The translations under genes were made by a program, and so were the position numbers. A stretch of 64,000 nt of DNA, taken from Microcystis wesenbergii NRERC-220. GTDB lineage: Bacteria; Cyanobacteriota; Cyanobacteriia; Cyanobacteriales; Microcystaceae. The notes under the pieces are model-generated. The model saw nothing but the letters and a program-made list of their open reading frames with translations. It was not told the DNA's origin and ran no database searches. Positions 1 to 64,000 of the stretch are shown here, piece after piece. The stretch is from contig NZ_JAVSJA010000001.1 of the NCBI RefSeq assembly GCF_032027425.1, positions 3,422,001 through 3,486,000 on the forward strand, given 5' to 3'. Position 1 is the first letter of the stretch; each line of letters opens with the position of its first letter.

Positions 1-768
1 TTACAACCTAACGAAACCAGGGAGTTTTTCATTCTTACCGACGAGAATGAAGATGGACAGCTAACCCTGTCGATCCGTCGCATCGAATATATGCGCGCTT
101 GGGAACGGGTGCGTCAATTGCAAAAAGAAGATGCTACCGTGCGCTCGAATGTTTTCGCCACTAACCGTGGTGGGGCATTAGTCAGGATTGAAGGTCTCCG
201 CGGCTTTATCCCAGGTTCTCACATTAGCACCAGAGAAGCGAAAGAGGATTTAGTCGGTCAGGAATTGCCCTTAAAGTTTTTAGAAGTGGATGAGGATCGC
301 AACCGTCTGGTTTTAAGTCATCGTCGCGCTTTAGTGGAACGCAAGATGAACGGTTTAGCCGTGGGACAGGTGGTAATCGGTTCCGTGCGCGGAATCAAGC
401 CCTACGGTGCTTTCATTGATATCGGTGGAGTCAGTGGTTTACTGCATATTTCCGAAATCTCTCACGATCACATTGACACCCCCCACACGGTTTTCAATGT
501 CAATGATGAGTTGAAAGTGATGATTATCGATCTCGATGCCGAAAGAGGTCGCATTTCCCTCTCGACTAAACAATTAGAACCAGAACCGGGAGATATGCTA
601 AAAAATCGCCCATTAGTGTTTGAAAAAGCGGAAGAAATGGCGATTAAATACCGAGAAAAACGTCTAGCGGAAGCGGAAGGCCGGACCGTCTCGGAAGTAG
701 TCGCAGAAATTGAAGTCCCTCCCGCCCTGGAAGAGGAAGATTTAGTTCTCGCCGCCGCCGAGGAGTAG
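1..768 (+). CDS. rps1: 30S ribosomal protein S1, 5'-truncated by window edge
   Basis: Ribosomal protein S1 binds mRNA on the 30S subunit and helps initiation. The reading frame is open from base 1, so the gene starts outside the window and the ATG at 91 is internal. The 255 visible residues hold S1/OB-fold repeats: one motif around the GGALVRIEGLRGFIPGSH stretch, and a second, very canonical one around GSVRGIKPYGAFIDIGGVSGLLHISEIS. The tail is acidic, ending in EEEDLVLAAAEE. Cyanobacterial S1 is short, about 300-330 residues with three S1 repeats, which fits roughly 70 missing residues. A heptamer repeat starts right after the stop codon. Confidence 0.95.
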   Translation, partial: LQPNETREFFILTDENEDGQLTLSIRRIEYMRAWERVRQLQKEDATVRSNVFATNRGGALVRIEGLRGFIPGSHISTREAKEDLVGQELPLKFLEVDEDRNRLVLSHRRALVERKMNGLAVGQVVIGSVRGIKPYGAFIDIGGVSGLLHISEISHDHIDTPHTVFNVNDELKVMIIDLDAERGRISLSTKQLEPEPGDMLKNRPLVFEKAEEMAIKYREKRLAEAEGRTVSEVVAEIEVPPALEEEDLVLAAAEE

Positions 769-770
769 GT

Positions 771-845
771 CAGCTATCAGTTATCAGTTATCAGTTATCA
801 GATGTGAGTTTTTAGTGGACAGTCTTAAGTAGGGTCTGCGGCAAT
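771..845. repeat. Heptamer AGTTATC tandem repeat downstream of rps1
   Basis: Several copies of the 7-bp unit CAGTTAT follow the rps1 stop, then TGTGAGTTTTTAGTGGACAG. The same heptamer, often with the GAGTTTTAAGTG-like continuation, recurs near 3976, 28325, 31355-31583 and 58206, nearly always just after a stop codon. It is not a CRISPR: units are 7 bp with no spacers. Confidence 0.8.
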
Positions 846-892
846 CCCCCGTGAAACAGGAAGCTCTCAACGACCTTGAGAGTAGTTCACTT

Positions 893-1712
893 TCAATCTT
901 TAAAACCGACACTGCTGGCAACTCCTGTAATTCCGGTCATCTCCTCACTACTATTGGCATCGAGGAAACGATCCAAGTCATCAAAAGTGGTTCCGTAGGT
1001 AATAGTGTTATCGTCGTATCCTTTCAGACTGACGGTATGTTGCTCGAAAGCTTGGTGGAGATAGGGTAAACCGATGAGATAACTGTAGGTAGTTGCTCCG
1101 ATGGCTAAATCCCTACCCATTTCTTTAGTAGCCGACTCTAAACGAAAAGCGGCGTTGACTGTATCGCTGATCGCCGTATAATCTGGATGTTCACCGCTGC
1201 CAGTATTACCCACCATGGCATAACCGGTATTCACTGCCGCACCGATGCGTAATTTGAAGGGTAAAGGATATTGTTCGCTTAAGGCGCAGGTCACGTTGTA
1301 TAGTTGCGTAATTGCTGCGAAAATTTGCAGGATATCGTCTTGATGGACTTCCTGTTGGCCGTGAAACCAGATGGCCATGATCGCATCACCAATATATTTA
1401 TCTACCCAACTGCCGGAACTGCGGATAATACTCCCTGCATGGCGAAACCAATTGCCAATCAGAGAAGAAAGTATCTCACCTTCTCTCATTGACAAAAGTT
1501 CCATTGCGACTACCCAGATCGATCAGATAAAAATCTCCTGTTTCCGTGGATTGTAAAATAGCGTGATTACGAGAGATACAGTGATCTTTAATCATGATAT
1601 CGTTATCTTTGCCCCGTCCGATTGTCCAGTAAGGTCTCCCCACGAGAGGGAAAAAACGTTGTCCCTTCTCGGTATGGAGTAGTAAATAGGGATTTTGTCC
1701 TAGTAGAGCCAC
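893..1712 (-). pseudogene. FHA domain-adenylate/guanylate cyclase, internally deleted and frameshifted
   Basis: The upstream half (1712 down to 1476) encodes an FHA phosphothreonine-binding domain with GRGKDNDIMI, SRNHAIL and the LGSRNGTFVNERR end. It then stops at TGA. In a different frame the sequence continues with EGEILSSLIGNWFRHAG, GSWVDKYIGDAIMAIW and GYAMVGNTGSGEHPDYTAIGD-like motifs. These belong to the middle and end of a class III nucleotide cyclase. In intact cyanobacterial FHA-cyclases the end of the FHA domain, a linker and the first part of the cyclase domain (including the first metal-binding Asp) lie between these points. That segment is missing, so the lesion is a deletion plus frame change near 1480-1500, not just a point frameshift. 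Neither piece should make active cyclase, although the FHA fragment could still fold partly. Confidence 0.8.
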
Positions 1713-1796
1713 GGGTGTATGAGCAGCGATAGACAGGGGGTGCTAACTATATAGTTTATTCTATTGACTAGAAATGGAAATGAGCTAGAAAAACCA

Positions 1797-2498
1797 TTAA
1801 GCCAGAGAAGCGGTAATCCAAAATAAACCATCGACTAAAATTGTACTCAATACGGCTCCGCTAAATGCCCACCAATGGCATACCCGTTTTTGCAAAGGAT
1901 AGATACCGATCGCTAGGAGCAGGTTGAGCAGCACGATCGCCCAACTGATGCCCCAGGGGGTCTGAATTTGGGCCAAGGCGTTATCAAATATCGGCGATAC
2001 TAGGTTGGGATCTAGTTCCACGGTCATTAATTGTCGCCAGTAGGGAATTAGTCCCGTTAGATAGAAATATAAATCGGTGATGGCGGTCCCTAACAAAGAA
2101 CCCAGATAGAAAAGATTGCCCACTTTGCCGCGACCTTTGTATAATCCCCAGAGAACAAAGGGCAGCCCGATCGCTTCCATGGGAATATGGATCAACGGTT
2201 CCCAACGCCACCAACCCCAGTACAGAGAACCTGCTAACCAACTCCAACTAAAGCCCAAAAGTAAATCTCCCCAAAGACTGATTTTTGCTTGTTTGAGCAG
2301 CCAAATCCCTAACCCCACCCAGAAAACGGTTAAACCTAGGCTAATTTCGGGATAGTAGCGCACTAGGGGCGCTTGCAGGAACACGGGGACTGATACCAGA
2401 AATGCTGCTGTCCAAAAGACGGATTGACATTTTTCCCAGTTAGGGACTAGGGGTTTCAGGCGATCGGGATTGGCGGGGACTAGGGTAGAGTTGAGCAA
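1797..2498 (-). CDS. DUF3120 family integral membrane protein
   Basis: A 233-residue hydrophobic protein with about six predicted membrane segments, rich in Trp in the central part (SWSWLAGSLYWGWWRWEP). The sequence pattern matches the cyanobacteria-restricted DUF3120 family, whose function is unknown. The length is normal for that family and no lesion is visible. It stands alone between the cyclase pseudogene and the divergently transcribed gene at 2662. The recognition is from memory of the family, so the family name is likely but the role is open. Confidence 0.75.
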   Translation of the reverse strand: MLNSTLVPANPDRLKPLVPNWEKCQSVFWTAAFLVSVPVFLQAPLVRYYPEISLGLTVFWVGLGIWLLKQAKISLWGDLLLGFSWSWLAGSLYWGWWRWEPLIHIPMEAIGLPFVLWGLYKGRGKVGNLFYLGSLLGTAITDLYFYLTGLIPYWRQLMTVELDPNLVSPIFDNALAQIQTPWGISWAIVLLNLLLAIGIYPLQKRVCHWWAFSGAVLSTILVDGLFWITASLA

Positions 2499-2661
2499 AG
2501 GATTTCAGAATTGTTACAAAACTTTATTTATATTAAGATACATCATTCTTTTTCTATTATATCCCCCCTAGGGGCATTTTGAGCAATTTAAAAATTGTTT
2601 TTGGCGATGCGCTATCCTGTTAGAATCGAAACGACAGCAGCGATCGAGGAGTGCAAAAAAT

Positions 2662-3300
2662 ATGGCAGCAGGCCATGAAGAAAATCCCAGAATGCCCCTA
2701 GATAAGGTTATTTTTGTCATTGCTTGCGTCTATCTAGGTTGGGTGGTGGCAGGGCTAATCAGTCAAAAAAATGCCCCTGTCTCTCAAAATGGCACAGTTT
2801 CTCCAGAGGCTCGCCAATTTATCGCCTATCTGCAATCATCTCTGACTATTATCGATCGCCAAGGTCAAACTTCATCCCCCGATCCTTATCCTTCTCCTAA
2901 AAATAACCCTTCTCCAGTAGCCACAGTTCCACCACCACCACCCGCTAATTTACCGGTTAATAATACTCCTAGGGTAATAGAAAGAATTTACGTTCCCGTT
3001 TATCCCCAACCCCCTAAAACCACTGCCAAAATTGTCCCGGTTCCACCCCCAAATCCCGATATTTCTGCGCCACCATTACCGGCTGCCCCCGAGGTGAAAC
3101 CGCCGGTGGCAGTGCTTATTCCTACCAATAATCAGGTGAAAAATACCCTGGTGGGGGTGATGGATTTAGGCGATCGATCTTCAGCTTTATTTGATAATAA
3201 GGGGATAACTACTCGTATTTCTCCGGGGGAATCAACAGGTTATTTTGTCTCGCAACGGCCAAACAAAAGTCTTAGAAGTGGGACAATCTTTTTAGGTTAA
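2662..3300 (+). CDS. Proline-rich single-pass periplasmic protein with frameshifted C-terminus
   Basis: Residues about 12-34 form one membrane segment (VIFVIACVYLGWVVAGLI), followed by a long Pro-rich linker (about 70-150). A small C-terminal domain begins NTLVGVMDLGDRSSALFD. This layout resembles GspC/PilP-like periplasmic proteins, but the function is not established. The annotated frame ends in an unusual tail after ISPGESTG. In the +1 frame, from 3236 to the TAG at 3293-3295, the DNA reads QVILSRNGQTKVLEVGQSF, which is what such a domain would be expected to end with. A short deletion or indel near 3230-3236 therefore seems to have swapped the tail. The 3' end overlaps the convergent VOC gene. 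Confidence 0.6.
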   Translation: MAAGHEENPRMPLDKVIFVIACVYLGWVVAGLISQKNAPVSQNGTVSPEARQFIAYLQSSLTIIDRQGQTSSPDPYPSPKNNPSPVATVPPPPPANLPVNNTPRVIERIYVPVYPQPPKTTAKIVPVPPPNPDISAPPLPAAPEVKPPVAVLIPTNNQVKNTLVGVMDLGDRSSALFDNKGITTRISPGESTGYFVSQRPNKSLRSGTIFLG

Positions 3301-3726
3301 ACGACGGATAAATTCCAAGGGTAAACCGTCTGTATCGGCAATAAAAATGACTTCATAGACATGATCGCCGATCATCTGTTGTTGGGGTTGTAAAAGAATA
3401 TTTAAAGGTTGATATAAATCAGCATCCTCTTGATGGGCTTGCTGAAAGTTATTGGTTAATTTTTCTAACCATTCTGGTAAATTGCTGACATTTTCTGTTA
3501 GGTCAAAAGACAGGTGATAATAACCGACATAATGCTGATCACTAAAGGCATCGGGTGCGGGTTTCGGTTGGGGAATTTGGATTAATTCGATGCGTCCGTT
3601 TAACCCCGTTAGCCAACAGGCCAAAGTATAACCCGTAGTGAATCTTTCCTCTGGGGTAAAACCGAGAAGTTGATAAAAAGCGATCGCCCGATGGATATTA
3701 GCCGTCCGAATAGAAGCATGGTGCAT
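3292..3726 (-). CDS. VOC-superfamily (glyoxalase-like) protein
   Basis: 144 residues with the paired beta-alpha-beta-beta-beta modules of the vicinal oxygen chelate fold. The N-terminus (MHHASIRTANIHRAIAFYQLLGF) gives a first His ligand. The middle has GYYHLSFDL with a second His, and the end has DTDGLPLEFIRR with a Glu ligand. This fits a metal-dependent lyase or dioxygenase-type member, but the substrate cannot be read from the sequence. Length is typical of one-domain VOC proteins. It is convergent with the preceding gene and overlaps it by 9 bases. Confidence 0.8.
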   Translation of the reverse strand: MHHASIRTANIHRAIAFYQLLGFTPEERFTTGYTLACWLTGLNGRIELIQIPQPKPAPDAFSDQHYVGYYHLSFDLTENVSNLPEWLEKLTNNFQQAHQEDADLYQPLNILLQPQQQMIGDHVYEVIFIADTDGLPLEFIRRLT

Positions 3727-3999
3727 TTTCAGTGATCAGTAAGTAGTTGGACAAAAGTAAAGTTAACTGTGGGGTAAGGAGTCGGTCGTCAGGAGTCAGG
3801 ATTCAGTAAGAATTGCGGCAATTTACATTTCTTAAGATAGACAACAGAATTTATGTCCGACTACTTAATCAGTAATCAGTAATCAGTCAGAACTCGGAGT
3901 TGACAAGCAATCATTCATTGATCCGCCTCCCGATTCAGTTTTGAGATTATGAGTTTATTAAGTGAGATTATCCACTGATAACTGATAACTGATAACTGA
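3727..3999. repeat. Intergenic repeat patch (CAGGAGTCAGGATTCAG and TGATAACTGATAAC units)
   Basis: The gap holds simple repeats of two kinds: GTCAGGAGTCAGGATTCAG near 3780 and 7-bp GATAACT units at about 3976-4003. The latter run into the 3' end of the neighbouring minus-strand gene. The TCCGACTACTT/AAGTAGTTGGAC pair (about 3745 and 3856) can pair as an inverted repeat. No gene is seen. Confidence 0.6.
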
Positions 4000-4515
4000 T
4001 TAATCAAAAAGACGAAAATAGGGGTAACGTTTGGGAACCCCCGGTTCTTTTTCCAGATCAAAATTAATTACATCCCAACAGGGTTGATCGGGGGCATCGG
4101 GGCTAAATTCTACCGGTAAACCGTAGAGACGGGGAATAGTGGCTTCACCCGGTCCATTACCGCGCCAAGTGGTGTTACGTTCTAGGTAGGAACTAACTAG
4201 ATCGCGATAACGGTTGGCAATAATTACTTTAGTCGCTTTAAATCCTTGAGTATAGAGGCGATCGAGTGCTTCGTGAATCTCAAAACGAATGCCATCCGGG
4301 TGGGTGTGTTGACGATACCACTCACCATTCCAGAGTCGCCAATGCCGTCCTGACTGCAAGTGAACCAACTCTCCCGTTTTGGGATCGGCTTCAAAAGCTC
4401 CATGGCGCGGACACAAATAGGTATCCGTCAAAGTGAGGGCGGGGATTAGCTGCCGACAGTGAGGACAATGGATATCGGGGCCAAAAACAGGGTATTGTAA
4501 ACTTGCATTGATCAT
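4000..4515 (-). CDS. TIGR02652 family conserved cyanobacterial protein
   Basis: 171 residues from the ATG at 4515 (MINASLQYPVFGPDIHCPHCRQ). Longer in-frame starts add a stretch that looks like translated leader, so 4515 is preferred. A CPHC pair near residue 16 and a later CPRHG suggest a zinc-ribbon-like N-terminal element. The rest is rich in conserved aromatic residues (RHWRLWNGEWYRQHTHPDG). This matches the TIGR02652 family of unknown function found in most cyanobacteria. It is divergent from the carbonic-anhydrase-like gene, with about 110 bp between the starts. Confidence 0.75.
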   Translation of the reverse strand: MINASLQYPVFGPDIHCPHCRQLIPALTLTDTYLCPRHGAFEADPKTGELVHLQSGRHWRLWNGEWYRQHTHPDGIRFEIHEALDRLYTQGFKATKVIIANRYRDLVSSYLERNTTWRGNGPGEATIPRLYGLPVEFSPDAPDQPCWDVINFDLEKEPGVPKRYPYFRLFD

Positions 4516-4623
4516 GGAAGAACCTAAACTAAAAATTGCTATCTTTGTACCAATAATCCTATCCATATTATACCCAACCAAATTGGACGGGTATTCTCTT
4601 TCGACTTTAGTGCAGATCCTTTC

Positions 4624-5175
4624 ATGTCTTTAGATAACTTAAGATCAACTTCTAATTTCTGGCCCCTTGTCGATGTCAGTCAAGCGGCTTTTATCGCCCC
4701 TAATGCCACGGTAATGGGCGATATTTCCCTAGCTGTGGGGGTAAGTGTTTGGTATGGGGCGGTATTGCGTGCCGACGTGGAACGCATCGAAATTGGGGCC
4801 TATACTAATATCCAAGATGGGGCGATCCTACACGGAGATCCAGGCAAAATTACTATCCTTGAAGATTACGTTACCATCGGGCATCGGGCGGTAATTCACG
4901 CAGCCCATATTGAACGCGGTTGTTTAATCGGCATTGGGGCAGTGATTCTCGATGGTGTGCGCGTCGGGGCGGGTAGTATTGTCGGGGCGGGTAGTATTGT
5001 GACAAAAGATATACCACCGCGATCTTTAGTGGTGGGCATTCCCGCTAAACGCGTCCGGGAAGTGTCGCCACAGGAGGCTCAAGAGTTGATCGAACACGCC
5101 GAGCGCTATGCTAAACTTGCCCTCGTTCATGCGGGAAAAGCTACTGATACCGGATTCCCAAAACGGGCGGATTAG
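4624..5175 (+). CDS. Gamma-class carbonic anhydrase-like hexapeptide protein
   Basis: 183 residues forming a left-handed beta-helix with recurring hexapeptide (I/V/L-G-x4) turns. The zinc ligands of the archaeal Cam family are visible: His70 (ILHGD), His87 and His92 (GHRAVIH, spaced by five as in Cam). So are the conserved Arg49/Asp51 (LRADVE) and Gln64/Asp65 (NIQDG). It is therefore likely to bind metal as a trimer, though many such proteins show no measurable anhydrase activity. It lacks the RbcS-like repeats of CcmM, so it is not the carboxysome scaffold. psbY follows on the same strand. Confidence 0.85.
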   Translation: MSLDNLRSTSNFWPLVDVSQAAFIAPNATVMGDISLAVGVSVWYGAVLRADVERIEIGAYTNIQDGAILHGDPGKITILEDYVTIGHRAVIHAAHIERGCLIGIGAVILDGVRVGAGSIVGAGSIVTKDIPPRSLVVGIPAKRVREVSPQEAQELIEHAERYAKLALVHAGKATDTGFPKRAD

Positions 5176-5240
5176 GGTATAAATATAAAATGAGAATCAA
5201 GTAACAATCTTTTAAGCACTGACCGAGGAGAAGGAAATCT

Positions 5241-5381
5241 ATGGACTGGAGAGTGTTAATCGTTTTAACCCCTTTGCTTATTGCTGGTGGCTGGGCTGTC
5301 TTCAACATCGGCGCTGCCGCCATTAGACAAGCTCAACAGTTTCTCAGCAAACAAAGTTAATAAAAGTTTATACTTCTTAGT
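5241..5381 (+). CDS. psbY: Photosystem II protein PsbY with a frame-shifted tail
   Basis: PsbY is a one-helix accessory subunit at the edge of photosystem II. The first 33 residues ([20 protein letters not shown] then [14 protein letters not shown]) match the family closely. RBS GAGGAGAAGG precedes the ATG by about 10 bases. The sequence as given has four T after the last CAG, so the frame runs to a TAG at 5379 and makes 46 residues with an odd tail ([12 protein letters not shown]). With three T the frame would read QFLSKQS and stop at 39 residues, the usual PsbY length. This is a natural indel or a sequencing error. A terminator follows immediately. Confidence 0.85.
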
Positions 5382-5382
5382 A

Positions 5383-5418
5383 AAACCGATCCCCTAGGCG
5401 ATCGGTTTTTAATTTTTC
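5383..5418 (+). terminator. Rho-independent terminator after psbY
   Basis: A perfect 10-bp stem AAAACCGATC / GATCGGTTTT with loop CCCTAGGC is followed by TAATTTTT. Its position right behind the psbY coding end fits transcription termination. Confidence 0.85.
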
Positions 5419-5435
5419 CTTATCCAGCGATCGCT

Positions 5436-5597
5436 GATTGGGTGTGGGGTGTAGGGTGTGGGGTGTGGGGTGTGGGGTGTAGGATGTGGGGTGTGGGAAG
5501 AATAAATAAAAATAATCTCCTGACTCCTGAATCCTGACTCCTGAATCCTGACTCCTGACTCCTGACTCCTAACCCCACCAATACACTTTTTCAGCAA
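5436..5597. repeat. Low-complexity repeat block (GTGTGGGGTGTAGG and GACTCCTGAATCC units)
   Basis: Two tandem arrays lie side by side: G-rich GTGTGGG units at about 5440-5500 and TCCTGACTCCTGAATCC units at about 5517-5570. The end, ACTTTTTCAGCAA at about 5584, equals the right end of the MITE at 62143-62355, so this may be a decayed copy of that family. Open reading frames here are artefacts of the repeat. Confidence 0.6.
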
Positions 5598-5610
5598 TCT
5601 CTACTTAACC

Positions 5611-6945
5611 ATGAAATCTAACTGTCAAAATCTCATTCAAGAACTTGCCCATCTGGAAATTATCACCGATCCCGGGCAAGTGGCGAAACTTTCCTTGGAT
5701 TATTATCATTTTAGTCCCATTTTAGAAGCACAACTGCAAGATAAACGGGCTGATTTAGTCATTCGTCCCCAGAATAGCCAAGAGGTTATTGACATCGCTA
5801 AAACCTGCGTTAAATACCAAATTCCTTTAACAGTTAGAGGTGCGGGTACAGGTAATTATGGTCAATGTGTTCCCTTGCAGGGAGGAGTAATTTTAGACAC
5901 AACCAAACTAACAAAAATTATCTCGATCGAACCGGGTACAGCACGGGTAGAAGCGGGGGTAAAAATGGCATTTTTTGATAAACAAGCTCGCGCAATCGGT
6001 TGGGAATTAAGAATGGCTCCCTCTACCTATCGGACGGCGACAATTGGCGGTTTTATCGGGGGTGGCAGTGTGGGCATGGGTTCGATTAATTATGGACAAT
6101 TGAAGGATAGAGGCAATCTGCAAGCAGTGCAATTAGTCACCCTAGAAGCGGAACCAAAAATTATCGAACTACGGGGGGATGAGGTAGAAAAAGTCAATCA
6201 TGCCTACGGAACAAATGGCATTATTACCGAGTTAGAAATAGCCCTCGCTCCCTGTTATCCTTGGGCAGAATTTATCGTTACTTTTGCCGATTTTATCACC
6301 GCCGCTAAATTCGGTCAAGCTCTCAGTGATAGTGATGGCATTGTCAAGAAAATGGTTAGCGTTCACTCCTGGCCAATTCCTGCTTATTTTACCGCTCTTA
6401 AGGATTATTTACCCACAGGAAAAGCGGCAGTTTTGTTAATAGTATCGGACAGCGATCGAGTCGCATTAGAATCTTTAATTAAAGAATATAATGGTGAACT
6501 TACCTACTATAAAACGCCAGAAGAAACTCAAAAAGGCAACAGTATCTTAGAATTTACTTGGAATCATACCACTCTCCATGCGCGTAGTTTTAACCCCAAG
6601 ATAACTTATCTACAAGCTTTTTATTTTAATCTAGCCACGGTAGAGAAACTCTATAATTATTTTGGGGAGGAAATAATGATGCACCTAGAATTTTTGAAAT
6701 TTCAAGGTAAAGTTATTCCCGCCGGTCTTCCCTTGCTAGAATTTACCACAGAAACTCGATTAAATGAGATTATTGCTATCTATGAACAACAGGGGGCAGC
6801 TATTGCCAATCCTCACACTTATATCATGGAAGATGGCGGCAGCAGACAGATTAATCCCCTGCAACTAGAATTTAAACAACTCGTCGATCCCTACGGATTG
6901 AACAATCCGGGTAAAATGCGAGCATGGGTTGAAGCAAGGGGGTAG
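5611..6945 (+). CDS. FAD-binding oxidase, PCMH/GlcD type
   Basis: 444 residues. The N-terminal half is a PCMH-type FAD-binding domain: RPQNSQEVIDIAKTC, the pyrophosphate-binding segment LTVRGAGTGNYGQCVPLQGG (about 74-93), and TIGGFIGGGSVGMGSINYG (about 145-163). The C-terminal part carries the substrate-cap region and ends with NPGKMR, which is common in D-lactate/glycolate oxidase relatives. A soluble flavoprotein oxidase or dehydrogenase acting on a hydroxy acid or similar is likely, but the substrate is unknown. It appears to be a single-gene unit between two repeat blocks. Confidence 0.8.
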   Translation: MKSNCQNLIQELAHLEIITDPGQVAKLSLDYYHFSPILEAQLQDKRADLVIRPQNSQEVIDIAKTCVKYQIPLTVRGAGTGNYGQCVPLQGGVILDTTKLTKIISIEPGTARVEAGVKMAFFDKQARAIGWELRMAPSTYRTATIGGFIGGGSVGMGSINYGQLKDRGNLQAVQLVTLEAEPKIIELRGDEVEKVNHAYGTNGIITELEIALAPCYPWAEFIVTFADFITAAKFGQALSDSDGIVKKMVSVHSWPIPAYFTALKDYLPTGKAAVLLIVSDSDRVALESLIKEYNGELTYYKTPEETQKGNSILEFTWNHTTLHARSFNPKITYLQAFYFNLATVEKLYNYFGEEIMMHLEFLKFQGKVIPAGLPLLEFTTETRLNEIIAIYEQQGAAIANPHTYIMEDGGSRQINPLQLEFKQLVDPYGLNNPGKMRAWVEARG

Positions 6946-7004
6946 GGGTTCGATTCAGGCTAGATTAAACAAGATAAGTAGGTAGGCGTTAAAAATTATC
7001 AGAT

Positions 7005-7113
7005 GCCCCCCTTGTCAAGGGGGGACTAAGGGGGGATCGGCACCCCCCTTATCAAGGGGGATCCCCCCGCCTATCGGCACCCCCCTTATCAAGGGGGGAC
7101 TAAGGGGGGATCG
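7005..7113. repeat. Palindromic CCCCCTTATCAAGGGGG repeat cluster
   Basis: Three closely spaced hairpins are built from CCCCCTT(A/G)TCAAGGGGG followed by GACTAAGGGGGGATC. Each can fold alone, and neighbouring units can also pair. This is a known style of dispersed cyanobacterial palindrome. It lies between the oxidase stop and purB and could act as terminator or mRNA stabiliser, which is an inference. Confidence 0.75.
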
Positions 7114-7234
7114 AACCTAAAACACTAACCGCTAAAAAGGGAGTGGGGAAAACAAAACTCTCCGCTGCCCCCTGCCTATTCCCAGACTTGCCCCGATCCG
7201 ATACAATTAAACGGTTGTCTTGGAAGAATTAATA

Positions 7235-8530
7235 GTGATCGAGCGTTATACTCTCCCTGCGATGGGGAATTTGTGGACGGATAGATATAAATATCAAACA
7301 TGGCTAGAGGTAGAGATAGCCGTCTGTGAAGCGCAGGCAGAATTAGGCTATATTCCTGCGGATGCAGTAGAAGAAATTAAGGCAAAAGCTAATTTTGATC
7401 CCGATCGCATTTTAGAAATAGAAGCAGAAGTGCGCCACGATGTCATCGCCTTTTTAACAAATGTTAACGAATATGTGGGCGAGCCGGGACGTTATATTCA
7501 TTTGGGTTTAACCAGTTCTGATGTATTAGATACCGCCCTGTCCTTACAATTAGTCGCCAGTTTAAACCTGATTTTAGAACAATTAGAAGATTTTATCCAA
7601 GCCCTGCGCTATCGCGCCCAAGAACACCGTTATACAGTCATGGTGGGACGTTCCCACGGCATTCACGCCGAACCGATCACCTTTGGCTTTAAACTAGCGG
7701 GATGGTTAGCGGAAGTGCTACGGGGACGCGATCGTTTAATTCGCTTGCGCCAAGACATCGCCATCGGTAAAATATCCGGTGCAGTGGGAACATATTCCAA
7801 TATTGACCCGAAAATTGAGGCGTTAACCTGTCAGAAGTTAGGATTAGAACCGGATACCGCTTCCACTCAAGTTATCTCCCGCGATCGACACGCCGATTAT
7901 GTGCAACAATTAGCCTTATTAGCGGCTTCGATCGAACGTTTTGCCGTGGAGATTCGCAACCTGCAAAGAACCGATGTCCTAGAAGTGGAAGAATACTTTT
8001 CCAAAGGACAAAAAGGCTCCTCCGCTATGCCCCATAAACGTAATCCCATCCGTTCAGAACGCTTAACGGGAATGGCGAGAATTATCCGTAGTCATAGCGT
8101 TTCCGCTTTAGAAAATATCGCCCTCTGGCACGAAAGAGATATTTCCCATAGTTCCGTAGAACGGGTAATGCTGCCGGATGTTTGCATTTTGACCCACTTT
8201 ATGCTCAAGGAAATCACCGATTTAGTCAAAAATCTGCTGGTGTATCCCGAAAACATGAAGCGAAATATGAATGTTTACGGTGGCGTGATTTTCAGTCAAA
8301 GAGTTCTTTTAACTTTGGTGAGTAAGGGAATTAGCCGGGAATCTGCCTATAAAATCGTCCAAGAAAACGCCCATCGCGCTTGGAACACCGATAACGGCAA
8401 TTTTAAAGCTTTTATCAGCCAAGATGAGCGAGTTACCGGCATTTTATCCCCCGACGAGATCGAAAGTTGCTTTGATCCCCAGCAGCACCTAAATCATCTT
8501 AATAGCATCTACCAAAGGTTAGATATTTAA
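7235..8530 (+). CDS. purB: Adenylosuccinate lyase
   Basis: PurB splits SAICAR and adenylosuccinate with release of fumarate in purine synthesis. The fumarase/aspartase-superfamily signature is present (GSSAMPHKRNP), as are TSSDVLDTA and the catalytic-His segment MVGRSHGIHAEP. I start it at GTG 7235 (reading MIERYTLPAMG). Family members begin at this point, and a GGAAGAA stretch lies about 9 bases upstream; the in-frame TTG at 7220 is less likely. This gives 431 residues, the normal length. No partner gene of the pathway is next to it. Confidence 0.95.
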   Translation: MIERYTLPAMGNLWTDRYKYQTWLEVEIAVCEAQAELGYIPADAVEEIKAKANFDPDRILEIEAEVRHDVIAFLTNVNEYVGEPGRYIHLGLTSSDVLDTALSLQLVASLNLILEQLEDFIQALRYRAQEHRYTVMVGRSHGIHAEPITFGFKLAGWLAEVLRGRDRLIRLRQDIAIGKISGAVGTYSNIDPKIEALTCQKLGLEPDTASTQVISRDRHADYVQQLALLAASIERFAVEIRNLQRTDVLEVEEYFSKGQKGSSAMPHKRNPIRSERLTGMARIIRSHSVSALENIALWHERDISHSSVERVMLPDVCILTHFMLKEITDLVKNLLVYPENMKRNMNVYGGVIFSQRVLLTLVSKGISRESAYKIVQENAHRAWNTDNGNFKAFISQDERVTGILSPDEIESCFDPQQHLNHLNSIYQRLDI

Positions 8531-8741
8531 GGAGCTTTCAGTGATCAGCTAACCACTAGCTTGTTGCTTTAGAAAGGTAATGACAGCGTTTTGGATTGTC
8601 GGTTGGCGATCGATCTTTTCTCAGAAAGCGATCGCTATTCGTTTCTCGATCATGGTTGCGTTTGAAGATAAAACTAAAGAATCGGCGCAAGTGAGTACGA
8701 ATCGGGTAAAATAAGGGTCTGTATTCGGAGTGTTCGTTTTT

Positions 8742-10190
8742 ATGATGAAAATCAAACTCTTGAATTTAGGTAGTATTAAAGAGGCAGAAGTGGATCTTCG
8801 GCCTCTAACCGTTATTATTGGCCCGAATAATTCTAATAAAACTTATATCGCCTACTCGATTTATGGGTTATGGATTAATCATCGTGACGGCCTTTTTTTT
8901 TCTAGTGAAATTTTAGAAAAAATAGAATTTACAAATCAAGCCGATCATTGGTCTTTAAAAATAGACCGACGTTTTTATGATGTTATATCCGAAATTGTTC
9001 AAAAGTCCGCATCTGAATTTAGCGGGATAAAACTACAATCTTTTTTCCAAGATTCTAGCGGCAAGATTTTTGAAAAAACGAAATTCAGTATCGAAATTTC
9101 CGAAGATGATATTAAAACAGCTATAGAAAAAGTTTTAGCGCATATAATTGAGTATCGCCAGTCATTAGCTTCATTTGGAATCAAGAAAATCGAGCGAAGC
9201 GACAACAATAATGAGATTTTATTTTATCCAGAAAAAGAAGCTGAAATTTATGATTATAAAAACATGGTTCTTCTTGATTTTGTTGCTGGTGTTGTAACAT
9301 TTTCATTTTCTGACATACTTCCTTTACCCGCCGAAAGAAACGTTTTTATAAATACCTATAAAGTGCTGGCTAATAGAAGATATAAGCTACTTAAAGAGAA
9401 TCAGAGAGAGCTATTGATACAAGGACGTATTAATCGAGATAGACAGTTAGAGTTACTAAAAGAACAGGGGGATATTCGATATCCTCAACCAGTAGAGGAT
9501 TTTTTGGATTTTTTAACTGACATAGAACTAGAAAATAAGCCCGATCCCATTGCCAAAAACAAAAATGATTTTCAAAAATTAGCCGATCAAATTGAAAAGT
9601 ATATTCAAAATAACAATAAAACAATCTTTAAAAAGACTAAATTCGGAGGCAGAGAAATTAAAGTTTCGGTAAAAAGAAGTTTAGAGATCGATCTTTATAA
9701 TGCTTCCTCGTCTATTAAACAATTAGCCCCGCTTTTACTCTATTTACGCTATCGAGCAAAATCGGGGGATTTTCTGGTGATCGATGAGCCTGAAATGAAC
9801 TTACATCCAGAATCTCAGGTAAAATTGTTAGAATCTTTAGCGATTTTAGTAAATTTAGGAGTTAGAATTTTATTGACGACTCATAGCCCCTATTTGATGG
9901 CTCATCTTAACAATATCGTTAATGGTAATCACCAAAATCCAGAACTTTTAGCCGAACAAGCTAAATTGCTTTATCTGCAAGATAGCCGAGCTTTTCTTAA
10001 AATGGAACAGGTTAGCGCCTATGAAATAAAAAATAATCAATTACTTTCTTTACACGACCCTGAATACGGTATTCGTTGGGATACTCTCAGCGATGTATCA
10101 GTTGATATTCAACAAAAGTTTTTTGCAATTTATGAAGCAGGACAACAAAACCAAGAAACCGAAGAAGAATGTTCCTCAGAAGAAGAATAA
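8742..10190 (+). CDS. OLD/ABC-like AAA ATPase of a putative two-gene defence module
   Basis: About 482 residues from ATG 8742 (RBS CGGAG 11 bases upstream; a GTG at 8730 is the alternative). Walker A is IIGPNNSNKT at about 25-34, with Asn in place of the usual Gly before Lys. Near the C-terminus lie the signature-like SSSIKQLAPLLLYLRYR, Walker B FLVIDEPEMNLHP and the H-loop LLTTHSPYLM. This is the SMC/OLD-type ATPase head with an inserted coiled middle segment. A TOPRIM domain, as in true OLD nucleases, is not visible. The next gene overlaps it by 59 bases, so they are probably translated together. ATPases of this kind drive several antiphage systems, and that role here is inferred. Confidence 0.75.
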   Translation: MMKIKLLNLGSIKEAEVDLRPLTVIIGPNNSNKTYIAYSIYGLWINHRDGLFFSSEILEKIEFTNQADHWSLKIDRRFYDVISEIVQKSASEFSGIKLQSFFQDSSGKIFEKTKFSIEISEDDIKTAIEKVLAHIIEYRQSLASFGIKKIERSDNNNEILFYPEKEAEIYDYKNMVLLDFVAGVVTFSFSDILPLPAERNVFINTYKVLANRRYKLLKENQRELLIQGRINRDRQLELLKEQGDIRYPQPVEDFLDFLTDIELENKPDPIAKNKNDFQKLADQIEKYIQNNNKTIFKKTKFGGREIKVSVKRSLEIDLYNASSSIKQLAPLLLYLRYRAKSGDFLVIDEPEMNLHPESQVKLLESLAILVNLGVRILLTTHSPYLMAHLNNIVNGNHQNPELLAEQAKLLYLQDSRAFLKMEQVSAYEIKNNQLLSLHDPEYGIRWDTLSDVSVDIQQKFFAIYEAGQQNQETEEECSSEEE

Positions 10191-11043
10191 ACTCGATTGG
10201 CAGAAATTTAACTTTTTAGAAAATTTGCTTATTTTCTGTACCGTACCCAATCGGATCGCTCCACCCGAAAGCGGTGTCAGCTTTCGGATTACCAAGCCAG
10301 AAAAAGATTCCGTTTGTATTTTATTTAAAACTGATCGTCAGAAGGATCCTCTCGTTAGAAATCAAAAGCAGAAAAGACCTGATTATTTATCTCTTTTTAT
10401 TCAGAATGACTTACTTCTGCTGACGATTATCGAGATGAAGGGAACTAATAAAAATTCCACGAGTACAGGTATCGAACAAATTACAACTTTTAGAGATATT
10501 TTAAAACAAGAAATTGCCGATCATGTCACCAGTAAACTCAAATATAAATTACAAGCTATCCTATTAACTCCCTATAATGCCGATATTCCTCGAAAGGCGA
10601 TCAAAGAGGAAGCGGAGAAAGGATTTATTATTTTACCTATCCAGTATGATTCTAAAGCGGAGCTTTATCGTTATGTTTCCAAGACTTACAAGAAAGCGGA
10701 TTTAAGCAAAATAAATTATATTCACGACGAGCAACATAAAGAATCCGATTGTTTGTTAATCGAAAACTTGTTGGCTAGACAAGCATCGGACAAACGTAAA
10801 CAGGATAACTATTATTCATGTAAATTCACTCCCACCAAAGATAGAAAAGGCATCTATATAGATTATCAGGTGTCGAGCGATCGAGACTTGATCACCCTAT
10901 TAACCGATCCGCAGGGAAAGAAAGTTCAATTGGCTTACTGTAGTGATGATTCTCAAAGTTCAATCGATCAAATTCAGGAAGAGATTAAAAATTTAAACAT
11001 ATATGGAATGGTAGAGATGGTAAGTCGCCTAATCAATAGTTAG
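10132..11043 (+). CDS. PD-(D/E)xK-like nuclease partner of the ATPase
   Basis: About 303 residues from ATG 10132, inside the end of the ATPase gene. A very basic start (KQDNKTKKPKKNVPQKKNK) precedes a domain with RPDY (Asp84), LLLLTIIEMKG (Glu101-x-Lys103) and GIEQITTF (Gln116). That order and spacing match the PD-(D/E)xK nuclease core. I do not recognise a named family. Tight overlap with an OLD-like ATPase suggests a sensor-ATPase plus nuclease effector pair. An IS4-type element sits 10 bases after the stop but leaves the gene intact. Confidence 0.6.
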   Translation: MKQDNKTKKPKKNVPQKKNKLDWQKFNFLENLLIFCTVPNRIAPPESGVSFRITKPEKDSVCILFKTDRQKDPLVRNQKQKRPDYLSLFIQNDLLLLTIIEMKGTNKNSTSTGIEQITTFRDILKQEIADHVTSKLKYKLQAILLTPYNADIPRKAIKEEAEKGFIILPIQYDSKAELYRYVSKTYKKADLSKINYIHDEQHKESDCLLIENLLARQASDKRKQDNYYSCKFTPTKDRKGIYIDYQVSSDRDLITLLTDPQGKKVQLAYCSDDSQSSIDQIQEEIKNLNIYGMVEMVSRLINS

Positions 11044-11053
11044 TATAAAAAAT

Positions 11054-12198
11054 CTAAGTACAGGACAAAAAGCTTGAAAAGTAGGCGGGAGTGGGGTTTT
11101 ATGAGAAATAGCACTAATCTCGAAACCCCTATGAACCAGTATAATGCGTTGAAACAAGCTCTCAAACCTCATTTGCGATGGCACGGAGCAAGACTCTCTT
11201 TCCTCGCTCTATTCTTACTGGCTCTGTTGAAAGTAAAAACCGTCAACCTCAAGGAATTAGCCCTAGGTTTTGAAGGTCGGGTATTGGTAGAGTCCCATTA
11301 CAAACGATTACAACGCTTTTTTGGGGACTTCGAGATAGATTACCCTGAAATAGCTCGCATTGTAGTCCAGTGGCTCAATATCCCTCAACCCTGGGTATTG
11401 AGTATTGACCGCACCAATTGGTCATTTGGTAGTCATCACTACAACATCCTCACAGTCGGCATTGTCCATGAAGGGGTAGCTATTCCCATTCTCTGGTGGA
11501 TGCTCAAGAAGAAAAAAGGCAACTCAAACAGCGATGAACGGATGCGTTTTATTGAGGAGATGCTGAAGATTTTTCCTTCTGCGGAGATTCGTTGCTTGTG
11601 TGGAGACCGTGAGTTTATTGGGCTGGCGTGGCTGAGGTATCTTTTGCTTGAACCGATGCTGGCTTTCTGTTTAAGAATTCGGGCGACAGACAAGATTGAG
11701 TACAATGGCAAGCGGTTGGCCGCCAAGGTTATTTTTGCCCATCTTGCCATTGGTGAATCTCAACGTCTGCAGGGGAGTTGTCTAATTTGGGGTTATCCCG
11801 TTTCTGTAGAGGCTCTTCGCTTACCCGATAATTCTTTGCTCATCGTCATTGGACAGCCCGATTGTCTGGGTCTGATTCAGGATTATGCCCAACGTTGGGG
11901 TATTGAAACTCTTTTTGGCATCTTTAAGACCCGTGGGTTTTGTCTAGAATCTACTCACTTTACTGACCCAAAACGTCTGCGTAAGCTTTTAGCCTTACTG
12001 ACTTTAGCTTTGGTCTGGTCTCTCAAGACAGGATTGGAGATACATCATCTTAATCCAATTCCTATCAAGAAACATGGTCGCCGAGCAAAAAGCCTCTTTC
12101 GGCTAGGTTTAGACCACCTTCGTCATCTTATTCTCAATCCTTCATTACCTAACTTTTCTCTTTTTCTCCAGTCCTTACATTTTTTGTCCTGTACTTAG
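11054..12198 (+). mobile_element. Complete IS4-family insertion sequence, 1145 bp, 9-bp target duplication
   Basis: The ends are perfect 18-bp inverted repeats CTAAGTACAGGACAAAAA (11054-11071 and, inverted, 12181-12198). They are flanked by identical 9-bp direct repeats ATAAAAAAT at 11045-11053 and 12199-12207. Perfect ends and duplication point to a recent, probably active insertion. The transposase stop codon lies inside the right inverted repeat. Confidence 0.95.
11101..12198 (+). CDS. IS4-family transposase
   Basis: About 365 residues (ATG 11101; ATG 11131 and TTG 11074 are alternatives). The DDE residues are visible: Asp in LSIDRTNW, Asp in CLCGDREF, and Glu in the Y(2)RW-IETLF-K block (YAQRWGIETLFGIFKTRGF). 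These define the IS4 type with its YREK-like signature. The frame is intact across the whole element, with no lesion. It catalyses cut-and-paste transposition of the surrounding element. Confidence 0.93.
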   Translation: MRNSTNLETPMNQYNALKQALKPHLRWHGARLSFLALFLLALLKVKTVNLKELALGFEGRVLVESHYKRLQRFFGDFEIDYPEIARIVVQWLNIPQPWVLSIDRTNWSFGSHHYNILTVGIVHEGVAIPILWWMLKKKKGNSNSDERMRFIEEMLKIFPSAEIRCLCGDREFIGLAWLRYLLLEPMLAFCLRIRATDKIEYNGKRLAAKVIFAHLAIGESQRLQGSCLIWGYPVSVEALRLPDNSLLIVIGQPDCLGLIQDYAQRWGIETLFGIFKTRGFCLESTHFTDPKRLRKLLALLTLALVWSLKTGLEIHHLNPIPIKKHGRRAKSLFRLGLDHLRHLILNPSLPNFSLFLQSLHFLSCT

Positions 12199-12343
12199 AT
12201 AAAAAATAGGTGTAGAGAAATCTATATATAAATGGCTCCGCAATAAACTTGACAAACTTGAGGTTTTGGTGCGGTTGGCTAAGGAACCGAAGCGACCACT
12301 ACTGTTGCCGAATCCGAGCGCTCCGATGTAGCCGATTTTGTCG

Positions 12344-12378
12344 GGTGCGTTCCCTGCTGCAACGAGGGGGAACGCACC
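12344..12378. repeat. GGTGCGTTCC hairpin repeat
   Basis: A perfect 10-bp inverted repeat GGTGCGTTCC / GGAACGCACC separated by 15 bases. It lies in the short gap between the IS4 element and the small lipoprotein gene. It looks like a dispersed cyanobacterial palindrome rather than a terminator, since no T-tract follows. An upstream open stretch (12230-12319) is unassigned and may be a gene remnant. Confidence 0.55.
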
Positions 12379-12430
12379 TTACCGATTATGATATAATCGC
12401 CGCATATACTTCTCGCTTGCTACAACCGCG

Positions 12431-12607
12431 ATGAATGTTTTCTGGAGCTATTTCCCCCTGGCATTTGTTGTTATGCTTTCTAATTGTTTCACGCCACAAC
12501 AAGGGCGAACGGAATCGCCTAAAATTACCTGTGAAACAGAAAGCTATCCTTCCACAAAGCAAAAAGTTCCCACGACAATGATCCAGCTCATGTTAAGCTA
12601 CCGCTAA
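12431..12607 (+). CDS. Small putative lipoprotein, possibly truncated
   Basis: 58 residues: a hydrophobic N-terminus MNVFWSYFPLAFVVMLSNC with a lipobox-like LSNC, then a polar segment (ITCETESYPSTKQKVPTT) and an abrupt stop. This suits a short membrane-anchored lipoprotein, or the 5' remnant of a longer one (COP23-like proteins begin in a similar way, but the match is weak). No clear ribosome binding site is seen. It is separated from the cluster by 180 bp and is probably not part of it. Confidence 0.35.
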   Translation: MNVFWSYFPLAFVVMLSNCFTPQQGRTESPKITCETESYPSTKQKVPTTMIQLMLSYR

Positions 12608-12753
12608 CCCATCCTACAAATAATTGTGCCTCCCTACTTACAGTTCATTCAATGTGTGATTACCCCGCAACCTCGATGAAGTTGTAGGGCGCTAATTCTG
12701 GCTGGGAGTCCGAACTTTGACGGCTCTCTTGGATTTACTGGAAAGATGTAGGT

Positions 12754-12759
12754 TATACT
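12754..12759 (+). promoter_or_regulatory. Possible -10 element of the oxygenase cluster
   Basis: TATACT lies 28 bases before the first ATG of the cluster. The -35 candidates (TTGGAT, 19-bp spacing; TTTACT, 14-bp) are poor, so this is a tentative call. A GAGG ribosome binding site follows at 12775-12778. Confidence 0.3.
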
Positions 12760-12787
12760 CCAAGCAGTAAAGTTGAGGTGTTCAATC

Positions 12788-13486
12788 ATGAAAAGTCTTT
12801 TGCTAGGTGTTCAAAATTTGGAACTAAGCGATCGCACCGCCATGTATCTACTATTTAAAAATTACTTTAAAGGTGTAACTTGGGATGGGTTTCAAATTGA
12901 TCTAGAGCGCAAAAACTGGGTTTTATTGTTAAGAGATGAAACTAGCAATGCCCTGAAGGGATTTTCGACTCTTATGTTCTCTCAGCAAACTTATTTAGGA
13001 GAACAGATCGGTGTGGTATACTCAGGTGATACCATCGTTGATCCAAGTGCTTGGTCGAGTACCTCGTTACCGCGTAGCTGGATTGCTGCTGTCACTTTTG
13101 TGCACCGACAATATGCTGCCAATAAGCTATACTGGCTGTTAATCTGTTCTGGGTTTCGTACTTATCGCTTTCTCCCTACTTTTTGGCAAGATTTCTATCC
13201 CCGTTATAATGTTGAAACCCCTCCTAGTATTACCAATCTAATGGCAAGTCTGGCTAAAGAATACTATGGAAATTCTTACCAAGAAGCAACTGGTATCGTC
13301 CGCTTCCAACACCCTCAAATTCTCCTGGAGGGATTAGGGGAAATACCGGTGGGAAGACAGGCTAACCCCCACGTTCAGTTTTTTCAAAAAAAAAACCCTG
13401 GCTATCAACAGGGAGATGAGTTAGTCTGTTTGACTGAGATCTGCTATGATAATCTCACGGCGGCTGGAAGGCGGATGTGGCCTTGA
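12788..13486 (+). CDS. GNAT-like acyltransferase, first gene of the oxygenase cluster
   Basis: 232 residues from ATG 12788, with GAGG nine bases upstream. The N-terminal half reads like a GNAT fold: a beta strand WVLLLRDE, then KGFSTLMFSQQT, GVVYSGDTIVDP and LPRSWIAAVTFVHRQY. The equivalent of the acetyl-CoA loop is not a clean Q/RxxGxG/A, so acyl donor binding is inferred from fold pattern only. A second half with KLYWLLICSGFRTYRFLPTFW suggests an acyl- or other-chain-binding site. I know no characterised homologue. It leads a run of same-strand genes with short gaps, so it probably modifies the cluster's product by N- or O-acylation. Confidence 0.5.
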   Translation: MKSLLLGVQNLELSDRTAMYLLFKNYFKGVTWDGFQIDLERKNWVLLLRDETSNALKGFSTLMFSQQTYLGEQIGVVYSGDTIVDPSAWSSTSLPRSWIAAVTFVHRQYAANKLYWLLICSGFRTYRFLPTFWQDFYPRYNVETPPSITNLMASLAKEYYGNSYQEATGIVRFQHPQILLEGLGEIPVGRQANPHVQFFQKKNPGYQQGDELVCLTEICYDNLTAAGRRMWP

Positions 13487-13541
13487 CCTTATTATTGTAA
13501 CTCCTTTTTCTCGTTAGAACTGCCTCTGTCAAGTTATATTT

Positions 13542-14627
13542 ATGCTGTCTGATCACTCCTTCTCAAATTTTAACAATCCTGAGCAATTTATCCAAGGATG
13601 GTACTGGGCATTACCATCCAGAAAGTTAAAATTGGGCCAGGTAAAAGCTCTAACTTTGTTGGGTAGAAGTTTGGCAATTTATCGGGGAGAAAGCGGTCGG
13701 GTGATGGCGGTAGATGCCTATTGTCCCCATATGGGGGCCCATTTAGCAGAGGGGAAAGTAGAAGGTGATGGAATTCGCTGCTTTTTTCATAATTGGAAAT
13801 ATAATGAGCGGGGAATGTGTGTAGATATTCCTTCCCAAGAAAAACCTCTACCGGTGACTATTAAAACTTGGCAGACAGCAGAAAAATACGGAATGATTTG
13901 GGTTTGGGTGGGAGAAGATAAGCCAAGCCCTTTACCATACCTACCAGAGTTAGAAAATGTCAACTGTGATTATACATTGGGAACTCACTTTTTCAAAAAT
14001 TGCCACCCTAATGTATTACTTATTAACGCAATTGATGCTCATCATTTCAATACAGTACATCACCTACCCGTAAAAATTATCTTCTCTTCTCAAGAACTGA
14101 ACCCTAACGCTATTATCTTCAACAACACTACCCGAGGAGGGGAGGATTCTTGGTTAATTCGCCTGATTCGTCCTCTCTACCGCAACGAAGTTACTTATAG
14201 TATGTGTTACTGGTATGGGAGCAGCGGAACTGTGACCCTAGGGCCAGATTTTCTGCACTTTTACATTATCTTTGCCCTGCGAATGCTTGCAGGAGGAAAA
14301 ACCGAAGGACAAACAATTCTGGTAACTTCCCAACGGACTGGATTATCGGGATGGATTATGAATCGCGTTTTGCTATGGTTGACCCAGCAGGTTGGTAATT
14401 ACTTCGCCGGGGGAGATACCCAAGTATTTCAAACAATTCGGTTTGATTTGCGAACTCCCACCAAAGCAGATAGTTCTATCCTGCAATTCATTGAGCAGGT
14501 CAATCGCCAGCAAGCCTTAACCTGGGGAACTTGGAAGGCTGTCAGTCATCCCATGCCTCAAACGCCGGCCCCGTCTTACTCTGAACCCCCATTGATGGAA
14601 ACGGAAAAAAATGAAATTCCCAGGTAA
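13542..14627 (+). CDS. Rieske non-haem iron oxygenase 1
   Basis: 361 residues. The Rieske 2Fe-2S site is Cys61-x-His63 (CPHMGAH) with Cys80-x2-His83 (CFFHNW). The catalytic mononuclear iron site follows as IDAHHFNTVHH (Asp-x2-His-x4-His pattern). This is an alpha-type oxygenase subunit that would hydroxylate, desaturate or demethylate its substrate using electrons from a ferredoxin. It is clearly paralogous to the Rieske protein at 25632 (CPH(M/L)G, similar catalytic loop and C-terminal layout), which hints at two related steps or substrates. It overlaps the next gene by 17 bases. The substrate is unknown. Confidence 0.88.
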   Translation: MLSDHSFSNFNNPEQFIQGWYWALPSRKLKLGQVKALTLLGRSLAIYRGESGRVMAVDAYCPHMGAHLAEGKVEGDGIRCFFHNWKYNERGMCVDIPSQEKPLPVTIKTWQTAEKYGMIWVWVGEDKPSPLPYLPELENVNCDYTLGTHFFKNCHPNVLLINAIDAHHFNTVHHLPVKIIFSSQELNPNAIIFNNTTRGGEDSWLIRLIRPLYRNEVTYSMCYWYGSSGTVTLGPDFLHFYIIFALRMLAGGKTEGQTILVTSQRTGLSGWIMNRVLLWLTQQVGNYFAGGDTQVFQTIRFDLRTPTKADSSILQFIEQVNRQQALTWGTWKAVSHPMPQTPAPSYSEPPLMETEKNEIPR

Positions 14628-15534
14628 AATCGCCGGTTTTGACCTACCGCACCATAATTCCCCTGACCATTTACACCGGATACTAACAGCGGCATTGCCT
14701 CGGCAGAACAATTATGTTCTTTCTCAGAACTTAAATTATTGGGATGCTGAATTTTTCAATTTACATCGAGTCAAAGTTTTTGAACAATCTCCCGTGGATG
14801 AGCAATCTGCTATTTTGGAGCTAGTCGGCGGCGGCCTACTAGAAGAATCGTATTTTATTGAGAAGGCAGGCGTTGGCTACATGGCCAAAATGGTGTTGTT
14901 AGCAGAAACCGTTGAGGAACGAATGCTCTATGGGCTGTTTGCTGCTGATGAAGCCATCCACCTTAACCAGATAACCAATTTTTTACCGCAGCGGGAAATG
15001 ACTAATACAAACGATCCGTTTCTCTGCCTACTGTCAGAAGTGGCTGAAAGCTCGGATAAAACGGTATTGCTCTTTGTGCTACAAGTGGTGTTAGAAGGTT
15101 GGGGTTTGAGCCACTATCGACGTTTGGCGAAGGAATGTCGCCATCCTGAATTAGCAGAGATTTTTTCGGGCTTTTTAGAGGCTGAATCTCGCCATCATAG
15201 CACGGGAAATGCTTTGTTTAAACAGATTTCAGTGGCTAGCTCCAGTCAGGCAACAATTATTGATATATTAGCACAATTTTTATTTATGGTTCAAATGGGA
15301 CCCCAAAACGTACTGGCAGGAATTGAGCAAGTAAAAGGTCATTTAACCCGATCTCAAAAAGTCAAAATTCTCGAGGAGCTAGATACGGAAACCCATAGTG
15401 GTATTAGGTTGAAACTGATGCGATCGCTAATGAATATAAAATCAGCATATGCCATCTTTCAAGCTTTAGAAGAAAGGGGTGCTTTTCAACCTATTCCTGC
15501 CCATAAATGTGTTCTTCAATCTGCTGGTAATTAA
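14611..15534 (+). CDS. Ferritin-like diiron protein (HDO/AurF-like fold)
   Basis: 307 residues. Four helices carry a full set of diiron ligands in ferritin order: Glu79 (EESYFIEKAG), Glu114-x2-His117 (DEAIH), Glu162 (EGWGLSHY) and Glu192-x2-His195 (EAESRHH). This is the arrangement of ferritin-like oxygenases and haem-oxygenase-like diiron proteins that hydroxylate or N-oxygenate small molecules. It sits back-to-back with an AurF-like protein, overlapping the Rieske gene upstream and 7 bases from the gene downstream. That makes it part of the same transcript. The reaction is not known. Confidence 0.65.
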   Translation: MKFPGKIAGFDLPHHNSPDHLHRILTAALPRQNNYVLSQNLNYWDAEFFNLHRVKVFEQSPVDEQSAILELVGGGLLEESYFIEKAGVGYMAKMVLLAETVEERMLYGLFAADEAIHLNQITNFLPQREMTNTNDPFLCLLSEVAESSDKTVLLFVLQVVLEGWGLSHYRRLAKECRHPELAEIFSGFLEAESRHHSTGNALFKQISVASSSQATIIDILAQFLFMVQMGPQNVLAGIEQVKGHLTRSQKVKILEELDTETHSGIRLKLMRSLMNIKSAYAIFQALEERGAFQPIPAHKCVLQSAGN

Positions 15535-15541
15535 ATTAGAT

Positions 15542-16747
15542 ATGGAAAAACGTATTCAAGGCAAACTGCACATTAATTACAATCGGAATAAACAGCAAGA
15601 CCATACTGCTTTAATGGATGAAGTAGCTGCCAGCTTTCGCTATGAAGATTGTCAGAATGAATATTGGAATCCAGAGGAATTTTCTTTGCTCTACGGGACT
15701 CCTTTATGGGAGCAGTCTAGTCCCCATCAGCGCGTTATTTTAAACCAACTTTATTGGGTAGCTTATTACTCACAAATCGTCTCGGCTGAAATTGCTACTA
15801 TCTTTTTCAATCAGACCAGCGCGGCAGGACTTTATGCCCATGAAGATTTTCGTTTAATCTGCGATACGTTGGACTTAGAGTCATCCCAAGAACGGGCGCA
15901 TATTAATGCCTTTCGTACTATTGCCAAGCAGACCGAACAATCGCTATTCGGAAAACTTATCTTCACTTACCCAATGCGCGGACCTTTTACGGAAACGATG
16001 GTCTATGCTGAAACCAATACCCTTAAAACATGGTGGAAAAAACTTCAACTGCAATATTTTGGCCTGATTTCTGCCAATAATACCTTCTTGGCCTGTCAGT
16101 ATTTTACAGTGCGAGGGGTGCGGACTCTAAATGGGAAAATAGTCCAACATAAACTCAGCAATTATTATCAGAGATATTGCCCTCAAGAATCTGCTCCTAT
16201 CCCTGCTCAGGTTTCCCATTGTCACTTTCTAGATGAAAGCTTCCACTTCAATAGTTCGACAATTATCTCCCACGATGTTATTAACTGCTTGACACCGCCA
16301 ACTGCTTTTGAGCGATTGGTTGCCAATTTAGGACTCTGGGGATGTCAGCGGGATCATTTTCACTTTTCTGTGGCAATTAATGGAATTTTTTGGTACGATC
16401 CTGCGTTATATGAGAAAATTTATTATCTACTGCGATCGCCTATTTTTGGCCTGGGTCAAGGGGAGGCGCAGGAAATGATGGATTGTTGTTTTACTCAAGA
16501 GTCAGAGGGTTTACACCGTAGTTTTTTAACCCATCAAGAAGCCATGGCATCCTATAAGGTATATGTGGAAAAGCTGGATTATCTTTGGCCGTGCAATCGG
16601 GAAATGTCCCTGATGGCATCTAATTGTATCTCTGGATACTTGGCAATTCAAACGCGAGAATTACAAAGGTTTAAATATCGTCTAAGATACAGTTCGCTGA
16701 CAAGCGAGTGGAACAAACCACAAAGACACAAAGGACACAAAGATTAA
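15542..16747 (+). CDS. AurF-like diiron N-oxygenase family protein
   Basis: 401 residues from ATG 15542. The ligand pattern of p-aminobenzoate N-oxygenase AurF can be traced: Glu83, Glu117-x2-His120 (ERAHINAF) and His228-x3-Glu232-x2-His235 (HFLDESFHF). Spacing is nearly equal to AurF (E101, E136/H139, H223/E227/H230). The counterpart of AurF Glu196 is not obvious between residues 175 and 205, so one iron ligand may differ. AurF enzymes oxidise amines to hydroxylamines or nitro groups, so N-oxygenation is the leading guess. The last residues (NKPQRHKGHKD) come from a CAAAGACACAAAGG simple repeat and may be a recent extension. Confidence 0.6.
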   Translation: MEKRIQGKLHINYNRNKQQDHTALMDEVAASFRYEDCQNEYWNPEEFSLLYGTPLWEQSSPHQRVILNQLYWVAYYSQIVSAEIATIFFNQTSAAGLYAHEDFRLICDTLDLESSQERAHINAFRTIAKQTEQSLFGKLIFTYPMRGPFTETMVYAETNTLKTWWKKLQLQYFGLISANNTFLACQYFTVRGVRTLNGKIVQHKLSNYYQRYCPQESAPIPAQVSHCHFLDESFHFNSSTIISHDVINCLTPPTAFERLVANLGLWGCQRDHFHFSVAINGIFWYDPALYEKIYYLLRSPIFGLGQGEAQEMMDCCFTQESEGLHRSFLTHQEAMASYKVYVEKLDYLWPCNREMSLMASNCISGYLAIQTRELQRFKYRLRYSSLTSEWNKPQRHKGHKD

Positions 16748-16834
16748 TCGCTTCTATATAAGTTAAACTGGTCGCAACGCGCTCGCTACGCGAGATCACA
16801 CAAAGAACGAGAGAGCCTAAATTGGTTAGCTGTT

Positions 16835-17122
16835 ATGACTGATTTGTGTAGAATATCTTTTCCGTCTACTGATTTTGCTGCCATTATTTTGCCATGCCAT
16901 GAGAATTTATCTGAACATTTGACGGTTCATAATTCACCTGTTTTATTTGGCTGTCGGACTGGTATTTGTGGTACCTGTTTGGTGGAAGTCGTTGGCGATA
17001 TCCCCCCTCCCCAACCCGAGGAACGGGAAATATTGGAGAATTTAGCTCCCCATTATCCGCAGGTGCGGTTGGCCTGTCAGCTTGAGCTTACAGGTGATAT
17101 CGAGATGGTAGTCCTAAAATAG
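16835..17122 (+). CDS. Plant-type 2Fe-2S ferredoxin
   Basis: 95 residues with the 2Fe-2S ligand set Cys40-x4-Cys45-x2-Cys48 (GCRTGICGTC) and Cys81 (ACQLEL). It is divergent from photosynthetic PetF, with a shorter N-terminal part. It is the only electron carrier in the cluster. It is therefore the likely donor for the three Rieske proteins, with electrons from photosystem I or host ferredoxin-NADP reductase, because no dedicated reductase is present. A MITE separates it from the next gene. Confidence 0.85.
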   Translation: MTDLCRISFPSTDFAAIILPCHENLSEHLTVHNSPVLFGCRTGICGTCLVEVVGDIPPPQPEEREILENLAPHYPQVRLACQLELTGDIEMVVLK

Positions 17123-17175
17123 ACAAGGGCGAAATGGGAATGCGCTATGGTAGCCGGGGAAAGTTGGGGGGATAT

Positions 17176-17308
17176 CCAATACTGTTCAGTTAGTGTCACA
17201 AACTTAACACGAGGAAGGGTGTGGAGAGGGGATGGAATTAGCAAGGCTTTTGGTTTCCCCCGTCCCCTCTCGGCCACTTCACCATTTCTCTTATCTGAAC
17301 AGTGTTGG
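17176..17308. mobile_element. 133-bp MITE inside the oxygenase cluster
   Basis: Terminal inverted repeats CCAATACTGTTCAG and CTGAACAGTGTTGG (13 of 14 paired) bound the element. It is flanked by direct repeats GGGGGATAT (17167-17175) and GGGGGAGAT (17309-17317), an 8-of-9 match that fits a target duplication. It carries no gene and lies in the 317-bp gap between the ferredoxin and the second Rieske gene. The rest of that gap shows nothing else convincing. Confidence 0.8.
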
Positions 17309-17439
17309 GGGGGAGATCTTGTTTCGGGTAGGTAAATTGTGGGATGATAGGTTAATTGGAAAATTTGACAGGGGGCTGGGCCAGGACGGGCGGAATGTAG
17401 CCGCAAATCTTTATTAAGGGTCGGTTTTGAGAGTCTGCT

Positions 17440-18462
17440 ATGCAATTTCAGGATTTCTGGTATATTGTATCCCTCAGCAAACATTTAAAGGCTAACCAAG
17501 TATTAGCACGCACTGTTTTAGGAGAATGGCTGGCGATATTTCGTGGCAGTAATGGAGAACCAGTAGCGTTGCAGGATCGCTGTTTACATCGTAACAGTCG
17601 TTTGTCAGAGGGTAAAGTCAATCGTGGTATCTTGCAATGTCCCTACCACGGTTGGCTCTATGACGGGAATGGCCATGTTATTGCTGTCCCTGCTCAAGGA
17701 CCGAGCTTTAAATCTCCTCCTGGTTGTCGAGGGAAATGTTATGCCGTCAAGGAACGAGATGGTTATGTCTATGTCCGGTTGGCTGCAACCCCAAGGGTTG
17801 ACTTTGAACCTTTTCCTATGCCTCACTACGGACAGCCTGGCTGGGAAACAGTACGGGTAATTAATCGTTTTGCTAACGATGTTACCAACTGCGCCGAGAA
17901 CTTTATTGATATTCCCCATACCGCTTTTGTTCATCAGGGTATTTTTCGCTCCTCCCGACAAAAAAAGTTAGGGATGACTGTTAAACGCTGTGACGGTGCT
18001 GTTTTAGTGGAGTATCACCACGAAAGTAGTAATTTGGGATGGTACAGATATTTTCTTAATTTTAAAGGCACAGGGATTAAACATAGCGATCTCTTTTTTA
18101 TGCCTAATATTACCTGCGTGGAATATCAAATGGGAGGTAATCGCCATTTATTTATTACCAGTCAATCTATCCCCGAAACCCATAATTCAACTTTGGTTTA
18201 CACGGATATTACCTATAATTATGGCATCTGGAATAAATTAGCACTTCCCTTTGTGGGCTGGACTGCTCAACATATCATTCGCCAAGATGTGAAAATTTTA
18301 GGGGTTCAAGGAGAAGCTATCGCTAAATATGGCACAGAATTTTTCCCTACTCCTGCGGATACAATTCACCTTTTCGTAGAGTCAATTAGAGGGGCAATTG
18401 GTCGGGGGGAAGACCCGCGATTATTGCCCAATCAGACCGTTGAAGTTAACTTTTGGGTTTAA
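17440..18462 (+). CDS. Rieske non-haem iron oxygenase 2 (PaO/vanillate-demethylase-like)
   Basis: 340 residues. The Rieske cluster ligands are Cys48-x-His50 (RCLHRNSRLSEG) and Cys67-x2-His70 (CPYHGW). The catalytic site is ENFIDIPHTAFVH with Asp and two His. The wording of both motifs differs from the other two Rieske proteins of the cluster. It is closer to the pheophorbide a oxygenase/vanillate O-demethylase branch, which acts on aromatic, O-methyl or amine substrates. A long 5' region (317 bp with a MITE) precedes it, so it may start a second transcript. The stop lies 5 bases before the next start codon. Confidence 0.88.
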   Translation: MQFQDFWYIVSLSKHLKANQVLARTVLGEWLAIFRGSNGEPVALQDRCLHRNSRLSEGKVNRGILQCPYHGWLYDGNGHVIAVPAQGPSFKSPPGCRGKCYAVKERDGYVYVRLAATPRVDFEPFPMPHYGQPGWETVRVINRFANDVTNCAENFIDIPHTAFVHQGIFRSSRQKKLGMTVKRCDGAVLVEYHHESSNLGWYRYFLNFKGTGIKHSDLFFMPNITCVEYQMGGNRHLFITSQSIPETHNSTLVYTDITYNYGIWNKLALPFVGWTAQHIIRQDVKILGVQGEAIAKYGTEFFPTPADTIHLFVESIRGAIGRGEDPRLLPNQTVEVNFWV

Positions 18463-18467
18463 GGTCA

Positions 18468-19220
18468 ATGCTAGAAAAAAATTACTTACAAGTGATAACT
18501 TTGAGCAGCTTTATTATTTTAATTGCTTGGACGATTAGCCATAAGTCCTCCCGCGGTCATCTCCGAACTAAAACTTGTCAAGATTGGCTACTAGATGGCA
18601 GCGGATTAGCAATTCAAGGAATTTTTATGCCCTTACTACAAGCTCTGTTGTTTTCTGAGCTTTGCCAGCATTTGACAACTGATTATCAAGGCTGTCTTAA
18701 ACTATCACTAATTCCCTCCTTTATCCTTAGCTTTGTTATGGTTGATTATTTATACTACTGGAATCATCGTCTGTTACACCTTAAATTATTTTGGCCAGTT
18801 CATCAAGTCCATCATACCGTTAATCAAATGGATGTGTTCGGAACTTCTAGAAACACCATCTGGACAAGTTTGTTAATTATTTATTTATGGATAAACCCAT
18901 TATTTTTATATTTATTAGCTAAACCCACAGGCTATTTATTAGGAGTTAGTTTGACATCTGCCCTAGATTTATGGCGGCATAGCCGCTTGCTAATCGCCCC
19001 TAATAGCTGCTGGGCTAAAGTTCTCTCCCCTTGGTTAATCTTACCAGAGGATCATGCTTGGCATCATGGTAGGGAAACGAGGGACTATAACTATGGGGCT
19101 AACCTGAAAATTTGGGATAAGTTCCATGGAACCTATTATCAATGTCAAGAATCCCCTTCTGCCCTAGGGATTACTACTTCACTAAACTTAATGCAAAAAC
19201 TTTTTTTCCCATTCCTATGA
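18468..19220 (+). CDS. Fatty-acid hydroxylase/sterol-desaturase-superfamily membrane protein
   Basis: 250 residues from ATG 18468. Three histidine boxes that bind a membrane diiron centre are present: His100-RLL-His104, His112-QV-HH116 and His196-AW-HH200, plus His171. Hydrophobic segments at about 8-25, 50-70, 82-98, 132-165 and 185-195 embed it in the membrane. The family hydroxylates or desaturates lipids, sterols, carotenoids and, in the saxitoxin cluster, a small alkaloid (SxtD). Substrate here is unknown, but a hydrophobic or membrane-bound intermediate is likely. Its TGA overlaps the next ATG (ATGA), a sign of coupled translation. Confidence 0.85.
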   Translation: MLEKNYLQVITLSSFIILIAWTISHKSSRGHLRTKTCQDWLLDGSGLAIQGIFMPLLQALLFSELCQHLTTDYQGCLKLSLIPSFILSFVMVDYLYYWNHRLLHLKLFWPVHQVHHTVNQMDVFGTSRNTIWTSLLIIYLWINPLFLYLLAKPTGYLLGVSLTSALDLWRHSRLLIAPNSCWAKVLSPWLILPEDHAWHHGRETRDYNYGANLKIWDKFHGTYYQCQESPSALGITTSLNLMQKLFFPFL

Positions 19221-19822
19221 CTATTTTCGGTAGAGTCATTTCATTCTTTCCTGCCTTTATTTTGTTGCTGACTGGAGCAGCAATATTTTACTTTCTGGCT
19301 TCACCTAGTATTTTTAGCCTCCTAGCTGTGTTGCTGTCTATCTATGGGTTCCCGCCGTTGGTTTATCGCTTACATGAATATTTTTATCCTGTACGAGAGG
19401 GCATTAGTTATCTACAGATGAAAGAATATAGTCCTTGGTGGGGTAGCCATCAAATCCAGGTGATTTATATTGCTATTCCAGTGTTAGAAACACTATTAAG
19501 GTTGATTCCGGGGCTGTTTTCATGGTGGTTGCGATTATGGGGGGCAAAAGTGGGGAAAGATGTTTACTGGACCCCAGCCCTAGAAATTAGTGATCGCGGT
19601 TTTTTAGAAATTGGCGACCGGGTGGTTATCGGTCATCGTGTCGGAATTTATTCTCATATCATCAAGCCTCGCAAAGCTGATTTAATGTTATATGTCAAAA
19701 AAGTCAAAATTGGTAATAATGTCTTCATTGGGGCTGGCTCCCATCTAGCTCCTGGAGTAGTTCTTAATGATGGTAAATTCTTAACTTTAGCCACTGACCT
19801 CTATCCCAATCAAAAGATATAA
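19217..19822 (+). CDS. Membrane-anchored hexapeptide-repeat acyltransferase
   Basis: 201 residues starting in the ATGA overlap. Two membrane segments (about 8-27 and 31-48) are followed by a short linker. A C-terminal left-handed beta-helix then has hexapeptide turns (EISDRGFLEIGDRVVIGHRVGIYSHI, KIGNNVFIGAGSHLAPGVVL). The His in GHRVGIYSH could be the catalytic base. The protein is like the acyltransferase segments found next to AMP-forming or NRPS-like enzymes. With the GH3-type ligase three bases downstream it probably adds an acyl group at the membrane, which is an inference. Confidence 0.65.
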   Translation: MTIFGRVISFFPAFILLLTGAAIFYFLASPSIFSLLAVLLSIYGFPPLVYRLHEYFYPVREGISYLQMKEYSPWWGSHQIQVIYIAIPVLETLLRLIPGLFSWWLRLWGAKVGKDVYWTPALEISDRGFLEIGDRVVIGHRVGIYSHIIKPRKADLMLYVKKVKIGNNVFIGAGSHLAPGVVLNDGKFLTLATDLYPNQKI

Positions 19823-19824
19823 TA

Positions 19825-21354
19825 ATGCGTCCAATTATTCAGCTATTTGGAAAAATACTTGCCCCCAATGCCCAGCGGTTTCAGCAAGCATTGAAACGTC
19901 CAGATTTAACCCAGAGATGGGTACAGAAAGAAATCGTTGCTCGTCTCATTAATAGTGCCTACGGTCGAGCATTGGGAATTAATTCAATAAAAGATTGGTG
20001 GCGAGTTCCCCTAGTAGATTATGAAGATATTATCCCTTGGTTAAAGCCAACAGTTCAACATCATAAATATCAACAAATTTCCCTGACTCCTGAACCCATT
20101 CTATTTTTTGAGAAAACCTCTGGTAGTAGCGGGGCGATGAAATTGATTCCTTATACTCAATCTTTGCGCCGCTCATTTAACCAGATGTTCTGTGTCTGGG
20201 CCTATGATTTAATCGTGAACGGACCTGACTTTTCTACAGGAAAGATTTACGCTTGTATTTCACCAAGATTAAATGAAGCTGATAGTCAAAACTTACAGAA
20301 TGATTTAGATTACTTAGATGGCTGGTTGCGCTTTTTTTTGCGTCCCTGGTTATTGCTGCCCGAACAACTTAATAACTTGAATAATATCCCAGCTTTTAAG
20401 CATCAATTAGCCCTAGCTTTACTCAAGGCTGAGGCATTGGAGATAATTTCCATTTGGAGTCCCACCTTTCTCCAAATCCTTTTAAAATATATTCAGGAGA
20501 ATCAGCAGTTATTGCAAGCAGAATTACAGCAGCGAATTTCACTTAATCGACTAAAACTACTCAGCGAAAGTCCTATTCCTTGGCAACAAATATGGCCAAG
20601 CTTGAAACTAATTTCTTGCTGGGATAGTGCTAATGCAGCAGTTCAAGCTCAAGGGTTGCGCTCGCAGTTTCCGGGGGTATTAGTTCAAGGAAAGGGGTTA
20701 TTAGCCACAGAAGCACCGATGACCATCCCTTTGATTAAAGCTAGGGGATATGTACCAGTTCTGGATGAAGTGTTTTTCGAGTTCGAGGATAACCAGGGTG
20801 TTCTCTTAAGTTTAACCGAACTTACCATTGGTCAAGAATACAGACTCATTTTGTCCCAAAAGGGGGGATTATATCGTTATCGCATAGGCGATTGCGTCCG
20901 CGTCACCCACTACTATCAAAACACTCCCTGTTTAGAATTTCTGGGAAGATATCAAAGCCTGAGCGATTTAGTCGGGGAAAAATTGTCAGAAACCTTTGTC
21001 AATAATGCTCTGACTAGGTTGAACTTACCATCAACCAATTTTAAAAGCTTGGTGCCGGTGGCCGCCCCCCCCCATTATCTTCTCTTGCTAGATAGGGCTG
21101 AAGAAACCCCAGCCATGATTGCTCAAAAGCTAGATAGTATCTTATCAGAGTCTTATCATTACCGGAGGGCGCGGGGGCTTGGTCAGCTTGAACCGCCAGA
21201 AGTTTTCATCTCCCCTCAAATCCCTGAACTATTGGTTTCCTATCACATCCGCACTGGAAGTATTTGGGGGGGTATCAAGCATCCAATGCTGGCCACATCA
21301 CCCCTTAGCACCCAACTTTTACGAGAGATCAGAAAAATGTATAATCCTGAGTAG
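19825..21354 (+). CDS. GH3-type acyl-adenylating amide synthetase
   Basis: 509 residues of the ANL-superfamily GH3 group. Plant GH3 enzymes activate a carboxylic acid with ATP and couple it to an amino acid. Visible motifs: the phosphate-binding loop KTSGSSGAMKLIPYT (97-111), a LLATEAPMT segment (292-300) corresponding to motif II, and the YRYRIGD hinge/adenylate motif (350-356) followed by LEFLGR. The family length of about 500-600 residues fits. No carrier-protein gene is present nearby, so the activated acid is probably transferred directly to an amine. In bacteria such genes occur in scattered natural-product loci. It is a strong hint that the product contains an amide. Confidence 0.85.
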   Translation: MRPIIQLFGKILAPNAQRFQQALKRPDLTQRWVQKEIVARLINSAYGRALGINSIKDWWRVPLVDYEDIIPWLKPTVQHHKYQQISLTPEPILFFEKTSGSSGAMKLIPYTQSLRRSFNQMFCVWAYDLIVNGPDFSTGKIYACISPRLNEADSQNLQNDLDYLDGWLRFFLRPWLLLPEQLNNLNNIPAFKHQLALALLKAEALEIISIWSPTFLQILLKYIQENQQLLQAELQQRISLNRLKLLSESPIPWQQIWPSLKLISCWDSANAAVQAQGLRSQFPGVLVQGKGLLATEAPMTIPLIKARGYVPVLDEVFFEFEDNQGVLLSLTELTIGQEYRLILSQKGGLYRYRIGDCVRVTHYYQNTPCLEFLGRYQSLSDLVGEKLSETFVNNALTRLNLPSTNFKSLVPVAAPPHYLLLLDRAEETPAMIAQKLDSILSESYHYRRARGLGQLEPPEVFISPQIPELLVSYHIRTGSIWGGIKHPMLATSPLSTQLLREIRKMYNPE

Positions 21355-21403
21355 CAGAAAAAATTTTCGTTAAGTGCCATCCAATTTAAATGTTTTTAAT
21401 ATA

Positions 21404-22039
21404 ATGAAACAAAAATTTACCAACATCTACAAATTGGCTCAACTACTTAGTATTGTTCTGTTAGCCATAGTAATTGGGAATTTCCCCTCCTCTGCTCTAG
21501 CAGATGTCGGCCAGGGGGACATCGACGCAATTATTCGCACCCGAGAAATTGCCTTAGAAGCCCTAAACACTCGTAATTTTACCAAAATTGACCCCTATCT
21601 GCACCCCCAGTTCATCATCACAACAGTTGATAACCAAGTTTTTCACACCACCTCTGAGTTTGAAAAGTATTGGAATCAACAGTTTTCCAGTACGATTGAA
21701 AATATAAAAATGCAACTACAAGGGGAGACCATCAGAACCTTTCTCTCCCCAGAAATAGATGTGGCGGCGGGGGGAGCAATAACCACTTTCTCTTTCAAGG
21801 ATGGTAAGTCGGCTAATATGACTTTGCGCTGGACAGCGGTATTACAAAAATTAGAGGACAAATGGATGATTCAATCATTGCATTTCTCCTCTAATCTGCT
21901 GGATAATCCAGTATTGAATGCTGCTCGACAATTAAATAAAACCCTAGGGGTTGCAGCGGGGTTAGGCGGCTTTTTACTGGGGGCAGCTACCATGGTAATA
22001 TTAAATCGTAGAACTAAGCGTCGAGCTACAATAGTATAG
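21404..22039 (+). CDS. SnoaL/DUF4440-like protein with signal sequence and C-terminal anchor
   Basis: 211 residues from ATG 21404. A signal peptide (KLAQLLSIVLLAIVIG...SSALA) is followed by a cone-shaped NTF2/SnoaL-like domain (GDIDAIIRTREIALEALNTRNFTKIDPYLHPQF ... WTAVLQKLEDKWMIQSLHFSSN). A membrane helix and a basic tail (LGGFLLGAATMVILNRRTKRR) follow. The domain is therefore on the lumenal or periplasmic side. SnoaL-like folds serve as cyclases, isomerases or just binding proteins. It sits between the ligase and the glycosyltransferase. The role in the cluster is not known. Confidence 0.6.
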   Translation: MKQKFTNIYKLAQLLSIVLLAIVIGNFPSSALADVGQGDIDAIIRTREIALEALNTRNFTKIDPYLHPQFIITTVDNQVFHTTSEFEKYWNQQFSSTIENIKMQLQGETIRTFLSPEIDVAAGGAITTFSFKDGKSANMTLRWTAVLQKLEDKWMIQSLHFSSNLLDNPVLNAARQLNKTLGVAAGLGGFLLGAATMVILNRRTKRRATIV

Positions 22040-22047
22040 CAATTCAA

Positions 22048-23346
22048 ATGAAAATTAATACTGTTCATCCCAGTACCAATATTAGCTTTAACCGCTATCT
22101 TCGTCTGAAAGCTATCCTAGTAGTTCTAATAGTTTGGAGCGGAGTGAGTCTGGTACACTGGTGGCCAGTAACTCAGGGGTTTATGTTGGTTTTAATAACT
22201 ATATTGACCATACAAACTCTAAGAATGTTAATAGCAAAACCAGTTAATTTTGTGGTTGAAAGTAATAATTATCTTCCCCTAGTCTCCATTTTAGTTCCTG
22301 CCAAAAATGAAAGTGCAGTCCTGACTAATTTGGTGGAAAGCTTAGGGGAATTAGATTATCCAAGTCATTGTTTAGATTTTTGGATTATTGACGATGGTAG
22401 TACTGATGAAACACCGCAAATCTTAAAGGAAATGCTAACTAAATTGCCATCTTTACAAGTTTATCGGCGAGAAGCTAAAGGTGGTAAATCAGGGGCTTTA
22501 AATGCAGTATTGCCCTACACGCGAGGAGAGATTATTCTCGTTTGTGATGCTGATGCTCAGTTACCGGCTGACTTGCTGCGGCAAACAGTACCTCTGTTCC
22601 AAAAAAAAGGGATTGGTGCAGTACAAGTACGAAAGGAAATTGCTAATACTAATACTAATTTCTTAACCCGTTGTCAGCAAATGGAAATGTGCTGTGATAG
22701 TTTTCTTCAGACCCATCGCCTTGCTATTGGCGGAATGTGTGAACTGCGCGGCAATGGGATGCTAGTTAAGCGGGATTTCTTAGAAAAGTGTCAAGGCTGG
22801 AATGAAAACACAGTCACCGATGATTTAGATCTTTGTTTTAAACTTTATCTAGTAGGTGCTGAGATTGAGTTTGTGATAGTTACATCTATTCGGGAAGAAG
22901 GAGTAACTACCGCGCAATCCCTCTGGCTTCAACGTTGTCGTTGGGCGGAGGGCGGGTATCAGCGTTACCTAGATTATTTTCCACAAATTTTTACTTTAGG
23001 TTGGGCTAAAGAAATTGATTTAATTTTATTTTTTTTGTTACAGTTTCTACTTCCCCTTGGACTTATAGCCGATTTATTTTGGACAATATTTTATGACCAA
23101 TACCCAGTTTTGTTGCCACTTCAAGTATTACTAAGTATTATTTTAACAATTGCTTTTATGGTCGGACTTTATCAATTTCAGGGTTTACGAGGATGGTCTT
23201 TAGTTTGGGGAACTATGCAAGGTTCTATCTACATGATACATTGGATTCCTGTCATGATTGTAACCACCTTGAAAATGTGTCTGCAAAAGCAGCACTCGCC
23301 TTGGATTAAAACCGAGCATCGGGGTTTAAATACTTACGGATCATAA
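22048..23346 (+). CDS. Processive family 2 glycosyltransferase, membrane-bound
   Basis: 432 residues. The GT-A motifs are intact: DDGSTDET (Asp115/116), DADA (167-169) and TDDLDL (257-262). The QRCRW motif (295-299) marks processive cellulose/hyaluronan/poly-GlcNAc synthase-like enzymes. Two N-terminal membrane segments (about 22-60) and three or more C-terminal ones surround the cytosolic domain. It would use a UDP-sugar to glycosylate a lipid or build a short glycan, so a glycolipid-type product is conceivable. The next gene starts 3 bases after its stop. Confidence 0.85.
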   Translation: MKINTVHPSTNISFNRYLRLKAILVVLIVWSGVSLVHWWPVTQGFMLVLITILTIQTLRMLIAKPVNFVVESNNYLPLVSILVPAKNESAVLTNLVESLGELDYPSHCLDFWIIDDGSTDETPQILKEMLTKLPSLQVYRREAKGGKSGALNAVLPYTRGEIILVCDADAQLPADLLRQTVPLFQKKGIGAVQVRKEIANTNTNFLTRCQQMEMCCDSFLQTHRLAIGGMCELRGNGMLVKRDFLEKCQGWNENTVTDDLDLCFKLYLVGAEIEFVIVTSIREEGVTTAQSLWLQRCRWAEGGYQRYLDYFPQIFTLGWAKEIDLILFFLLQFLLPLGLIADLFWTIFYDQYPVLLPLQVLLSIILTIAFMVGLYQFQGLRGWSLVWGTMQGSIYMIHWIPVMIVTTLKMCLQKQHSPWIKTEHRGLNTYGS

Positions 23347-23349
23347 ATT

Positions 23350-25056
23350 ATGTTAGATCTACTAATTAAAAATGGATTAATTTTTGATGGCTTATCTTCT
23401 CCTGCCATGGTCGGAGATATTGGCATTCAAGAAGGTAAGATTGTCGCCATTGCTCCTGGCTTAAATATCCCTGCACTTGAAGTAGTAGATGCCACTGGGT
23501 TGTGGGTAACACCGGGATTTATTGATATTCATACCCACTACGATTTAGAATTAGAAATTGCGCCGGGATTGAGTGAATCAGTCCGCCATGGAGTGACCAG
23601 CGTAGTCATTGGTAACTGTAGCCTATCCATTGCTATCGGTGAACCGCAAATGTTAGCAGATATTTTTCAAAGAGTAGAAACAATCTCCCATCAGTTAATT
23701 GCAAAATGGCTACAAAAGTCGATTGATTGGCAAACACCGACGGAATATTTACAGCATTTACAAAAGTTATCTCTTGGGGCCAATGTCGCTCCCATGTTTG
23801 GACACAGCGCTCTACGCGCCCATGTAATGGGATTGGAACGGAGCTTAACTGCTCAACCAACTAAAATTGAACTAAAAATTATGCAGCAGATAGCCACAGA
23901 TGCTTTAGAAGCAGGTTTTCTGGGCATTTCCATTGATATGTTTCCTTGGCATCGTATGACTGGAAAGTGGCGAGGTTATACCATTCCTTCTCAACACGCA
24001 AAATTTCAAGAATATGCCATGTTAGCTGCTCTATGCAGGCAAAAAGATCGCGTTTTTCAAGTTACCCCTAACCTACAACGGCTCTCTTCTTTCCTTGACA
24101 TTCTGCGGCTGGGTTCAGGAATTGGCAAAAAACAACTGCGTTTAACAATTCTCTCGGCTTTAGATGCTGTCCACCAGCGCCAACTCTGGCGCATATTTGC
24201 TCCACTGCTTTTTATTTGGAATCGGTTATTAGGTGGAAATGTCCGTTTTCAAACGTTAACACAACCGTTTACCATTTTTTCCGATGGACCGGTTACTCCC
24301 TTATTTGAAGAATTCCCTACCGGCGCAGAACTCAATAGTTGTCAGTCAAGAAAAGAGCGAGAAGAACTATGGCAATCTCAAGGTTTCCGACACAAATTTT
24401 GCCAAGAATGGACCAGTAATTGGCGTAAATCCTTCCATCGCCGTTTAGATCTGATAGAAGTTATCCGTTGTCCAGAAATAAGTTGGTATGGTCTGAGTTT
24501 TGCCGAAATTGCTCGTCAAAAACAACAACAACCAGTAGATTTATTTATCGACGCACTCCAACAATATGACACAGATTTACGCTGGGTGGCTACAGGTGCA
24601 AATGATCGCCCCATCCCGCGTTTAGCCCTGATGCGGCATCCCTATATCTTAGCCGGTTTTACTGACGCTGGAGCCCATGTCCGCAATCTAGGCTATTATG
24701 ATGGCGCTCTGTCTTTGCTCAAACAAGCAGTAGCCACTAAGTTCCTTTCCCCTGAAGCTGCTATTAGCCGCGTTACGGGAGAACCAGCACAATGGTTTCG
24801 CCTGGATACAGGTATCCTCAAAGTCGGCGCCAAAGCTGATATAGTGTTACTTGAACCCCATTCTCTCCATCAGCATATCAGTCCTCAAGTGGAAATATCA
24901 GATCCAATCTTGGACGGTGAATTGCGTATGGTCAAGCGCGGCTCGCAGGAGATTGTGCAAGCGGTTTATATTAATGGAGTTCCGGTTGTTAGTGGAGGTA
25001 AGGTGAAGGATATCTTGGGAAAAACCAAGTTGGGAACAGTTTTATTTCCTCGCTGA
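23350..25056 (+). CDS. Amidohydrolase, N-acyl-D-amino-acid deacylase type
   Basis: 568 residues of the amidohydrolase superfamily. The N-terminus (LLIKNGLIFDGLSSPAMVGDIGI) and the metal-binding IDIHTHYDLE are followed by VIGNCS. The D-aminoacylase-like C-terminus has GFTDAGAHVRNLGYYDGALSLLK and GILKVGAKADIVLLEP. These enzymes remove an acyl group from an N-acyl D-amino acid. An amide-forming GH3 ligase in the same cluster makes a protect-then-deprotect logic, or trimming of the product, plausible. The family has close relatives acting on other cyclic amides, so the exact substrate is open. Confidence 0.75.
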   Translation: MLDLLIKNGLIFDGLSSPAMVGDIGIQEGKIVAIAPGLNIPALEVVDATGLWVTPGFIDIHTHYDLELEIAPGLSESVRHGVTSVVIGNCSLSIAIGEPQMLADIFQRVETISHQLIAKWLQKSIDWQTPTEYLQHLQKLSLGANVAPMFGHSALRAHVMGLERSLTAQPTKIELKIMQQIATDALEAGFLGISIDMFPWHRMTGKWRGYTIPSQHAKFQEYAMLAALCRQKDRVFQVTPNLQRLSSFLDILRLGSGIGKKQLRLTILSALDAVHQRQLWRIFAPLLFIWNRLLGGNVRFQTLTQPFTIFSDGPVTPLFEEFPTGAELNSCQSRKEREELWQSQGFRHKFCQEWTSNWRKSFHRRLDLIEVIRCPEISWYGLSFAEIARQKQQQPVDLFIDALQQYDTDLRWVATGANDRPIPRLALMRHPYILAGFTDAGAHVRNLGYYDGALSLLKQAVATKFLSPEAAISRVTGEPAQWFRLDTGILKVGAKADIVLLEPHSLHQHISPQVEISDPILDGELRMVKRGSQEIVQAVYINGVPVVSGGKVKDILGKTKLGTVLFPR

Positions 25057-25208
25057 ACCTGATACATATATAGCGATCCTATTTAGGTTGTAAACTTACC
25101 GGTAGCCACAGCTGGTCGGCAGGAGAATTGTTTCTATTTCATTGAGAATTGCCAGACAAGAGAAAATAATTAAATCGTGCTTGATGTGAGGAGAAACCGC
25201 TAGAGCTT

Positions 25209-25616
25209 ATGAGTAAACTAAATTATGGAAATAATCCAAAATTAATCAATCGAATTAATAACCAAATTTTGGCGCATCCGTTTACAGATTATTGGGATAT
25301 TTTTGTGATCAAACATCAACAGCCAATTAATATTACTTTACACATTCTAGGAATATTCTTTTTCTATAGTTTGATATTTTCTGTTTGGCGATCGCAAAAT
25401 TTTTGGCTGCTGTTGGGTTTACCTCTAACTCAGGTGCTGGGATTAACCGGACATCTTTTATTTGAGCGCAGCCATATTGATTTACAAGATGCAGTATTTT
25501 CCTGGCGAGCTTCTTATTGTTTAGGTAAAATGTTATTGAGAGTTTTGATGGGTAAATATCGAGATGATATTCAAGAGAGAAAAGCAATCTTACAAAATTA
25601 TCAATCTACTACTTGA
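25209..25616 (+). CDS. DUF962/Mpo1-like membrane protein
   Basis: 135 residues from ATG 25209. The pattern HPFTDYWDIFVIKHQQPIN (His36, Asn41), LHILG (His45) and TGHLLFER (His82, Glu86) fits the DUF962/Mpo1 family. The yeast member of that family is an iron-dependent dioxygenase that shortens 2-hydroxy fatty acids by one carbon. Two or three membrane segments (about 41-60, 65-82) fit that family. It sits 15 bases from a Rieske gene and would add a further iron/O2 enzyme to the cluster. Family assignment is from motif resemblance and needs a profile search. Confidence 0.5.
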   Translation: MSKLNYGNNPKLINRINNQILAHPFTDYWDIFVIKHQQPINITLHILGIFFFYSLIFSVWRSQNFWLLLGLPLTQVLGLTGHLLFERSHIDLQDAVFSWRASYCLGKMLLRVLMGKYRDDIQERKAILQNYQSTT

Positions 25617-25631
25617 CTGGAATAGATACCT

Positions 25632-26639
25632 ATGCAAATTTTTAATAATTGGGATGTAATAGCTAAGGGCTGGTATATAGCTTGCTCTAGTCAAGAAATA
25701 CCTAAAAAGAAAGCAAAATCTCTAGAATTGTGCGGACAAAGAATTGTTATTTTCCGCGGGGAGGACGGGCAAGTGCGGGCTTTAGATGCTTACTGTCCTC
25801 ATCTAGGAACCGATTTGGGAATTGGAGAGGTTAAAGGCAATTTTCTTCGTTGTGCTTTCCATCATTGGACTTTTGATGAAAGTGGTCTTTGTCAACACAT
25901 TCCCTGTCAATCAGAAATTCCTGCTCAAGCTAGAGTACAAGCTTATGCAACGGAGGAAAAATATGGATTTATCTGGATTTATCCTGATGCTGAAGCACCA
26001 GAAGAAGTACCTAACTTTGATGAACTAAAAGACAAAGAAATTCTCACACAAACTGATCGCTCTTTTACTAGAACTTGCCATCATCATATCTGTATGATGA
26101 ATGGGATTGATATTCAACATTTAAAAACCATACATCATTTAGATATCAAAATGGAACTATCACTAAATTTCCCCAGTGAAATCGGTACACAAATTGACTT
26201 TACCATCAGGAGACAATTTCCACAAACTACTTGGAGAGAAAGGTTAGGTCAAAGATTTCTGGGTGCTACATATCAGTATTCTATGCGATATGCTTATGGC
26301 TGTATTGGTTTATTAAAAATGATGGAAAACGTGCAGCTTTTCCCCCCCCTATATATGCTCTATGCTTATACCCCCATAGCACCTGCCAAGACAAGAATTC
26401 AGCCGATTTATATAACAGAAAAACGCCCCGGTATTAGGGGGTATCTTCTTAGTACCCTGTTACTGCTCTGGACTCGATTAGCTTATTATATGCTCAGGGA
26501 TGAAGACGGCAAAATTTACGATAATATTCAATTTAAGCCAAAATTGCTCCTGAGCATGGATCAACCATTAGCTCAATATATAGAGTACGTCAACCAGTTA
26601 GAACCGTCTCGATGGTCAACGGAGGCAGTGGCCATGTAA
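25632..26639 (+). CDS. Rieske non-haem iron oxygenase 3, paralogue of oxygenase 1
   Basis: 335 residues. Rieske ligands Cys55-x-His57 (CPHLGTD) and Cys74-x2-His77 (CAFHHW). The catalytic loop is NGIDIQHLKTIHH. It aligns along its length with the Rieske protein at 13542: the same order of GWY(I/W)A, LDAYCPH(L/M)G, RCxFH(N/H)W, IDxxHxxTxHH, a GxxGxxxxxxLLxWT-like segment and a final QFIE/YIEYVN. That indicates a duplication inside the cluster. It is the last cluster gene on this strand. A low-complexity gap (26640-26877) with CTTCCCACTTCCCAC repeats follows. Confidence 0.88.
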   Translation: MQIFNNWDVIAKGWYIACSSQEIPKKKAKSLELCGQRIVIFRGEDGQVRALDAYCPHLGTDLGIGEVKGNFLRCAFHHWTFDESGLCQHIPCQSEIPAQARVQAYATEEKYGFIWIYPDAEAPEEVPNFDELKDKEILTQTDRSFTRTCHHHICMMNGIDIQHLKTIHHLDIKMELSLNFPSEIGTQIDFTIRRQFPQTTWRERLGQRFLGATYQYSMRYAYGCIGLLKMMENVQLFPPLYMLYAYTPIAPAKTRIQPIYITEKRPGIRGYLLSTLLLLWTRLAYYMLRDEDGKIYDNIQFKPKLLLSMDQPLAQYIEYVNQLEPSRWSTEAVAM

Positions 26640-26877
26640 CAAGTTACACCGTCAAGGATGAAAGCGGTAGCCTCCCCGCCCCGCTGCTTCCCACACTTCC
26701 CACTTCCTACTTCCCACTTTCAAGGTAGGAGGAGGAGGTTGGGAAGAGGCTCTCCGTCAACTCTTGAGGAGTCGTGCGTTTCATTTTTGAGTTGGCGCAA
26801 TAATTCCCCTTTCGCGTTCCTTTCCAGTTTCCACGCTTCGTTTACCTGACAGAATTGAGAGTAATTTTGAGCAAGCG

Positions 26878-28266
26878 ATGATACTACAGCCTTTCCTTTC
26901 TTCCGCTTGGAGTCCTAATCTTCCCCTGTTAGCCTCGGCAGCTACAGCCGAAACTGCTGATAGTGCCTTAGTTTTAGCCTGCGTGCTGCTGAGTTTGACC
27001 GTTATTTATTTCGCCTGTAAACTGGGGGGGGAAATCTGCGTCCGATTCAACTTGCCTCCCGTGTTAGGAGAATTAGTCGGTGGCGTGATTATCGGGGTTT
27101 CTGTCCTAAAATTACTGGTTTTTCCAGAAGGTGGGGCGGGATTCGAGGATTCTTTGCTAATTCACTTCCTAGAATCCACTTCCCCCCTCATCCCGGAGCA
27201 ATCTCCCGCCGTTTTTAGTGCTGCCAGTGAGGTGATTTCCGTCCTCTCGGAATTGGGGGTAATTATCCTCCTGTTCGAGATCGGTTTAGAATCAGACTTG
27301 CAGGAATTAATTCGCGTCGGTCCACAGGCAGCTGCCGTCGCAGTGGTGGGGGTTGCGGTTCCCTTTTTGGTGGGTACTTTGGGTTTAATCTATATCTTTC
27401 ATCTGGCCACCATTCCCGCTATTTTTGCCGGGGCAGCTTTAACCGCTACCAGTATCGGCATTACCGCCAAGGTTTTAGCAGAAATAGGGCAGTTATCGGC
27501 GAAAGAAGGTCAAATTATCATCGGGGCAGCGGTTCTCGATGATATTCTCGGTATTATCGTTCTCGCCGTCGTTGCTTCTTTGGTGAAGACCGGAGAAGTG
27601 CAGATTAGCAAAGTAATTTATCTAGCTATTAGTTCTAGCGCCTTTGTGATCGGGGCGATCCTGATCGGTCGTTTTTTAAGCCCCTTTTACGTTCAATTAG
27701 TTAATAGCATGAAAACTAGGGGACAATTGCTCTTAGTTTCCCTGATTTTCGCCTTTATTCTTGCCTATATTGCCCAAGTTATCCAATTAGAAGCGATTCT
27801 CGGTTCCTTTGCCGCGGGCCTAGTCCTAGGGGAAACGGAAAAGCGATCGGAATTGGCAGAACAAGTGTTCCCGATCGCCGATTTATTTGTACCGATATTT
27901 TTCGTCTGTGTGGGGGCAAAAACCGATTTAAGTGTCCTTAATCCCGCTATTCCCACTAATCGAGAAGGATTAGTCTTAGCGGCTTTCTTAATTGTCGTCG
28001 CTATTTTGGGTAAAGTGGTGACGGGGTTAGCCGTTTTCAGCAAGGAAAAACTCAATCGCTTGGCGATCGGAGTTGGCATGATTCCCCGGGGTGAAGTGGG
28101 TTTAGTCTTTGCTGGAGTCGGGGCTGCTAGTGGCGCTTTATCCCCCGCTACCGATGCGGCCATTATTATGATGGTGATCTTGACTACCTTTATCGCTCCG
28201 CCCCTGTTAAGGTTAGTATTTAAAGAACCTACCGCCAGTCCTCAATCAGTGAGCAGTGATCGGTGA
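26878..28266 (+). CDS. nhaS3: CPA2 Na+/H+ antiporter, NhaS3-like
   Basis: 462 residues with about 12-13 membrane segments. NhaS3 of Synechocystis is an essential CPA2-type Na+(K+)/H+ antiporter linked to the thylakoid membrane. Motifs seen: ELGVIILLFEIGLESDL, the unwound-helix segment ALTATSIGITAKVL, and the ion-binding AAVLDDILGI Asp-Asp pair. The first hydrophobic residues (FLSSAWSPNLPLLASAATA) look like a leader. The final residues SPQSVSSDR are encoded by the start of a CAGTGAGCAGTGATC repeat, so the repeat has shaped the C-terminus. Antiporter class is sure; orthology to NhaS3 is likely. Confidence 0.85.
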   Translation: MILQPFLSSAWSPNLPLLASAATAETADSALVLACVLLSLTVIYFACKLGGEICVRFNLPPVLGELVGGVIIGVSVLKLLVFPEGGAGFEDSLLIHFLESTSPLIPEQSPAVFSAASEVISVLSELGVIILLFEIGLESDLQELIRVGPQAAAVAVVGVAVPFLVGTLGLIYIFHLATIPAIFAGAALTATSIGITAKVLAEIGQLSAKEGQIIIGAAVLDDILGIIVLAVVASLVKTGEVQISKVIYLAISSSAFVIGAILIGRFLSPFYVQLVNSMKTRGQLLLVSLIFAFILAYIAQVIQLEAILGSFAAGLVLGETEKRSELAEQVFPIADLFVPIFFVCVGAKTDLSVLNPAIPTNREGLVLAAFLIVVAILGKVVTGLAVFSKEKLNRLAIGVGMIPRGEVGLVFAGVGAASGALSPATDAAIIMMVILTTFIAPPLLRLVFKEPTASPQSVSSDR

Positions 28267-28372
28267 GCAGTTACCAGTGGTAGTGTTAAGTGAGCAGTAT
28301 TAAGTGGTACTAACAGCGCTGTCTTTTCATTGATAACTGATAACTGATGACTGATAACTGATAACTGATCAG
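28247..28372. repeat. Heptamer/GTTAAGTGAGCAGTATTAAG repeat element after nhaS3
   Basis: Contains GTTAAGTGAGCAGTATTAAG, CTGTCTTTTCATTGATAACTG and several GATAACT heptamers, in the same order as in the elements after murI (inverted) and ecfT. It is a mobile-looking repeat of about 100-230 bp flanked by heptamers. Confidence 0.65.
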
Positions 28373-28526
28373 AAACATAGCAGACCATACCAACGTCCCA
28401 TAAGCTTGTTTTTATTGATAGTCATTCTCAGAGCATTAACGGAGCTATGGATGGCAAAAAATCGACAAAATCGTCCATTTTTACCGAAAAAAGGTAATTG
28501 ATAACCGAGCAACGGGAGCATCGATC

Positions 28527-30425
28527 GTGAGATTTCATTGGTTATTCCTAAGCGCATTAACTTGGTTGCTGGTGGCGGCCCCTGCTTGGGCGGGCAAGCT
28601 CGTCTTTTGGCGATTCGACACCAATGAGAATCGTCTGGTGTTCACCACCGACAATCGAGTGCAACCGCGAGCGCAAATGATCACTAACCCCACCAGGATC
28701 GTGATCGATCTGCCCGGGATCAAGTTAGGGCAACCCAATATTAACCGGCCCATTGGCAATATCGTCAGAAGTGTCCGTATCGGTCAATTTGATGCGGAAA
28801 CTACCCGTTTAGTGATTGAATTGGCCCCAGGCTACACCTTTGATCCTCAACAGGTAAGAATTCGCGGAATTTCGCCCACCCAATGGACAGTGGAACTGCC
28901 AGAACCCCAACCGATTACTGAGCAAACAGAACCACCCGTTACCCCTGACCCCACACCTCCCCCCGATCGCGGTTCCACCCGTCCCACTCCCCCACCTCCA
29001 GTTAGCCAGACGGACAACAACGATGATTTTCAGGTCACTCGCAATGGTCTTTTTGTCCGTTTAGAGCAAAATGGTGATGAGCGATCGATCCGCAGTCAAC
29101 GCAGCCGCGACGGCAAAAAAATCGAATTTGAATTACCCGGGGCCACTTTACCGAGCAGTCTCACCGGTCAAACTATCCCAGTTAACCGTTACGGTGTCGG
29201 CGATATTCAATTCAGTCAGACTGCCAATCAACGGGCTAAGATTTCCCTAAGCGTTAATAAAGATAGTCCCGATTGGCAAGCTCTCTATAGTCGTTTTGGT
29301 GGCTTGGTTTTACTGCCTAGGGGTGGTCTGGGTGCCGTGGATAATATCTCCTCTCCTCCCCCCACTAGCGCCACTAATCCCAATCCTCGCCCCAACAATC
29401 CCCCCCCGAAAACTGCCAATAATCCCCCTTCTAGCAATCGTTTGGCCACGATCTCCTCGATCGATCTGACGGGCAATAACGATCGCCTCTTAATTCGTGC
29501 GGATTTACCCCTGAAAGCTAACGGCAGTGTTAACCAGGATGGTGTCTATGAACTACGCATCGAAAATGCTAAGTTAGCCGAGTCTTTTCGTGGTCCGCGC
29601 TTCGGTCGCCATAGTCCCATCTATCAATTGCGGGTACGTCAGGAAAGTGCCAATAGGGTGCTGATTTTGGTACAGACCGCGGCAGGATTTCAATTAGGTC
29701 AACTGAATCAATCGGACGGTCAAACCCTAGCCCTAGAATTGCTTTCCTCCCGCAATTCTAGCCCCGTTTCCCAAGTTCCTGACTTCACCACTATCCCTGT
29801 TCCCTTACCCCCCAATACGGGCCAATTTAACCCACCGCCGCGGCCCTCTAACCCCACTCCTAATCCCCCCCGACAAGGCAATAGCCGCTTTCTGGTGGTG
29901 ATCGATCCGGGCCATGGTGGTAAGGATCCGGGGGCGATCGGAATTGGTGGCCTTCAGGAAAAAAACGTGATTCTGCCCATTTCCCTAGAAGTTACCCGCA
30001 TTCTGCAACAACAGGGCATCGATGTGCGTCTAACTAGAGATAGCGATTTCTTTGTCACCCTGCAAGGGCGCACGGATCTGGCTAACCGGATCGATGCCGA
30101 TCTATTTGTCAGTATCCACGCTAACTCTATGGGGAAAGCACGACCGGATGTCAATGGCCTAGAGGTGTATTACTTCGGTGATCGCCGTTTATCGGATACC
30201 ATCCATCGCAATATTGTCCGCACTGTCGATATGCGCGATCGGGGGGTGCGTCGGGCCCGTTTCTATGTGCTGAGAACCTCGAAAATGCCCTCCACCCTCG
30301 TGGAAGTGGGTTTCGTTACCGGCGCTGAGGATGCGGCTAAATTAGCCAATGCCAACTTTCAACGACAAATGGCGGCGGCGATCGCAAGGGGGATTATTGA
30401 ATATATTCAACGAAATCTCCGTTAA
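28527..30425 (+). CDS. amiC: N-acetylmuramoyl-L-alanine amidase with AMIN domains
   Basis: 632 residues from a GTG start. A signal peptide (LFLSALTWLLVAAPAWA) leads to an AMIN domain (about 25-125), a Pro-rich linker (about 130-165), a second AMIN-like region, and another Pro-rich linker (about 430-450). The C-terminal Amidase_3 catalytic domain holds VVIDPGHGGKDPGAIG (first zinc His), the metal Glu in LQEKNV, VSIHANSMG (His), and TLVEVGF (catalytic Glu). It cuts the peptide from MurNAc in the periplasm for cell division. In filamentous relatives AmiC drills septal pores. murI follows, so both act on the cell wall. Confidence 0.93.
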   Translation: MRFHWLFLSALTWLLVAAPAWAGKLVFWRFDTNENRLVFTTDNRVQPRAQMITNPTRIVIDLPGIKLGQPNINRPIGNIVRSVRIGQFDAETTRLVIELAPGYTFDPQQVRIRGISPTQWTVELPEPQPITEQTEPPVTPDPTPPPDRGSTRPTPPPPVSQTDNNDDFQVTRNGLFVRLEQNGDERSIRSQRSRDGKKIEFELPGATLPSSLTGQTIPVNRYGVGDIQFSQTANQRAKISLSVNKDSPDWQALYSRFGGLVLLPRGGLGAVDNISSPPPTSATNPNPRPNNPPPKTANNPPSSNRLATISSIDLTGNNDRLLIRADLPLKANGSVNQDGVYELRIENAKLAESFRGPRFGRHSPIYQLRVRQESANRVLILVQTAAGFQLGQLNQSDGQTLALELLSSRNSSPVSQVPDFTTIPVPLPPNTGQFNPPPRPSNPTPNPPRQGNSRFLVVIDPGHGGKDPGAIGIGGLQEKNVILPISLEVTRILQQQGIDVRLTRDSDFFVTLQGRTDLANRIDADLFVSIHANSMGKARPDVNGLEVYYFGDRRLSDTIHRNIVRTVDMRDRGVRRARFYVLRTSKMPSTLVEVGFVTGAEDAAKLANANFQRQMAAAIARGIIEYIQRNLR

Positions 30426-30522
30426 TGATTAAATGATTGGAGCATTAGTTTACCAATCAAAAAATCCGTGTTTTAATATCATCAAATAAAGCTACTTTAG
30501 ATCAGCGTTTTCCTCGATATCT

Positions 30523-31335
30523 ATGAGAGAATCACAATTTAGTCCGATTGGTGTGTTTGATAGTGGTGTGGGTGGACTGACCGTTTTAAGGGAGTTGTAT
30601 CGACAACTGCCCCAAGAATCGATTCTCTATTTCGCTGATACCGCTAGACTTCCCTACGGAACCCGTTCTAAAGGGGAAATTATCGAATTTGTCCGGGAAA
30701 TTCTCACTTGGATGAGCGAGCGCCAGGTGAAAATGGTGATTATGGCCTGTAATACCAGTTCCGCCTTGGCTTTAGAAGAAGTACGGGCCGAATTTAAAGA
30801 TTTACCAATTTTAGGGGTAATTTTACCCGGGGCCAAAACTGCCGTGCAAAAAGGAAAGCGCATTGGGGTGATTTCTACCCCCGCTACGGCTAAAAGTAAT
30901 GCCTATAAACAGGCGATTCAAGAAATCGATCCTACTGCCCAAGTTTGGCAAATTCCCTGTCCTGAATTTGTCCCTTTGATCGAGGCTAACCGCATTTTTG
31001 ACCCCTACACCACACAAGTGGCTAGAGAATATCTTCAGCCTTTACTGGCAGAAAATATTGATACTCTGGTCTATGGTTGTACCCATTATCGCCATCTTTC
31101 CCCGGTTTTACGTCGTCTTTTACCTAGTTCCGTGCGGTTGGTAGATCCCGCCGCTGCCGTTGTTCGATCGGCGGAAAAAGAGCTAGAATTATTAGGTCTA
31201 AAAAATCCCGAAACACCCCTACCTACTAACTTCGCAGTTAGCGGTGATCCTAACACTTTTGCTCGTTTATCTCGTCAATGGCTAGGTTTTTCTCCTACGG
31301 TAGAAAAGGTTTATTTGCCCGTCCCCGTTTTATAG
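30523..31335 (+). CDS. murI: Glutamate racemase
   Basis: 270 residues. MurI makes D-glutamate for peptidoglycan. Both catalytic Cys are in place (Cys76 in MACNTSSA and Cys186 in YGCTHY). The N-terminal FDSGVGGLTVLRE (Asp12-Ser13) and LVDPA near the end are also present. Length is normal. It follows the amidase by 97 bp on the same strand. Confidence 0.95.
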   Translation: MRESQFSPIGVFDSGVGGLTVLRELYRQLPQESILYFADTARLPYGTRSKGEIIEFVREILTWMSERQVKMVIMACNTSSALALEEVRAEFKDLPILGVILPGAKTAVQKGKRIGVISTPATAKSNAYKQAIQEIDPTAQVWQIPCPEFVPLIEANRIFDPYTTQVAREYLQPLLAENIDTLVYGCTHYRHLSPVLRRLLPSSVRLVDPAAAVVRSAEKELELLGLKNPETPLPTNFAVSGDPNTFARLSRQWLGFSPTVEKVYLPVPVL

Positions 31336-31344
31336 CCGTCGGCC

Positions 31345-31583
31345 TTTTTCAGTGTGCAGTTATTAGTGTGCAGTTATCAGTGTGCAGTTATCAGTGAAAA
31401 GACAGTAGGAAACTGCTATTTACAGCCTTTCTCGTCAAGGTGAAGCACAGACACTAATAGTTGCTAATCAACTATTTCAGCGGCAAGAACGAACCTCATG
31501 TATCTGAGAAACGCTGTAATACTGCTCACTTAAAACTCAAATCTGATCAACTGATAACTGATAACTGATCACTGATAACTGAT
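31345..31583. repeat. Heptamer-bounded repeat element after murI
   Basis: Runs from CAGTGTGCAGTTATCAGTG and AAAAGACAGTAGGAAACTGC to ACTGCTCACTTAAAACTCAA and tandem GATAACT units. It is in reverse orientation relative to the element after ecfT (58206-58310), with a longer interior. No gene is seen inside. Confidence 0.65.
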
Positions 31584-31675
31584 TAGGAGTTGATTTTAGC
31601 TTTTTTGGCGATCGCTAGTAAGAGGTAGATCATCAGTAAATACACCATTGGTAACACTAAGGTCATGGTAGGCAT
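31583..31675 (-). CDS. Possible 30-residue one-helix membrane protein
   Basis: The frame reads MPTMTLVLPMVYLLMIYLL then LAIAKKAKINS: one hydrophobic helix with a basic C-terminal end, the layout of small photosynthetic or regulatory membrane subunits. I do not recognise it as a known Psb, Pet, Psa or Ndh subunit. No good ribosome binding site is visible (the upstream stretch is C-rich). Its stop overlaps the repeat edge, so it may be chance. Confidence 0.3.
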   Translation of the reverse strand: MPTMTLVLPMVYLLMIYLLLAIAKKAKINS

Positions 31676-32165
31676 TGTTTGATTAGGGAGGAGAGAAGAT
31701 AGTTAAAATTAGGTAGGCTCGATCTTTCCCCATTGATCATTGAATGACTAGCGACGAGAAAACTAGCTAAATCTGCAAACAGATCGAGCTTATCCGTCAG
31801 TCACTCTGCCAAAGGACTGCGATCGAGTTGGACAGGTAATCGTCTTCAACTCCATTCTTCCCACTAGAAACTGACGAGAAAAAATTCCTCATCTTAACAA
31901 TTCCTAGGTGAGAACTGGGGGTTAATTTCTGGCAACTGCCACTATCAACTTAACATAAGTTGTCAAGGACTGGGAAAAAATTTTTTTAAGCTCGATCGAA
32001 AGGAGAATAATCAAGATTTGGCGACGAAGAAGATTGTCGTCGTAATCAATCATGATTTGAGAATAATTTGAGCAGCGAAGCTAGGATATTTGTCATAATC
32101 TCAAGCATAAAAAGGCAATTTTTAAATTTATTTGAGTTAAATATTAGATATAGCAAAGAGCGGGA
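31676..32165. other. Gene-free stretch before the IS630 element
   Basis: About 490 A+T-rich bases in which I see no credible gene. TTAACATAAGTTGTCAAGG near 31950 and the A/T-rich run at 31976-31990 could belong to a promoter or to an old element, but neither is convincing. Confidence 0.4.
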
Positions 32166-33082
32166 TAGTTAGGACATAATAGAGAAAAAGAAATGAGGAG
32201 AAGCTTTCATGGCAGCACCCTATAGTGATGATTTAAGACAGAAAGCAGTGAGTGCCGTAGAGCGAGGGGAGAAAAAAAGCCATGTCTGTCGCACCCTCAA
32301 TATTAGTCGTAATACATTAGACCTATGGCTGAAACGGAAGAAACAAACTGGGACGGTGGCCGCTAAAACTAACTATCGTCGAGGGCCGAAGCCCCAAATT
32401 GACGATTTAGAAGCCTTTCAAAAGTTGGCCGAACAATATGGGCATTTGACCCAAGAAAAAATGGCGCAAAAATGGGCTAACCCAGTCAGTAGGATGAGAA
32501 TTGGTCAAGCGCTCAAAAGAATTGGATTTACTAGAAAAAAAAACTTATGGCTACAGAGAAAGAGATGAAGAAGCCCGAAAAGAGTTTCTCCAAAAAATCA
32601 GAGGTTATGCCCCGGAAAGATTTGTCTATATTGATGAAGCTGGAATAGATAACACCATCGATTATCCTTATGGATATTGTCACAAATCAGAAAGATTTGA
32701 GGCTTTAAAGTTAGGTCACTGTAGCGAACGAGTTAGTGTGATCAGCGGTTGGTGGCGTGGTTCCACGATCGCGCCAATGGTGTTTGAGGGGTACTGTAAT
32801 ACAGAGTTGGTGTGTGAGTGGATAGAACAATTGCTATTACCCGAACTACTACCCGGTCAAATTATCATCATTGATAACGCCAGTTTTCATCCCAAAGAGA
32901 GAATCAAAAAATTGTTAGCTAAAGCGGGATGTGAAGTGCTATTTTTACCCGCCTATTCTCCAGACCTCAACAAAATTGAAAAGTTCTGGGCTAGATTGAA
33001 AAACTATGTTAGTCAGATTATCAATGATAGTGAAAACCTTGTGGATGCTGTGAGTAAAGCCTTCAGGCATCTGTCCTAACTA
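32166..33082 (+). mobile_element. IS630-family insertion sequence with TA duplication
   Basis: Short inverted ends GTTAGGACA (32168-32176) and TGTCCTAAC (33072-33080) are each bordered by TA (32166-32167, 33081-33082), the IS630/Tc1-type target. The transposase gene fills the element and its stop lies in the right end. Confidence 0.85.
32209..33079 (+). CDS. IS630 transposase in two frames across an A9 run
   Basis: The first frame (32209-32568) encodes the helix-turn-helix part (AAPYSDDLRQKAVSAVERGE, CRTLNISRNTLDLWLKRKKQ). The second frame continues TYGYRERDEEARKEFL and holds the DDE catalytic half: FVYIDEAGID (Asp), IIIDNASFHP (Asp) and LPAYSPDLNKIEKFWARLKN (Glu). The frames meet at a run of nine A (32535-32543). 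Moving from the first to the second frame needs +1 slippage or loss of one A. Slippage on A-runs is normal for IS630, but the direction here also fits a one-base mutation. It was either programmed or recently inactivated. Confidence 0.8.
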
Positions 33083-33100
33083 ACTCGTTCTATGCCATAG

Positions 33101-33200
33101 TACTAAATCCGTTTTCAATAGCGTGATTAACTCCCGATCAAACTTTAAAAACCGACTCCATGCTCCCCTCTCCTCTATCTCTTTTAAACAGGATTTAGTA
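33101..33200. repeat. 100-bp MITE-like element with ACTAAATCC ends
   Basis: Starts TACTAAATCCGTTTT and ends AAACAGGATTTAGTA, an imperfect inverted repeat. The same end motif occurs at 34084-34098 (ACTAAATCCGTTTATT), 54061-54080 and 55681-55700 (ACTAAATCC(T/C)GTTTAAAAG followed by CTATAGGAGAGTGGGG). It is a dispersed repeat family with no coding content. Confidence 0.65.
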
Positions 33201-33269
33201 TATTGGGTAACAGTCGTCAACCCAACCTATAAGATTAGCTTACTGCTACTCAGTACCTTCGGCATGGCA

Positions 33270-34079
33270 CTAATAATTTTTGATCATTAATTCTCTCCCC
33301 GCCGCTGCCTGTCCTTGTTTATAATTATTCATGCCATACTGAAGATTCCACTCGATAATATGGGCAAAATCAAAGAGTTTTCGTATCTCTGGACAATCAT
33401 CGTAGGTAATTAACCATTTAGCCTGACATTGACGCATATTATCGGCAAAACGTTGATGATCGAAGCTGGTATGTAAATTACCTCTTACACCGTACAAACG
33501 GGATTTTGTGGCACTATAGTAGGGGGGATCGAGAAAGATAAAAACTTCTTTTCCCTCAGCAAATAATAATTCTTCGTAGTCTTGGTTAGTAATTTTTACC
33601 GATGCTAATAACGGGGCAATTTGGGTTAATCTGGCAATTGATGAATCAGTAAATCTACTGGTAAAAGCTGCTTGAGAATAACCTCCCGAATCCACTGTTC
33701 CCGAAAAAGTAATCCGATTTAAGATAAAAAAACGCACCGCTTTCTCAAAGTCGGTTAACTTTAAATCTTCCCTTGTCAAATCTTGAAATAATTCTCGTCC
33801 TCTATCATATTTCTGTTTAATTTCTGTTATCTTTGCTACCAATAAATCAATATTTTCTTGAGCGCATTGCCAGAAACAATATAAATCATAATTTAAGTCA
33901 TTAATCCAATAGGTTTTTATCTGTTGTCCAAAGAGTTGCTTAACAGCAAAAAACACAGAACCACCACCAAAAAAAGGTTCTCGATATTCCCTAATATTGA
34001 CAGGAATTTGCGGCAGAATTTGCTTAATCGCCCGGGATTTCCCCCCCGGATAGCGCAAGGGACTTTTAATTTTTGACAT
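33270..34079 (-). CDS. dam: DNA adenine methyltransferase, Dam/D12 class
   Basis: 269 residues. N6-adenine methylase motifs in the D12 order: LRYPGGKSRAIKQI (AdoMet site), YREPFFGGGSVFF (FxGxG) and the catalytic FIFLDPPYYSATKS (DPPY). Length matches Dam-type enzymes. No restriction endonuclease gene of classical type is adjacent, but Uma2 and DUF4365 nuclease-like genes lie within 2.4 kb on the same strand. It is therefore either an orphan methylase (HIP1-related GATC methylation is common in cyanobacteria) or the remnant of a restriction-modification set. Confidence 0.88.
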   Translation of the reverse strand: MSKIKSPLRYPGGKSRAIKQILPQIPVNIREYREPFFGGGSVFFAVKQLFGQQIKTYWINDLNYDLYCFWQCAQENIDLLVAKITEIKQKYDRGRELFQDLTREDLKLTDFEKAVRFFILNRITFSGTVDSGGYSQAAFTSRFTDSSIARLTQIAPLLASVKITNQDYEELLFAEGKEVFIFLDPPYYSATKSRLYGVRGNLHTSFDHQRFADNMRQCQAKWLITYDDCPEIRKLFDFAHIIEWNLQYGMNNYKQGQAAAGRELMIKNY

Positions 34080-34151
34080 TTTATACTAAATCCGTTTATT
34101 ATTGAATTTCGTCTAACGACCAAGTTAGTCCTCGTGCTTCTCCCCAGACTT

Positions 34152-34739
34152 CTACTTACTTTGTCTAGCTTGACCAACTTTTAGCCATGCAAAGATTTGT
34201 TGTGGAGTCAGTGTCAACTGAACCCCTGCAATTACCTTAAGCTGGTGATCCCCTCTGCAAACTTCCGGCTCTTGTTGGGGAGTAAACATTAAAACAGAAT
34301 AATCATCTGGATCAAGCATCCATCCTAATTTACTGCCATGTTTTAAACAATGTAGAATGTTGTCAATTACACGGTTTACCTTTTGATCTGGTGAAAGAAT
34401 TTCGATAGTCAAATCAGGTGCTTCGGTAAAGTCGTCCTCCGGTTCACCTGCTTGATTCAGGTTAATTCGATTCCATGCAATTACTGCCACATCAGGAACG
34501 ATCGAACGCCCGCCGAAGGTACATCGCAACTCAGGTAAAGCTGTATAATCAACAGTATGGCTGTCAACCTCAGCTAAAAGACGTTTTTGCAGGATAGAGT
34601 GTCGAGTCTTAGGCATGGGTTTCTGAATTGCGACTCCATGCAAGTATTCCCATGCTGGAGAATCCTCCAAATATGGCAATTTGAGGAAATCTTCAAGGGT
34701 GAGACTCTCAGTCAAGGAAGTCGTCATCGGTTCAAGCAA
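34152..34739 (-). CDS. Uma2-family (DUF820) putative endonuclease
   Basis: 195 residues. The PD-(D/E)xK core of Uma2 proteins is visible: PAWEYLHGV, RSIVPDVAVIAW (PDV), and DLTIEILSPDQKVNRVIDNILHCLKHGSKLGWMLDPD. These genes are multiplied in cyanobacterial genomes and their function is unknown. The start could also be the ATG at 34727 (MTTSLTESLTLEDFL). The gene is complete, and upstream of it lies the ISL3 remnant. Confidence 0.85.
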   Translation of the reverse strand: MLEPMTTSLTESLTLEDFLKLPYLEDSPAWEYLHGVAIQKPMPKTRHSILQKRLLAEVDSHTVDYTALPELRCTFGGRSIVPDVAVIAWNRINLNQAGEPEDDFTEAPDLTIEILSPDQKVNRVIDNILHCLKHGSKLGWMLDPDDYSVLMFTPQQEPEVCRGDHQLKVIAGVQLTLTPQQIFAWLKVGQARQSK

Positions 34740-34931
34740 AGGTTTTTTTTGTGACTTTATTATAAATGAACTTTATCTGGGTTTCTTACCCACGATTCAG
34801 GTATATTTGATGAGAATTTGCCCTCTCAATCAAATGGGTCGATTTCTTAACTATTCTGACTGACTGGTATCACTGGAAATGCCCACGGTGATCACAAAAT
34901 TGGCCAATTGTCAATAGCTTTTCAGATGCTC

Positions 34932-35446
34932 TCACCTTGGTTTTGGTGCTTCCCACTCTTCCTTTTCTAGTTCTTTAGCAAAGTGATTAAATATTAACCC
35001 AACTTCTTCCCATCCTAACCCTTCTTCTCGACTTATTTCTTCGACACTAGAATTTTTTACTCTCTCATAAATCATCGATTCATAGCGGATTGTATGATGC
35101 TGTCTTAATCTCATAAAACTCAATCTTTCGCTAATATATTTCTGGCACTTTTGACAATGAAACTGGCGGCGTGGTACTTCTAAATATACCAGATTGCCTA
35201 ATATTGATAAATCTCTGACTAGATTGTACTCAGTCTGATTGATTCTGTCCAATATTTGATGACAATTCGGACATTCAATTGTTTCATTTAAAAGAGCGAG
35301 CTTTAGGAAAATTGTCTGAGCAATTTTTTGATAATTGACCACTGTTACATTTGGTAAATCGAGGAGTTGATCAAAATTTATCCACATAACCCACCTCCTG
35401 TCCTGTATTACTATTATACCATGCTCACACAGAACCTAGAAGAGCC
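34932..35446 (-). pseudogene. Truncated ISL3-family transposase with one IS end
   Basis: The 151-residue frame (35387-34932) is the N-terminal part of an ISL3 transposase: a zinc finger (CPNCHQ ... FHCQKCQKY) and helix-turn-helix (SSVEEISREEGLGWEEV). It stops after EEWEAPKPR, where intact proteins enter the DDE domain, so catalysis is lost. Upstream, AGAACCTAGAAGAGCC ending at 35446 is the ISL3-type terminal repeat (GGCTCTTCT...). The other end was not found. Confidence 0.8.
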
Positions 35447-35503
35447 GATTAGCGACCGCACTGAATTAGTTGGGACGAAATGCAACAAAACAGGTTATTT
35501 ATT

Positions 35504-36457
35504 TTATGCCCCATAATACTTGCTGCTAAATCCTACAGATAGTGGTGCGCCATCATACTGACAAGATACACTGATCTTTAACTTTCTCTTGTGGTCGTAA
35601 TAAGTGTGGAAGTGTGTTTGTGTACGAGCTAGTTCTAACTCAGATGGGTTAATACTAAGTAATCCTAAAATCACCTCAGAATCGAACGCTCGGCTCTGAC
35701 TCCAAGGTGCAGTCTTTTTTAGTTCAATATCTACATAATTAATAAAATTTCCTTCTGCCTCTAACAGCATATTAGCTTGCTCGGAGTCAATGATAATGTT
35801 GCCTACTTTATTGGGTTTACCGCCAACTGCCCTTGCCGCATCTGCGATAGACATCCCCATATACTGAAAAGGGCGATGGAAGGGTGAACTCAGCACATAT
35901 AAGCCATAATCAATAGCTGCTCTATTTATGGCATCTCCAAGTGTCAATGTTCCGAGATAATCACCGTTTTTAGAAGCAACAGTGGCGTGTGAATTAACTA
36001 TTGAAACAATTTGGCTAGGTAATATGTTTATAGCTTTCTCAAACTGATTTTGGATAGGAACTGGAATTGAGACTGTTTGTTGTTCCTGCCAATTTTTATT
36101 ATGTGAACGGAGAAAATCCTGCGGAAAAGACCAATAGAAACAACTGTTTTGACAATCAACGACAATCAGGAATGTTGGATTTGGTTGAAGTAACCAATAA
36201 TTGAGGGTTGCAACTTTAATGGGAACTGTAATTGAATTACTTTCTAATTTGGCTTCTTCTTTCCCTTTACATTGAATATTAAACAACTTTCCAGTTGGGT
36301 GCCCCCCCTGCATAATTTCACAAATGAAGTCGATACCTAAATCTCTCTCTTGAGGGACAGGAATAACGTTGCAGAATTCAACAAAAAAAGAACTGAGTAG
36401 ATCGGCAGCAGTGACACCGATCTTTTGAGAATTAGTACGTTTAGGTAACTTGGTCAT
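35504..36457 (-). CDS. DUF4365-containing nuclease-like protein
   Basis: 317 residues. The N-terminal half is a DUF4365 domain, a PD-(D/E)xK-type fold. GVTAADLLSSFFVEF is followed by the catalytic-looking Asp43 in DLGIDFICEI and FNIQCKGKE (Gln62-x-Lys64). These match the D...QxK form of the nuclease core. The C-terminal half is unassigned. DUF4365 domains appear in defence and mobile contexts, and its neighbours are Dam, Uma2 and IS remnants. A defence or DNA-processing role is plausible but unproven. Confidence 0.7.
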   Translation of the reverse strand: MTKLPKRTNSQKIGVTAADLLSSFFVEFCNVIPVPQERDLGIDFICEIMQGGHPTGKLFNIQCKGKEEAKLESNSITVPIKVATLNYWLLQPNPTFLIVVDCQNSCFYWSFPQDFLRSHNKNWQEQQTVSIPVPIQNQFEKAINILPSQIVSIVNSHATVASKNGDYLGTLTLGDAINRAAIDYGLYVLSSPFHRPFQYMGMSIADAARAVGGKPNKVGNIIIDSEQANMLLEAEGNFINYVDIELKKTAPWSQSRAFDSEVILGLLSINPSELELARTQTHFHTYYDHKRKLKISVSCQYDGAPLSVGFSSKYYGA

Positions 36458-36699
36458 TGTGGCACTTGAGATTTTCCTACAATTTTAACTCAGCTTCAAT
36501 TGAGAGGGACGGCAGGTAATTAACATCAATGCTGATTTAGCAGCCTAACTATTTATTAGACTGACAGTTTCCGTCTAAAATCACGATTTAGGGTGATTAG
36601 ACCGACAACTTCAGTGTACTTCCAATGGCGAACAACGACTAACAAAGTTCATACTATTTAACGAAAATGTTCGCCAGCATAACCAATTAGATTAACGAT

Positions 36700-38631
36700 C
36701 TACTTAACTGTTGGTTTGCGGAATTTGGAGGGAGAGGGAAAATATTCTACCCGTTCATTTTTCAGAGCTTGTGCCATGAAATCGCGCCAAATGGGAGCGG
36801 CAAAACCACCGCCGGTGATACCTTTACCTAAAGTGCGGTTTCGGTCATCTCCAATCCACACTGCGGTGGCTAATTGGGGAACATAACCGACAAACCAGAC
36901 ATTTTTCTCGTTATCGGTAGTACCGGTTTTTCCCGCTGCCGGACGACCGATTTGGGCCGAGGTTGCTGTTCCCCCCTGAATAACTCCCTGTAGGACAGAA
37001 TTGAGAGAAGCGGTGGCCCAGGGGTCTAAAACTAGCTTCGGTTTGGGTGTATTATCGAGCATGACGTTACCCCGGCTATCAGTAACACGCATGATAAAGG
37101 TAGGCTCGGAATGCCAGCCATTACTGGCAAAAGTAGCGTAGGCCCCCGCCATTTCCAGAGGAGTCACGTCCACGGATCCCAAAGGTAAAGAAGTGACGGC
37201 AATTAAAGGACTCTCGAAACCCAGCAGACGACAGACTTCAATAACTTTGTTTATCCCGACGCGACGACCGAGAACAACCGCGGGAATATTCAGAGACTGC
37301 ATCAGAGCGCTACGCAGGGAAACCGGACCAGAAAAGCCGCCTCCGTAGTTTTTTGGGCTATAGAAGCCGCCAGCCTCGCGAAAACGGACGGGAGCATCAT
37401 TAACCACCGTTTCGGGGGTAAAACGACCACTAGCGAAGGCAGTATAATAAACGAAGGGTTTAAAAGCTGACCCCGGTTGACGACGGGATTGAATGGCGCG
37501 GTTTAATTGACTTTTATTGTAATCAACACCACCGACGAGCGCCTTGACGAAATGGGTGCGGGGATCCACCGCGACTAGAGAGATTTGTAGGTCTTTGGTG
37601 CGAATACCGCGACGACGCAAGCTATTATAGGCCTGTTGGATGGTGGACTCGGCCATATTTTGAAAGTCGAGATCGATCGTGGTTTGAATCCGCATTCCCC
37701 CTTTAGTTAGGGTTTCCTTGCCAAATTTTTGCCGCAATTCTGCCACCACTGCATCGGTAACGTAGGGTAATTTACTTTCTTGCCAAGCGGTGGGTTTACC
37801 CAGTTTCAGAGGTTCCTTTAAAGCGGCCTCTTCCTGTGCGGGGGTAATCCAACCTAAGCTACGCATCCGACTGAGAACCAGTGCCTGTCTTTCCTTGGCG
37901 GTTTTATAATTATTAAAAGGACTATAAACTTCCGGCGCTTGGATTATTCCCGCCATCATCGCCGATTCTGCTAAATTTAACTCGGAGGCGGGTTTATTAA
38001 AATAACTTTTAGCGGCGGTTTGGACTCCGTAATTATTATGACCCCAATAGATATTATTGAGGTACATTTCCAGAATGTCATTTTTGCTAAAAACCTGTTC
38101 CACTCGTACTGCCAGGACCGCCTCGGCTAATTTACGGCTAACGGTACGCTGATGGGAAAGAAAGATATTTTTGACTAACTGCATGGTGAGGGTAGATGCA
38201 CCTTCTACCACACCGCCACTTTTCCAGTTAGCGACCACTGCCCGACCGATACTATTAGGGTTAATACCACGATGGTGATAGAAATGGCTATCTTCGATCG
38301 CCATCACTGCGCGTTTTAGATTGGGAGAAATTTGAGCGAGTTCCACCACTTCCCGATTCGCTTCCCCGTGTAAGCTGGTCAGGGGTCTGCCTTTAACATC
38401 GTAGATATAACTGGTTTCCGTGGGGACATAGCCTTGTAAAATCCTCACATCGGGTAGATTGCGGTAACTAATCGCTAATCCTACCACAGCCCCCGTGACG
38501 ACAGCCGTGGATACCATCAACAGGCCGAGAACAGTTCCCCCCGCGACTCTAGAGACTCCCTGAAGAAAGCTATGGGAGGAACTACTGGGCTGCTGCTTTT
38601 TGTCTTGATTGCCGACGGTACTGGTGGACAC
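36700..38631 (-). CDS. Class A penicillin-binding protein (PBP1A type)
   Basis: 643 residues. One membrane anchor (about 28-52) is followed by a GT51 transglycosylase domain with catalytic Glu113 (AIEDSHFYHHRGI) and GASTLTMQLVKN. The transpeptidase domain has the SxxK serine in RQPGSAFKPF, the SxN-type SLN and the KTG motif in AGKTGTTDNEKN. It builds glycan strands and cross-links peptidoglycan in the periplasm. Length is typical. Cyanobacteria have several such paralogues, so I give no symbol. Confidence 0.93.
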   Translation of the reverse strand: MSTSTVGNQDKKQQPSSSSHSFLQGVSRVAGGTVLGLLMVSTAVVTGAVVGLAISYRNLPDVRILQGYVPTETSYIYDVKGRPLTSLHGEANREVVELAQISPNLKRAVMAIEDSHFYHHRGINPNSIGRAVVANWKSGGVVEGASTLTMQLVKNIFLSHQRTVSRKLAEAVLAVRVEQVFSKNDILEMYLNNIYWGHNNYGVQTAAKSYFNKPASELNLAESAMMAGIIQAPEVYSPFNNYKTAKERQALVLSRMRSLGWITPAQEEAALKEPLKLGKPTAWQESKLPYVTDAVVAELRQKFGKETLTKGGMRIQTTIDLDFQNMAESTIQQAYNSLRRRGIRTKDLQISLVAVDPRTHFVKALVGGVDYNKSQLNRAIQSRRQPGSAFKPFVYYTAFASGRFTPETVVNDAPVRFREAGGFYSPKNYGGGFSGPVSLRSALMQSLNIPAVVLGRRVGINKVIEVCRLLGFESPLIAVTSLPLGSVDVTPLEMAGAYATFASNGWHSEPTFIMRVTDSRGNVMLDNTPKPKLVLDPWATASLNSVLQGVIQGGTATSAQIGRPAAGKTGTTDNEKNVWFVGYVPQLATAVWIGDDRNRTLGKGITGGGFAAPIWRDFMAQALKNERVEYFPSPSKFRKPTVK

Positions 38632-38801
38632 GATGGTTACAATTTCCTTTTTCCAAGAGGGGACTGATCGATTAAACTGGCTTGAAAGTCTATTCTAAAG
38701 GTTTTGTTAAAAAATTAAATACTAGCTTACAGGAATTGTGGCCGATCTGGCTCTAGTTCGATCGGCCATGGCAGCGCGATTAGGGGCAGCATAGTTAGGT
38801 A

Positions 38802-39287
38802 TTAGGGACAAAATAGGGTATCGCGGGTATTTCTACCGGTTACTGGGTTAGTTCCCGTCGCTCTCTCACAAAGATATTTTTCCACATCGGAGCGAATAAT
38901 TGCATCGGTAAAATCGGCCCCGTCGATAATTGCACCTTTGATTAAAATGTTAGTGGCGAAAGCTCCTTCGAGAACGGCATTGGTAAAGTTGGCTTTAGTT
39001 AAACGGGCCGATTCTAAATCGACATTTCTCATATTGGCATCGCTAAAGTTGGCACCCTCCAAGTTGGCAGAAAAAAAGCGTACTCCTTCCAGATTGGCAT
39101 GACTGAAGTTACTACCGCGCAGATTAGAGTGATCAAAGGTGGAATCGCGCAAATCCTGCCCCGCAAAGTCGTTATCGGTCAAATTGCGGTTATTGTAACT
39201 TAGCGCTTGGGCCGGAGCCAAGGACGACAATAATACCAATATACTAGCAAAAAAGGTTAGTAGAGTTTTGCGAGAAAATTGCGCCAT
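38802..39287 (-). CDS. Secreted pentapeptide-repeat protein
   Basis: 161 residues. A signal peptide ([20 protein letters not shown]) is followed by about 16 pentapeptide A(D/N)LxX units ([20 protein letters not shown] and so on) forming a right-handed quadrilateral beta-helix. A short C-terminal part with two Cys (CERATG and LFCP) could make a disulfide. It is probably thylakoid-lumenal or periplasmic. Function of such proteins is mostly unknown. Confidence 0.88.
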
Positions 39288-39459
39288 ATTGCTCCCTGAT
39301 CGATCAACCTTTTCTATAATAAGCTGTACTGCCTTAAAACTGCATACTAAAAATTTTAGTACAAATGCTCAAACTCCCGCTCCCATGATCCCATCTCCTC
39401 AAGGGGCGTAAATATTTGCGTAATCTTGACTCAGATTAAATTTTTTGTCAAAAAAATAT

Positions 39460-39644
39460 GGCTCTTCTCGACTTTGTGTGATAATTTTTGCTTAGGGAAT
39501 ACTGAAGTGCTTATCGGGCAAGACTTTTAGGACTATTTTGACGTTCGGCGATGCTCAGACGTTCGGCGAAGCTCAGTCGAGCCGTCGAGCCGCGGAAGAA
39601 ACTATCAGTATAGACCTCGTTTCCACACAGAAACCAGAAGAGCC
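39460..39644. mobile_element. 185-bp ISL3-derived MITE with 7-bp target duplication
   Basis: The ends GGCTCTTCTCGACTTTGTGTG and CACACAGAAACCAGAAGAGCC are imperfect inverted repeats of the ISL3 type. They are flanked by identical AAAATAT copies (39453-39459, 39645-39651). The interior has the repeat GACGTTCGGCGA(T/A)GCTCAG twice and no gene. Confidence 0.8.
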
Positions 39645-39720
39645 AAAATATCTATTTGTTATCTGATAGATGCTAAGTTTTTTGAAGGATAAAATTGATA
39701 ATTTTCCCCTGATTAATTTA

Positions 39721-39873
39721 ATGAAGCTCAAACCTAAAACTACAAGAGAACAGCATTTTTCAGCGATCAAAGCTCCTAGATTAGAAAGAATCAAGGGAAA
39801 TTTATTAATTGATACCATTACGCTGACTCTCTGTGCTGTTATTGGTGGGGCAGAAACTTGGGAAGACTACCTG
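39721..39873 (+). pseudogene. ISAs1-family transposase N-terminal remnant
   Basis: About 51 residues starting MKLKPKTTREQHFSAI and reading APRLERIKGNLLIDTITLTL then CAVIGGAETWEDY match the start of ISAs1-type transposases (DPRxxRxxxHxLxDIIxIxxCAVIxGA.xW). The similarity ends there and the frame then runs into unrelated sequence. The catalytic part is missing. Confidence 0.75.
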
Positions 39874-39904
39874 ATCATTAAGATAACTACTATAACTCGG
39901 TTTG

Positions 39905-40666
39905 TTAACGAAGCCAATAAACTATAGCGGTAATAATACTCAGAATTACCACAGTCTGGCGCAGATAACTAGGAGAGATAATTCTGGCTAGTTTTCCCCC
40001 CAATAAACCCCCAATTAAAGAGCCAATTGCTACCATTATCGCCGCCGACCAATATACCTGATTAGAAAAGAGAAAAAACCAAGATGCGGCCACATTAACA
40101 ACCAAAGAAAGCAACTGTTTTAAAGCATTTAATCTAGTGAGATTATCCTTGAGAAATAAGCCCAAAATTGCCAACTCGATCACACCTAAACCGGCTCCGA
40201 AATAACCACCATAAATTGAAGCGAGAGCGATGGGTAAAACTGCCAAAATTTCTGGGATATGACCATTTTTGTCCCCCTGTCGCCGCTGCAGCCAAGAGCG
40301 TAAAGTATCTTGAAAAGCCAATAAAGCCGCCGCTAAAAGAATCAGAAAAGGAATCAGGCGCTCAAATACTTTATCACTGCTATTTAATAGCAAAATACCA
40401 CCGATAATGCCGCCAATAACTGCCGATGGTAGCAATAACTGAATCCGTTTTTGTTGCCCGTGCAGGTCTTTTTTTTGGGCGAGGGTTGCTCCCAGATAAC
40501 CGGGGCATAAAGCGACGGTATTAGTCACATTTGCCATCACCGGTGGGATACCCACCGCCATCAGCGTCGGAAAAGTAATCAGACTACCGCCACCGGCAAG
40601 AGCATTAATTAAGCCGGCAGCCACGGCAGCGAGTGCCAAGAAGCCATACTGAATAGGCGTGAGCAT
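39905..40666 (-). CDS. TauE/SafE-family anion permease
   Basis: 253 residues, about 8 membrane segments. Family features seen are GGGSLITFPTLMAVGIPPVMANVTNTVAL near the start and the repeat half YGGYFGAGLGVIELAILGLF with NALKQLLSLVVN. TauE/SafE proteins export sulfite or other small anions; the substrate is not known here. Its ATG follows the stop codon of the DUF2854 gene without a gap, so the two form an operon. Confidence 0.9.
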   Translation of the reverse strand: MLTPIQYGFLALAAVAAGLINALAGGGSLITFPTLMAVGIPPVMANVTNTVALCPGYLGATLAQKKDLHGQQKRIQLLLPSAVIGGIIGGILLLNSSDKVFERLIPFLILLAAALLAFQDTLRSWLQRRQGDKNGHIPEILAVLPIALASIYGGYFGAGLGVIELAILGLFLKDNLTRLNALKQLLSLVVNVAASWFFLFSNQVYWSAAIMVAIGSLIGGLLGGKLARIISPSYLRQTVVILSIITAIVYWLR

Positions 40667-41218
40667 TTAGGCGTTAGGAATAGTAATTAGGGCTAAATCA
40701 ATTTTTTCCTCGTCAACTTGCTTAATTTCGGCTCTAATTCCTGGGCCAAAGTATCTTTCAATTTTTTCCTGTTTTGCCAGCCACTTTTCTAGGGGTAAAA
40801 GGGGCGATTCAAATTCTAGGGTGAGACAATAGGCGGAATCAACAGCAGTTTCACGAATTCCCACTAAAGTCGGTCTTTCCTCGTCCGTGGGGCTTAATCC
40901 TAGCTTTTCTAGGGCTTCATCCAGATGCACTTCCTGTCCGTAGCGATAGCGGGTGACATCGTTGCGAAGTTTGGTTTGGGTGACAGTAGCCTGTTGTTGG
41001 CGCAATTGCAAGATTTCGGGGCTAGTGGGTTGACTGAAGGGGATAGGTTTGATTTCTGAAGCTTTTAGGGCTAAACCTCCCAATAATAACGGTAATCCGT
41101 AGAAAAACCCCGCTAAATTGACCGTGGCGTTACCTTGGGCATAACCGATGATCCCGATAACCGTTAAAATACTGCCTAAAATTAAGCCAAAGTATGATAG
41201 TCTAATTTTCCTGAGCAT
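40667..41218 (-). CDS. DUF2854 family protein
   Basis: 183 residues: two N-terminal membrane segments (about 10-26 and 34-51) and a soluble C-terminal domain (GQEVHLDEALEKLGLSPTDEERPTLVGIRE). This matches the DUF2854 family conserved in cyanobacteria and plant chloroplasts, which has no firmly assigned role. It is the first gene of a two-gene unit with the TauE-like permease. Confidence 0.8.
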   Translation of the reverse strand: MLRKIRLSYFGLILGSILTVIGIIGYAQGNATVNLAGFFYGLPLLLGGLALKASEIKPIPFSQPTSPEILQLRQQQATVTQTKLRNDVTRYRYGQEVHLDEALEKLGLSPTDEERPTLVGIRETAVDSAYCLTLEFESPLLPLEKWLAKQEKIERYFGPGIRAEIKQVDEEKIDLALITIPNA

Positions 41219-41360
41219 GAAATAATTTTTTTCTTGAGTACGCTAATCCTTTAGAGATTATACAACTCAAGAGAATCTTTTTTGCAGATGGGCGGTGGGG
41301 AGATTTTTCAGTTATTAGCTACTGAAGGCAATTAGTGTCTATTGCCTATTGCCTTAGTGT

Positions 41361-43070
41361 CTATTGCCGATGTACTCGCAATTTCTCAATTAATTGAGAT
41401 AATTTCTGGTCAGAAGCGGCAGTAATGAAGTCTAATTTAAACTTTTGTCCCTGACTGAGATATTCTGCATAACTAGACAGAAGAAAAGGACGAAACTTGT
41501 CATTATCAGCAATATAAACTTCAAAAAAAGAGACCAATAAAGCCCCCGCATAATCCTCGATTAAATTTTGATCGGGTAAAGTGATATTGACCGCAGACTC
41601 CAGGGTTTTTTGCATTCCTGCATCCAATTCCGTAAAATTTACATGAGCTTGTCCCTCCACCATGACCAGATATTTATCAGGCGTTTTTAACCAAGTAAAA
41701 GGAATGGCCTGTTCAAAAATCGGATTAGCTGCTGGGTCATAACTTCCGGAACCCAAGAGGACAGGAATCGAGATTTTACTTAAACCTTTTTCCCCAAAAA
41801 TACTGCGGTTAACGGGATTAGCTGCAAAGACGGCCGTGACTCGTTCATCGCGAAAATTATAGACCTGTCTAGGCAATTCTAGGGCGCGACATTCCAGTAA
41901 AATAGCGATATTAATCCCGGAGTAAGGACGATTACAATCTTGGGCGAGATTATCAAAATCAATTTGTGCGCCGGCAACAGCTAGAGATGTATAACCCCCG
42001 AAGGAATGACCCGCTACTCCCACATTAGTTAGGTCAAGTTTACCTTGAAATTGACTAGCATTACGTCTGGCTAATTCATCGATGACAAAGCTAATATCTT
42101 TGGGTCGATTAATAAACTCATCTCGATCAAAAATATTGCGATAATACCCCCCTAACATTCCTTGCAGGTATTTGATATCACTGCCGGGGTGTTGCGGTGC
42201 TGCTACTAAAAATCCGTAGGAAGCTAGATGTTCAATTACTTGGGCATAATCTTCCGGTCGCGAGGCTAATCCGTGGGAAAAAATAATTACAGGTGTTTTA
42301 CCGTCTCGGAAAGTTTCCGGGATATAAACATTCACATATAAACTGCGATTGCGACTGCTATCGGTTAGGTTCCAAACTTCTTTTTTTACCTGAAAGCTAC
42401 CGCGCTGACGCAGATCGGGTAAACTGGCATAATTAATCGCTGGTTTAACGGCAGCGGCTTCCTCGGCTGTCCAGAGGCGCATATCTTTGATAAATACTTC
42501 CGCCACATAAACCGCATAATCGATGGTTTTAGCTAATCCGAGGATTTCTTCCCCCTGTAACTGTATATTATTGGGGAATTTTTTCAGCACATTTAAAAGG
42601 GTTAATCCCCCCGGATCAAAAGCGGCACTAACAATCGCACCCCGCAGGGCATATTTACCATTAATTCCCCCTTGAATGGTGATGCTTTTGCCCAAACGAG
42701 AGAGCATATCAGCACCCATCACACTATTAAAAAAACGAGATAGTAAAATGGGATCGATGTCAATCTTTGTTAATAAAGCCTCACGAAATTTCTCTCTTTC
42801 TTCGGGAGTTGCTCTGGCCAGAAAATTTTTTAAATTAGCATCGATTTTTCCTTCTTTAGCAAAGGTTTCTAGGGATGCTACCGATACAGAAAAGACGAGG
42901 GGAGTATAGACAAATTCAATTTCTTCGGCGGCTTTTAGGGGTAAAGCGGTCATACTCGCAGCGAAAAGACCTAGGAGGAAAGCTCGCAGCCGACGGGTGG
43001 GATTATTTCTGGGAAAACGATTTTGTAACCGGGGGATAATCATGAGATTTTTAGTTAGGGTAGATGACAA
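41361..43070 (-). CDS. Secreted alpha/beta hydrolase with DUF1400 domain
   Basis: 569 residues. A signal-like N-terminus (RAFLLGLFAASMTALPLKA) is followed by the cyanobacterial DUF1400 domain (AEEIEFVYTPLVFSVSVASL, about 48-190). A dienelactone-hydrolase-like alpha/beta fold then shows the oxyanion segment VIIFSHGLASRPEDY, the nucleophile elbow GVAGHSFGGYTSL and a late His (VMVEGQAHVNF). It probably cleaves an ester in the periplasm. The IS4-type element lies 200 bp upstream and does not damage the coding part. Confidence 0.85.
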   Translation of the reverse strand: MSSTLTKNLMIIPRLQNRFPRNNPTRRLRAFLLGLFAASMTALPLKAAEEIEFVYTPLVFSVSVASLETFAKEGKIDANLKNFLARATPEEREKFREALLTKIDIDPILLSRFFNSVMGADMLSRLGKSITIQGGINGKYALRGAIVSAAFDPGGLTLLNVLKKFPNNIQLQGEEILGLAKTIDYAVYVAEVFIKDMRLWTAEEAAAVKPAINYASLPDLRQRGSFQVKKEVWNLTDSSRNRSLYVNVYIPETFRDGKTPVIIFSHGLASRPEDYAQVIEHLASYGFLVAAPQHPGSDIKYLQGMLGGYYRNIFDRDEFINRPKDISFVIDELARRNASQFQGKLDLTNVGVAGHSFGGYTSLAVAGAQIDFDNLAQDCNRPYSGINIAILLECRALELPRQVYNFRDERVTAVFAANPVNRSIFGEKGLSKISIPVLLGSGSYDPAANPIFEQAIPFTWLKTPDKYLVMVEGQAHVNFTELDAGMQKTLESAVNITLPDQNLIEDYAGALLVSFFEVYIADNDKFRPFLLSSYAEYLSQGQKFKLDFITAASDQKLSQLIEKLRVHRQ

Positions 43071-43273
43071 AAATTAAAAGGTAAAAGTGGCATGGCGAGT
43101 GGTGTCCATAGCCAACAAACTAGGAACAGTCGGTTGAGAAACGGTCTTGGTTACTTGGTTTCCTTGACGATAGATTAATCTGGGTGATTTTGATTCTAGG
43201 TTATTGAGTATTTCTGAATATACTATCTAACCTAGATAGTATATGAAAGTTGTTTTTATGTCAAGATATAAAC

Positions 43274-44450
43274 TCAGAAGTGTTGAACGTTGAGAAAAGT
43301 CAGAAAAAAAATGCTATTATAGATAGAATCTAGACAACTTATTCCCCTCACAATAGGGAGTTTGCCCTGATGACGAATTTTTCAAAACTCATAAAAGAGC
43401 TTCTCAAACCACTGCCTAAAAATGACTACCCCGCTTTAGATACTTTTACATTTTTGTCCTGTTGGATTGGTTTTGCTTTAGATAAAAGCATCGTCAGTAT
43501 GAGGGACTTATGCAGTAGAATGGTACTTCAAGGAATTAATGTAAATTTATCCACATTTTCTAAGGCAAGCAAAATTAGAGAAACAAGTCCATTTGAGAAA
43601 GTCATTGTCGAATTAAATAAGCGTTTAGTTGCCAAAAAAGGAATAGAGAATGCGCGAGCTTTATTTCCTATTGACTCAACAATAATTAGCTTAACCAGTA
43701 AATTACTATGGTCCCAGGGATGGCATCAAGTAAAACTATTCTCTGGTCTTAATAGTATCACAACAGAGGTGGTCGGAATACTCATCCATTTTGGTCAAGG
43801 TCATGACTCAAAAGAAGGAGGAAAAACGATAGAAGCAATTCCTGTAAATGGAGTTGGAGCAATGGATAGAGGATTTGCGTCTAATCAAAGAATCACCGAA
43901 TTATTAGAGAGTAGTGACAAGCATTTTGTCTTGAGAGTGAAAAATAATATTAGCCTAGAGATGCTCGAAAATGGCAAGTGTAAACTCGGAAAAGATAAAA
44001 GACAAATAGAAGTAAGAGTAGTCGCTTTTTGCGACCTAGAAAGTCAAACAGAATTTCGGCTGGCGACAGATTTACCTCTAGAAGGAGAAGGAGCAGTTAG
44101 TAATGAAGAAGTTGCCGAAATTTACATCCAAAGATGGCAAATAGAACTGCTGTGGAAATTTTTAAAAATGCATCTAAAGTTGGATAATCTAATCACTAAA
44201 AACGAGAACGGAATCCGCCTACAGATCTATAGTTGCATTATCGCTTATCTGATTCTACAGCTAATAGATATTGAAGAAGGATTTGGGAAAAGCTTATTAG
44301 ACAAACTGCGCTATTTACAGAGTTTCATGTGTCAACATATTAGCTATGTACACTGGTTCCGGAGGATTGTCTATTCAATTTAAAATTTGATGTTATAGGG
44401 GTATTATGCTTGTCAATGTAAAGTTTTATTACAGGATTCAACGTTTCTGA
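43274..44450 (+). mobile_element. IS4-type insertion sequence, 1177 bp, 7-bp target duplication
   Basis: The ends TCAGAAGTGTTGAACG and, inverted, TCAGAAACGTTGAATC match at 12 of 16 positions. They are flanked by identical TATAAAC copies at 43267-43273 and 44451-44457. The element is unrelated in its ends to the one at 11054. Confidence 0.85.
43370..44383 (+). CDS. IS4-family transposase, second type
   Basis: 337 residues. DDE residues can be placed: Asp in LFPIDSTIISL, Asp in GAMDRGFASNQ and Glu in the IYIQRWQIELLWKFLKMHLKLD block. The last block is the IS4 Y-R-E-K signature. The frame is intact. The protein differs from the transposase at 11101 over most of its length, so two IS4 subgroups are present. 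No start problem; a GGGAG stretch lies upstream. Confidence 0.9.
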   Translation: MTNFSKLIKELLKPLPKNDYPALDTFTFLSCWIGFALDKSIVSMRDLCSRMVLQGINVNLSTFSKASKIRETSPFEKVIVELNKRLVAKKGIENARALFPIDSTIISLTSKLLWSQGWHQVKLFSGLNSITTEVVGILIHFGQGHDSKEGGKTIEAIPVNGVGAMDRGFASNQRITELLESSDKHFVLRVKNNISLEMLENGKCKLGKDKRQIEVRVVAFCDLESQTEFRLATDLPLEGEGAVSNEEVAEIYIQRWQIELLWKFLKMHLKLDNLITKNENGIRLQIYSCIIAYLILQLIDIEEGFGKSLLDKLRYLQSFMCQHISYVHWFRRIVYSI

Positions 44451-44578
44451 TATAAACTATTAATAAAAAACAATAAATAGATGAATTTAATAAGTGAAAG
44501 TGATATATTTTCAGATGAAAATAATCAGATAAGATTTTTGACCAATATAAATTGCTAATCATTGCGAATATGAATATC

Positions 44579-45877
44579 TTACTGCGGGAAGAGAATCTCG
44601 ATACCCTGTTGATTAAACCTATCAAGAATAACACAATTAATATCACTAATGACTCGCTTTTTCCTATTAACATCATCCAACCAGAACTTTAATTCAAAGT
44701 TTAAACTAGAATGATCAAAATTAAGAAAAAAGGCTACTGGTTGCGGGTTTTTAAGTATATGAGGATGTTGGTCAGCAATGTCTAGCAATAAATTCATCAC
44801 CTGTTGAGCGTTAGAATTATAACCAACTCCGATAACAATTGAACAATAAATCAAGTTATCACTACCCGTATAGGTGGTGACATCCTCAGTAAAAAACTTT
44901 TGATTGGGAATAATTTTTTCGGAATTGTCTGTAAGAATTTGCACCGTTGTCGCTCGAATACCTAGCTTTTTTACCTGAGAAGTCTGTCCTTCAATATTAA
45001 TGATATCACCGGGTTTGAGAACTTTTTCAAATAATAGTAAAATACCGCTAATGAAATTATTTACTACTTCCTGCATACCGAAACCAATACCCACCGATAA
45101 ACCGCCAGTAATTGCCGCTATTGCCGTTCCATTAACTCCCACATAACCCAAGATGATAATAAAACCTAAGACAATGAAAAAATAACGTCCTAACAGTAAA
45201 GTTGCTTCAATTTCACCGCGACTCACTTGCTGATTTAAAATAGCAATACTCAGAATTATACTCTCTACAAGAATAACAATAATTACCAGAAAATAGGGAG
45301 CTATTATCAAAATGAATATGCTGCTCAATGTGATCGGACTATTGAATAAATTGAAGGGAGATACTTGGGCAATTTCCTGAATATTATTGTAGAAACCAAT
45401 AATGGTTCTCAGGAGGAATAATACCAATAAAGGTGCTAAAAGCCGAAAATGATAATATTTAATTTTATTGACGGAAAACTTGGCGTATAATCCAGCTAAT
45501 AAACCACGATAAACTAAATAAAAACACATTAGTTCTATAGAGAAATTAATCATTCCTCTTGTCCAGTTTTGACTGGAAAAAATTAGATAATTTAAGTCAA
45601 GTAAAATTAGGCTAATAACTGGAAAATTAAGAAACTGTATCAGGATAGCAAAATATTGACTTAGGGTTAACTTTTTATCACTATGGATAAAACTGGTGAC
45701 GTGAGGAAATCTTTTTTTTAAGCAATACCATAACCATTTTGATAATAACCAAGCAAGAATTAAAGACAGAAAAATGATCGTTAATTGACTTTGAACATTT
45801 CTGCGTCCTAAAAATAATAATTGGTTAGCAATTATTTCCGAAAGAGAGGGAATATTGTTGTTCATATTACTGATCAA
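44579..45877 (-). CDS. MscS-family mechanosensitive channel
   Basis: 432 residues. Several membrane segments (about 20-45, 60-100, 110-200, 225-275) are followed by the MscS core: GGLSVGIGFGMQEVVNNFISGILLL (pore helix with Gly/Ala spacing), then VLKPGDIINIEGQTSQVKKLGIRAT and the cytosolic beta/alpha domain (IIPNQKF). It likely opens on membrane tension to release ions. It overlaps the solute-binding-protein gene by 11 bases, so both are cotranscribed. Confidence 0.9.
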   Translation of the reverse strand: MISNMNNNIPSLSEIIANQLLFLGRRNVQSQLTIIFLSLILAWLLSKWLWYCLKKRFPHVTSFIHSDKKLTLSQYFAILIQFLNFPVISLILLDLNYLIFSSQNWTRGMINFSIELMCFYLVYRGLLAGLYAKFSVNKIKYYHFRLLAPLLVLFLLRTIIGFYNNIQEIAQVSPFNLFNSPITLSSIFILIIAPYFLVIIVILVESIILSIAILNQQVSRGEIEATLLLGRYFFIVLGFIIILGYVGVNGTAIAAITGGLSVGIGFGMQEVVNNFISGILLLFEKVLKPGDIINIEGQTSQVKKLGIRATTVQILTDNSEKIIPNQKFFTEDVTTYTGSDNLIYCSIVIGVGYNSNAQQVMNLLLDIADQHPHILKNPQPVAFFLNFDHSSLNFELKFWLDDVNRKKRVISDINCVILDRFNQQGIEILFPQ

Positions 45878-47141
45878 GACCTGATTGAATATAAAGTGTC
45901 AGTTTTTGGGCTGCTGCTGAGGGAGATATTTCACCAGCGATCACTCTTTCATACCAAAATTCTCCTTGTTCTAAAATTTGATTCAACTTTTCCCAATCAT
46001 CCAGAGGAACTGCCACGGCATTTTGAGATTGTTGTAATAATACCGATTCGATCGGTAGCAAATTTCCTTCGATCTGTACCCGTCGATTAGTGGGAATAAA
46101 ACTTTCTGTTTGGGTGATTGCTTGTAATTGTTGTTCGGGATTAGTGAAAAATTTTCCTAAAGCTAATCCCAAACTATTTTCATTATCACTATTGTTGCGA
46201 TTAAATACCATCACCCGTGTATAGAGAATTGGTGCTGCTTTACCTTGAGTTTCTTGGGGAAGTAAAGCGACTCTGAGATCATCTTTTAGGCTATTTTTTA
46301 AATCGGCAATTTCAATAGAATTACACACATAATAGGTTAAGCGGCCTCTAGCAAAGGCATCATGAAGTAATTCCCGTTGACGATTGAGGATAAAATTAGG
46401 CTGTGACGAGGCAAATTTTAGCCATTCTAGCCATTTTGCCCAACCATCTAAGCGAGGTTGCAGCCGACCCTGATCATCCCACAAATAGCCGCCAAAAATT
46501 GCCATTCCCCAAAAAGTATCTTCAAAAGAGGACACCATCCCCACAGAATAGCCTTTGCGCGCACGTTCCACTAATCCCCCTAAACTGCTGGGAGGTTGCT
46601 TCAGCAGCGGATCGGTACTAACTTGTAATTTTCTTTGATTATAACACAGTACATTAGTACGAGAACCTAAAGGAATGCCATAGATTTTTCCTTGATAGCT
46701 AACTTGTTTCAGCGTCGGGGGATAATAAATAGATAAATCTAGATTTTTCTGGTCAATTTCCTTCAGTACCCCTTGGGATACTAATCTGGGTATATTTTTC
46801 GAAAAAATTAGAATAACACTCGCACCTAATCCGCTTTGAGATTGTTTAAAAAAAAGTTCGGGTATCTCATCGATAGGAATAGCTTGTTCAAGAATTGTCA
46901 CCTGCGGATTTAATTTTCTAAACTCTTGCAAAACGAGACCTAATAATTTAGTTAAATTTCCCTCTTCTGGATACCAAACCAAAAGGGTTCCTTGCCGTTG
47001 CTCCGATGATTGGTTAGGAAGATCACTAAAACAAGCATAAAGAAAAATTGGCATCAAGATAAAAAGCAATAGGAGCGATATAATTCTCCTTAGTTTTTTA
47101 CTTCTCCAAGCAGTTTTAACTCTGAGCATTAGGGATTGCAT
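45867..47141 (-). CDS. Extracellular solute-binding lipoprotein (sugar-type ABC binding protein)
   Basis: 424 residues. A hydrophobic leader with lipobox-like LYAC (about residue 37) is followed by a type I/MalE-like binding protein fold (TLLVWYPEEGNLTKLLGLVLQEF ... SYQGKIYGIPLGSRTNVLCYN ... AIFGGYLWDDQGR). No ABC permease or ATPase lies next to it. Its partner is an MscS channel, which is unusual. It could serve as an extracellular sensor domain protein or depend on a distant transporter. The start at 47141 (or the internal MLRVKTAW) is not settled. Confidence 0.85.
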   Translation of the reverse strand: MQSLMLRVKTAWRSKKLRRIISLLLLFILMPIFLYACFSDLPNQSSEQRQGTLLVWYPEEGNLTKLLGLVLQEFRKLNPQVTILEQAIPIDEIPELFFKQSQSGLGASVILIFSKNIPRLVSQGVLKEIDQKNLDLSIYYPPTLKQVSYQGKIYGIPLGSRTNVLCYNQRKLQVSTDPLLKQPPSSLGGLVERARKGYSVGMVSSFEDTFWGMAIFGGYLWDDQGRLQPRLDGWAKWLEWLKFASSQPNFILNRQRELLHDAFARGRLTYYVCNSIEIADLKNSLKDDLRVALLPQETQGKAAPILYTRVMVFNRNNSDNENSLGLALGKFFTNPEQQLQAITQTESFIPTNRRVQIEGNLLPIESVLLQQSQNAVAVPLDDWEKLNQILEQGEFWYERVIAGEISPSAAAQKLTLYIQSGLDQ

Positions 47142-47275
47142 TGATCGTGATCCTTCAAAAATCTTGCTGTCTATTCATAGTATCATGAAAGTGTAACCAA
47201 TAATCTTGTTATTTTCTAACACTCTAATATCCAGTTTAATGCACTACGGTTCACAGTAAATACTCAACCTGAAAG

Positions 47276-47452
47276 CTATTCTTGCTCCCTGGCAGGAATC
47301 ATTAAATAACTACCTCTTAAAAACCCAAGTGAACCCCATAAAAAAGACAAATTTGTTCGCCATTCCTGACAGCAAACAATTATTACTTGTCCGAAAAAGC
47401 CGAAAATAATGCCGCTCAAAAAGCCAAGATAACCACCTAAATTTAACACCAC
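47276..47452 (-). CDS. Possible small membrane protein or gene remnant
   Basis: From a GTG at 47452 the frame reads VVLNLGGYLGFLSGIIFGFF and GQVIIVCCQEW then WGSLGFLRGSYLMIPAREQE. It has two hydrophobic stretches and stops at 47276. The open frame reaches upstream to a stop with no ATG. It may be the tail of a decayed membrane gene or a real 58-residue protein with a weak start. I do not recognise a family. Confidence 0.3.
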   Translation of the reverse strand: MVLNLGGYLGFLSGIIFGFFGQVIIVCCQEWRTNLSFLWGSLGFLRGSYLMIPAREQE

Positions 47453-47894
47453 GATCCCCCATCTATATCTTTAAAATGCCAAGACCAATAACTAAGTAGT
47501 CGTGCAAAATTAATTTCCTAGTGAAGATAGGCAAGAGGCAAGAGGCAAGAGGCAAGAGGTGGTTAGATATGTGTAATTAATTTTGCTTAGGTACTTATAA
47601 CAAACTTCAACAACAGCTAAATAACTGGGTTGTTCAGAACATATTATGCTAAATTACTTAGTTATTAAGGATAGGGCCAAGTCCATAGGCCAATACTTGA
47701 TCTAGGGACCTAAGGCTTGCTCCCCCTCCCAACCTTTTCAGGAAAAAACTTAGTCAGAACCACGGTATAGCGCACCTAAATAAAATGTCAACCCCCTCCG
47801 TTTGCCGTCGTGCGACACCTCACTTCTAGGGCCTACCCGTTCACGTCTTTACTTATCACCGAGATCCAGCATTAAATGAAGGTAATTCAACTCT
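47453..47894. other. Gene-free stretch with AGGCAAG tandem repeat
   Basis: Holds about four AGGCAAG units (47527-47560) and otherwise unremarkable A+T-rich DNA turning G+C-richer toward the next gene. The segment at 47690-47870 could contain the promoter of the ClC gene, but no consensus stands out. Confidence 0.5.
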
Positions 47895-49238
47895 ATGGCA
47901 AATGATAAACCACAACCTCTGTTAACTAGGATAGGCCGCTGGGCTGTTGCTGGTCTGCTCGGCGGTTTGATCGGCTCTCTGGCTGCGGTACTGCTGACCC
48001 AGGCGATCAAGCAAACCCTCGATATTGCCTCTAGACTGGATAGCGTTTGGCGACTGCTGCTGCCTCTGGTGGGCGTTACCTTAGCAGTGCTAGTCCTGTT
48101 TGGACTGGGTAGGGGGCAACCCGTGCAGACCTTAGCTCCCCGGGGGGCGACTTCCTCTGGCCGCTGGGGTTCTCTCATGGACTGGTACTCCTTCCCCCAT
48201 GACATTGCTCGCGCCGATTTGACCGGTGACGTGGTCAACGCATCCGGTGCCGAAGAGCGCTTCCCCTGGAATCTAGCCCCCTTGCGCGCCCTAGCCATCC
48301 TCTCCACTGTTGGGCTGGGGGCGCCCATGGGAACAGAATCACCAGCGGCTCATATTGGCGTGGCGACGGGAACCTGGTTAGGTAGCACAAATCCAGCCCT
48401 GGGTCAACTGGTGCGGCCGCTGGCCATCGGCGGCGGTGCGGCCAGTGTTTCTGCCCTGATGGGAATCCCTCTGGTGGGCAGCTTCTTTATGTTTGAGTTG
48501 AGTCAGCGACGCCAGGTTCCGATCACCCCGGAGCGAGTGGCGGCGATGTTAGCCGGGGGACTGGTGGGATGGGGAGTCAACGCTGCCTTTAAGCTGCAAC
48601 TGATCCGGCTGGTCGTGCCGCAGGTTGCCCCGACTGACTTCGGGGATGCGGTGGGTGCCACTTTGTTGATCGGATTGGTCGTCGGCACGATTACAGCCCT
48701 CACCGGTGAGGCGATCTACTGGGCCAGAGGCTTGCGGGACAGGCCCGCCACTCGTCTCCTGATCGGTGGCCTGGTGATGCTATTCTTGGCGATCGTGATC
48801 GGACAGGTGGCGACCCCCGCAGCGGCTTTTGGACCAGGGGGAGCCGCTATCGTCTGGGCCGAAAACATTGAAACGACTCCTTATCACCTGTTGGCGGTAG
48901 CTCTGCTCCGGGCTGCCGCCACCACCGCTGCCGTTTTAGCCGGGGGCTGTGGTGGCGTGTTTGTCCCTTTTCTGGCGATCGGCGACCTCAGTGGCCGGGT
49001 GTTCGCAACCACCTTTGAGATTTCGGGGGATCTGGCCGGTGCGGCGGGGGCAGCAGCCGGTATTGCTGGCGGCTATCGCCTACCTTTGACCGCCGTGGCG
49101 ATGGTACTGGGGGTAGGGGGTCCGGGGGCGGCCCAGCTAACCTGCCTTGCTACAGTGGTCGTCGCCGCCCTTTCGGGATTGGTGGCCGCACGGGCAGCCA
49201 ATCAACTCTCCAGTTCCCTGCGGGCAATGATCCGCTAG
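47895..49238 (+). CDS. ClC-family chloride channel/transporter, G+C-rich
   Basis: 447 residues with 10 or more membrane helices. ClC selectivity-filter motifs can be seen in modified form: GAPMGTESPAAHIG (for GxEGP) and GGCGGVFVPFLAIG (GxFxP). The protein probably moves chloride or exchanges it for protons. The gene is visibly richer in G+C and in GGG/GCC codons than the genes on either side, a sign of recent transfer. A weak hairpin (CGATCGC/GCGATCG) follows it. Confidence 0.85.
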   Translation: MANDKPQPLLTRIGRWAVAGLLGGLIGSLAAVLLTQAIKQTLDIASRLDSVWRLLLPLVGVTLAVLVLFGLGRGQPVQTLAPRGATSSGRWGSLMDWYSFPHDIARADLTGDVVNASGAEERFPWNLAPLRALAILSTVGLGAPMGTESPAAHIGVATGTWLGSTNPALGQLVRPLAIGGGAASVSALMGIPLVGSFFMFELSQRRQVPITPERVAAMLAGGLVGWGVNAAFKLQLIRLVVPQVAPTDFGDAVGATLLIGLVVGTITALTGEAIYWARGLRDRPATRLLIGGLVMLFLAIVIGQVATPAAAFGPGGAAIVWAENIETTPYHLLAVALLRAAATTAAVLAGGCGGVFVPFLAIGDLSGRVFATTFEISGDLAGAAGAAAGIAGGYRLPLTAVAMVLGVGGPGAAQLTCLATVVVAALSGLVAARAANQLSSSLRAMIR

Positions 49239-49345
49239 AAGCCACGGTCAGGTCTCCACTGAGCCGAAAATTTAGGTGATCGCGGTTGTTAGTTGGTGAA
49301 GAATTGGGCGGGTAATTGCCTCCTTTAATCTCATCCCCCTAAAAA

Positions 49346-49390
49346 CGATCGCCCTTAGCTCCAGCAGCAAACTGCGATCGCCTTTTATCG
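49346..49390. terminator. Possible bidirectional terminator between ClC and DUF29 genes
   Basis: CGATCGC (49346-49352) pairs with GCGATCG (49374-49380), preceded by AAAAA and followed by CCTTTT. The genes converge here. The 21-base loop is long, so the call is tentative. Confidence 0.35.
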
Positions 49391-49816
49391 TTCCGACAAA
49401 TGAAGAGAACGATTTAAAATATTCTCAATGCCGTAGGGACAAACGGGTGGAAACTCTAATCCCGTCTCTCTAAAGGCATCGCAACAAGCAACAGCATAGA
49501 GTTTAAATAGGCTTTCATCGGTTAAATATCCCTTTAAACTGGGGCTATCGTCCAAATAGAGCCTAATATTAGCCCGTTCTCGTTGAATAGTTCCCAGCCA
49601 ACTGCGGGATCGCCGTTGAGGTTGATAGTCCCACTTTAATAAATGATGCAAAATTAATCTTAGACTAGCGAGTAAGCGATCGCGCTCCCGTTTCGACAAA
49701 TCCCGCACCTCTTCGACTAAATTCTCAATATCCAACTCGGCAAACCGACCAGAGGCTAATAAATCGGCCATTTGTTCGGCCCAAAGTCCAAAGTCTTGCT
49801 CATAGGATGCCGTCAT
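49385..49816 (-). CDS. DUF29 family protein
   Basis: 143 residues from ATG 49816 (MTASYEQDFGLWAEQMADLL); the longer in-frame start at 49840 is less likely. The helical pattern LDIENLVEEVRDLSKRERDRL and LRLILHHLLKWDYQPQRRS is the signature of DUF29, a family often present in dozens of copies in cyanobacteria and of unknown role. The gene is complete and stands alone. Confidence 0.9.
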   Translation of the reverse strand: MTASYEQDFGLWAEQMADLLASGRFAELDIENLVEEVRDLSKRERDRLLASLRLILHHLLKWDYQPQRRSRSWLGTIQRERANIRLYLDDSPSLKGYLTDESLFKLYAVACCDAFRETGLEFPPVCPYGIENILNRSLHLSER

Positions 49817-49894
49817 CGATTTATCTCCTTCTAAGCTCAATTAACATTATATTAATAATCCGCCAAAAGTGAGGGCTTAAAAACGGATTTACTA

Positions 49895-51646
49895 TCATAA
49901 TGTGTTGTTTTCTTGATTGTCTGAAGATTGAACGCGAAAGGGAGGCGCAACATAATCGGAAGGTAAATAATTTTCGGGAATGGTTGTTGTATTTCCATCT
50001 CGTAGGGAGGTGTAACTGGGAGAGAGAATCTCAATCCCGGCTTCATTACACTTATCTTGAATATTTTGATGGAGTTCTGAATAAATTATTACCATCAAAT
50101 TGGGTTGGTTAGTGTAAGCATTTAATTGATAACTGATGTAAAAATTATCTAGGCTAGTTTGCAGGACAAAAGGTGCGGGTTCTTTGAGAATATGCTCAGT
50201 TTCTAGAGCAGCTTCAATTAAGGTTTTGTGGGCTTTTCGCCAAGGCAGATCGTACCCTAGGGTAATCGTTGTCTGAATAATTAGATTTCTGTTTAATTCC
50301 CGCGAGGAAATACTAAAGTTAATCACATTACTACTTAATAAAGATGAGTTAGGAATAGTAATGATTTTATTAGTGGGAGTGCAAATGCGAATGACTAGGA
50401 AGTTTTTTTCAATTAGATCGCCAATTACATCTCCTACCTGAATGTGATCTCCGATGCGAAAGGCACGGGTATAGATAAGAATAATTCCCCCAATGACATT
50501 GGCGATTGCCGAAGTAGAACCAAGGGATAAAAGAAGACCGAGAAAAACAGAAACACCTCGGAAAGCAGGGGAATCAAAACCGGGTAAATAGGGAAAAGCC
50601 ACTATTGCTGCTAAGGCAATAATTATGACTAATAGGAGATTGTAAGTAGGTTTAGCCCAATCAGTATAAAAACCAGGAATAACCAGATTTCCTCTTTCTA
50701 TTGCTGTAAAAAAGGGCTTGATTAGCCGGATTAAGTAGTAAGTTATAAAAATGATTATGGCAATAATAAAGGCATTGGGAAGATATTGGCCAATCGACGA
50801 TAAAACCAGTTCTAATGATTGAGAAAAATAACCTAAAATACTCTCGCTAAAAACTCTTGTCCAGGGAAATAAACTAAGTACAAATGTGGCATAATGAAAT
50901 AATAATAAAAACAGAACAAATAAGCGAATTATCCGAAAAACTCGCAGCCAAAAAAAGCTGATTTTAGAGGAAGATACAATCTCGATATTCCCGATTTGAA
51001 TGCCCGGTGTCAAGGATTCAATCAAACGTCTAATGAAGGGAAATAGCTTCCCTGAAATTTTGATAACTGCAAAGCTAATAATCAAGAAAGCAAAGGTGGC
51101 TATAACCGTATAAATGATATTCTTAAGTAGTTGTTCGGGTTTTCGATCTTGGCGATATTGAGCGATAGCGACCTGAATTTTTTGTAAAGCTTGTTGAGCT
51201 AAAACCTCCGGCGTTGAACGATAGGCTTTTGCATCTCGCTCCGTCACCGTTAGAATTACTTCTTGATCTACACTTAAATAAAGTGAGTTATCATCAGGAA
51301 TCTGCTCAATTGTCAGGTTCTCAATAGGAATAGAATCATTTTGAGCAATTCTTTCAATTCTCCGGGTAATAGCGTTAGCTCTCTCCTCCGCCGAAAATGA
51401 AGAAACTCCCCGCCGGATAAAAAAGAGAGTTTTTCCATCTAACATAACTGGAAAGCCGTCAATTTTGTTTTCCGGTTGTGTCGGATTTTGAGCTATTCCC
51501 AAAAGAGGGGAGGTTAGAGTCAGTAGTAAAACTACAAAAAATATTAGCAAGGTATGCCCAATTTTTTTCATCCATCCTCTAGCTTTAGATGGTGTAGTTG
51601 GCATTAAATATCTTTGATTAATATCGACAGCTGGTACAAATTGCAT
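49895..51646 (-). CDS. MscS-family mechanosensitive channel, larger type
   Basis: 583 residues (a start at 51571, MKKIGHTLLIFFVVLLLTL, would give a cleaner signal peptide). A periplasmic N-terminal domain of about 110 residues (FPVMLDGKTLFFIRRGVSSF) precedes five or so membrane segments. The MscS core follows (FLGLLLSLGSTSAIANVIGGIILIYTRAFRIGDHIQVGDVIGDL, then ITIPNSSLLSSNVINFS). The pore helix reads LGSTSAIANVIGGII, close to but not identical with the other MscS here. It is likely involved in osmotic release. Confidence 0.9.
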   Translation of the reverse strand: MQFVPAVDINQRYLMPTTPSKARGWMKKIGHTLLIFFVVLLLTLTSPLLGIAQNPTQPENKIDGFPVMLDGKTLFFIRRGVSSFSAEERANAITRRIERIAQNDSIPIENLTIEQIPDDNSLYLSVDQEVILTVTERDAKAYRSTPEVLAQQALQKIQVAIAQYRQDRKPEQLLKNIIYTVIATFAFLIISFAVIKISGKLFPFIRRLIESLTPGIQIGNIEIVSSSKISFFWLRVFRIIRLFVLFLLLFHYATFVLSLFPWTRVFSESILGYFSQSLELVLSSIGQYLPNAFIIAIIIFITYYLIRLIKPFFTAIERGNLVIPGFYTDWAKPTYNLLLVIIIALAAIVAFPYLPGFDSPAFRGVSVFLGLLLSLGSTSAIANVIGGIILIYTRAFRIGDHIQVGDVIGDLIEKNFLVIRICTPTNKIITIPNSSLLSSNVINFSISSRELNRNLIIQTTITLGYDLPWRKAHKTLIEAALETEHILKEPAPFVLQTSLDNFYISYQLNAYTNQPNLMVIIYSELHQNIQDKCNEAGIEILSPSYTSLRDGNTTTIPENYLPSDYVAPPFRVQSSDNQENNTL

Positions 51647-51925
51647 AGGATTAAGTCAGATTTTTTTGTGTGTAGTCGGGTAAGATTTAGGCATTACTGT
51701 CCTCGATCATACCAATTTTCAATAGTTGTGACTAACATCTGAAAGCCCGATTCCCCTCTGAGAGAGGAATCGCGCTTCGGAATAATTAACTAAGTCTGTC
51801 ATCACTTTTGAAAAATGACATAAAGTACAGAAATACTAAGTTAAGACAGGAGTGGAAAAATTAGCAAAACTTTGTAAGGGTTGCCAATATTTAGGAAATT
51901 TAAGCGAGTTTTTCCTCAACATCTG

Positions 51926-53329
51926 TTAGTGATGGAAATGGGAACCAGATAATTTTGACTGATAATTAGACTGAGATTTAAAGAAGGCGATCGCTGACTG
52001 AAGATCCCGCAACAACAGAGCCGCCATATCGCGACTAAATCCCTCTTTGATCACCACGCGCTGCACGGTTAAATCTTGGCGATTTTTGGGCATTGTATAG
52101 GCAGGAACCAACCAACCCCGCTCGCGCAATTTATCGGCTAAATCGAATAAACTATAATTAGCTTGATCGCTAATTGTCTCCTTTAATTTCCAAGCAAAAA
52201 CCGGAATAGTGCTGCCATCGGTGATTAATTCAAACGGTCCGATCTTAGCGATTTCCCCCGATAAATACAGAGCCGTATCTCGACAGGCTTGATGAATTTG
52301 TCGATAACCCTCTTTGCCCAAGCGTAAAAAATTATAATATTGAGCGACTACTTGATTGCCGGGACGAGAAAAATTAAGAGCAAAATTAGGCAGATCACCG
52401 CCTAAATAATTACAATGAAAAATTAATTCTTCTGGCAATTCTTGCCGATCTCGCCAGATAATCCAACCGACACCGGGATAGACTAAACCGTATTTATGCC
52501 CGGAAGCATTAATCGATTTAACCCATTTGAGGCGAAAATCCCAGACTAAATCGGGATCGAGAAAAGGGGCGATAAAACCACCACTAGCACCATCGACGTG
52601 CAGGGGAACTTGCCAGCCGGTTTCTCTGTTCAATTTTTCTAGGGCATCATTAATTTCTTGGACGGGTTCGTAACTACCATCAAAGGTACTACCCATAATG
52701 GCAATTACCCCGATCGTATTCTCATCAATTAGTTTAATTGCTTCGGTCGCATTGAGATGAAAACGATTCCCTTCCATCGGCACAAAACGCGGTTCTACCT
52801 CCCAATAACGACAGAATTTTTCCCAACAAACTTGCACATTAATGCCCATGACTAAATTAGGTTTATCGGTGGGTTTACCCTCTTTTTGTCGGCGTTTGCG
52901 CCACTGCCATTTTAAAGCCATGCCTCCCAACATCGCCGCTTCACTGGAACCAATGGTAGAACAACCGGTTGCCGCTTCGCTTTCGGGAGCATTCCAGAGT
53001 CTAGCGATCATATTCACACAACGCAGTTCAATTTCGGCGGTTTGTGGGTATTCATCCTTGTCGATCATGTTTTTATCGAAGGTTTCCGCCATTAATTGTT
53101 TGGCTTCCGGTTCCATCCAAGTGGTGACAAAAGTAGCCAGATTCAGGCGAGAATTACCATCAAGGGCGAGTTCATCGCGGATTAAATTGTACGCCACCGC
53201 CGGCGGCATTTCTCCCTCGGGAATCTCGTATTTAGGTACAGCGGAAGTCAGGGCGCGAGAAGCATAGGTGGGGGTAATTAGTGTCTCTTCCGGACTCAGG
53301 CGATCGAGATTAATTTTCTGATGAACCAT
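51926..53329 (-). CDS. gadB: Glutamate decarboxylase
   Basis: 467 residues. This PLP enzyme converts glutamate to GABA and consumes a proton. The PLP lysine is Lys279 in SINASGHKYG, with Asp246 (HVDGASGG) and TIGSSEAAMLGG. The family-typical end is SGSHFHH. Length equals bacterial GadB. No glutamate/GABA antiporter is adjacent. In cyanobacteria the enzyme feeds the GABA shunt. Confidence 0.95.
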   Translation of the reverse strand: MVHQKINLDRLSPEETLITPTYASRALTSAVPKYEIPEGEMPPAVAYNLIRDELALDGNSRLNLATFVTTWMEPEAKQLMAETFDKNMIDKDEYPQTAEIELRCVNMIARLWNAPESEAATGCSTIGSSEAAMLGGMALKWQWRKRRQKEGKPTDKPNLVMGINVQVCWEKFCRYWEVEPRFVPMEGNRFHLNATEAIKLIDENTIGVIAIMGSTFDGSYEPVQEINDALEKLNRETGWQVPLHVDGASGGFIAPFLDPDLVWDFRLKWVKSINASGHKYGLVYPGVGWIIWRDRQELPEELIFHCNYLGGDLPNFALNFSRPGNQVVAQYYNFLRLGKEGYRQIHQACRDTALYLSGEIAKIGPFELITDGSTIPVFAWKLKETISDQANYSLFDLADKLRERGWLVPAYTMPKNRQDLTVQRVVIKEGFSRDMAALLLRDLQSAIAFFKSQSNYQSKLSGSHFHH

Positions 53330-53357
53330 AACTTCCTTAATAAAATATCTTTTTTGC

Positions 53358-53965
53358 TTAGAGTAAATTACCGATCATGCCAAAAATAATAGCAATAATC
53401 GAGACGGATAAAAAATAGGAAAGCATCCCGTCGGTTGCTACCAGCCGCCGCATCGCCGTACTATTAATACTTGTATCGGAGGTTTGATAACAAGCCACCA
53501 TACAAAAACCTTGATAGAGAAATTCCGTCCAATTAGGTCGATCGCAATCGGGAAAAACTAGGCCCTTACCATCATGATAGTAGCGCACTGCATATTCTTG
53601 GCTGTAGATCAGTTGTATGGCTAACCAAGCACTAATAATACCCAAAAAACCACAAGCAAAATGAACGATGGCGTGTTCGGAAGCGAGCAGATAAATTAAT
53701 AGTCCGAAACTGCTGATCGTATAAAATAGGGATTCCAGAAATGCCACCGATGATTGGGAGATTTTAATAGTTCTAACTGCCAGGGGGCAACGCCAGAAAT
53801 TCTGTAAGCTAGTAACATAATTGCCACTATTAAAGCGAAAAGAAAAGCTAAAACCAGTCGCAGAGTATTTGTCACCGGCAGCATTAAGACCATCAGAGCG
53901 ACAATTATTTGACAGAGGCAGCGAATTTGAGTATAGCTTGGTTTTCTAGAGGTTTTTTTGATCAT
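53358..53965 (-). pseudogene. DUF1345 family membrane protein gene split by a frameshift
   Basis: The upstream frame (53965 down to 53696) gives the start and first helices (RCLCQIIVALMVLMLPVTN ... LAYRISGVAPWQLELLKSPN). The other frame (53747 down to 53358) gives the rest with the family's hallmark tail (LVFPDCDRPNWTEFLYQGF, CMVACYQTSDTSINSTAMRR, FLSVSIIAIIFGMIGNLL). The two join if the frame changes near 53750-53765, where the second frame reads SSVAFLESLF. One base gained or lost explains it. Real loss of function or a sequence error cannot be told apart here. Confidence 0.75.
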
Positions 53966-54375
53966 AGATCAAAGCAGAATTATCCCTAACTATTCTCTCA
54001 TAAAAATCCGCTGGGTAAATTAAGCGATCGCTGCCAGTAATTCCTGGCGACTGTACTAACACTAAATCCTGTTTAAAAGCTATAGGAGAGTGGGGAGTGG
54101 AGAGCGCCAGATCGGGGAGTGGGGAGATGGGGGAGCCAATGTCAGCAGAAAGTTAGCAAAATCATCTAGTCACACCAGTCAATAAAACCCAGTAGCAATT
54201 CTATCTATCCTATGGCAAAAGTCAAAAAGTCATCAATAATAATATGCAAGGGTTAATTATTGCTACTATGGCAAGAGTGCTTCTTGCCTGACTTCCACCA
54301 GAAGTCTGTTTTTACCTTCGGGAATTGTCAAAACCGAGATGTAGTTACTCATTGAACACCACAAAGGCTAAAATT
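53966..54375. other. Intergenic stretch with ACTAAATCC repeat
   Basis: From 54061 it holds ACTAAATCCTGTTTAAAAGC and a following G-rich run (AGTGGGGAGTGG and GGGGAGATGGGGG), another copy of the dispersed repeat also seen at 33101 and 55681. The remaining bases before the next gene show nothing certain. Confidence 0.6.
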
Positions 54376-54930
54376 ATGAGTCATTTATCCTTATCCGAAC
54401 AGATTACCGAGGAACTTCTGGCAATCCTGATCGAAGAAGAAGACACCTATCCCTGGGATGTAACCGCTGTTGAGAGTCATGATCCCTTAGACGTGACAGA
54501 AACGCCTTTTTCTCTGTGTGCAGGACTAGAAGCGACGGCGATCGAGGCACAAGCTCATAGATTCTTTAGCAGTTTACACCAGAAATTCCCGACGGTTTCC
54601 GTTTCACCCCGGTCTCATATCTTTGATCAATTTGCCTCTTTACTGCCGGCCGAACATTTAAATCGTCTAGTAGAAAGTGCTGAAAATCTAGTTAATAGTC
54701 AATTAGACAACCTTGATCGCCTTGTTGTTTGTCTTAGCGATCTCTTTCCCCAATGGTCTCCAGAAGATTTAGAGGTTTTTGCCCGTCCCTACGCCTATAC
54801 TATGCGTAATGGCCAGAGCGAAACTAATATAGACACCGAAAATTGGCAAGCTCTTTCCGAAATTGAACAAATTCGCCGCAGTGCAGCCATCGCCAGCCAG
54901 ATTTTCCGCGACTTGTCTTCTCCTCAATAG
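54376..54930 (+). CDS. Conserved hypothetical protein, acidic, helical
   Basis: 184 residues from ATG 54376 (MSHLSLSEQITEELLAILIE); upstream TTG starts are less likely. It is acidic and mostly helical with no membrane segment, signal peptide or motif I recognise. Segments such as FFSSLHQKFPTVSVSPRSHI and LVVCLSDLFPQWSPEDLEVF may be the core. Codon use fits the surrounding genes, so it is probably real. It has no operon partner. Function is unknown. Confidence 0.6.
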   Translation: MSHLSLSEQITEELLAILIEEEDTYPWDVTAVESHDPLDVTETPFSLCAGLEATAIEAQAHRFFSSLHQKFPTVSVSPRSHIFDQFASLLPAEHLNRLVESAENLVNSQLDNLDRLVVCLSDLFPQWSPEDLEVFARPYAYTMRNGQSETNIDTENWQALSEIEQIRRSAAIASQIFRDLSSPQ

Positions 54931-55119
54931 TCATCTCATTTTATTTTGCACCACTACATTAGGTTACACTTCATCTTTATGAGAAACACTAGCTCTCTTT
55001 ATTTGATTTTTTGCTTTTTGTTTCTACCCGTCAGAAAGATTCTATAATTTGTGATTATTTTGAAAGCACTTTTCAGGTTTGGATGCGTCTGATGACGCAT
55101 CCTATCTTTTGAGGTTTTC

Positions 55120-55590
55120 TTACATTTTGCTGAGAATACGCTGGACTATATCCATTCCCGTGAAGGCTTGCCAGCCAAAAAGACCTAAAATGACGGCATT
55201 AAGGGTAATATGGGTGATTCTCGCCAATTCGTTGCCCTTTTGCATTAAAGGTACTAAAGCGGCACTGATCGAGATTAAACCCACCATCCCTAAACCGGCC
55301 AGCAGATGGGGACCGACAAATAATTTACCGTTATTAATATAAGTTACCGCCATACCCCCGATCGTCCCCAACACCATTAAAGCGAGAATTAGGGAGCCAA
55401 TTTGATAGTGTTTAGTGCGAAAATTTTTGGGCAATAATTCTTTTTTTAGGTCTTTATCTGCTGTCCGCGTCCGTCGCCATTGTAGCCCCGAATAGAGCGC
55501 ATAGATAGTTAATCCTAATAAAACCCACATTAAAATGGGATGGCCAAATTGTGACCAAGTTTTTACGGCGCTGGGAATCTCGAAGTTCAT
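55120..55590 (-). CDS. DUF4079 family membrane protein
   Basis: 156 residues with four membrane helices and His residues near helix ends (FGHPILMWVLLG, KHYQIGSLILA, GPHLLAGLGMVGL, ARITHITLNAVIL). Their placement resembles cytochrome b561-type haem-binding bundles. It matches DUF4079, common in cyanobacteria and plastids. A haem electron-transfer role is inferred from His positions only. Confidence 0.8.
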   Translation of the reverse strand: MNFEIPSAVKTWSQFGHPILMWVLLGLTIYALYSGLQWRRTRTADKDLKKELLPKNFRTKHYQIGSLILALMVLGTIGGMAVTYINNGKLFVGPHLLAGLGMVGLISISAALVPLMQKGNELARITHITLNAVILGLFGWQAFTGMDIVQRILSKM

Positions 55591-55970
55591 AGTTGTCTGT
55601 TCTCATCAAAGATCGCTTCTTAATAAAAATTAACATGAATCGCTCGCGCTTCCTTGTTTTCTGGGTCACTGGACCTGTCATACTAAATCCCGTTTAAAAG
55701 CTATAGGAGAGTGGGGTGTGGGGAGAATAAATACAAATAGTCTCCTGACTAAGCTAAGACGCATTTAACCCGCTTATTCTTAGATTAGCCGAACCTCCCC
55801 CAATCCCTTTACTATTGCCTTTTGCCTTTTGCCTCTTGCCTCGTCTCAACAAGCAATTTAAATTACGAACAGCTTATCTTTGTTCAAACCAACGTTTAAA
55901 TCAACCAAGGTCGATCGCAAATCGCTATGATAGAATATTGGGCCTTGAATTTCCGTCCCCTCCCCCTCTT
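55591..55970. other. Intergenic stretch with ACTAAATCCC repeat before der
   Basis: Holds TACTAAATCCCGTTTAAAAG from 55681, then GTGGGGTGTGGGGAG and TTGCCTTTTGCC tandem units near 55815. An in-frame extension of der into this region is unlikely, since it would translate the repeats. The immediate der leader is C+T-rich. Confidence 0.6.
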
Positions 55971-57329
55971 ATGAAACTGCCTGTCGTCGCTATTATCGGT
56001 CGTCCCAATGTGGGCAAATCCACCCTCGTCAATCGTATCGCTGGAGATCAACAGGCGATCGTTTTCGATCAACCCGGGATTACCAGAGATCGCACCTATC
56101 AACCAGCTTTCTGGTGCGATCGAGATTTTCAAATTGTCGATACAGGGGGGCTAGTTTTTAACGATGACAGCGAATTTCTCCCTTTAATCCGCGAACAGGC
56201 TTTAATCGCCCTAGCAGAGGCAAGTGTGGCGATTTTTGTCGTCGATGGGCAAGGGGGAATTACCGCCGGCGATCGAGAAATTGCCGCTTGGTTACGACAG
56301 CAAAATGTACCGATACTTTTGGCCGTCAATAAATGTGAATCGGTGGAACAGGGTATCCTGCAAGCGACGGAATTCTGGGAATTAGCCATCGGTGAACCCT
56401 TCCCCATCTCGGCCATTCACGGTTCTGGTACAGGAGAACTACTCGATGCGGTGATTAAATATTTGCCACCCGCGGCGGCAATTCCCGAAAATGAAGAGAT
56501 TAAAGTGGCAATTATCGGTCGTCCTAACGTGGGTAAATCCAGTCTCCTCAATGCTTTAACCGGACAACAACGGGCGATCGTTAGTCCGATTTCGGGAACC
56601 ACCAGAGACTCGATCGATACTTTAATTGAACGAGAAGGACAGGTTTATCGGTTAATTGACACCGCCGGCATTCGCCGTAAGAAGAATGTGGACTATGGAG
56701 CCGAATTTTTCAGTATTAACCGTGCTTTTAAAGCAATTCGCCGGTCTGACGTGGTACTATTCGTCATCGATGTGCTAGATGGTGTCACCGAACAGGATTT
56801 AAAATTGGCGGGACGAATTATTGAAGAAGGGCGCGCGGTGGTGCTAGTGGTCAATAAATGGGATGCAGTGGAGAAAGACACCTACACCATCAATACTTAC
56901 ACCAAAATGCTCCAAGATCGACTGTATTTCATGGATTGGGCAGAAATGATCTTTGTCAGCGCCATGACGGGGCAAAGAGTCACCAAAATCCTCGAATTAG
57001 TCGATATTGCCGCCGAATCTCACCGTCGTCGCGTCAGTACCTCGGTAATCAACGATGTGATCGAAGATGCGGTTAAGTGGCACAATCCCCCCACCACCAG
57101 GGGCGGAAAACAGGGGAAACTATACTATGGCACGCAAGTATCGAGTCAACCCCCCACGATCGCTCTTTTCGTTAACGATCCCCAGCGCTTTAATGATAAC
57201 TATCGCCGTTACATCGAAGGGCAATTCCGGCAACAGTTAGGCTTTAAAGGAACCCCGATCCGCTTAATCTGGCGCGGCAAACCGGCGCGAGAAGTGGAAA
57301 AAACAGTTAATAGAGCCACCAAGGTCTAA
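55971..57329 (+). CDS. der: Ribosome biogenesis GTPase Der (EngA)
   Basis: 452 residues from ATG 55971 ([20 protein letters not shown]). Der has two tandem GTPase domains and a KH-like end and helps assemble the 50S subunit. First G domain: GRPNVGKS (10-17), DTGG and NKCE. Second domain: [26 protein letters not shown] and NKWD. The KH-like C-terminus ends [14 protein letters not shown]. Length is typical. The ecfT gene starts 3 bases after the stop, so they are cotranscribed. Confidence 0.96.
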
Positions 57330-57332
57330 TTT

Positions 57333-58208
57333 ATGGATTTATTGCGAAGTTTGCCCATCGGTCTTTATCTCGATCAACCGATTACCCGACTACATCAACT
57401 AGATGCGCGGGTAAAATTTATCTGGTTAATGGCTTTTTTAGCAGCACCTTTATTGGCTAATCCTTGGTGGCGTTTAGCTTTGGTGGGATTGTTAATGTTG
57501 TTAACCCTGTTGGCCCCTATTCCTCCCCGCGTCTGGCGGCAACAGATGGGCTGGCTGATATTTTTAGCGATTATCGTCTTTCTGATTACTGCTATCACTC
57601 CCGATGGTTTAGGGGTGAGTATTCAACCGCGTTTACCGGATGAAGGGCTGAATTTACCGCCAGCAAGTGATTATCAGTATGTTTTATGGGATAGAGGTCG
57701 TTTATTTGTTACCCGACGTTCTTTGGAATTAGCAGTGAGAATTAGTACCTTAGTTTTTACTTTAATTTATAGCACTAATCTCTTTTTGTTGACGACGGCC
57801 CCGGAAGAAATTACCGAAGGTTTAGAGAATTTAATGAGTCCTTTACGGCGATTTAATGTGCCGGTGACGGAAATTTCTCTGACTTTGACCCTGTCTTTGC
57901 GCTTTATTCCTCTGGTTTTAGAAGAAGTCCAAAATCTAGCTAGGGCAGTGCGAACTAGGGCGATCGATTGGCAGAAATTAGGGATTAAAAAGAGTTTAAA
58001 CGTCTGGTTAACAGTAGTGGAAAAATTACTAGATAATTTGCTTTTGCGCGCCGAACAAATAGCGATCGCTATGGAGGTTCGCGGTTTTACCAGTCCCAAT
58101 CAGCATCAAGTACGCTGGCACCAATTACAGTTAAGATGGGCTGATTTTATTGCTTTATTTTTGTTAATTCCCTTTTGGGCAGCCCGATTAGTTTTGGGGG
58201 GTTTATAG
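57333..58208 (+). CDS. ecfT: Energy-coupling factor transporter membrane subunit (EcfT/CbiQ)
   Basis: 291 residues, five or six membrane segments. The two Arg-containing coupling motifs are visible: ARAVRTRAIDW and AIAMEVRGF. They contact the ATPase subunits of an ECF vitamin/metal importer. No ATPase or S-component is adjacent, as is usual for group II ECF systems. It follows der directly. Transported substrate cannot be told from this subunit. Confidence 0.9.
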   Translation: MDLLRSLPIGLYLDQPITRLHQLDARVKFIWLMAFLAAPLLANPWWRLALVGLLMLLTLLAPIPPRVWRQQMGWLIFLAIIVFLITAITPDGLGVSIQPRLPDEGLNLPPASDYQYVLWDRGRLFVTRRSLELAVRISTLVFTLIYSTNLFLLTTAPEEITEGLENLMSPLRRFNVPVTEISLTLTLSLRFIPLVLEEVQNLARAVRTRAIDWQKLGIKKSLNVWLTVVEKLLDNLLLRAEQIAIAMEVRGFTSPNQHQVRWHQLQLRWADFIALFLLIPFWAARLVLGGL

Positions 58209-58310
58209 CAGTTATCAGTTATCAGTTATCAGTTATCAGTTATCAGATTTGAGTTTTAAGTGTGCAGTATTAAATAGAAGTTTCCTCCTGTCTTTTCACT
58301 GATGGTTCTT
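58206..58310. repeat. Heptamer-led repeat element after ecfT
   Basis: Five CAGTTAT heptamers, then GATTTGAGTTTTAAGTGTGC, AGTATTAAATAG and CCTGTCTTTTCACTGATGG. It shares order and sequence with the elements after murI (inverted) and nhaS3. Its first bases overlap the ecfT stop codon. Confidence 0.7.
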
Positions 58311-58736
58311 CGTTACTTGGTATGGTTCGATAGGGGGGCATAAATCGACTAAATCTTTATCTGGCAAGGGATTTAATTGATTAGTTCGCTCTAGTTCGAA
58401 AACAATTGACAAAAATCGCCAAATGTCTTTCTCTATAATAGTTTCATTTCTTATAACCCTGTCCGTTGCATAAGACAAACCGAAGAACCTCACTGATTAC
58501 TGATTACTGTTTACTGTTTACTGATCACTGATTACTGTTCACAGCAAAAAACTCCCCACTTCCCACTTCTCACTCGCCAATTTCCTACTAAAGATAGATA
58601 CTTAAATATATCAAAAGTATTACCTATAAAAGTAAGTTACGGCGTTTCTCATAAAGATGAAGTATGAGACAATTTAGCATTTGGCAGGGTGCATCTCATT
58701 TTTCTAAATCTACTAAGTTGGGATTTTTCAAGGAAT
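58311..58736. other. Intergenic stretch, no certain gene
   Basis: Contains an inverted pair GGTTCTTCG (58305) / CGAAGAACC (58480-58488) about 175 bp apart, repeated TGATTACTGTTTACTG units (58494-58545), and CCCACTTCCCACTTCTCACT. The minus-strand open frame at 58296-58493 has no recognised family and may be the interior of a small element. Confidence 0.4.
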
Positions 58737-58809
58737 TCCGTAGGTTGGGTTGAGCGAATCAATAGGTTAAAGAAAACCTCTCAATTTTAGGGGAAAGCGA
58801 AACCCAACA
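58737..58809. repeat. 73-bp repeat, intact copy, upstream of the RTX gene
   Basis: Begins TCCGTAGGTTGGGTTGAGCG and ends GGGGAAAGCGAAACCCAACA. It contains inner inverted parts AGGTT/AACCT and outer TTGGGTT/AACCCAA and can fold into a hairpin. A second copy in the same orientation, split by a MITE, lies at 62110-62402, so the RTX gene is bracketed by direct repeats. Confidence 0.85.
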
Positions 58810-58995
58810 GCCAACACCTAAATCCGTCGGAATCGGCGATCGCTTCTCATGACCTTTTCTTGGGTTTCCTTGGGTCAATCCAAGCGTACTATAGTTGGGT
58901 TTCCTTACGTCAACCCAACCTACAAGTCCTTTTTGTTGGGTTGAGTCCGTAGCCCCCCTAAATGGTTACATACGTTACATAATCTGTTACCATTT

Positions 58996-59097
58996 ACATA
59001 CGGCGGTTCCTCTATCCGTGTGGCACCGATAAATCCTTATTGAATAAGCATTTCCACTTAGAAGATGTACCAGACTAAGCCTGAAGCCGCCGTATGT
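58996..59097. promoter_or_regulatory. Inverted repeat ACATACGGCGG upstream of the RTX gene
   Basis: ACATACGGCGG (58996-59006) pairs with CCGCCGTATGT (59087-59097), 80 bases apart and ending 29 bases before the start codon. It may be an operator, a stem in the leader, or the ends of a small element. Confidence 0.4.
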
Positions 59098-59125
59098 ATA
59101 GAATTGTTGATTGGGAGTCTTGATC

Positions 59126-61996
59126 ATGGCATTGCAGGAAGGCACTTACACCTGGGAATACGGCGACACTACCCAGGCTCTCTGGTTCACCGCTTCTTAC
59201 AACACGGTCACAAATCAGTGGACTGTTGATATGAAGAAGGGGTCGATGGATCTCAACGCGTTGTGGTGGTCGAATGGCGATAGCAACGCGGATGGCAATA
59301 TAGTTCTTTCCAAGGCTGACAACAGTCTCAATATGAATGGGACTGGTATCGTCTGGGATGGATACGACAAGATTTCCGATACGGGGTTAACGGGAACGGA
59401 GCATAATGGCAGCAGTCTTCTTACTGCGGGTAATACCTATACTTACAGCTACAGCAAGGATCAAGGGGTAGAGATCGAAGCGCTGTTGGCGGGGGGTGTT
59501 ACGACTCTTGGTGTCAGAGCCACAAGCGTCAACGGCACCGACGGTATCAAGGCGGTAGATGGACAATATGTTTTCGTTCCCTACGATACAACTCCACCTA
59601 CAGTGACAGTCGATATCGTTGATGCTTCGCTGAACGACGGCGATAACAATTCTCTCGTCACCTTTGAGTTCAGCGAAGATGTCACCGGTTTTGCCGATAG
59701 TGATGTGAGCGTCAGCGGCGGAACGTTGAGCAATTTCTCCGGCAGCGGCAGCAGCTACCAGGCCACCTTCACGGCCGACGATGCTGTGGAAACCACCGGC
59801 TCGGTGTCCGTGGCAGCGGCCAGCTACAGCGACGTGGCAGGCAACACCGGCGGAGCGGGTACGGACACGGTGACGATTGATACCAAAAACCCGACCCTCG
59901 CAGTCGATATCGTTGATCCTTCCCTGAACGACGGAGACAACAGTTCTCTGGTAACCTTTGAGTTTAGCGAAGATGTCACCGGTTTTGCCGATAGTGATGT
60001 GAGCGTCAGCGGCGGAACACTGAGCAACTTCACCCAGGTGGATGGCAACAGCTACACGGCCACCTTCACGGCCGACGATGGTGTGGAAACCACCGGCTCG
60101 GTGTCCGTGGCAGCGGCCAGCTACAGCGACGTGGCAGGCAACACCGGCTCCGCAGGCTCGGATACGGTGACGATTGATACCAAAAACCCGACCCTCGCCG
60201 TCGATATCGTTGATACTTCCCTCAACGACGGCGATAACAGTTCTCTGGTAACCTTTGAGTTTAGCGAAGATGTGAATGGCTTCACGGTCGGTGATGTGAG
60301 CGTCAGCGGCGGAACGTTGAGCAATTTCTCCGGCAGCGGCAGCAGCTACCAGGCCACCTTCACGGCCGACGATGCTGTGGAAACCACCGGCTCGGTGTCC
60401 GTGGCAGCGGCCAGCTACACCGACGTGGCAGGCAACACCGGCTCCGCAGGCTCGGATACGGTGACGATTGACACCAAAAATCCGACCCTCGCCGTCGATA
60501 TCGTTGATACTTCCCTCAACGACGGCGATAACAGTTCTCTGGTAACCTTTGAGTTTAGCGAAGATGTGAATGGCTTAACGGTCGGTGATGTGAGCGTCAG
60601 CGGCGGAACGTTGAGCAATTTCTCCGGCAGCGGCAGCAGCTACCAGGCCACCTTCACGGCCGACGATGCTGTGGAAACCACCGGCTCGGTGTCCGTGGCA
60701 GCGGCCAGCTACACCGACGTGGCAGGCAACACCGGCTCCGCAGGCTCGGATACGGTGACGATTGACACCAAAAATCCGACCCTCGCCGTCGATATCGTTG
60801 ATACTTCCCTCAACGACGGCGATAACAGTTCTCAGGTCACCTTCCAGTTCAGCGAAACTGTGAATGGCTTCACGGTCGGTGATGTGAGCGTCAGCGGCGG
60901 AACACTGAGCAACTTCACCCAGGTGGATGGCAACAGCTATACGGCCATCTTCACGGCCGACGATGCTGTGGAAACCACCGGCTCGGTGTCCGTGGCAGCG
61001 GCCAGCTACAGCGACGTGGCAGGCAACCAGGGCGGAGCGGGTACGGACACGGTGACGATTGATACCAAAAATCCGACAGTGGGCATCAACTTTGCCAGCC
61101 AACCGCTCACCAGCCAGAACTTTAGCACTACGATCACCTTCCAGTTCAGCGAAGCCGTAAGCGGTTTCGCCGCCAGCGATGTGACCCTGACCAACGGGGT
61201 GCTGAGCAACTTCACCGGCAGCGGCAGCAGCTACACCGCCACGTTCACTGCCACCAACTTCCAGTCAGCAACGGGAACAGTGGTGGTGTCCAACGGCTAT
61301 TCCGATACCCCTGGCAACCAGGGTGTTGCCAATTCGGCCAACATCGCCCTGACCGTGGGCGGCGGTCCTGACCCGAATGATGGGCCGTCTGGAGGCAGTA
61401 GTGTGATTGGCTCAGGTACAATTGGCGCGGATTCCATCACCGGATCAACTGGTAATGACAACCTTAGCGGCATCGACGGCAACGACACCATCAGCGGCGG
61501 CGACGGCAACGACACCATCAACGGCGGCATCGGCAACGACATTATCAGCGGCGGCACCGGCAACGACAACATCATCGGACTCGGCGGCGCTGATCTGATC
61601 TACGGCGGATCCGGCAATGATACCATCAATGGTGGTAATGGTAGTGACACCATCGTCGGCGGGTTCGGCAACGATTCCCTTATCGGTGGCGGCGGCGACA
61701 CCTTCCGGTTTCTGAGCATCTACGACCAGCAGGATGTGATCACCAGTTTCAACGACACCATCGTGTTCGATATAACCGGTGCCAGCGCCTTCACGTCCTT
61801 GGGTAGCGGGGCTTTGGGAACCACAACCTACACAGGTGCAATTGCCGGCGGTTACCTCACCTACAGCGGCGGGGTACTCTCCTATGATGCCGATGGCTCT
61901 GCGGGATCAACCTTCAGTCCGTTGGCGATCGTCTCGTTGACCGGAACTCTCACCCCCACCCTCTCCGACACCAAAGTGCTGTTCCAGAACCTCTAG
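59126..61996 (+). CDS. Large secreted Ig-like repeat/RTX protein
   Basis: 956 residues from ATG 59126 (GGGAG about 9 bases upstream). Residues 1-150 are an unassigned domain (ALQEGTYTWEYGDTTQALWF). Then come six bacterial Ig-like units of about 98 residues with the pattern NDGDNSSLVTFEFSEDV, GGTLSNF and DVAGN, the last one divergent. About 90 residues of RTX calcium-binding nonapeptides follow (GGxGNDTIxGG, DNA 61441-61700). A C-terminal end resembles a type I secretion signal region (DTFRFLSIYDQQDVITSFND). It is likely an exported adhesin or surface protein. DNA repeats 3 and 4 differ at 2 of 294 bases. No type I exporter gene is nearby. The gene is clearly more G+C-rich than its neighbours. 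Confidence 0.85.
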   Translation: MALQEGTYTWEYGDTTQALWFTASYNTVTNQWTVDMKKGSMDLNALWWSNGDSNADGNIVLSKADNSLNMNGTGIVWDGYDKISDTGLTGTEHNGSSLLTAGNTYTYSYSKDQGVEIEALLAGGVTTLGVRATSVNGTDGIKAVDGQYVFVPYDTTPPTVTVDIVDASLNDGDNNSLVTFEFSEDVTGFADSDVSVSGGTLSNFSGSGSSYQATFTADDAVETTGSVSVAAASYSDVAGNTGGAGTDTVTIDTKNPTLAVDIVDPSLNDGDNSSLVTFEFSEDVTGFADSDVSVSGGTLSNFTQVDGNSYTATFTADDGVETTGSVSVAAASYSDVAGNTGSAGSDTVTIDTKNPTLAVDIVDTSLNDGDNSSLVTFEFSEDVNGFTVGDVSVSGGTLSNFSGSGSSYQATFTADDAVETTGSVSVAAASYTDVAGNTGSAGSDTVTIDTKNPTLAVDIVDTSLNDGDNSSLVTFEFSEDVNGLTVGDVSVSGGTLSNFSGSGSSYQATFTADDAVETTGSVSVAAASYTDVAGNTGSAGSDTVTIDTKNPTLAVDIVDTSLNDGDNSSQVTFQFSETVNGFTVGDVSVSGGTLSNFTQVDGNSYTAIFTADDAVETTGSVSVAAASYSDVAGNQGGAGTDTVTIDTKNPTVGINFASQPLTSQNFSTTITFQFSEAVSGFAASDVTLTNGVLSNFTGSGSSYTATFTATNFQSATGTVVVSNGYSDTPGNQGVANSANIALTVGGGPDPNDGPSGGSSVIGSGTIGADSITGSTGNDNLSGIDGNDTISGGDGNDTINGGIGNDIISGGTGNDNIIGLGGADLIYGGSGNDTINGGNGSDTIVGGFGNDSLIGGGGDTFRFLSIYDQQDVITSFNDTIVFDITGASAFTSLGSGALGTTTYTGAIAGGYLTYSGGVLSYDADGSAGSTFSPLAIVSLTGTLTPTLSDTKVLFQNL

Positions 61997-62006
61997 CTCA
62001 AGCAGG

Positions 62007-62057
62007 CATTCCCCGCCTTATTTCTCCGGCCCCTGCTGGCCATTATTGCGGGGAATG
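62007..62057 (+). terminator. Hairpin after the RTX gene
   Basis: A perfect 10-bp stem CATTCCCCGC / GCGGGGAATG with a 31-base loop begins 10 bases after the stop codon and is followed by TTCTTAACTTCTTC. It is probably a terminator, although the T-tract is broken. Confidence 0.5.
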
Positions 62058-62109
62058 TTCTTAACTTCTTCTGCTCTGCACCTGCTTACCGGCTCTGGTT
62101 TTGAGCCAG

Positions 62110-62402
62110 TCCGTAGGTTGGGTTGAGCGAATCAATAGGTTAGGGCTGGCTGAATAAATCTAAAAACCTTGCTGGATAAGACTTTTAGACTTTTTGTCAA
62201 TCCAAAAGTACCGGCCGTGGGAGTGAGCGGGGGGAAAATTCAGGTACTTTTTCCCTGAAAATTAGGTAATTGACCAGATGAAAATCGGTAAAACCCTACA
62301 CCCCACACCCCACACCCCACACCCTGCCCCCACGAAAAACTTTTTCAGCAAACCCTAGGTTAAAGAAAACCTCTCAATTTTAGGGGAAAGCGAAACCCAA
62401 CA
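62110..62402. repeat. 73-bp repeat, second copy, interrupted by a MITE
   Basis: The first part, TCCGTAGGTTGGG to AATAGGTTA (62110-62142), and the second part, TAGGTTAAAGAAAACC to CCCAACA (62356-62402), together equal the copy at 58737-58809. A MITE sits at the join with TAGGTTA duplicated on both sides. Confidence 0.85.
62143..62355. mobile_element. 213-bp MITE with 7-bp target duplication
   Basis: Ends GGGCTGGCTGAATAAATC and, inverted, GGGTTTGCTGAAAAAGTT form imperfect terminal inverted repeats. TAGGTTA is duplicated at 62136-62142 and 62356-62362. Comparison with the intact 73-bp repeat at 58737 proves the empty site. The interior has CACACCCCACACCC tandem units. The end ACTTTTTCAGCAA recurs at about 5584. 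Confidence 0.88.
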
Positions 62403-62584
62403 TTTCAGTCCGTAGCGACTGTATCGCCAGTTCGTTCATCGGAAATTTTGGGTCTGAAACCCCGCCGTTCTAGGTTGGCTTTACGTTAGAATTAAAAGGC
62501 CAGTCTCGAAAACCAAGTGGACGGCGCAGCACCGTTCGGCTGAGCTCACGGCCGAAGCCTTGAAAACTCGGCTTAGGGGGTTCC

Positions 62585-62818
62585 GACCAGAAAAGCTTGG
62601 CCGGGTAAAAAGTCGCGCGCAACAAGTACAAGAAGCTATAGGCGGTCAACGTACCGTGGGACACACGGAATCGGGCTTCTGAAATGGGGCGAAAGTCTGT
62701 GGACTCTGTGTAAGACAGTACATGGTTTTTTAACTGTGGTATGCGACGGTGGTGGAAGCAGAAACTTAAATCGTGAGGTTTAGGAATCGCCGCACTTTTA
62801 GGGCGGCGAGGATGTCAA
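62585..62818 (+). pseudogene. 3' remnant of an IS200/IS605-type tnpB with right end
   Basis: Frames in this stretch read KSRAQQVQEAIGGQRTVGHT, like the C-terminal part of cyanobacterial TnpB (which often carries TVGHTG). A tail GGGSRNLN follows. It ends with the stem TCGCCGC ... GCGGCGA (62787-62810) followed by GGATGTCAA, the style of an IS200/IS605 right end. That region also forms the scaffold part of the omega (guide) RNA. The catalytic part is absent. Confidence 0.5.
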
Positions 62819-62947
62819 CAGGTTCGGTTTCACCGTCCCGTTAACGTAGTCGCCAGCTTCCGCAAACGCTTTCAGTGTCGCCTCGATAGCGGCGACCTGT
62901 TCGGGTGTTACTTGGAGTTGGCAAGATCCGGTCAGGACTGGTTTCAT
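62798..62947 (-). pseudogene. TnpB N-terminal remnant
   Basis: 49 residues starting MKPVLTGSCQLQVTPEQVAA and continuing IEATLKAFAEAGDYVNG are typical of the start of TnpB-type RNA-guided nucleases (transposon-associated). Beyond about residue 42 the frame runs into the other element's right end and stops. It is cut off by that element, so one IS605-type element seems to have landed in the other. Confidence 0.7.
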
Positions 62948-62960
62948 CCCCTCATTAATA

Positions 62961-63242
62961 ACCCACATTCCGCACCCTAGTCGTTGAAATCAACAGTTGC
63001 TCTAGCCCTTGTATAGTAAGACTTTTAGCGATTACTAAGAATTATGAAGTGTCACACTCTAGTCAGCGATCGCCAGCTTAATGAGAGTTCATCTCAATAA
63101 TTTGGTATCAGAGCTATCAGATTTTTAGGGCTAATTGTGCATATGCTGGGCAAACAAATTAGCCTGTAATTCAGAGCCGGCAATCGTTTTGACGATTTAG
63201 ATAAAATTTTCAATGTGACACTTTAGGGTGCGGAATGTGGGT
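62961..63242. mobile_element. 282-bp element with 19-bp perfect inverted ends
   Basis: ACCCACATTCCGCACCCTA (62961-62979) is perfectly inverted at 63224-63242. Inner pairs such as AGTGTCACACT and AATGTGACACT support a non-autonomous transposon. AATA occurs on both outer sides as a possible short duplication. It has no coding content. Confidence 0.7.
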
Positions 63243-63425
63243 AATAATCAAAACATGAGGATTTTGAGAAAGATGCAAGAATTTATGGGCGATTTTTGGG
63301 GCATCGAACCCCTCAAAGCCGAACAGTAGGGACTCATGCGGTTTCGTTGAGAAAATTGTCGGAAAAGAGATATTAGCTCAGAAAGCGATTATACTCAATG
63401 ATCGAAGACTATTGACCGGCGATCG
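63243..63425. other. Leader of the DUF3318 gene
   Basis: About 180 bases with no other gene. TTGAGAAAATTGTCGGAAAAG and GATATTAGC could belong to the promoter, but no clear -35/-10 pair can be named. Confidence 0.3.
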
Positions 63426-64000
63426 ATGAACCAAGACAACGAGATTAGTCATTTACTAGACCTCATGCCTGCTTCGGGACGGATGATGACGCGCATTGTC
63501 AGCAAACCCGAAAGCCCCAAGGTAATCGAAACTAATTTTCCCCTACCCTGGCAAAGAGGAGTCAGACCAATTCCAATTAATTTTGACCTCTGGCGGCAAT
63601 TATCAAGACCCCAACGGGATTTAGTCTTGTTAAGGGCCGTCTCTGTTTTAACGGCAGTAAAATGGTTTAAACCCGATCTCGATCGAGTAATTGCTCTGGC
63701 TGGTATGATCGGTTTAACCGTGGAAACCCTGCAAACCGATGCTGTCGGTATGGCAGTGGCGGGGGGTTTAACTGCCTTGGCAATTAACCGGATTTGGCGG
63801 GAAAAACGCAGCCCCCAACGGGAATTAGACGCGGATGAAGCCGCCATAAAAGTGGCCGTTAGACGCGGTTACACGGAAACCGAGGCCGCCAAAAGTTTAT
63901 TATCGGCTATTGAGACTATAGCTGAAATTGAGGGGCGATCGAGTCTCAATTTTAACGAGTTATTGCGCTGTCAAAATCTGAAAAAATTAGCTAATCTCTC
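63426..64000 (+). CDS. DUF3318 family protein, 3' end outside the window
   Basis: From ATG 63426 the frame is open to the window edge (191 residues). It begins MNQDNEISHLLDLMPASGRM and continues PWQRGVRPIPINFDLWRQLS. A hydrophobic segment follows (VIALAGMIGLTVETLQTDAVG), then a conserved end with LLRCQNLKKLANLS. This is the pattern of the cyanobacterial DUF3318 family of unknown role. The missing part should be short. Confidence 0.75.
   Translation, partial: MNQDNEISHLLDLMPASGRMMTRIVSKPESPKVIETNFPLPWQRGVRPIPINFDLWRQLSRPQRDLVLLRAVSVLTAVKWFKPDLDRVIALAGMIGLTVETLQTDAVGMAVAGGLTALAINRIWREKRSPQRELDADEAAIKVAVRRGYTETEAAKSLLSAIETIAEIEGRSSLNFNELLRCQNLKKLANL

Follow-up and report, generated by a model that had tools for sequence, protein, structure and literature searches.

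A fourteen-gene, oxygenase-rich cluster of the 'Rieske-containing' CylC class in Microcystis wesenbergii that possibly makes a membrane-associated lipid

Enzymes of the CylC type that have been characterised so far use fatty acyl chains (PMC8406957, PMC12101540). In the 2021 survey by Eusebio et al. (PMC8406957), the 'Rieske-containing' CylC clusters were the largest group (36/95), with the product left unassigned and with intermediates or derivatives of fatty-acid metabolism proposed as substrates of these CylC homologues. In bacterial lipid making, the GH3-like enzyme OlsH forms N-acyl ornithine (PMC12493201). Here, we describe a cluster of the already described orphan kind in a window of 64,000 nucleotides (the whole stretch of DNA that was analysed) from Microcystis wesenbergii NRERC-220. 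The initial annotation of the locus had given its product as unknown, and the 2021 survey assigns none to this cluster class.

The cluster consists of 14 ORFs, all on the + strand, which the ORF and Pfam check of the window placed between 12773/12788 and 26639, with intergenic gaps of -79 to 317 bp (<60 bp in 10/13). The first four encode a GNAT-fold N-acyltransferase-like protein, so named from its predicted fold (12788..13486; ATG at 12788 in an ORF that opens with TTG at 12773), Rieske oxygenase 1 (13542..14627; Pfam Rieske, 1.3e-22), a ferritin-like diiron protein recognised from conserved motifs and a structure model (14611..15534) and a CylC-like dimetal-carboxylate protein (15542..16747), whose ORF opens with GTG at 15479 and whose start at 15542 was placed from homologues. 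They are followed by a plant-type [2Fe-2S] ferredoxin, the probable electron donor (16835..17122; Fer2, 7.6e-9), Rieske oxygenase 2 of the VanA_C type (17440..18462; Rieske 1.1e-23, VanA_C 1.1e-7), a membrane protein of the FA_hydroxylase superfamily with three histidine boxes (18453..19220; 7.6e-25) and a membrane hexapeptide-repeat acyltransferase-like protein (19217..19822; Hexapep), the ORF of which opens at 19142 and the start of which was taken from homologues in a 20-sequence alignment. The remaining six are a GH3-type acyl-adenylating amide/ester ligase (19825..21354; GH3, GH3_M and GH3_C), a SnoaL-like protein whose hydropathy shows a signal-like stretch at the N terminus and a TM-like one at the C terminus (21374..22039; SnoaL_3), a membrane GT2 glycosyltransferase identified by Pfam (22048..23346), an amidohydrolase (23350..25056; Amidohydro_3), an Mpo1-like (DUF962) protein (25209..25616; 7.5e-8) and Rieske oxygenase 3 (25632..26639; 1.2e-23).

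Pfam matches above the curated cut-offs covered Rieske (three proteins), Fer2, FA_hydroxylase, the hexapeptide repeat, the three GH3 domains, SnoaL_3, GT2, Amidohydro_3 and the Mpo1-like family; the scan gave no match for two of the 14 proteins (12788..13486 and 14611..15534), and the protein at 15542..16747 matched AurF below the cut-off (20.0 vs 29.6 bits). The same-strand 14-gene cluster and the families named for it in the initial annotation are thus present on Pfam or fold evidence, and its figure of up to seven iron/O2 enzymes is correct when families are counted. Its statement that the 14 proteins include no PKS, NRPS, terpene synthase or transporter agrees with Pfam, in which none of these was matched; a search of the 14 genes and six scanned flanking genes for carrier proteins and fatty acyl-AMP ligases likewise gave no Pfam match. 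The next gene, encoding a Na+/H+ antiporter (26878), was excluded from the set because the DNA shared with cluster-free congeners starts at 26851; the same comparison did not reveal where the Microcystis insertion begins on its left side. Rfam (gathering cut-off) and tRNA scans of the window returned nothing, and the counts of promoter-like (38 vs 32.9 expected) and terminator-like sites (12 vs 15.3 expected) were uninformative.

The locus shares with the 'Rieske-containing' class (PMC8406957) its three Rieske oxygenases (two to four in the class), a single CylC homologue, the sterol-desaturase/FA-hydroxylase protein found in most members (18453-19220) and the lack of an adjoining carrier protein or fatty acyl-AMP ligase. 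The class is described chiefly from Nostocales and Oscillatoriales, which is not a strict criterion; the window is from Microcystis and shows a rotated order. GH3 is not mentioned in the main text of Eusebio et al. 2021 (PMC8406957), and one literature search on GH3 together with Rieske enzymes returned no paper.

The set was widely conserved. We found 44 loci with GH3, among which the fetched stretch held a CylC homologue in 27 and all nine core genes in 23, and this recurrence on one stretch argues for a single co-conserved biosynthetic cluster. The core was on one stretch in loci from many genera and also occurred in further classes within the phylum, most relatives being Nostoc and Oscillatoriales. 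The gene order recurred; that of the window is a rotation of the common order. As to the genes being scattered in relatives, which the initial annotation had regarded as fatal to its reading, the fetched stretches of 17/44 GH3 loci lacked a CylC gene, but whole-genome searches gave one CylC match at E<=1e-100 in 27/27 GH3-bearing genomes, picked from the 44 loci, and in two added ones. In a survey of 386 genomes from the phylum, the CylC clade (E<1e-170) occurred in 20, and each of these also had GH3 (E<=1e-60) and the GNAT-fold gene (E<=1e-15), linked or unlinked; Fisher p values for co-occurrence with the clade, uncorrected for phylogeny, were 1.7e-31 for GH3 and 7.5e-27 for GNAT. The thresholds for GH3, GNAT and the amidohydrolase were fixed before the runs, the limits of the CylC clade being drawn after the scores were seen. 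GH3-like genes were commoner at E<=0.001 (17/59 relatives). GH3 was absent from 10/10 congeneric genomes in the sample of relatives, which might suggest a chance gathering of the fourteen genes within a single Microcystis lineage, although M. wesenbergii FACHB-1317 carries the whole set in the nearest locus (97-100%). With the core on a single stretch in more than half of the GH3 loci, across many genera and in other classes, chance assembly is hardly conceivable and is refuted by conservation.

Motifs were counted in filtered homologues, i.e. those whose ORF is complete in the locus and free of internal stops, reaches 60% or more of the query length and has an identity above 45-60%, set gene by gene; alignments A1-A4 drew 17, 17, 16 and 20 of these. 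The CylC-like protein, the only CylC match in its genome, has intact QExxH and HxxDExxH motifs (Q137-E138-H141 and H249-D252-E253-H256) and is 30% identical to a homologue set among FAAL/ACP/NRPS-PKS genes. An AurF N-oxygenase was ruled out by QExxH in place of DExxH and by the sub-threshold AurF score, so that the 'AurF-like' label of the initial annotation is replaced by CylC-like. In the alignment, the ninth active-site position is Gln223, where Glu is expected of a CylC-type halogenase; Gln occupied it in 47/47 distinct sequences of the clade and Glu in 15/15 other homologues. The 550-bit split of the clade was chosen once the scores were known, and L226 and L227, which scored below it, were placed in the clade by gene context.

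The Gln signature, the company of other oxygenases and the absence of a carrier protein from the cluster would all suit a CylC homologue that has become a C-H hydroxylase or desaturase within a still lipid-like, purely oxidative pathway. Retention of the halogenase-type QExxH speaks against this, and a small Gln subset of CylC homologues is already on record; we regard such a conversion as a real but unlikely possibility. Should the homologue instead be a functional halogenase, the product could be a glycolipid that carries chlorine and bears some resemblance to the nostochlorosides. Chlorinated glycolipids occur in Nostoc punctiforme (PMC10849952), and the other eight active-site residues were kept in 45/46 high-scoring rows, the remaining row having unread residues. 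This second option appears improbable in view of the Gln signature of the clade, the loss of chlorination in NocO when the matching Glu is changed to Ala, and the lack of PKS or carrier genes in the cluster by Pfam.

The GNAT-fold protein had no match in Pfam, NCBIfam or a PDB profile search; its AlphaFold2 model (pLDDT 81) matched GNAT and N-myristoyltransferase folds in Foldseek (best E 1.5e-5, TM only ~0.4), which suggests a GNAT assignment at the level of the fold. For the ferritin-like protein, the model was a helical bundle (pLDDT 77.5) with ferritin-like and R2-like proteins as top Foldseek matches, none at E<=0.001 (best 7e-3), and its motifs DExxH and ExRHH were conserved in 25/25 and 24/25 filtered homologues. 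In PDB profile searches, neither the GNAT nor the CylC-like alignment found a match, and the ferritin-like alignment had matches at E>=0.06 only. The ferredoxin C4C2C..C motif was present in 29/29 filtered homologues and the GH3 motifs ATEA, YR.GD and the adenylation loop pattern in 44/44, 41/44 and 36/44, respectively. The idea that the FA_hydroxylase is a paralogue of a glucolipid epimerase, an enzyme termed uncharacterised in one paper, was unsupported, weak second matches appearing in only 2/11 genomes.

In 9 further genomes with GNAT and without the CylC clade, GH3 lay in the same fetched stretch in 8/9. Three GNAT- and GH3-bearing genomes without CylC gave no photosystem or COX1 match, and radical SAM genes adjoin their loci; several of the radical SAM genes near GNAT-GH3 loci have a B12-binding domain. 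It is conceivable, if rather doubtful, that GNAT and GH3, with or without the hexapeptide protein, form an old scaffold core of the phylum that predates the oxygenases and which members with O2 metabolism oxidise with Rieske, diiron and FA_hydroxylase enzymes and others (those without a photosystem or COX1 match) with radical SAM enzymes, the Gln marking a diiron enzyme of new reactivity. Chlorophyll synthesis offers a parallel, in that oxygen-dependent and oxygen-independent cyclases substitute for one another.

The accessory genes were less constant. The SnoaL-GT2-amidohydrolase-Mpo1 block was absent or unlinked in many core-bearing genomes, so glycosylation of the product may be optional. 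The amidohydrolase (E<=1e-100) occurred in 11/386 genomes, all of which carry the core and which make up 11/20 CylC-clade genomes. An orthologue of the cluster GT2 was found in 20/27 genomes, while a second GT2, 44-49% identical to it in the same genomes, was found in 27/27. For the cluster GT2, DxD and QxxRW were conserved in 20/20 filtered homologues and TDD in 18/20. In a midpoint-rooted tree with a long-branch warning, which held no named MgdA and left out the L224 GT2, the cluster GT2 formed its own group (84/97) beside the ubiquitous copy (100/99). By its ubiquity and its hydropathy, which gives the TM layout published for MgdA, the second GT2 is probably the glucolipid synthase MgdA.

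Our tentative preference, held at somewhat less than even confidence, is that the 14 genes form one pathway of the 'Rieske-containing' CylC class which makes a membrane-associated lipid. This reading rests on the co-occurrence of GNAT and GH3 with the CylC clade, the recurring gene order and the grouping of the GT2 beside an MgdA-like GT2. It draws further on the OlsH reaction (PMC12493201), on the fatty-acid-type substrates proposed by Eusebio et al. (PMC8406957) and on the sole NCBIfam matches of GH3 and the FA_hydroxylase, both ornithine-lipid enzymes far under their cut-offs (OlsH, NF052613, 26 bits vs 620; OlsE, NF052566, 71 bits vs 475). Judged by family, the GNAT-fold enzyme would acylate an amine, and GH3 would adenylate a carboxylate and couple it with an amine or alcohol. 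A further acyl group would come from the hexapeptide protein, and the GT2 would transfer a sugar, for which a UDP-sugar is the probable donor. Oxidation of the chain or of the head would fall to the Rieske, two diiron and FA_hydroxylase-type proteins, perhaps joined by the Mpo1-like one, with electrons carried by the ferredoxin; either part may also be chlorinated by the CylC homologue; the amidohydrolase could trim off an N-acyl group, and the SnoaL protein may act outside the cytoplasm. The product would best be read as a membrane lipid that is acylated, glycosylated and multiply oxidised, probably contains an amide and is perhaps chlorinated; the heavily oxidised, amide-containing, perhaps glycosylated or lipid-like metabolite suggested in the initial annotation fits these families.

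The Rieske proteins bear on a different reading. All three have the CxH...CxxH motif on inspection of the window proteins, with N..D..H....H in 23/23 (Rieske 1) and 19/19 (Rieske 3) and [NE]..D..H....H in 32/32 (Rieske 2) filtered homologues, and a sterol monooxygenase model as best NCBIfam match (69-79 bits of a 600-bit cut-off). By sequence search, the closest solved structures were 3-ketosteroid hydroxylase (KshA, 2e-25), SxtDIOX (2e-22) and SxtT (6.5e-22) for Rieske 1, and SxtDIOX (2e-19), closely followed by SxtT, dicamba demethylase (DdmC) and NdmA, for Rieske 2. KshA, SxtDIOX, DdmC and NdmA act on rings or N/O-methyl groups, plant GH3 enzymes accept aromatic or terpenoid acids, and the commonness of ring-type substrates among GH3 and Rieske enzymes counts against a lipid. 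A non-lipid product in which an aromatic or terpenoid acid is bound as an amide, with its rings oxidised by the Rieske enzymes and the GT2 and acyltransferases supplying just decoration, nevertheless seems improbable: no Pfam match in the cluster points to synthesis of such a unit, several of the 14 proteins appear membrane-embedded by hydropathy, and the known CylC-type substrates are acyl chains. The likeness to saxitoxin tailoring drawn in the initial annotation survives, weakly supported at most, as family similarity: the Rieske family is common to both and, among solved structures, SxtDIOX comes closest to Rieske 2, but KshA is nearer to Rieske 1, DdmC and NdmA are nearly as near to Rieske 2, and no SxtA-type starter gene is indicated, the 14 proteins having no PKS-like Pfam match.

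With the membrane lipid as the preferred reading, the data yield testable predictions on the product class and the scaffold-making enzymes; the Gln change can discriminate halogenation from another C-H reaction, and the short GNAT-GH3 loci are simpler systems for finding the scaffold. The nostochloroside (ngl) cluster of Nostoc punctiforme (PMC10849952) resembles this reading in its CylC homologue and glycosylated fatty chain but has PKS and CylK genes, whereas the window cluster has no PKS or carrier by Pfam. The OlsH/OlsI ornithine lipid pathway (PMC12493201) also sets a bacterial GH3 in lipid making, and a distant OlsE-type hydroxylase is present here; however, the scores lie far under the family cut-offs and no alpha/beta-hydrolase Pfam match among the 14 could stand in for OlsI. 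Like the monoglucosyldiacylglycerol synthase MgdA (PMC3916417), the cluster GT2 is a membrane GT2 enzyme that has TM stretches at both termini, yet it falls in a separate group and lacks the ubiquity of the presumed MgdA. To what is described for these systems, our analysis adds a GH3 ligase and a GNAT-fold protein tied to the CylC class across the phylum, a clade-wide Gln at the CylC active site, a GT2 grouping beside a probable MgdA, a rotated gene order with GH3 missing from all sampled congeners, and GNAT and GH3 genes that persist without CylC beside radical SAM genes.

The cluster is real and well conserved, and belongs to a class already published as orphan. All 14 same-strand genes of the initial annotation were recovered as ORFs on the + strand (12773/12788 to 26639), separated by intergenic gaps of -79 to 317 bp, and the families proposed for them were borne out by Pfam matches to three Rieske proteins (Rsk1, 13542..14627; Rsk2, 17440..18462; Rsk3, 25632..26639), a ferredoxin (Fdx, 16835..17122), FA_hydroxylase (FAH, 18453..19220), a hexapeptide protein (hexa, 19217..19822), a three-domain GH3 (19825..21354), SnoaL_3 (21374..22039), GT2 (22048..23346), Amidohydro_3 (AmHy, 23350..25056) and an Mpo1-like protein (25209..25616). 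The CylC-like protein (15542..16747), originally described as AurF-like, has a sub-cut-off Pfam AurF match. Two ORFs were without any match in the Pfam search: 12788-13486 (GNAT), whose AlphaFold2 model shows a GNAT-type fold with a TM of about 0.4, hence fold class only, and 14611-15534 (fer), modelled as a helical bundle with best fold-search matches that were ferritin-like or R2-like, none reaching E 0.001. Metal-ligand motifs are conserved among the homologues of fer.

Forty-four loci were found when genome contigs were scanned with GH3; they come from Microcystis wesenbergii, Nostoc, Planktothrix, Microseira, Calothrix and other taxa. By set identity thresholds, the CylC gene lay within 27 of the 44 fetched stretches; all nine core genes, from GNAT to GH3, were present in 23, and GH3 stood alone in seven. 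The commonest order was Rsk3-GNAT-Rsk1-fer-CylC-Fdx-Rsk2-FAH-hexa-GH3, with Rsk3 behind CylC in some loci and inserted ORFs frequent. Around the GT2 of other genomes, a (SnoaL-)GT2-AmHy-Mpo1-Rsk3 block continued into the core in 11 of 19 stretches (counted over rows, and joined with the matching GH3 locus of that genome where needed); in the other eight the block was only partly visible, without a junction to the core. The window and M. wesenbergii FACHB-1317 have the blocks swapped (GNAT to GH3, then SnoaL to Rsk3), a rotation of the common order, and one locus (L167) shows a third, partly inverted arrangement.

Searching 386 phylum genomes with the CylC profile gave 32 matches at E ≤ 0.001. 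Twenty of these, at E < 1e-170, represent the clade to which this cluster belongs; the others are a match at 4e-80 and 11 weaker ones. All 20 CylC-clade genomes were included among those with GH3 (22/386, E ≤ 1e-60) and GNAT (29/386, E ≤ 1e-15; a fragment in G119), and every one of the 11 genomes with the amidohydrolase (E ≤ 1e-100) fell within the 20. Fisher p values against the CylC clade, uncorrected for phylogeny, were 1.7e-31 for GH3, 7.5e-27 for GNAT and 2.7e-16 for the amidohydrolase. In a whole-genome sample of 29 (27 GH3-bearing genomes chosen from the 44 loci, partly overlapping with the 386, and two added), each genome had a single CylC match at E ≤ 1e-100, interrupted by a stop codon in five (G061, G069, G073, G079 and G081).

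Four cyanobacterial plasmids carry homologues of the CylC-like protein at 26-32% identity. That of Planktothrix agardhii (30%) comes after the genes of a fatty acyl-AMP ligase and an acyl carrier protein and after a small hypothetical gene, and stands before an NRPS/PKS gene, a setting reported for CylC homologues by Eusebio et al. (PMC8406957). Nine active-site residues, QExxH and HxxDExxH among them, have been named for CylC-type halogenases (2025, PMC12101540). Their counterparts in the window protein are Q137 E138 xx H141, H249 xx D252 E253 xx H256 and E104; by alignment, the ninth position is Gln223, not Glu. The alignment comprised 63 rows, being 62 distinct locus stretches and the window ORF, which is thus present twice. 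All 46 rows above 550 bits have Gln at the ninth position (one row with unread residues in the second motif), as do the lower-scoring L226 and L227 rows from Rieske-type loci; the remaining 15, two of them pieces, have Glu. Over residues 60-380, 47 distinct sequences have Gln and 15 have Glu. Replacement of this glutamate by Gln is reported for a small subset of CylC homologues, and an Ala variant at each of the nine residues of NocO, including E252, abolished chlorination (PMC12101540). Judging from alignment and spacing, Gln223 would be the counterpart of NocO E252.

GNAT was found without the CylC clade in nine of its 29 genomes (G048, G095, G130, G133, G136, G152, G172, G263 and G357). GH3 lay in the same fetched stretch in eight of the nine, as two pieces in L213; from the G136 stretch, which has hexapeptide and ferritin-like genes, GH3 is absent. 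In G152, G172 and G357 the GNAT-GH3 pair adjoins several radical SAM genes, with a hexapeptide gene also adjoining in G172 and G357, not G152. All four neighbours checked with Pfam were radical SAM proteins, three with a B12-binding match (one slightly sub-cut-off); BLAST was the basis for assigning the others, those of L216 included. Neither Photo_RC nor COX1 was matched in searches of these three genomes and G095, the absence of both families being only a sign of an anaerobe. A fatty acid desaturase occurs at the locus in G263 (Pfam) and G048 (BLAST); the G263 locus also has a Rieske gene, and a distant CylC homologue lies elsewhere in that genome. Near the pair in five loci (L209, L210, L211, L215 and L216) is a protein family of 308-383 aa that is GNAT-like by eye only; its two scanned members were without Pfam match.

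The core also occurs in three genomes of another class: it is complete in G088, split over two stretches in G099 and fragmentary in G119. All three gave COX1 matches but no Photo_RC match. In the class of G172, GNAT was found at E ≤ 1e-15 in 8 of 269 genomes. Of five loci fetched from that class, three (L223, L224 and L226, the last cut) have CylC, Rieske and amidohydrolase genes at 48-53%, with SnoaL-like (30-32%) and GT2-like (33-35%) genes; L227 has the core without the SnoaL/GT2/amidohydrolase block, and L225 is a short piece.

A GT2 orthologue at 64-99% was present in 20 of 27 genomes (with an internal stop in G081) and a second GT2 at 44-49% in all 27. In a tree of 24 proteins, midpoint-rooted for drawing only, the window GT2 and 11 orthologues formed one group (84/97) beside 10 ubiquitous copies (100/99); two proteins from the class of G172 fell outside both groups on long branches, for which the tool warns of false joins. 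Hydropathy peaks of the ubiquitous copies lie mostly near 53-93, 355-380 and 387-407, and the transmembrane helices of MgdA at 46-66, 68-88, 361-381, 389-409 and 435-455 (PMC3916417); a counterpart of the last reached the threshold used in only 2/10 copies. We infer that the ubiquitous GT2 is MgdA.

Within Microcystis, GH3 was found in none of the ten congeneric genomes of the relatives sample; FACHB-1317 has the full set in copies 97-100% identical to the window. Sequence leftwards of the Na+/H+ antiporter was compared for seven of the ten congeners; all seven match the window from 26851 rightwards and show no blastn match in 12788-26850 (E ≤ 1e-10, at least 80 bp; L199 extends just ~200 bp leftwards). 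The cluster is therefore an acquired or differentially kept island with its right edge near 26851. Directly upstream is a DDE transposase gene (11074-12198), probably a later insertion since it has no match between the corresponding genes of FACHB-1317. Before it, at 8730-11043, an AAA_15/AAA_21 ATPase gene and an overlapping ORF without Pfam match could, at a guess, form a pair with an accessory or defence role. A protein of 961 aa at 59111-61996 has six stretches of Big_12 Ig-like domains, together with RTX calcium-binding repeats; G+C is 59% in 60001-62000 and 45-47% in adjoining 2-kb windows. In L169 and L170, from two genomes of the family to which the window belongs, GNAT-Rsk1-fer-CylC stands beside proteins of roughly 1580 and 831 aa, the rest not being nearby; these may be the 'PriA-containing' loci, similar to Rieske-containing ones, reported from Synechocystis by Eusebio et al. 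(PMC8406957).

The pathway we propose is built on family placement. The strongest point for a lipid product is that a lipid-type GT2 and an FA_hydroxylase occur together with enzymes of acyl-transfer type and a CylC homologue; the weakest points of the proposal are that GH3 and the hydroxylase are distant from characterised members and that the sugar block (SnoaL-GT2-AmHy-Mpo1) is optional. What the analysis adds is the coupling of GH3 with GNAT, the Gln signature, the relation between the two GT2 groups, the presence of the core in genomes that gave no photosystem match, and the radical SAM neighbours.

'Rieske-containing' clusters make up 36 of 95 CylC-homologue clusters in Eusebio et al. 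(2021, PMC8406957), have two to four Rieske proteins, a single CylC homologue and mostly a sterol-desaturase-family protein, and come chiefly from Nostocales and Oscillatoriales, with the product given as not known; GH3 is not mentioned in the main text. No paper on their product was among the matches listed from the open literature. The excerpted text of PMC11264947 names CylC homologues in Microcystis, but no Rieske-type cluster of this sort. The cluster of the nostochlorosides, chlorinated glycolipids, is a different one and carries PKS and CylK genes (PMC10849952). The window matches the Rieske-containing class of PMC8406957 in gene content, although its host stands outside the usual orders.
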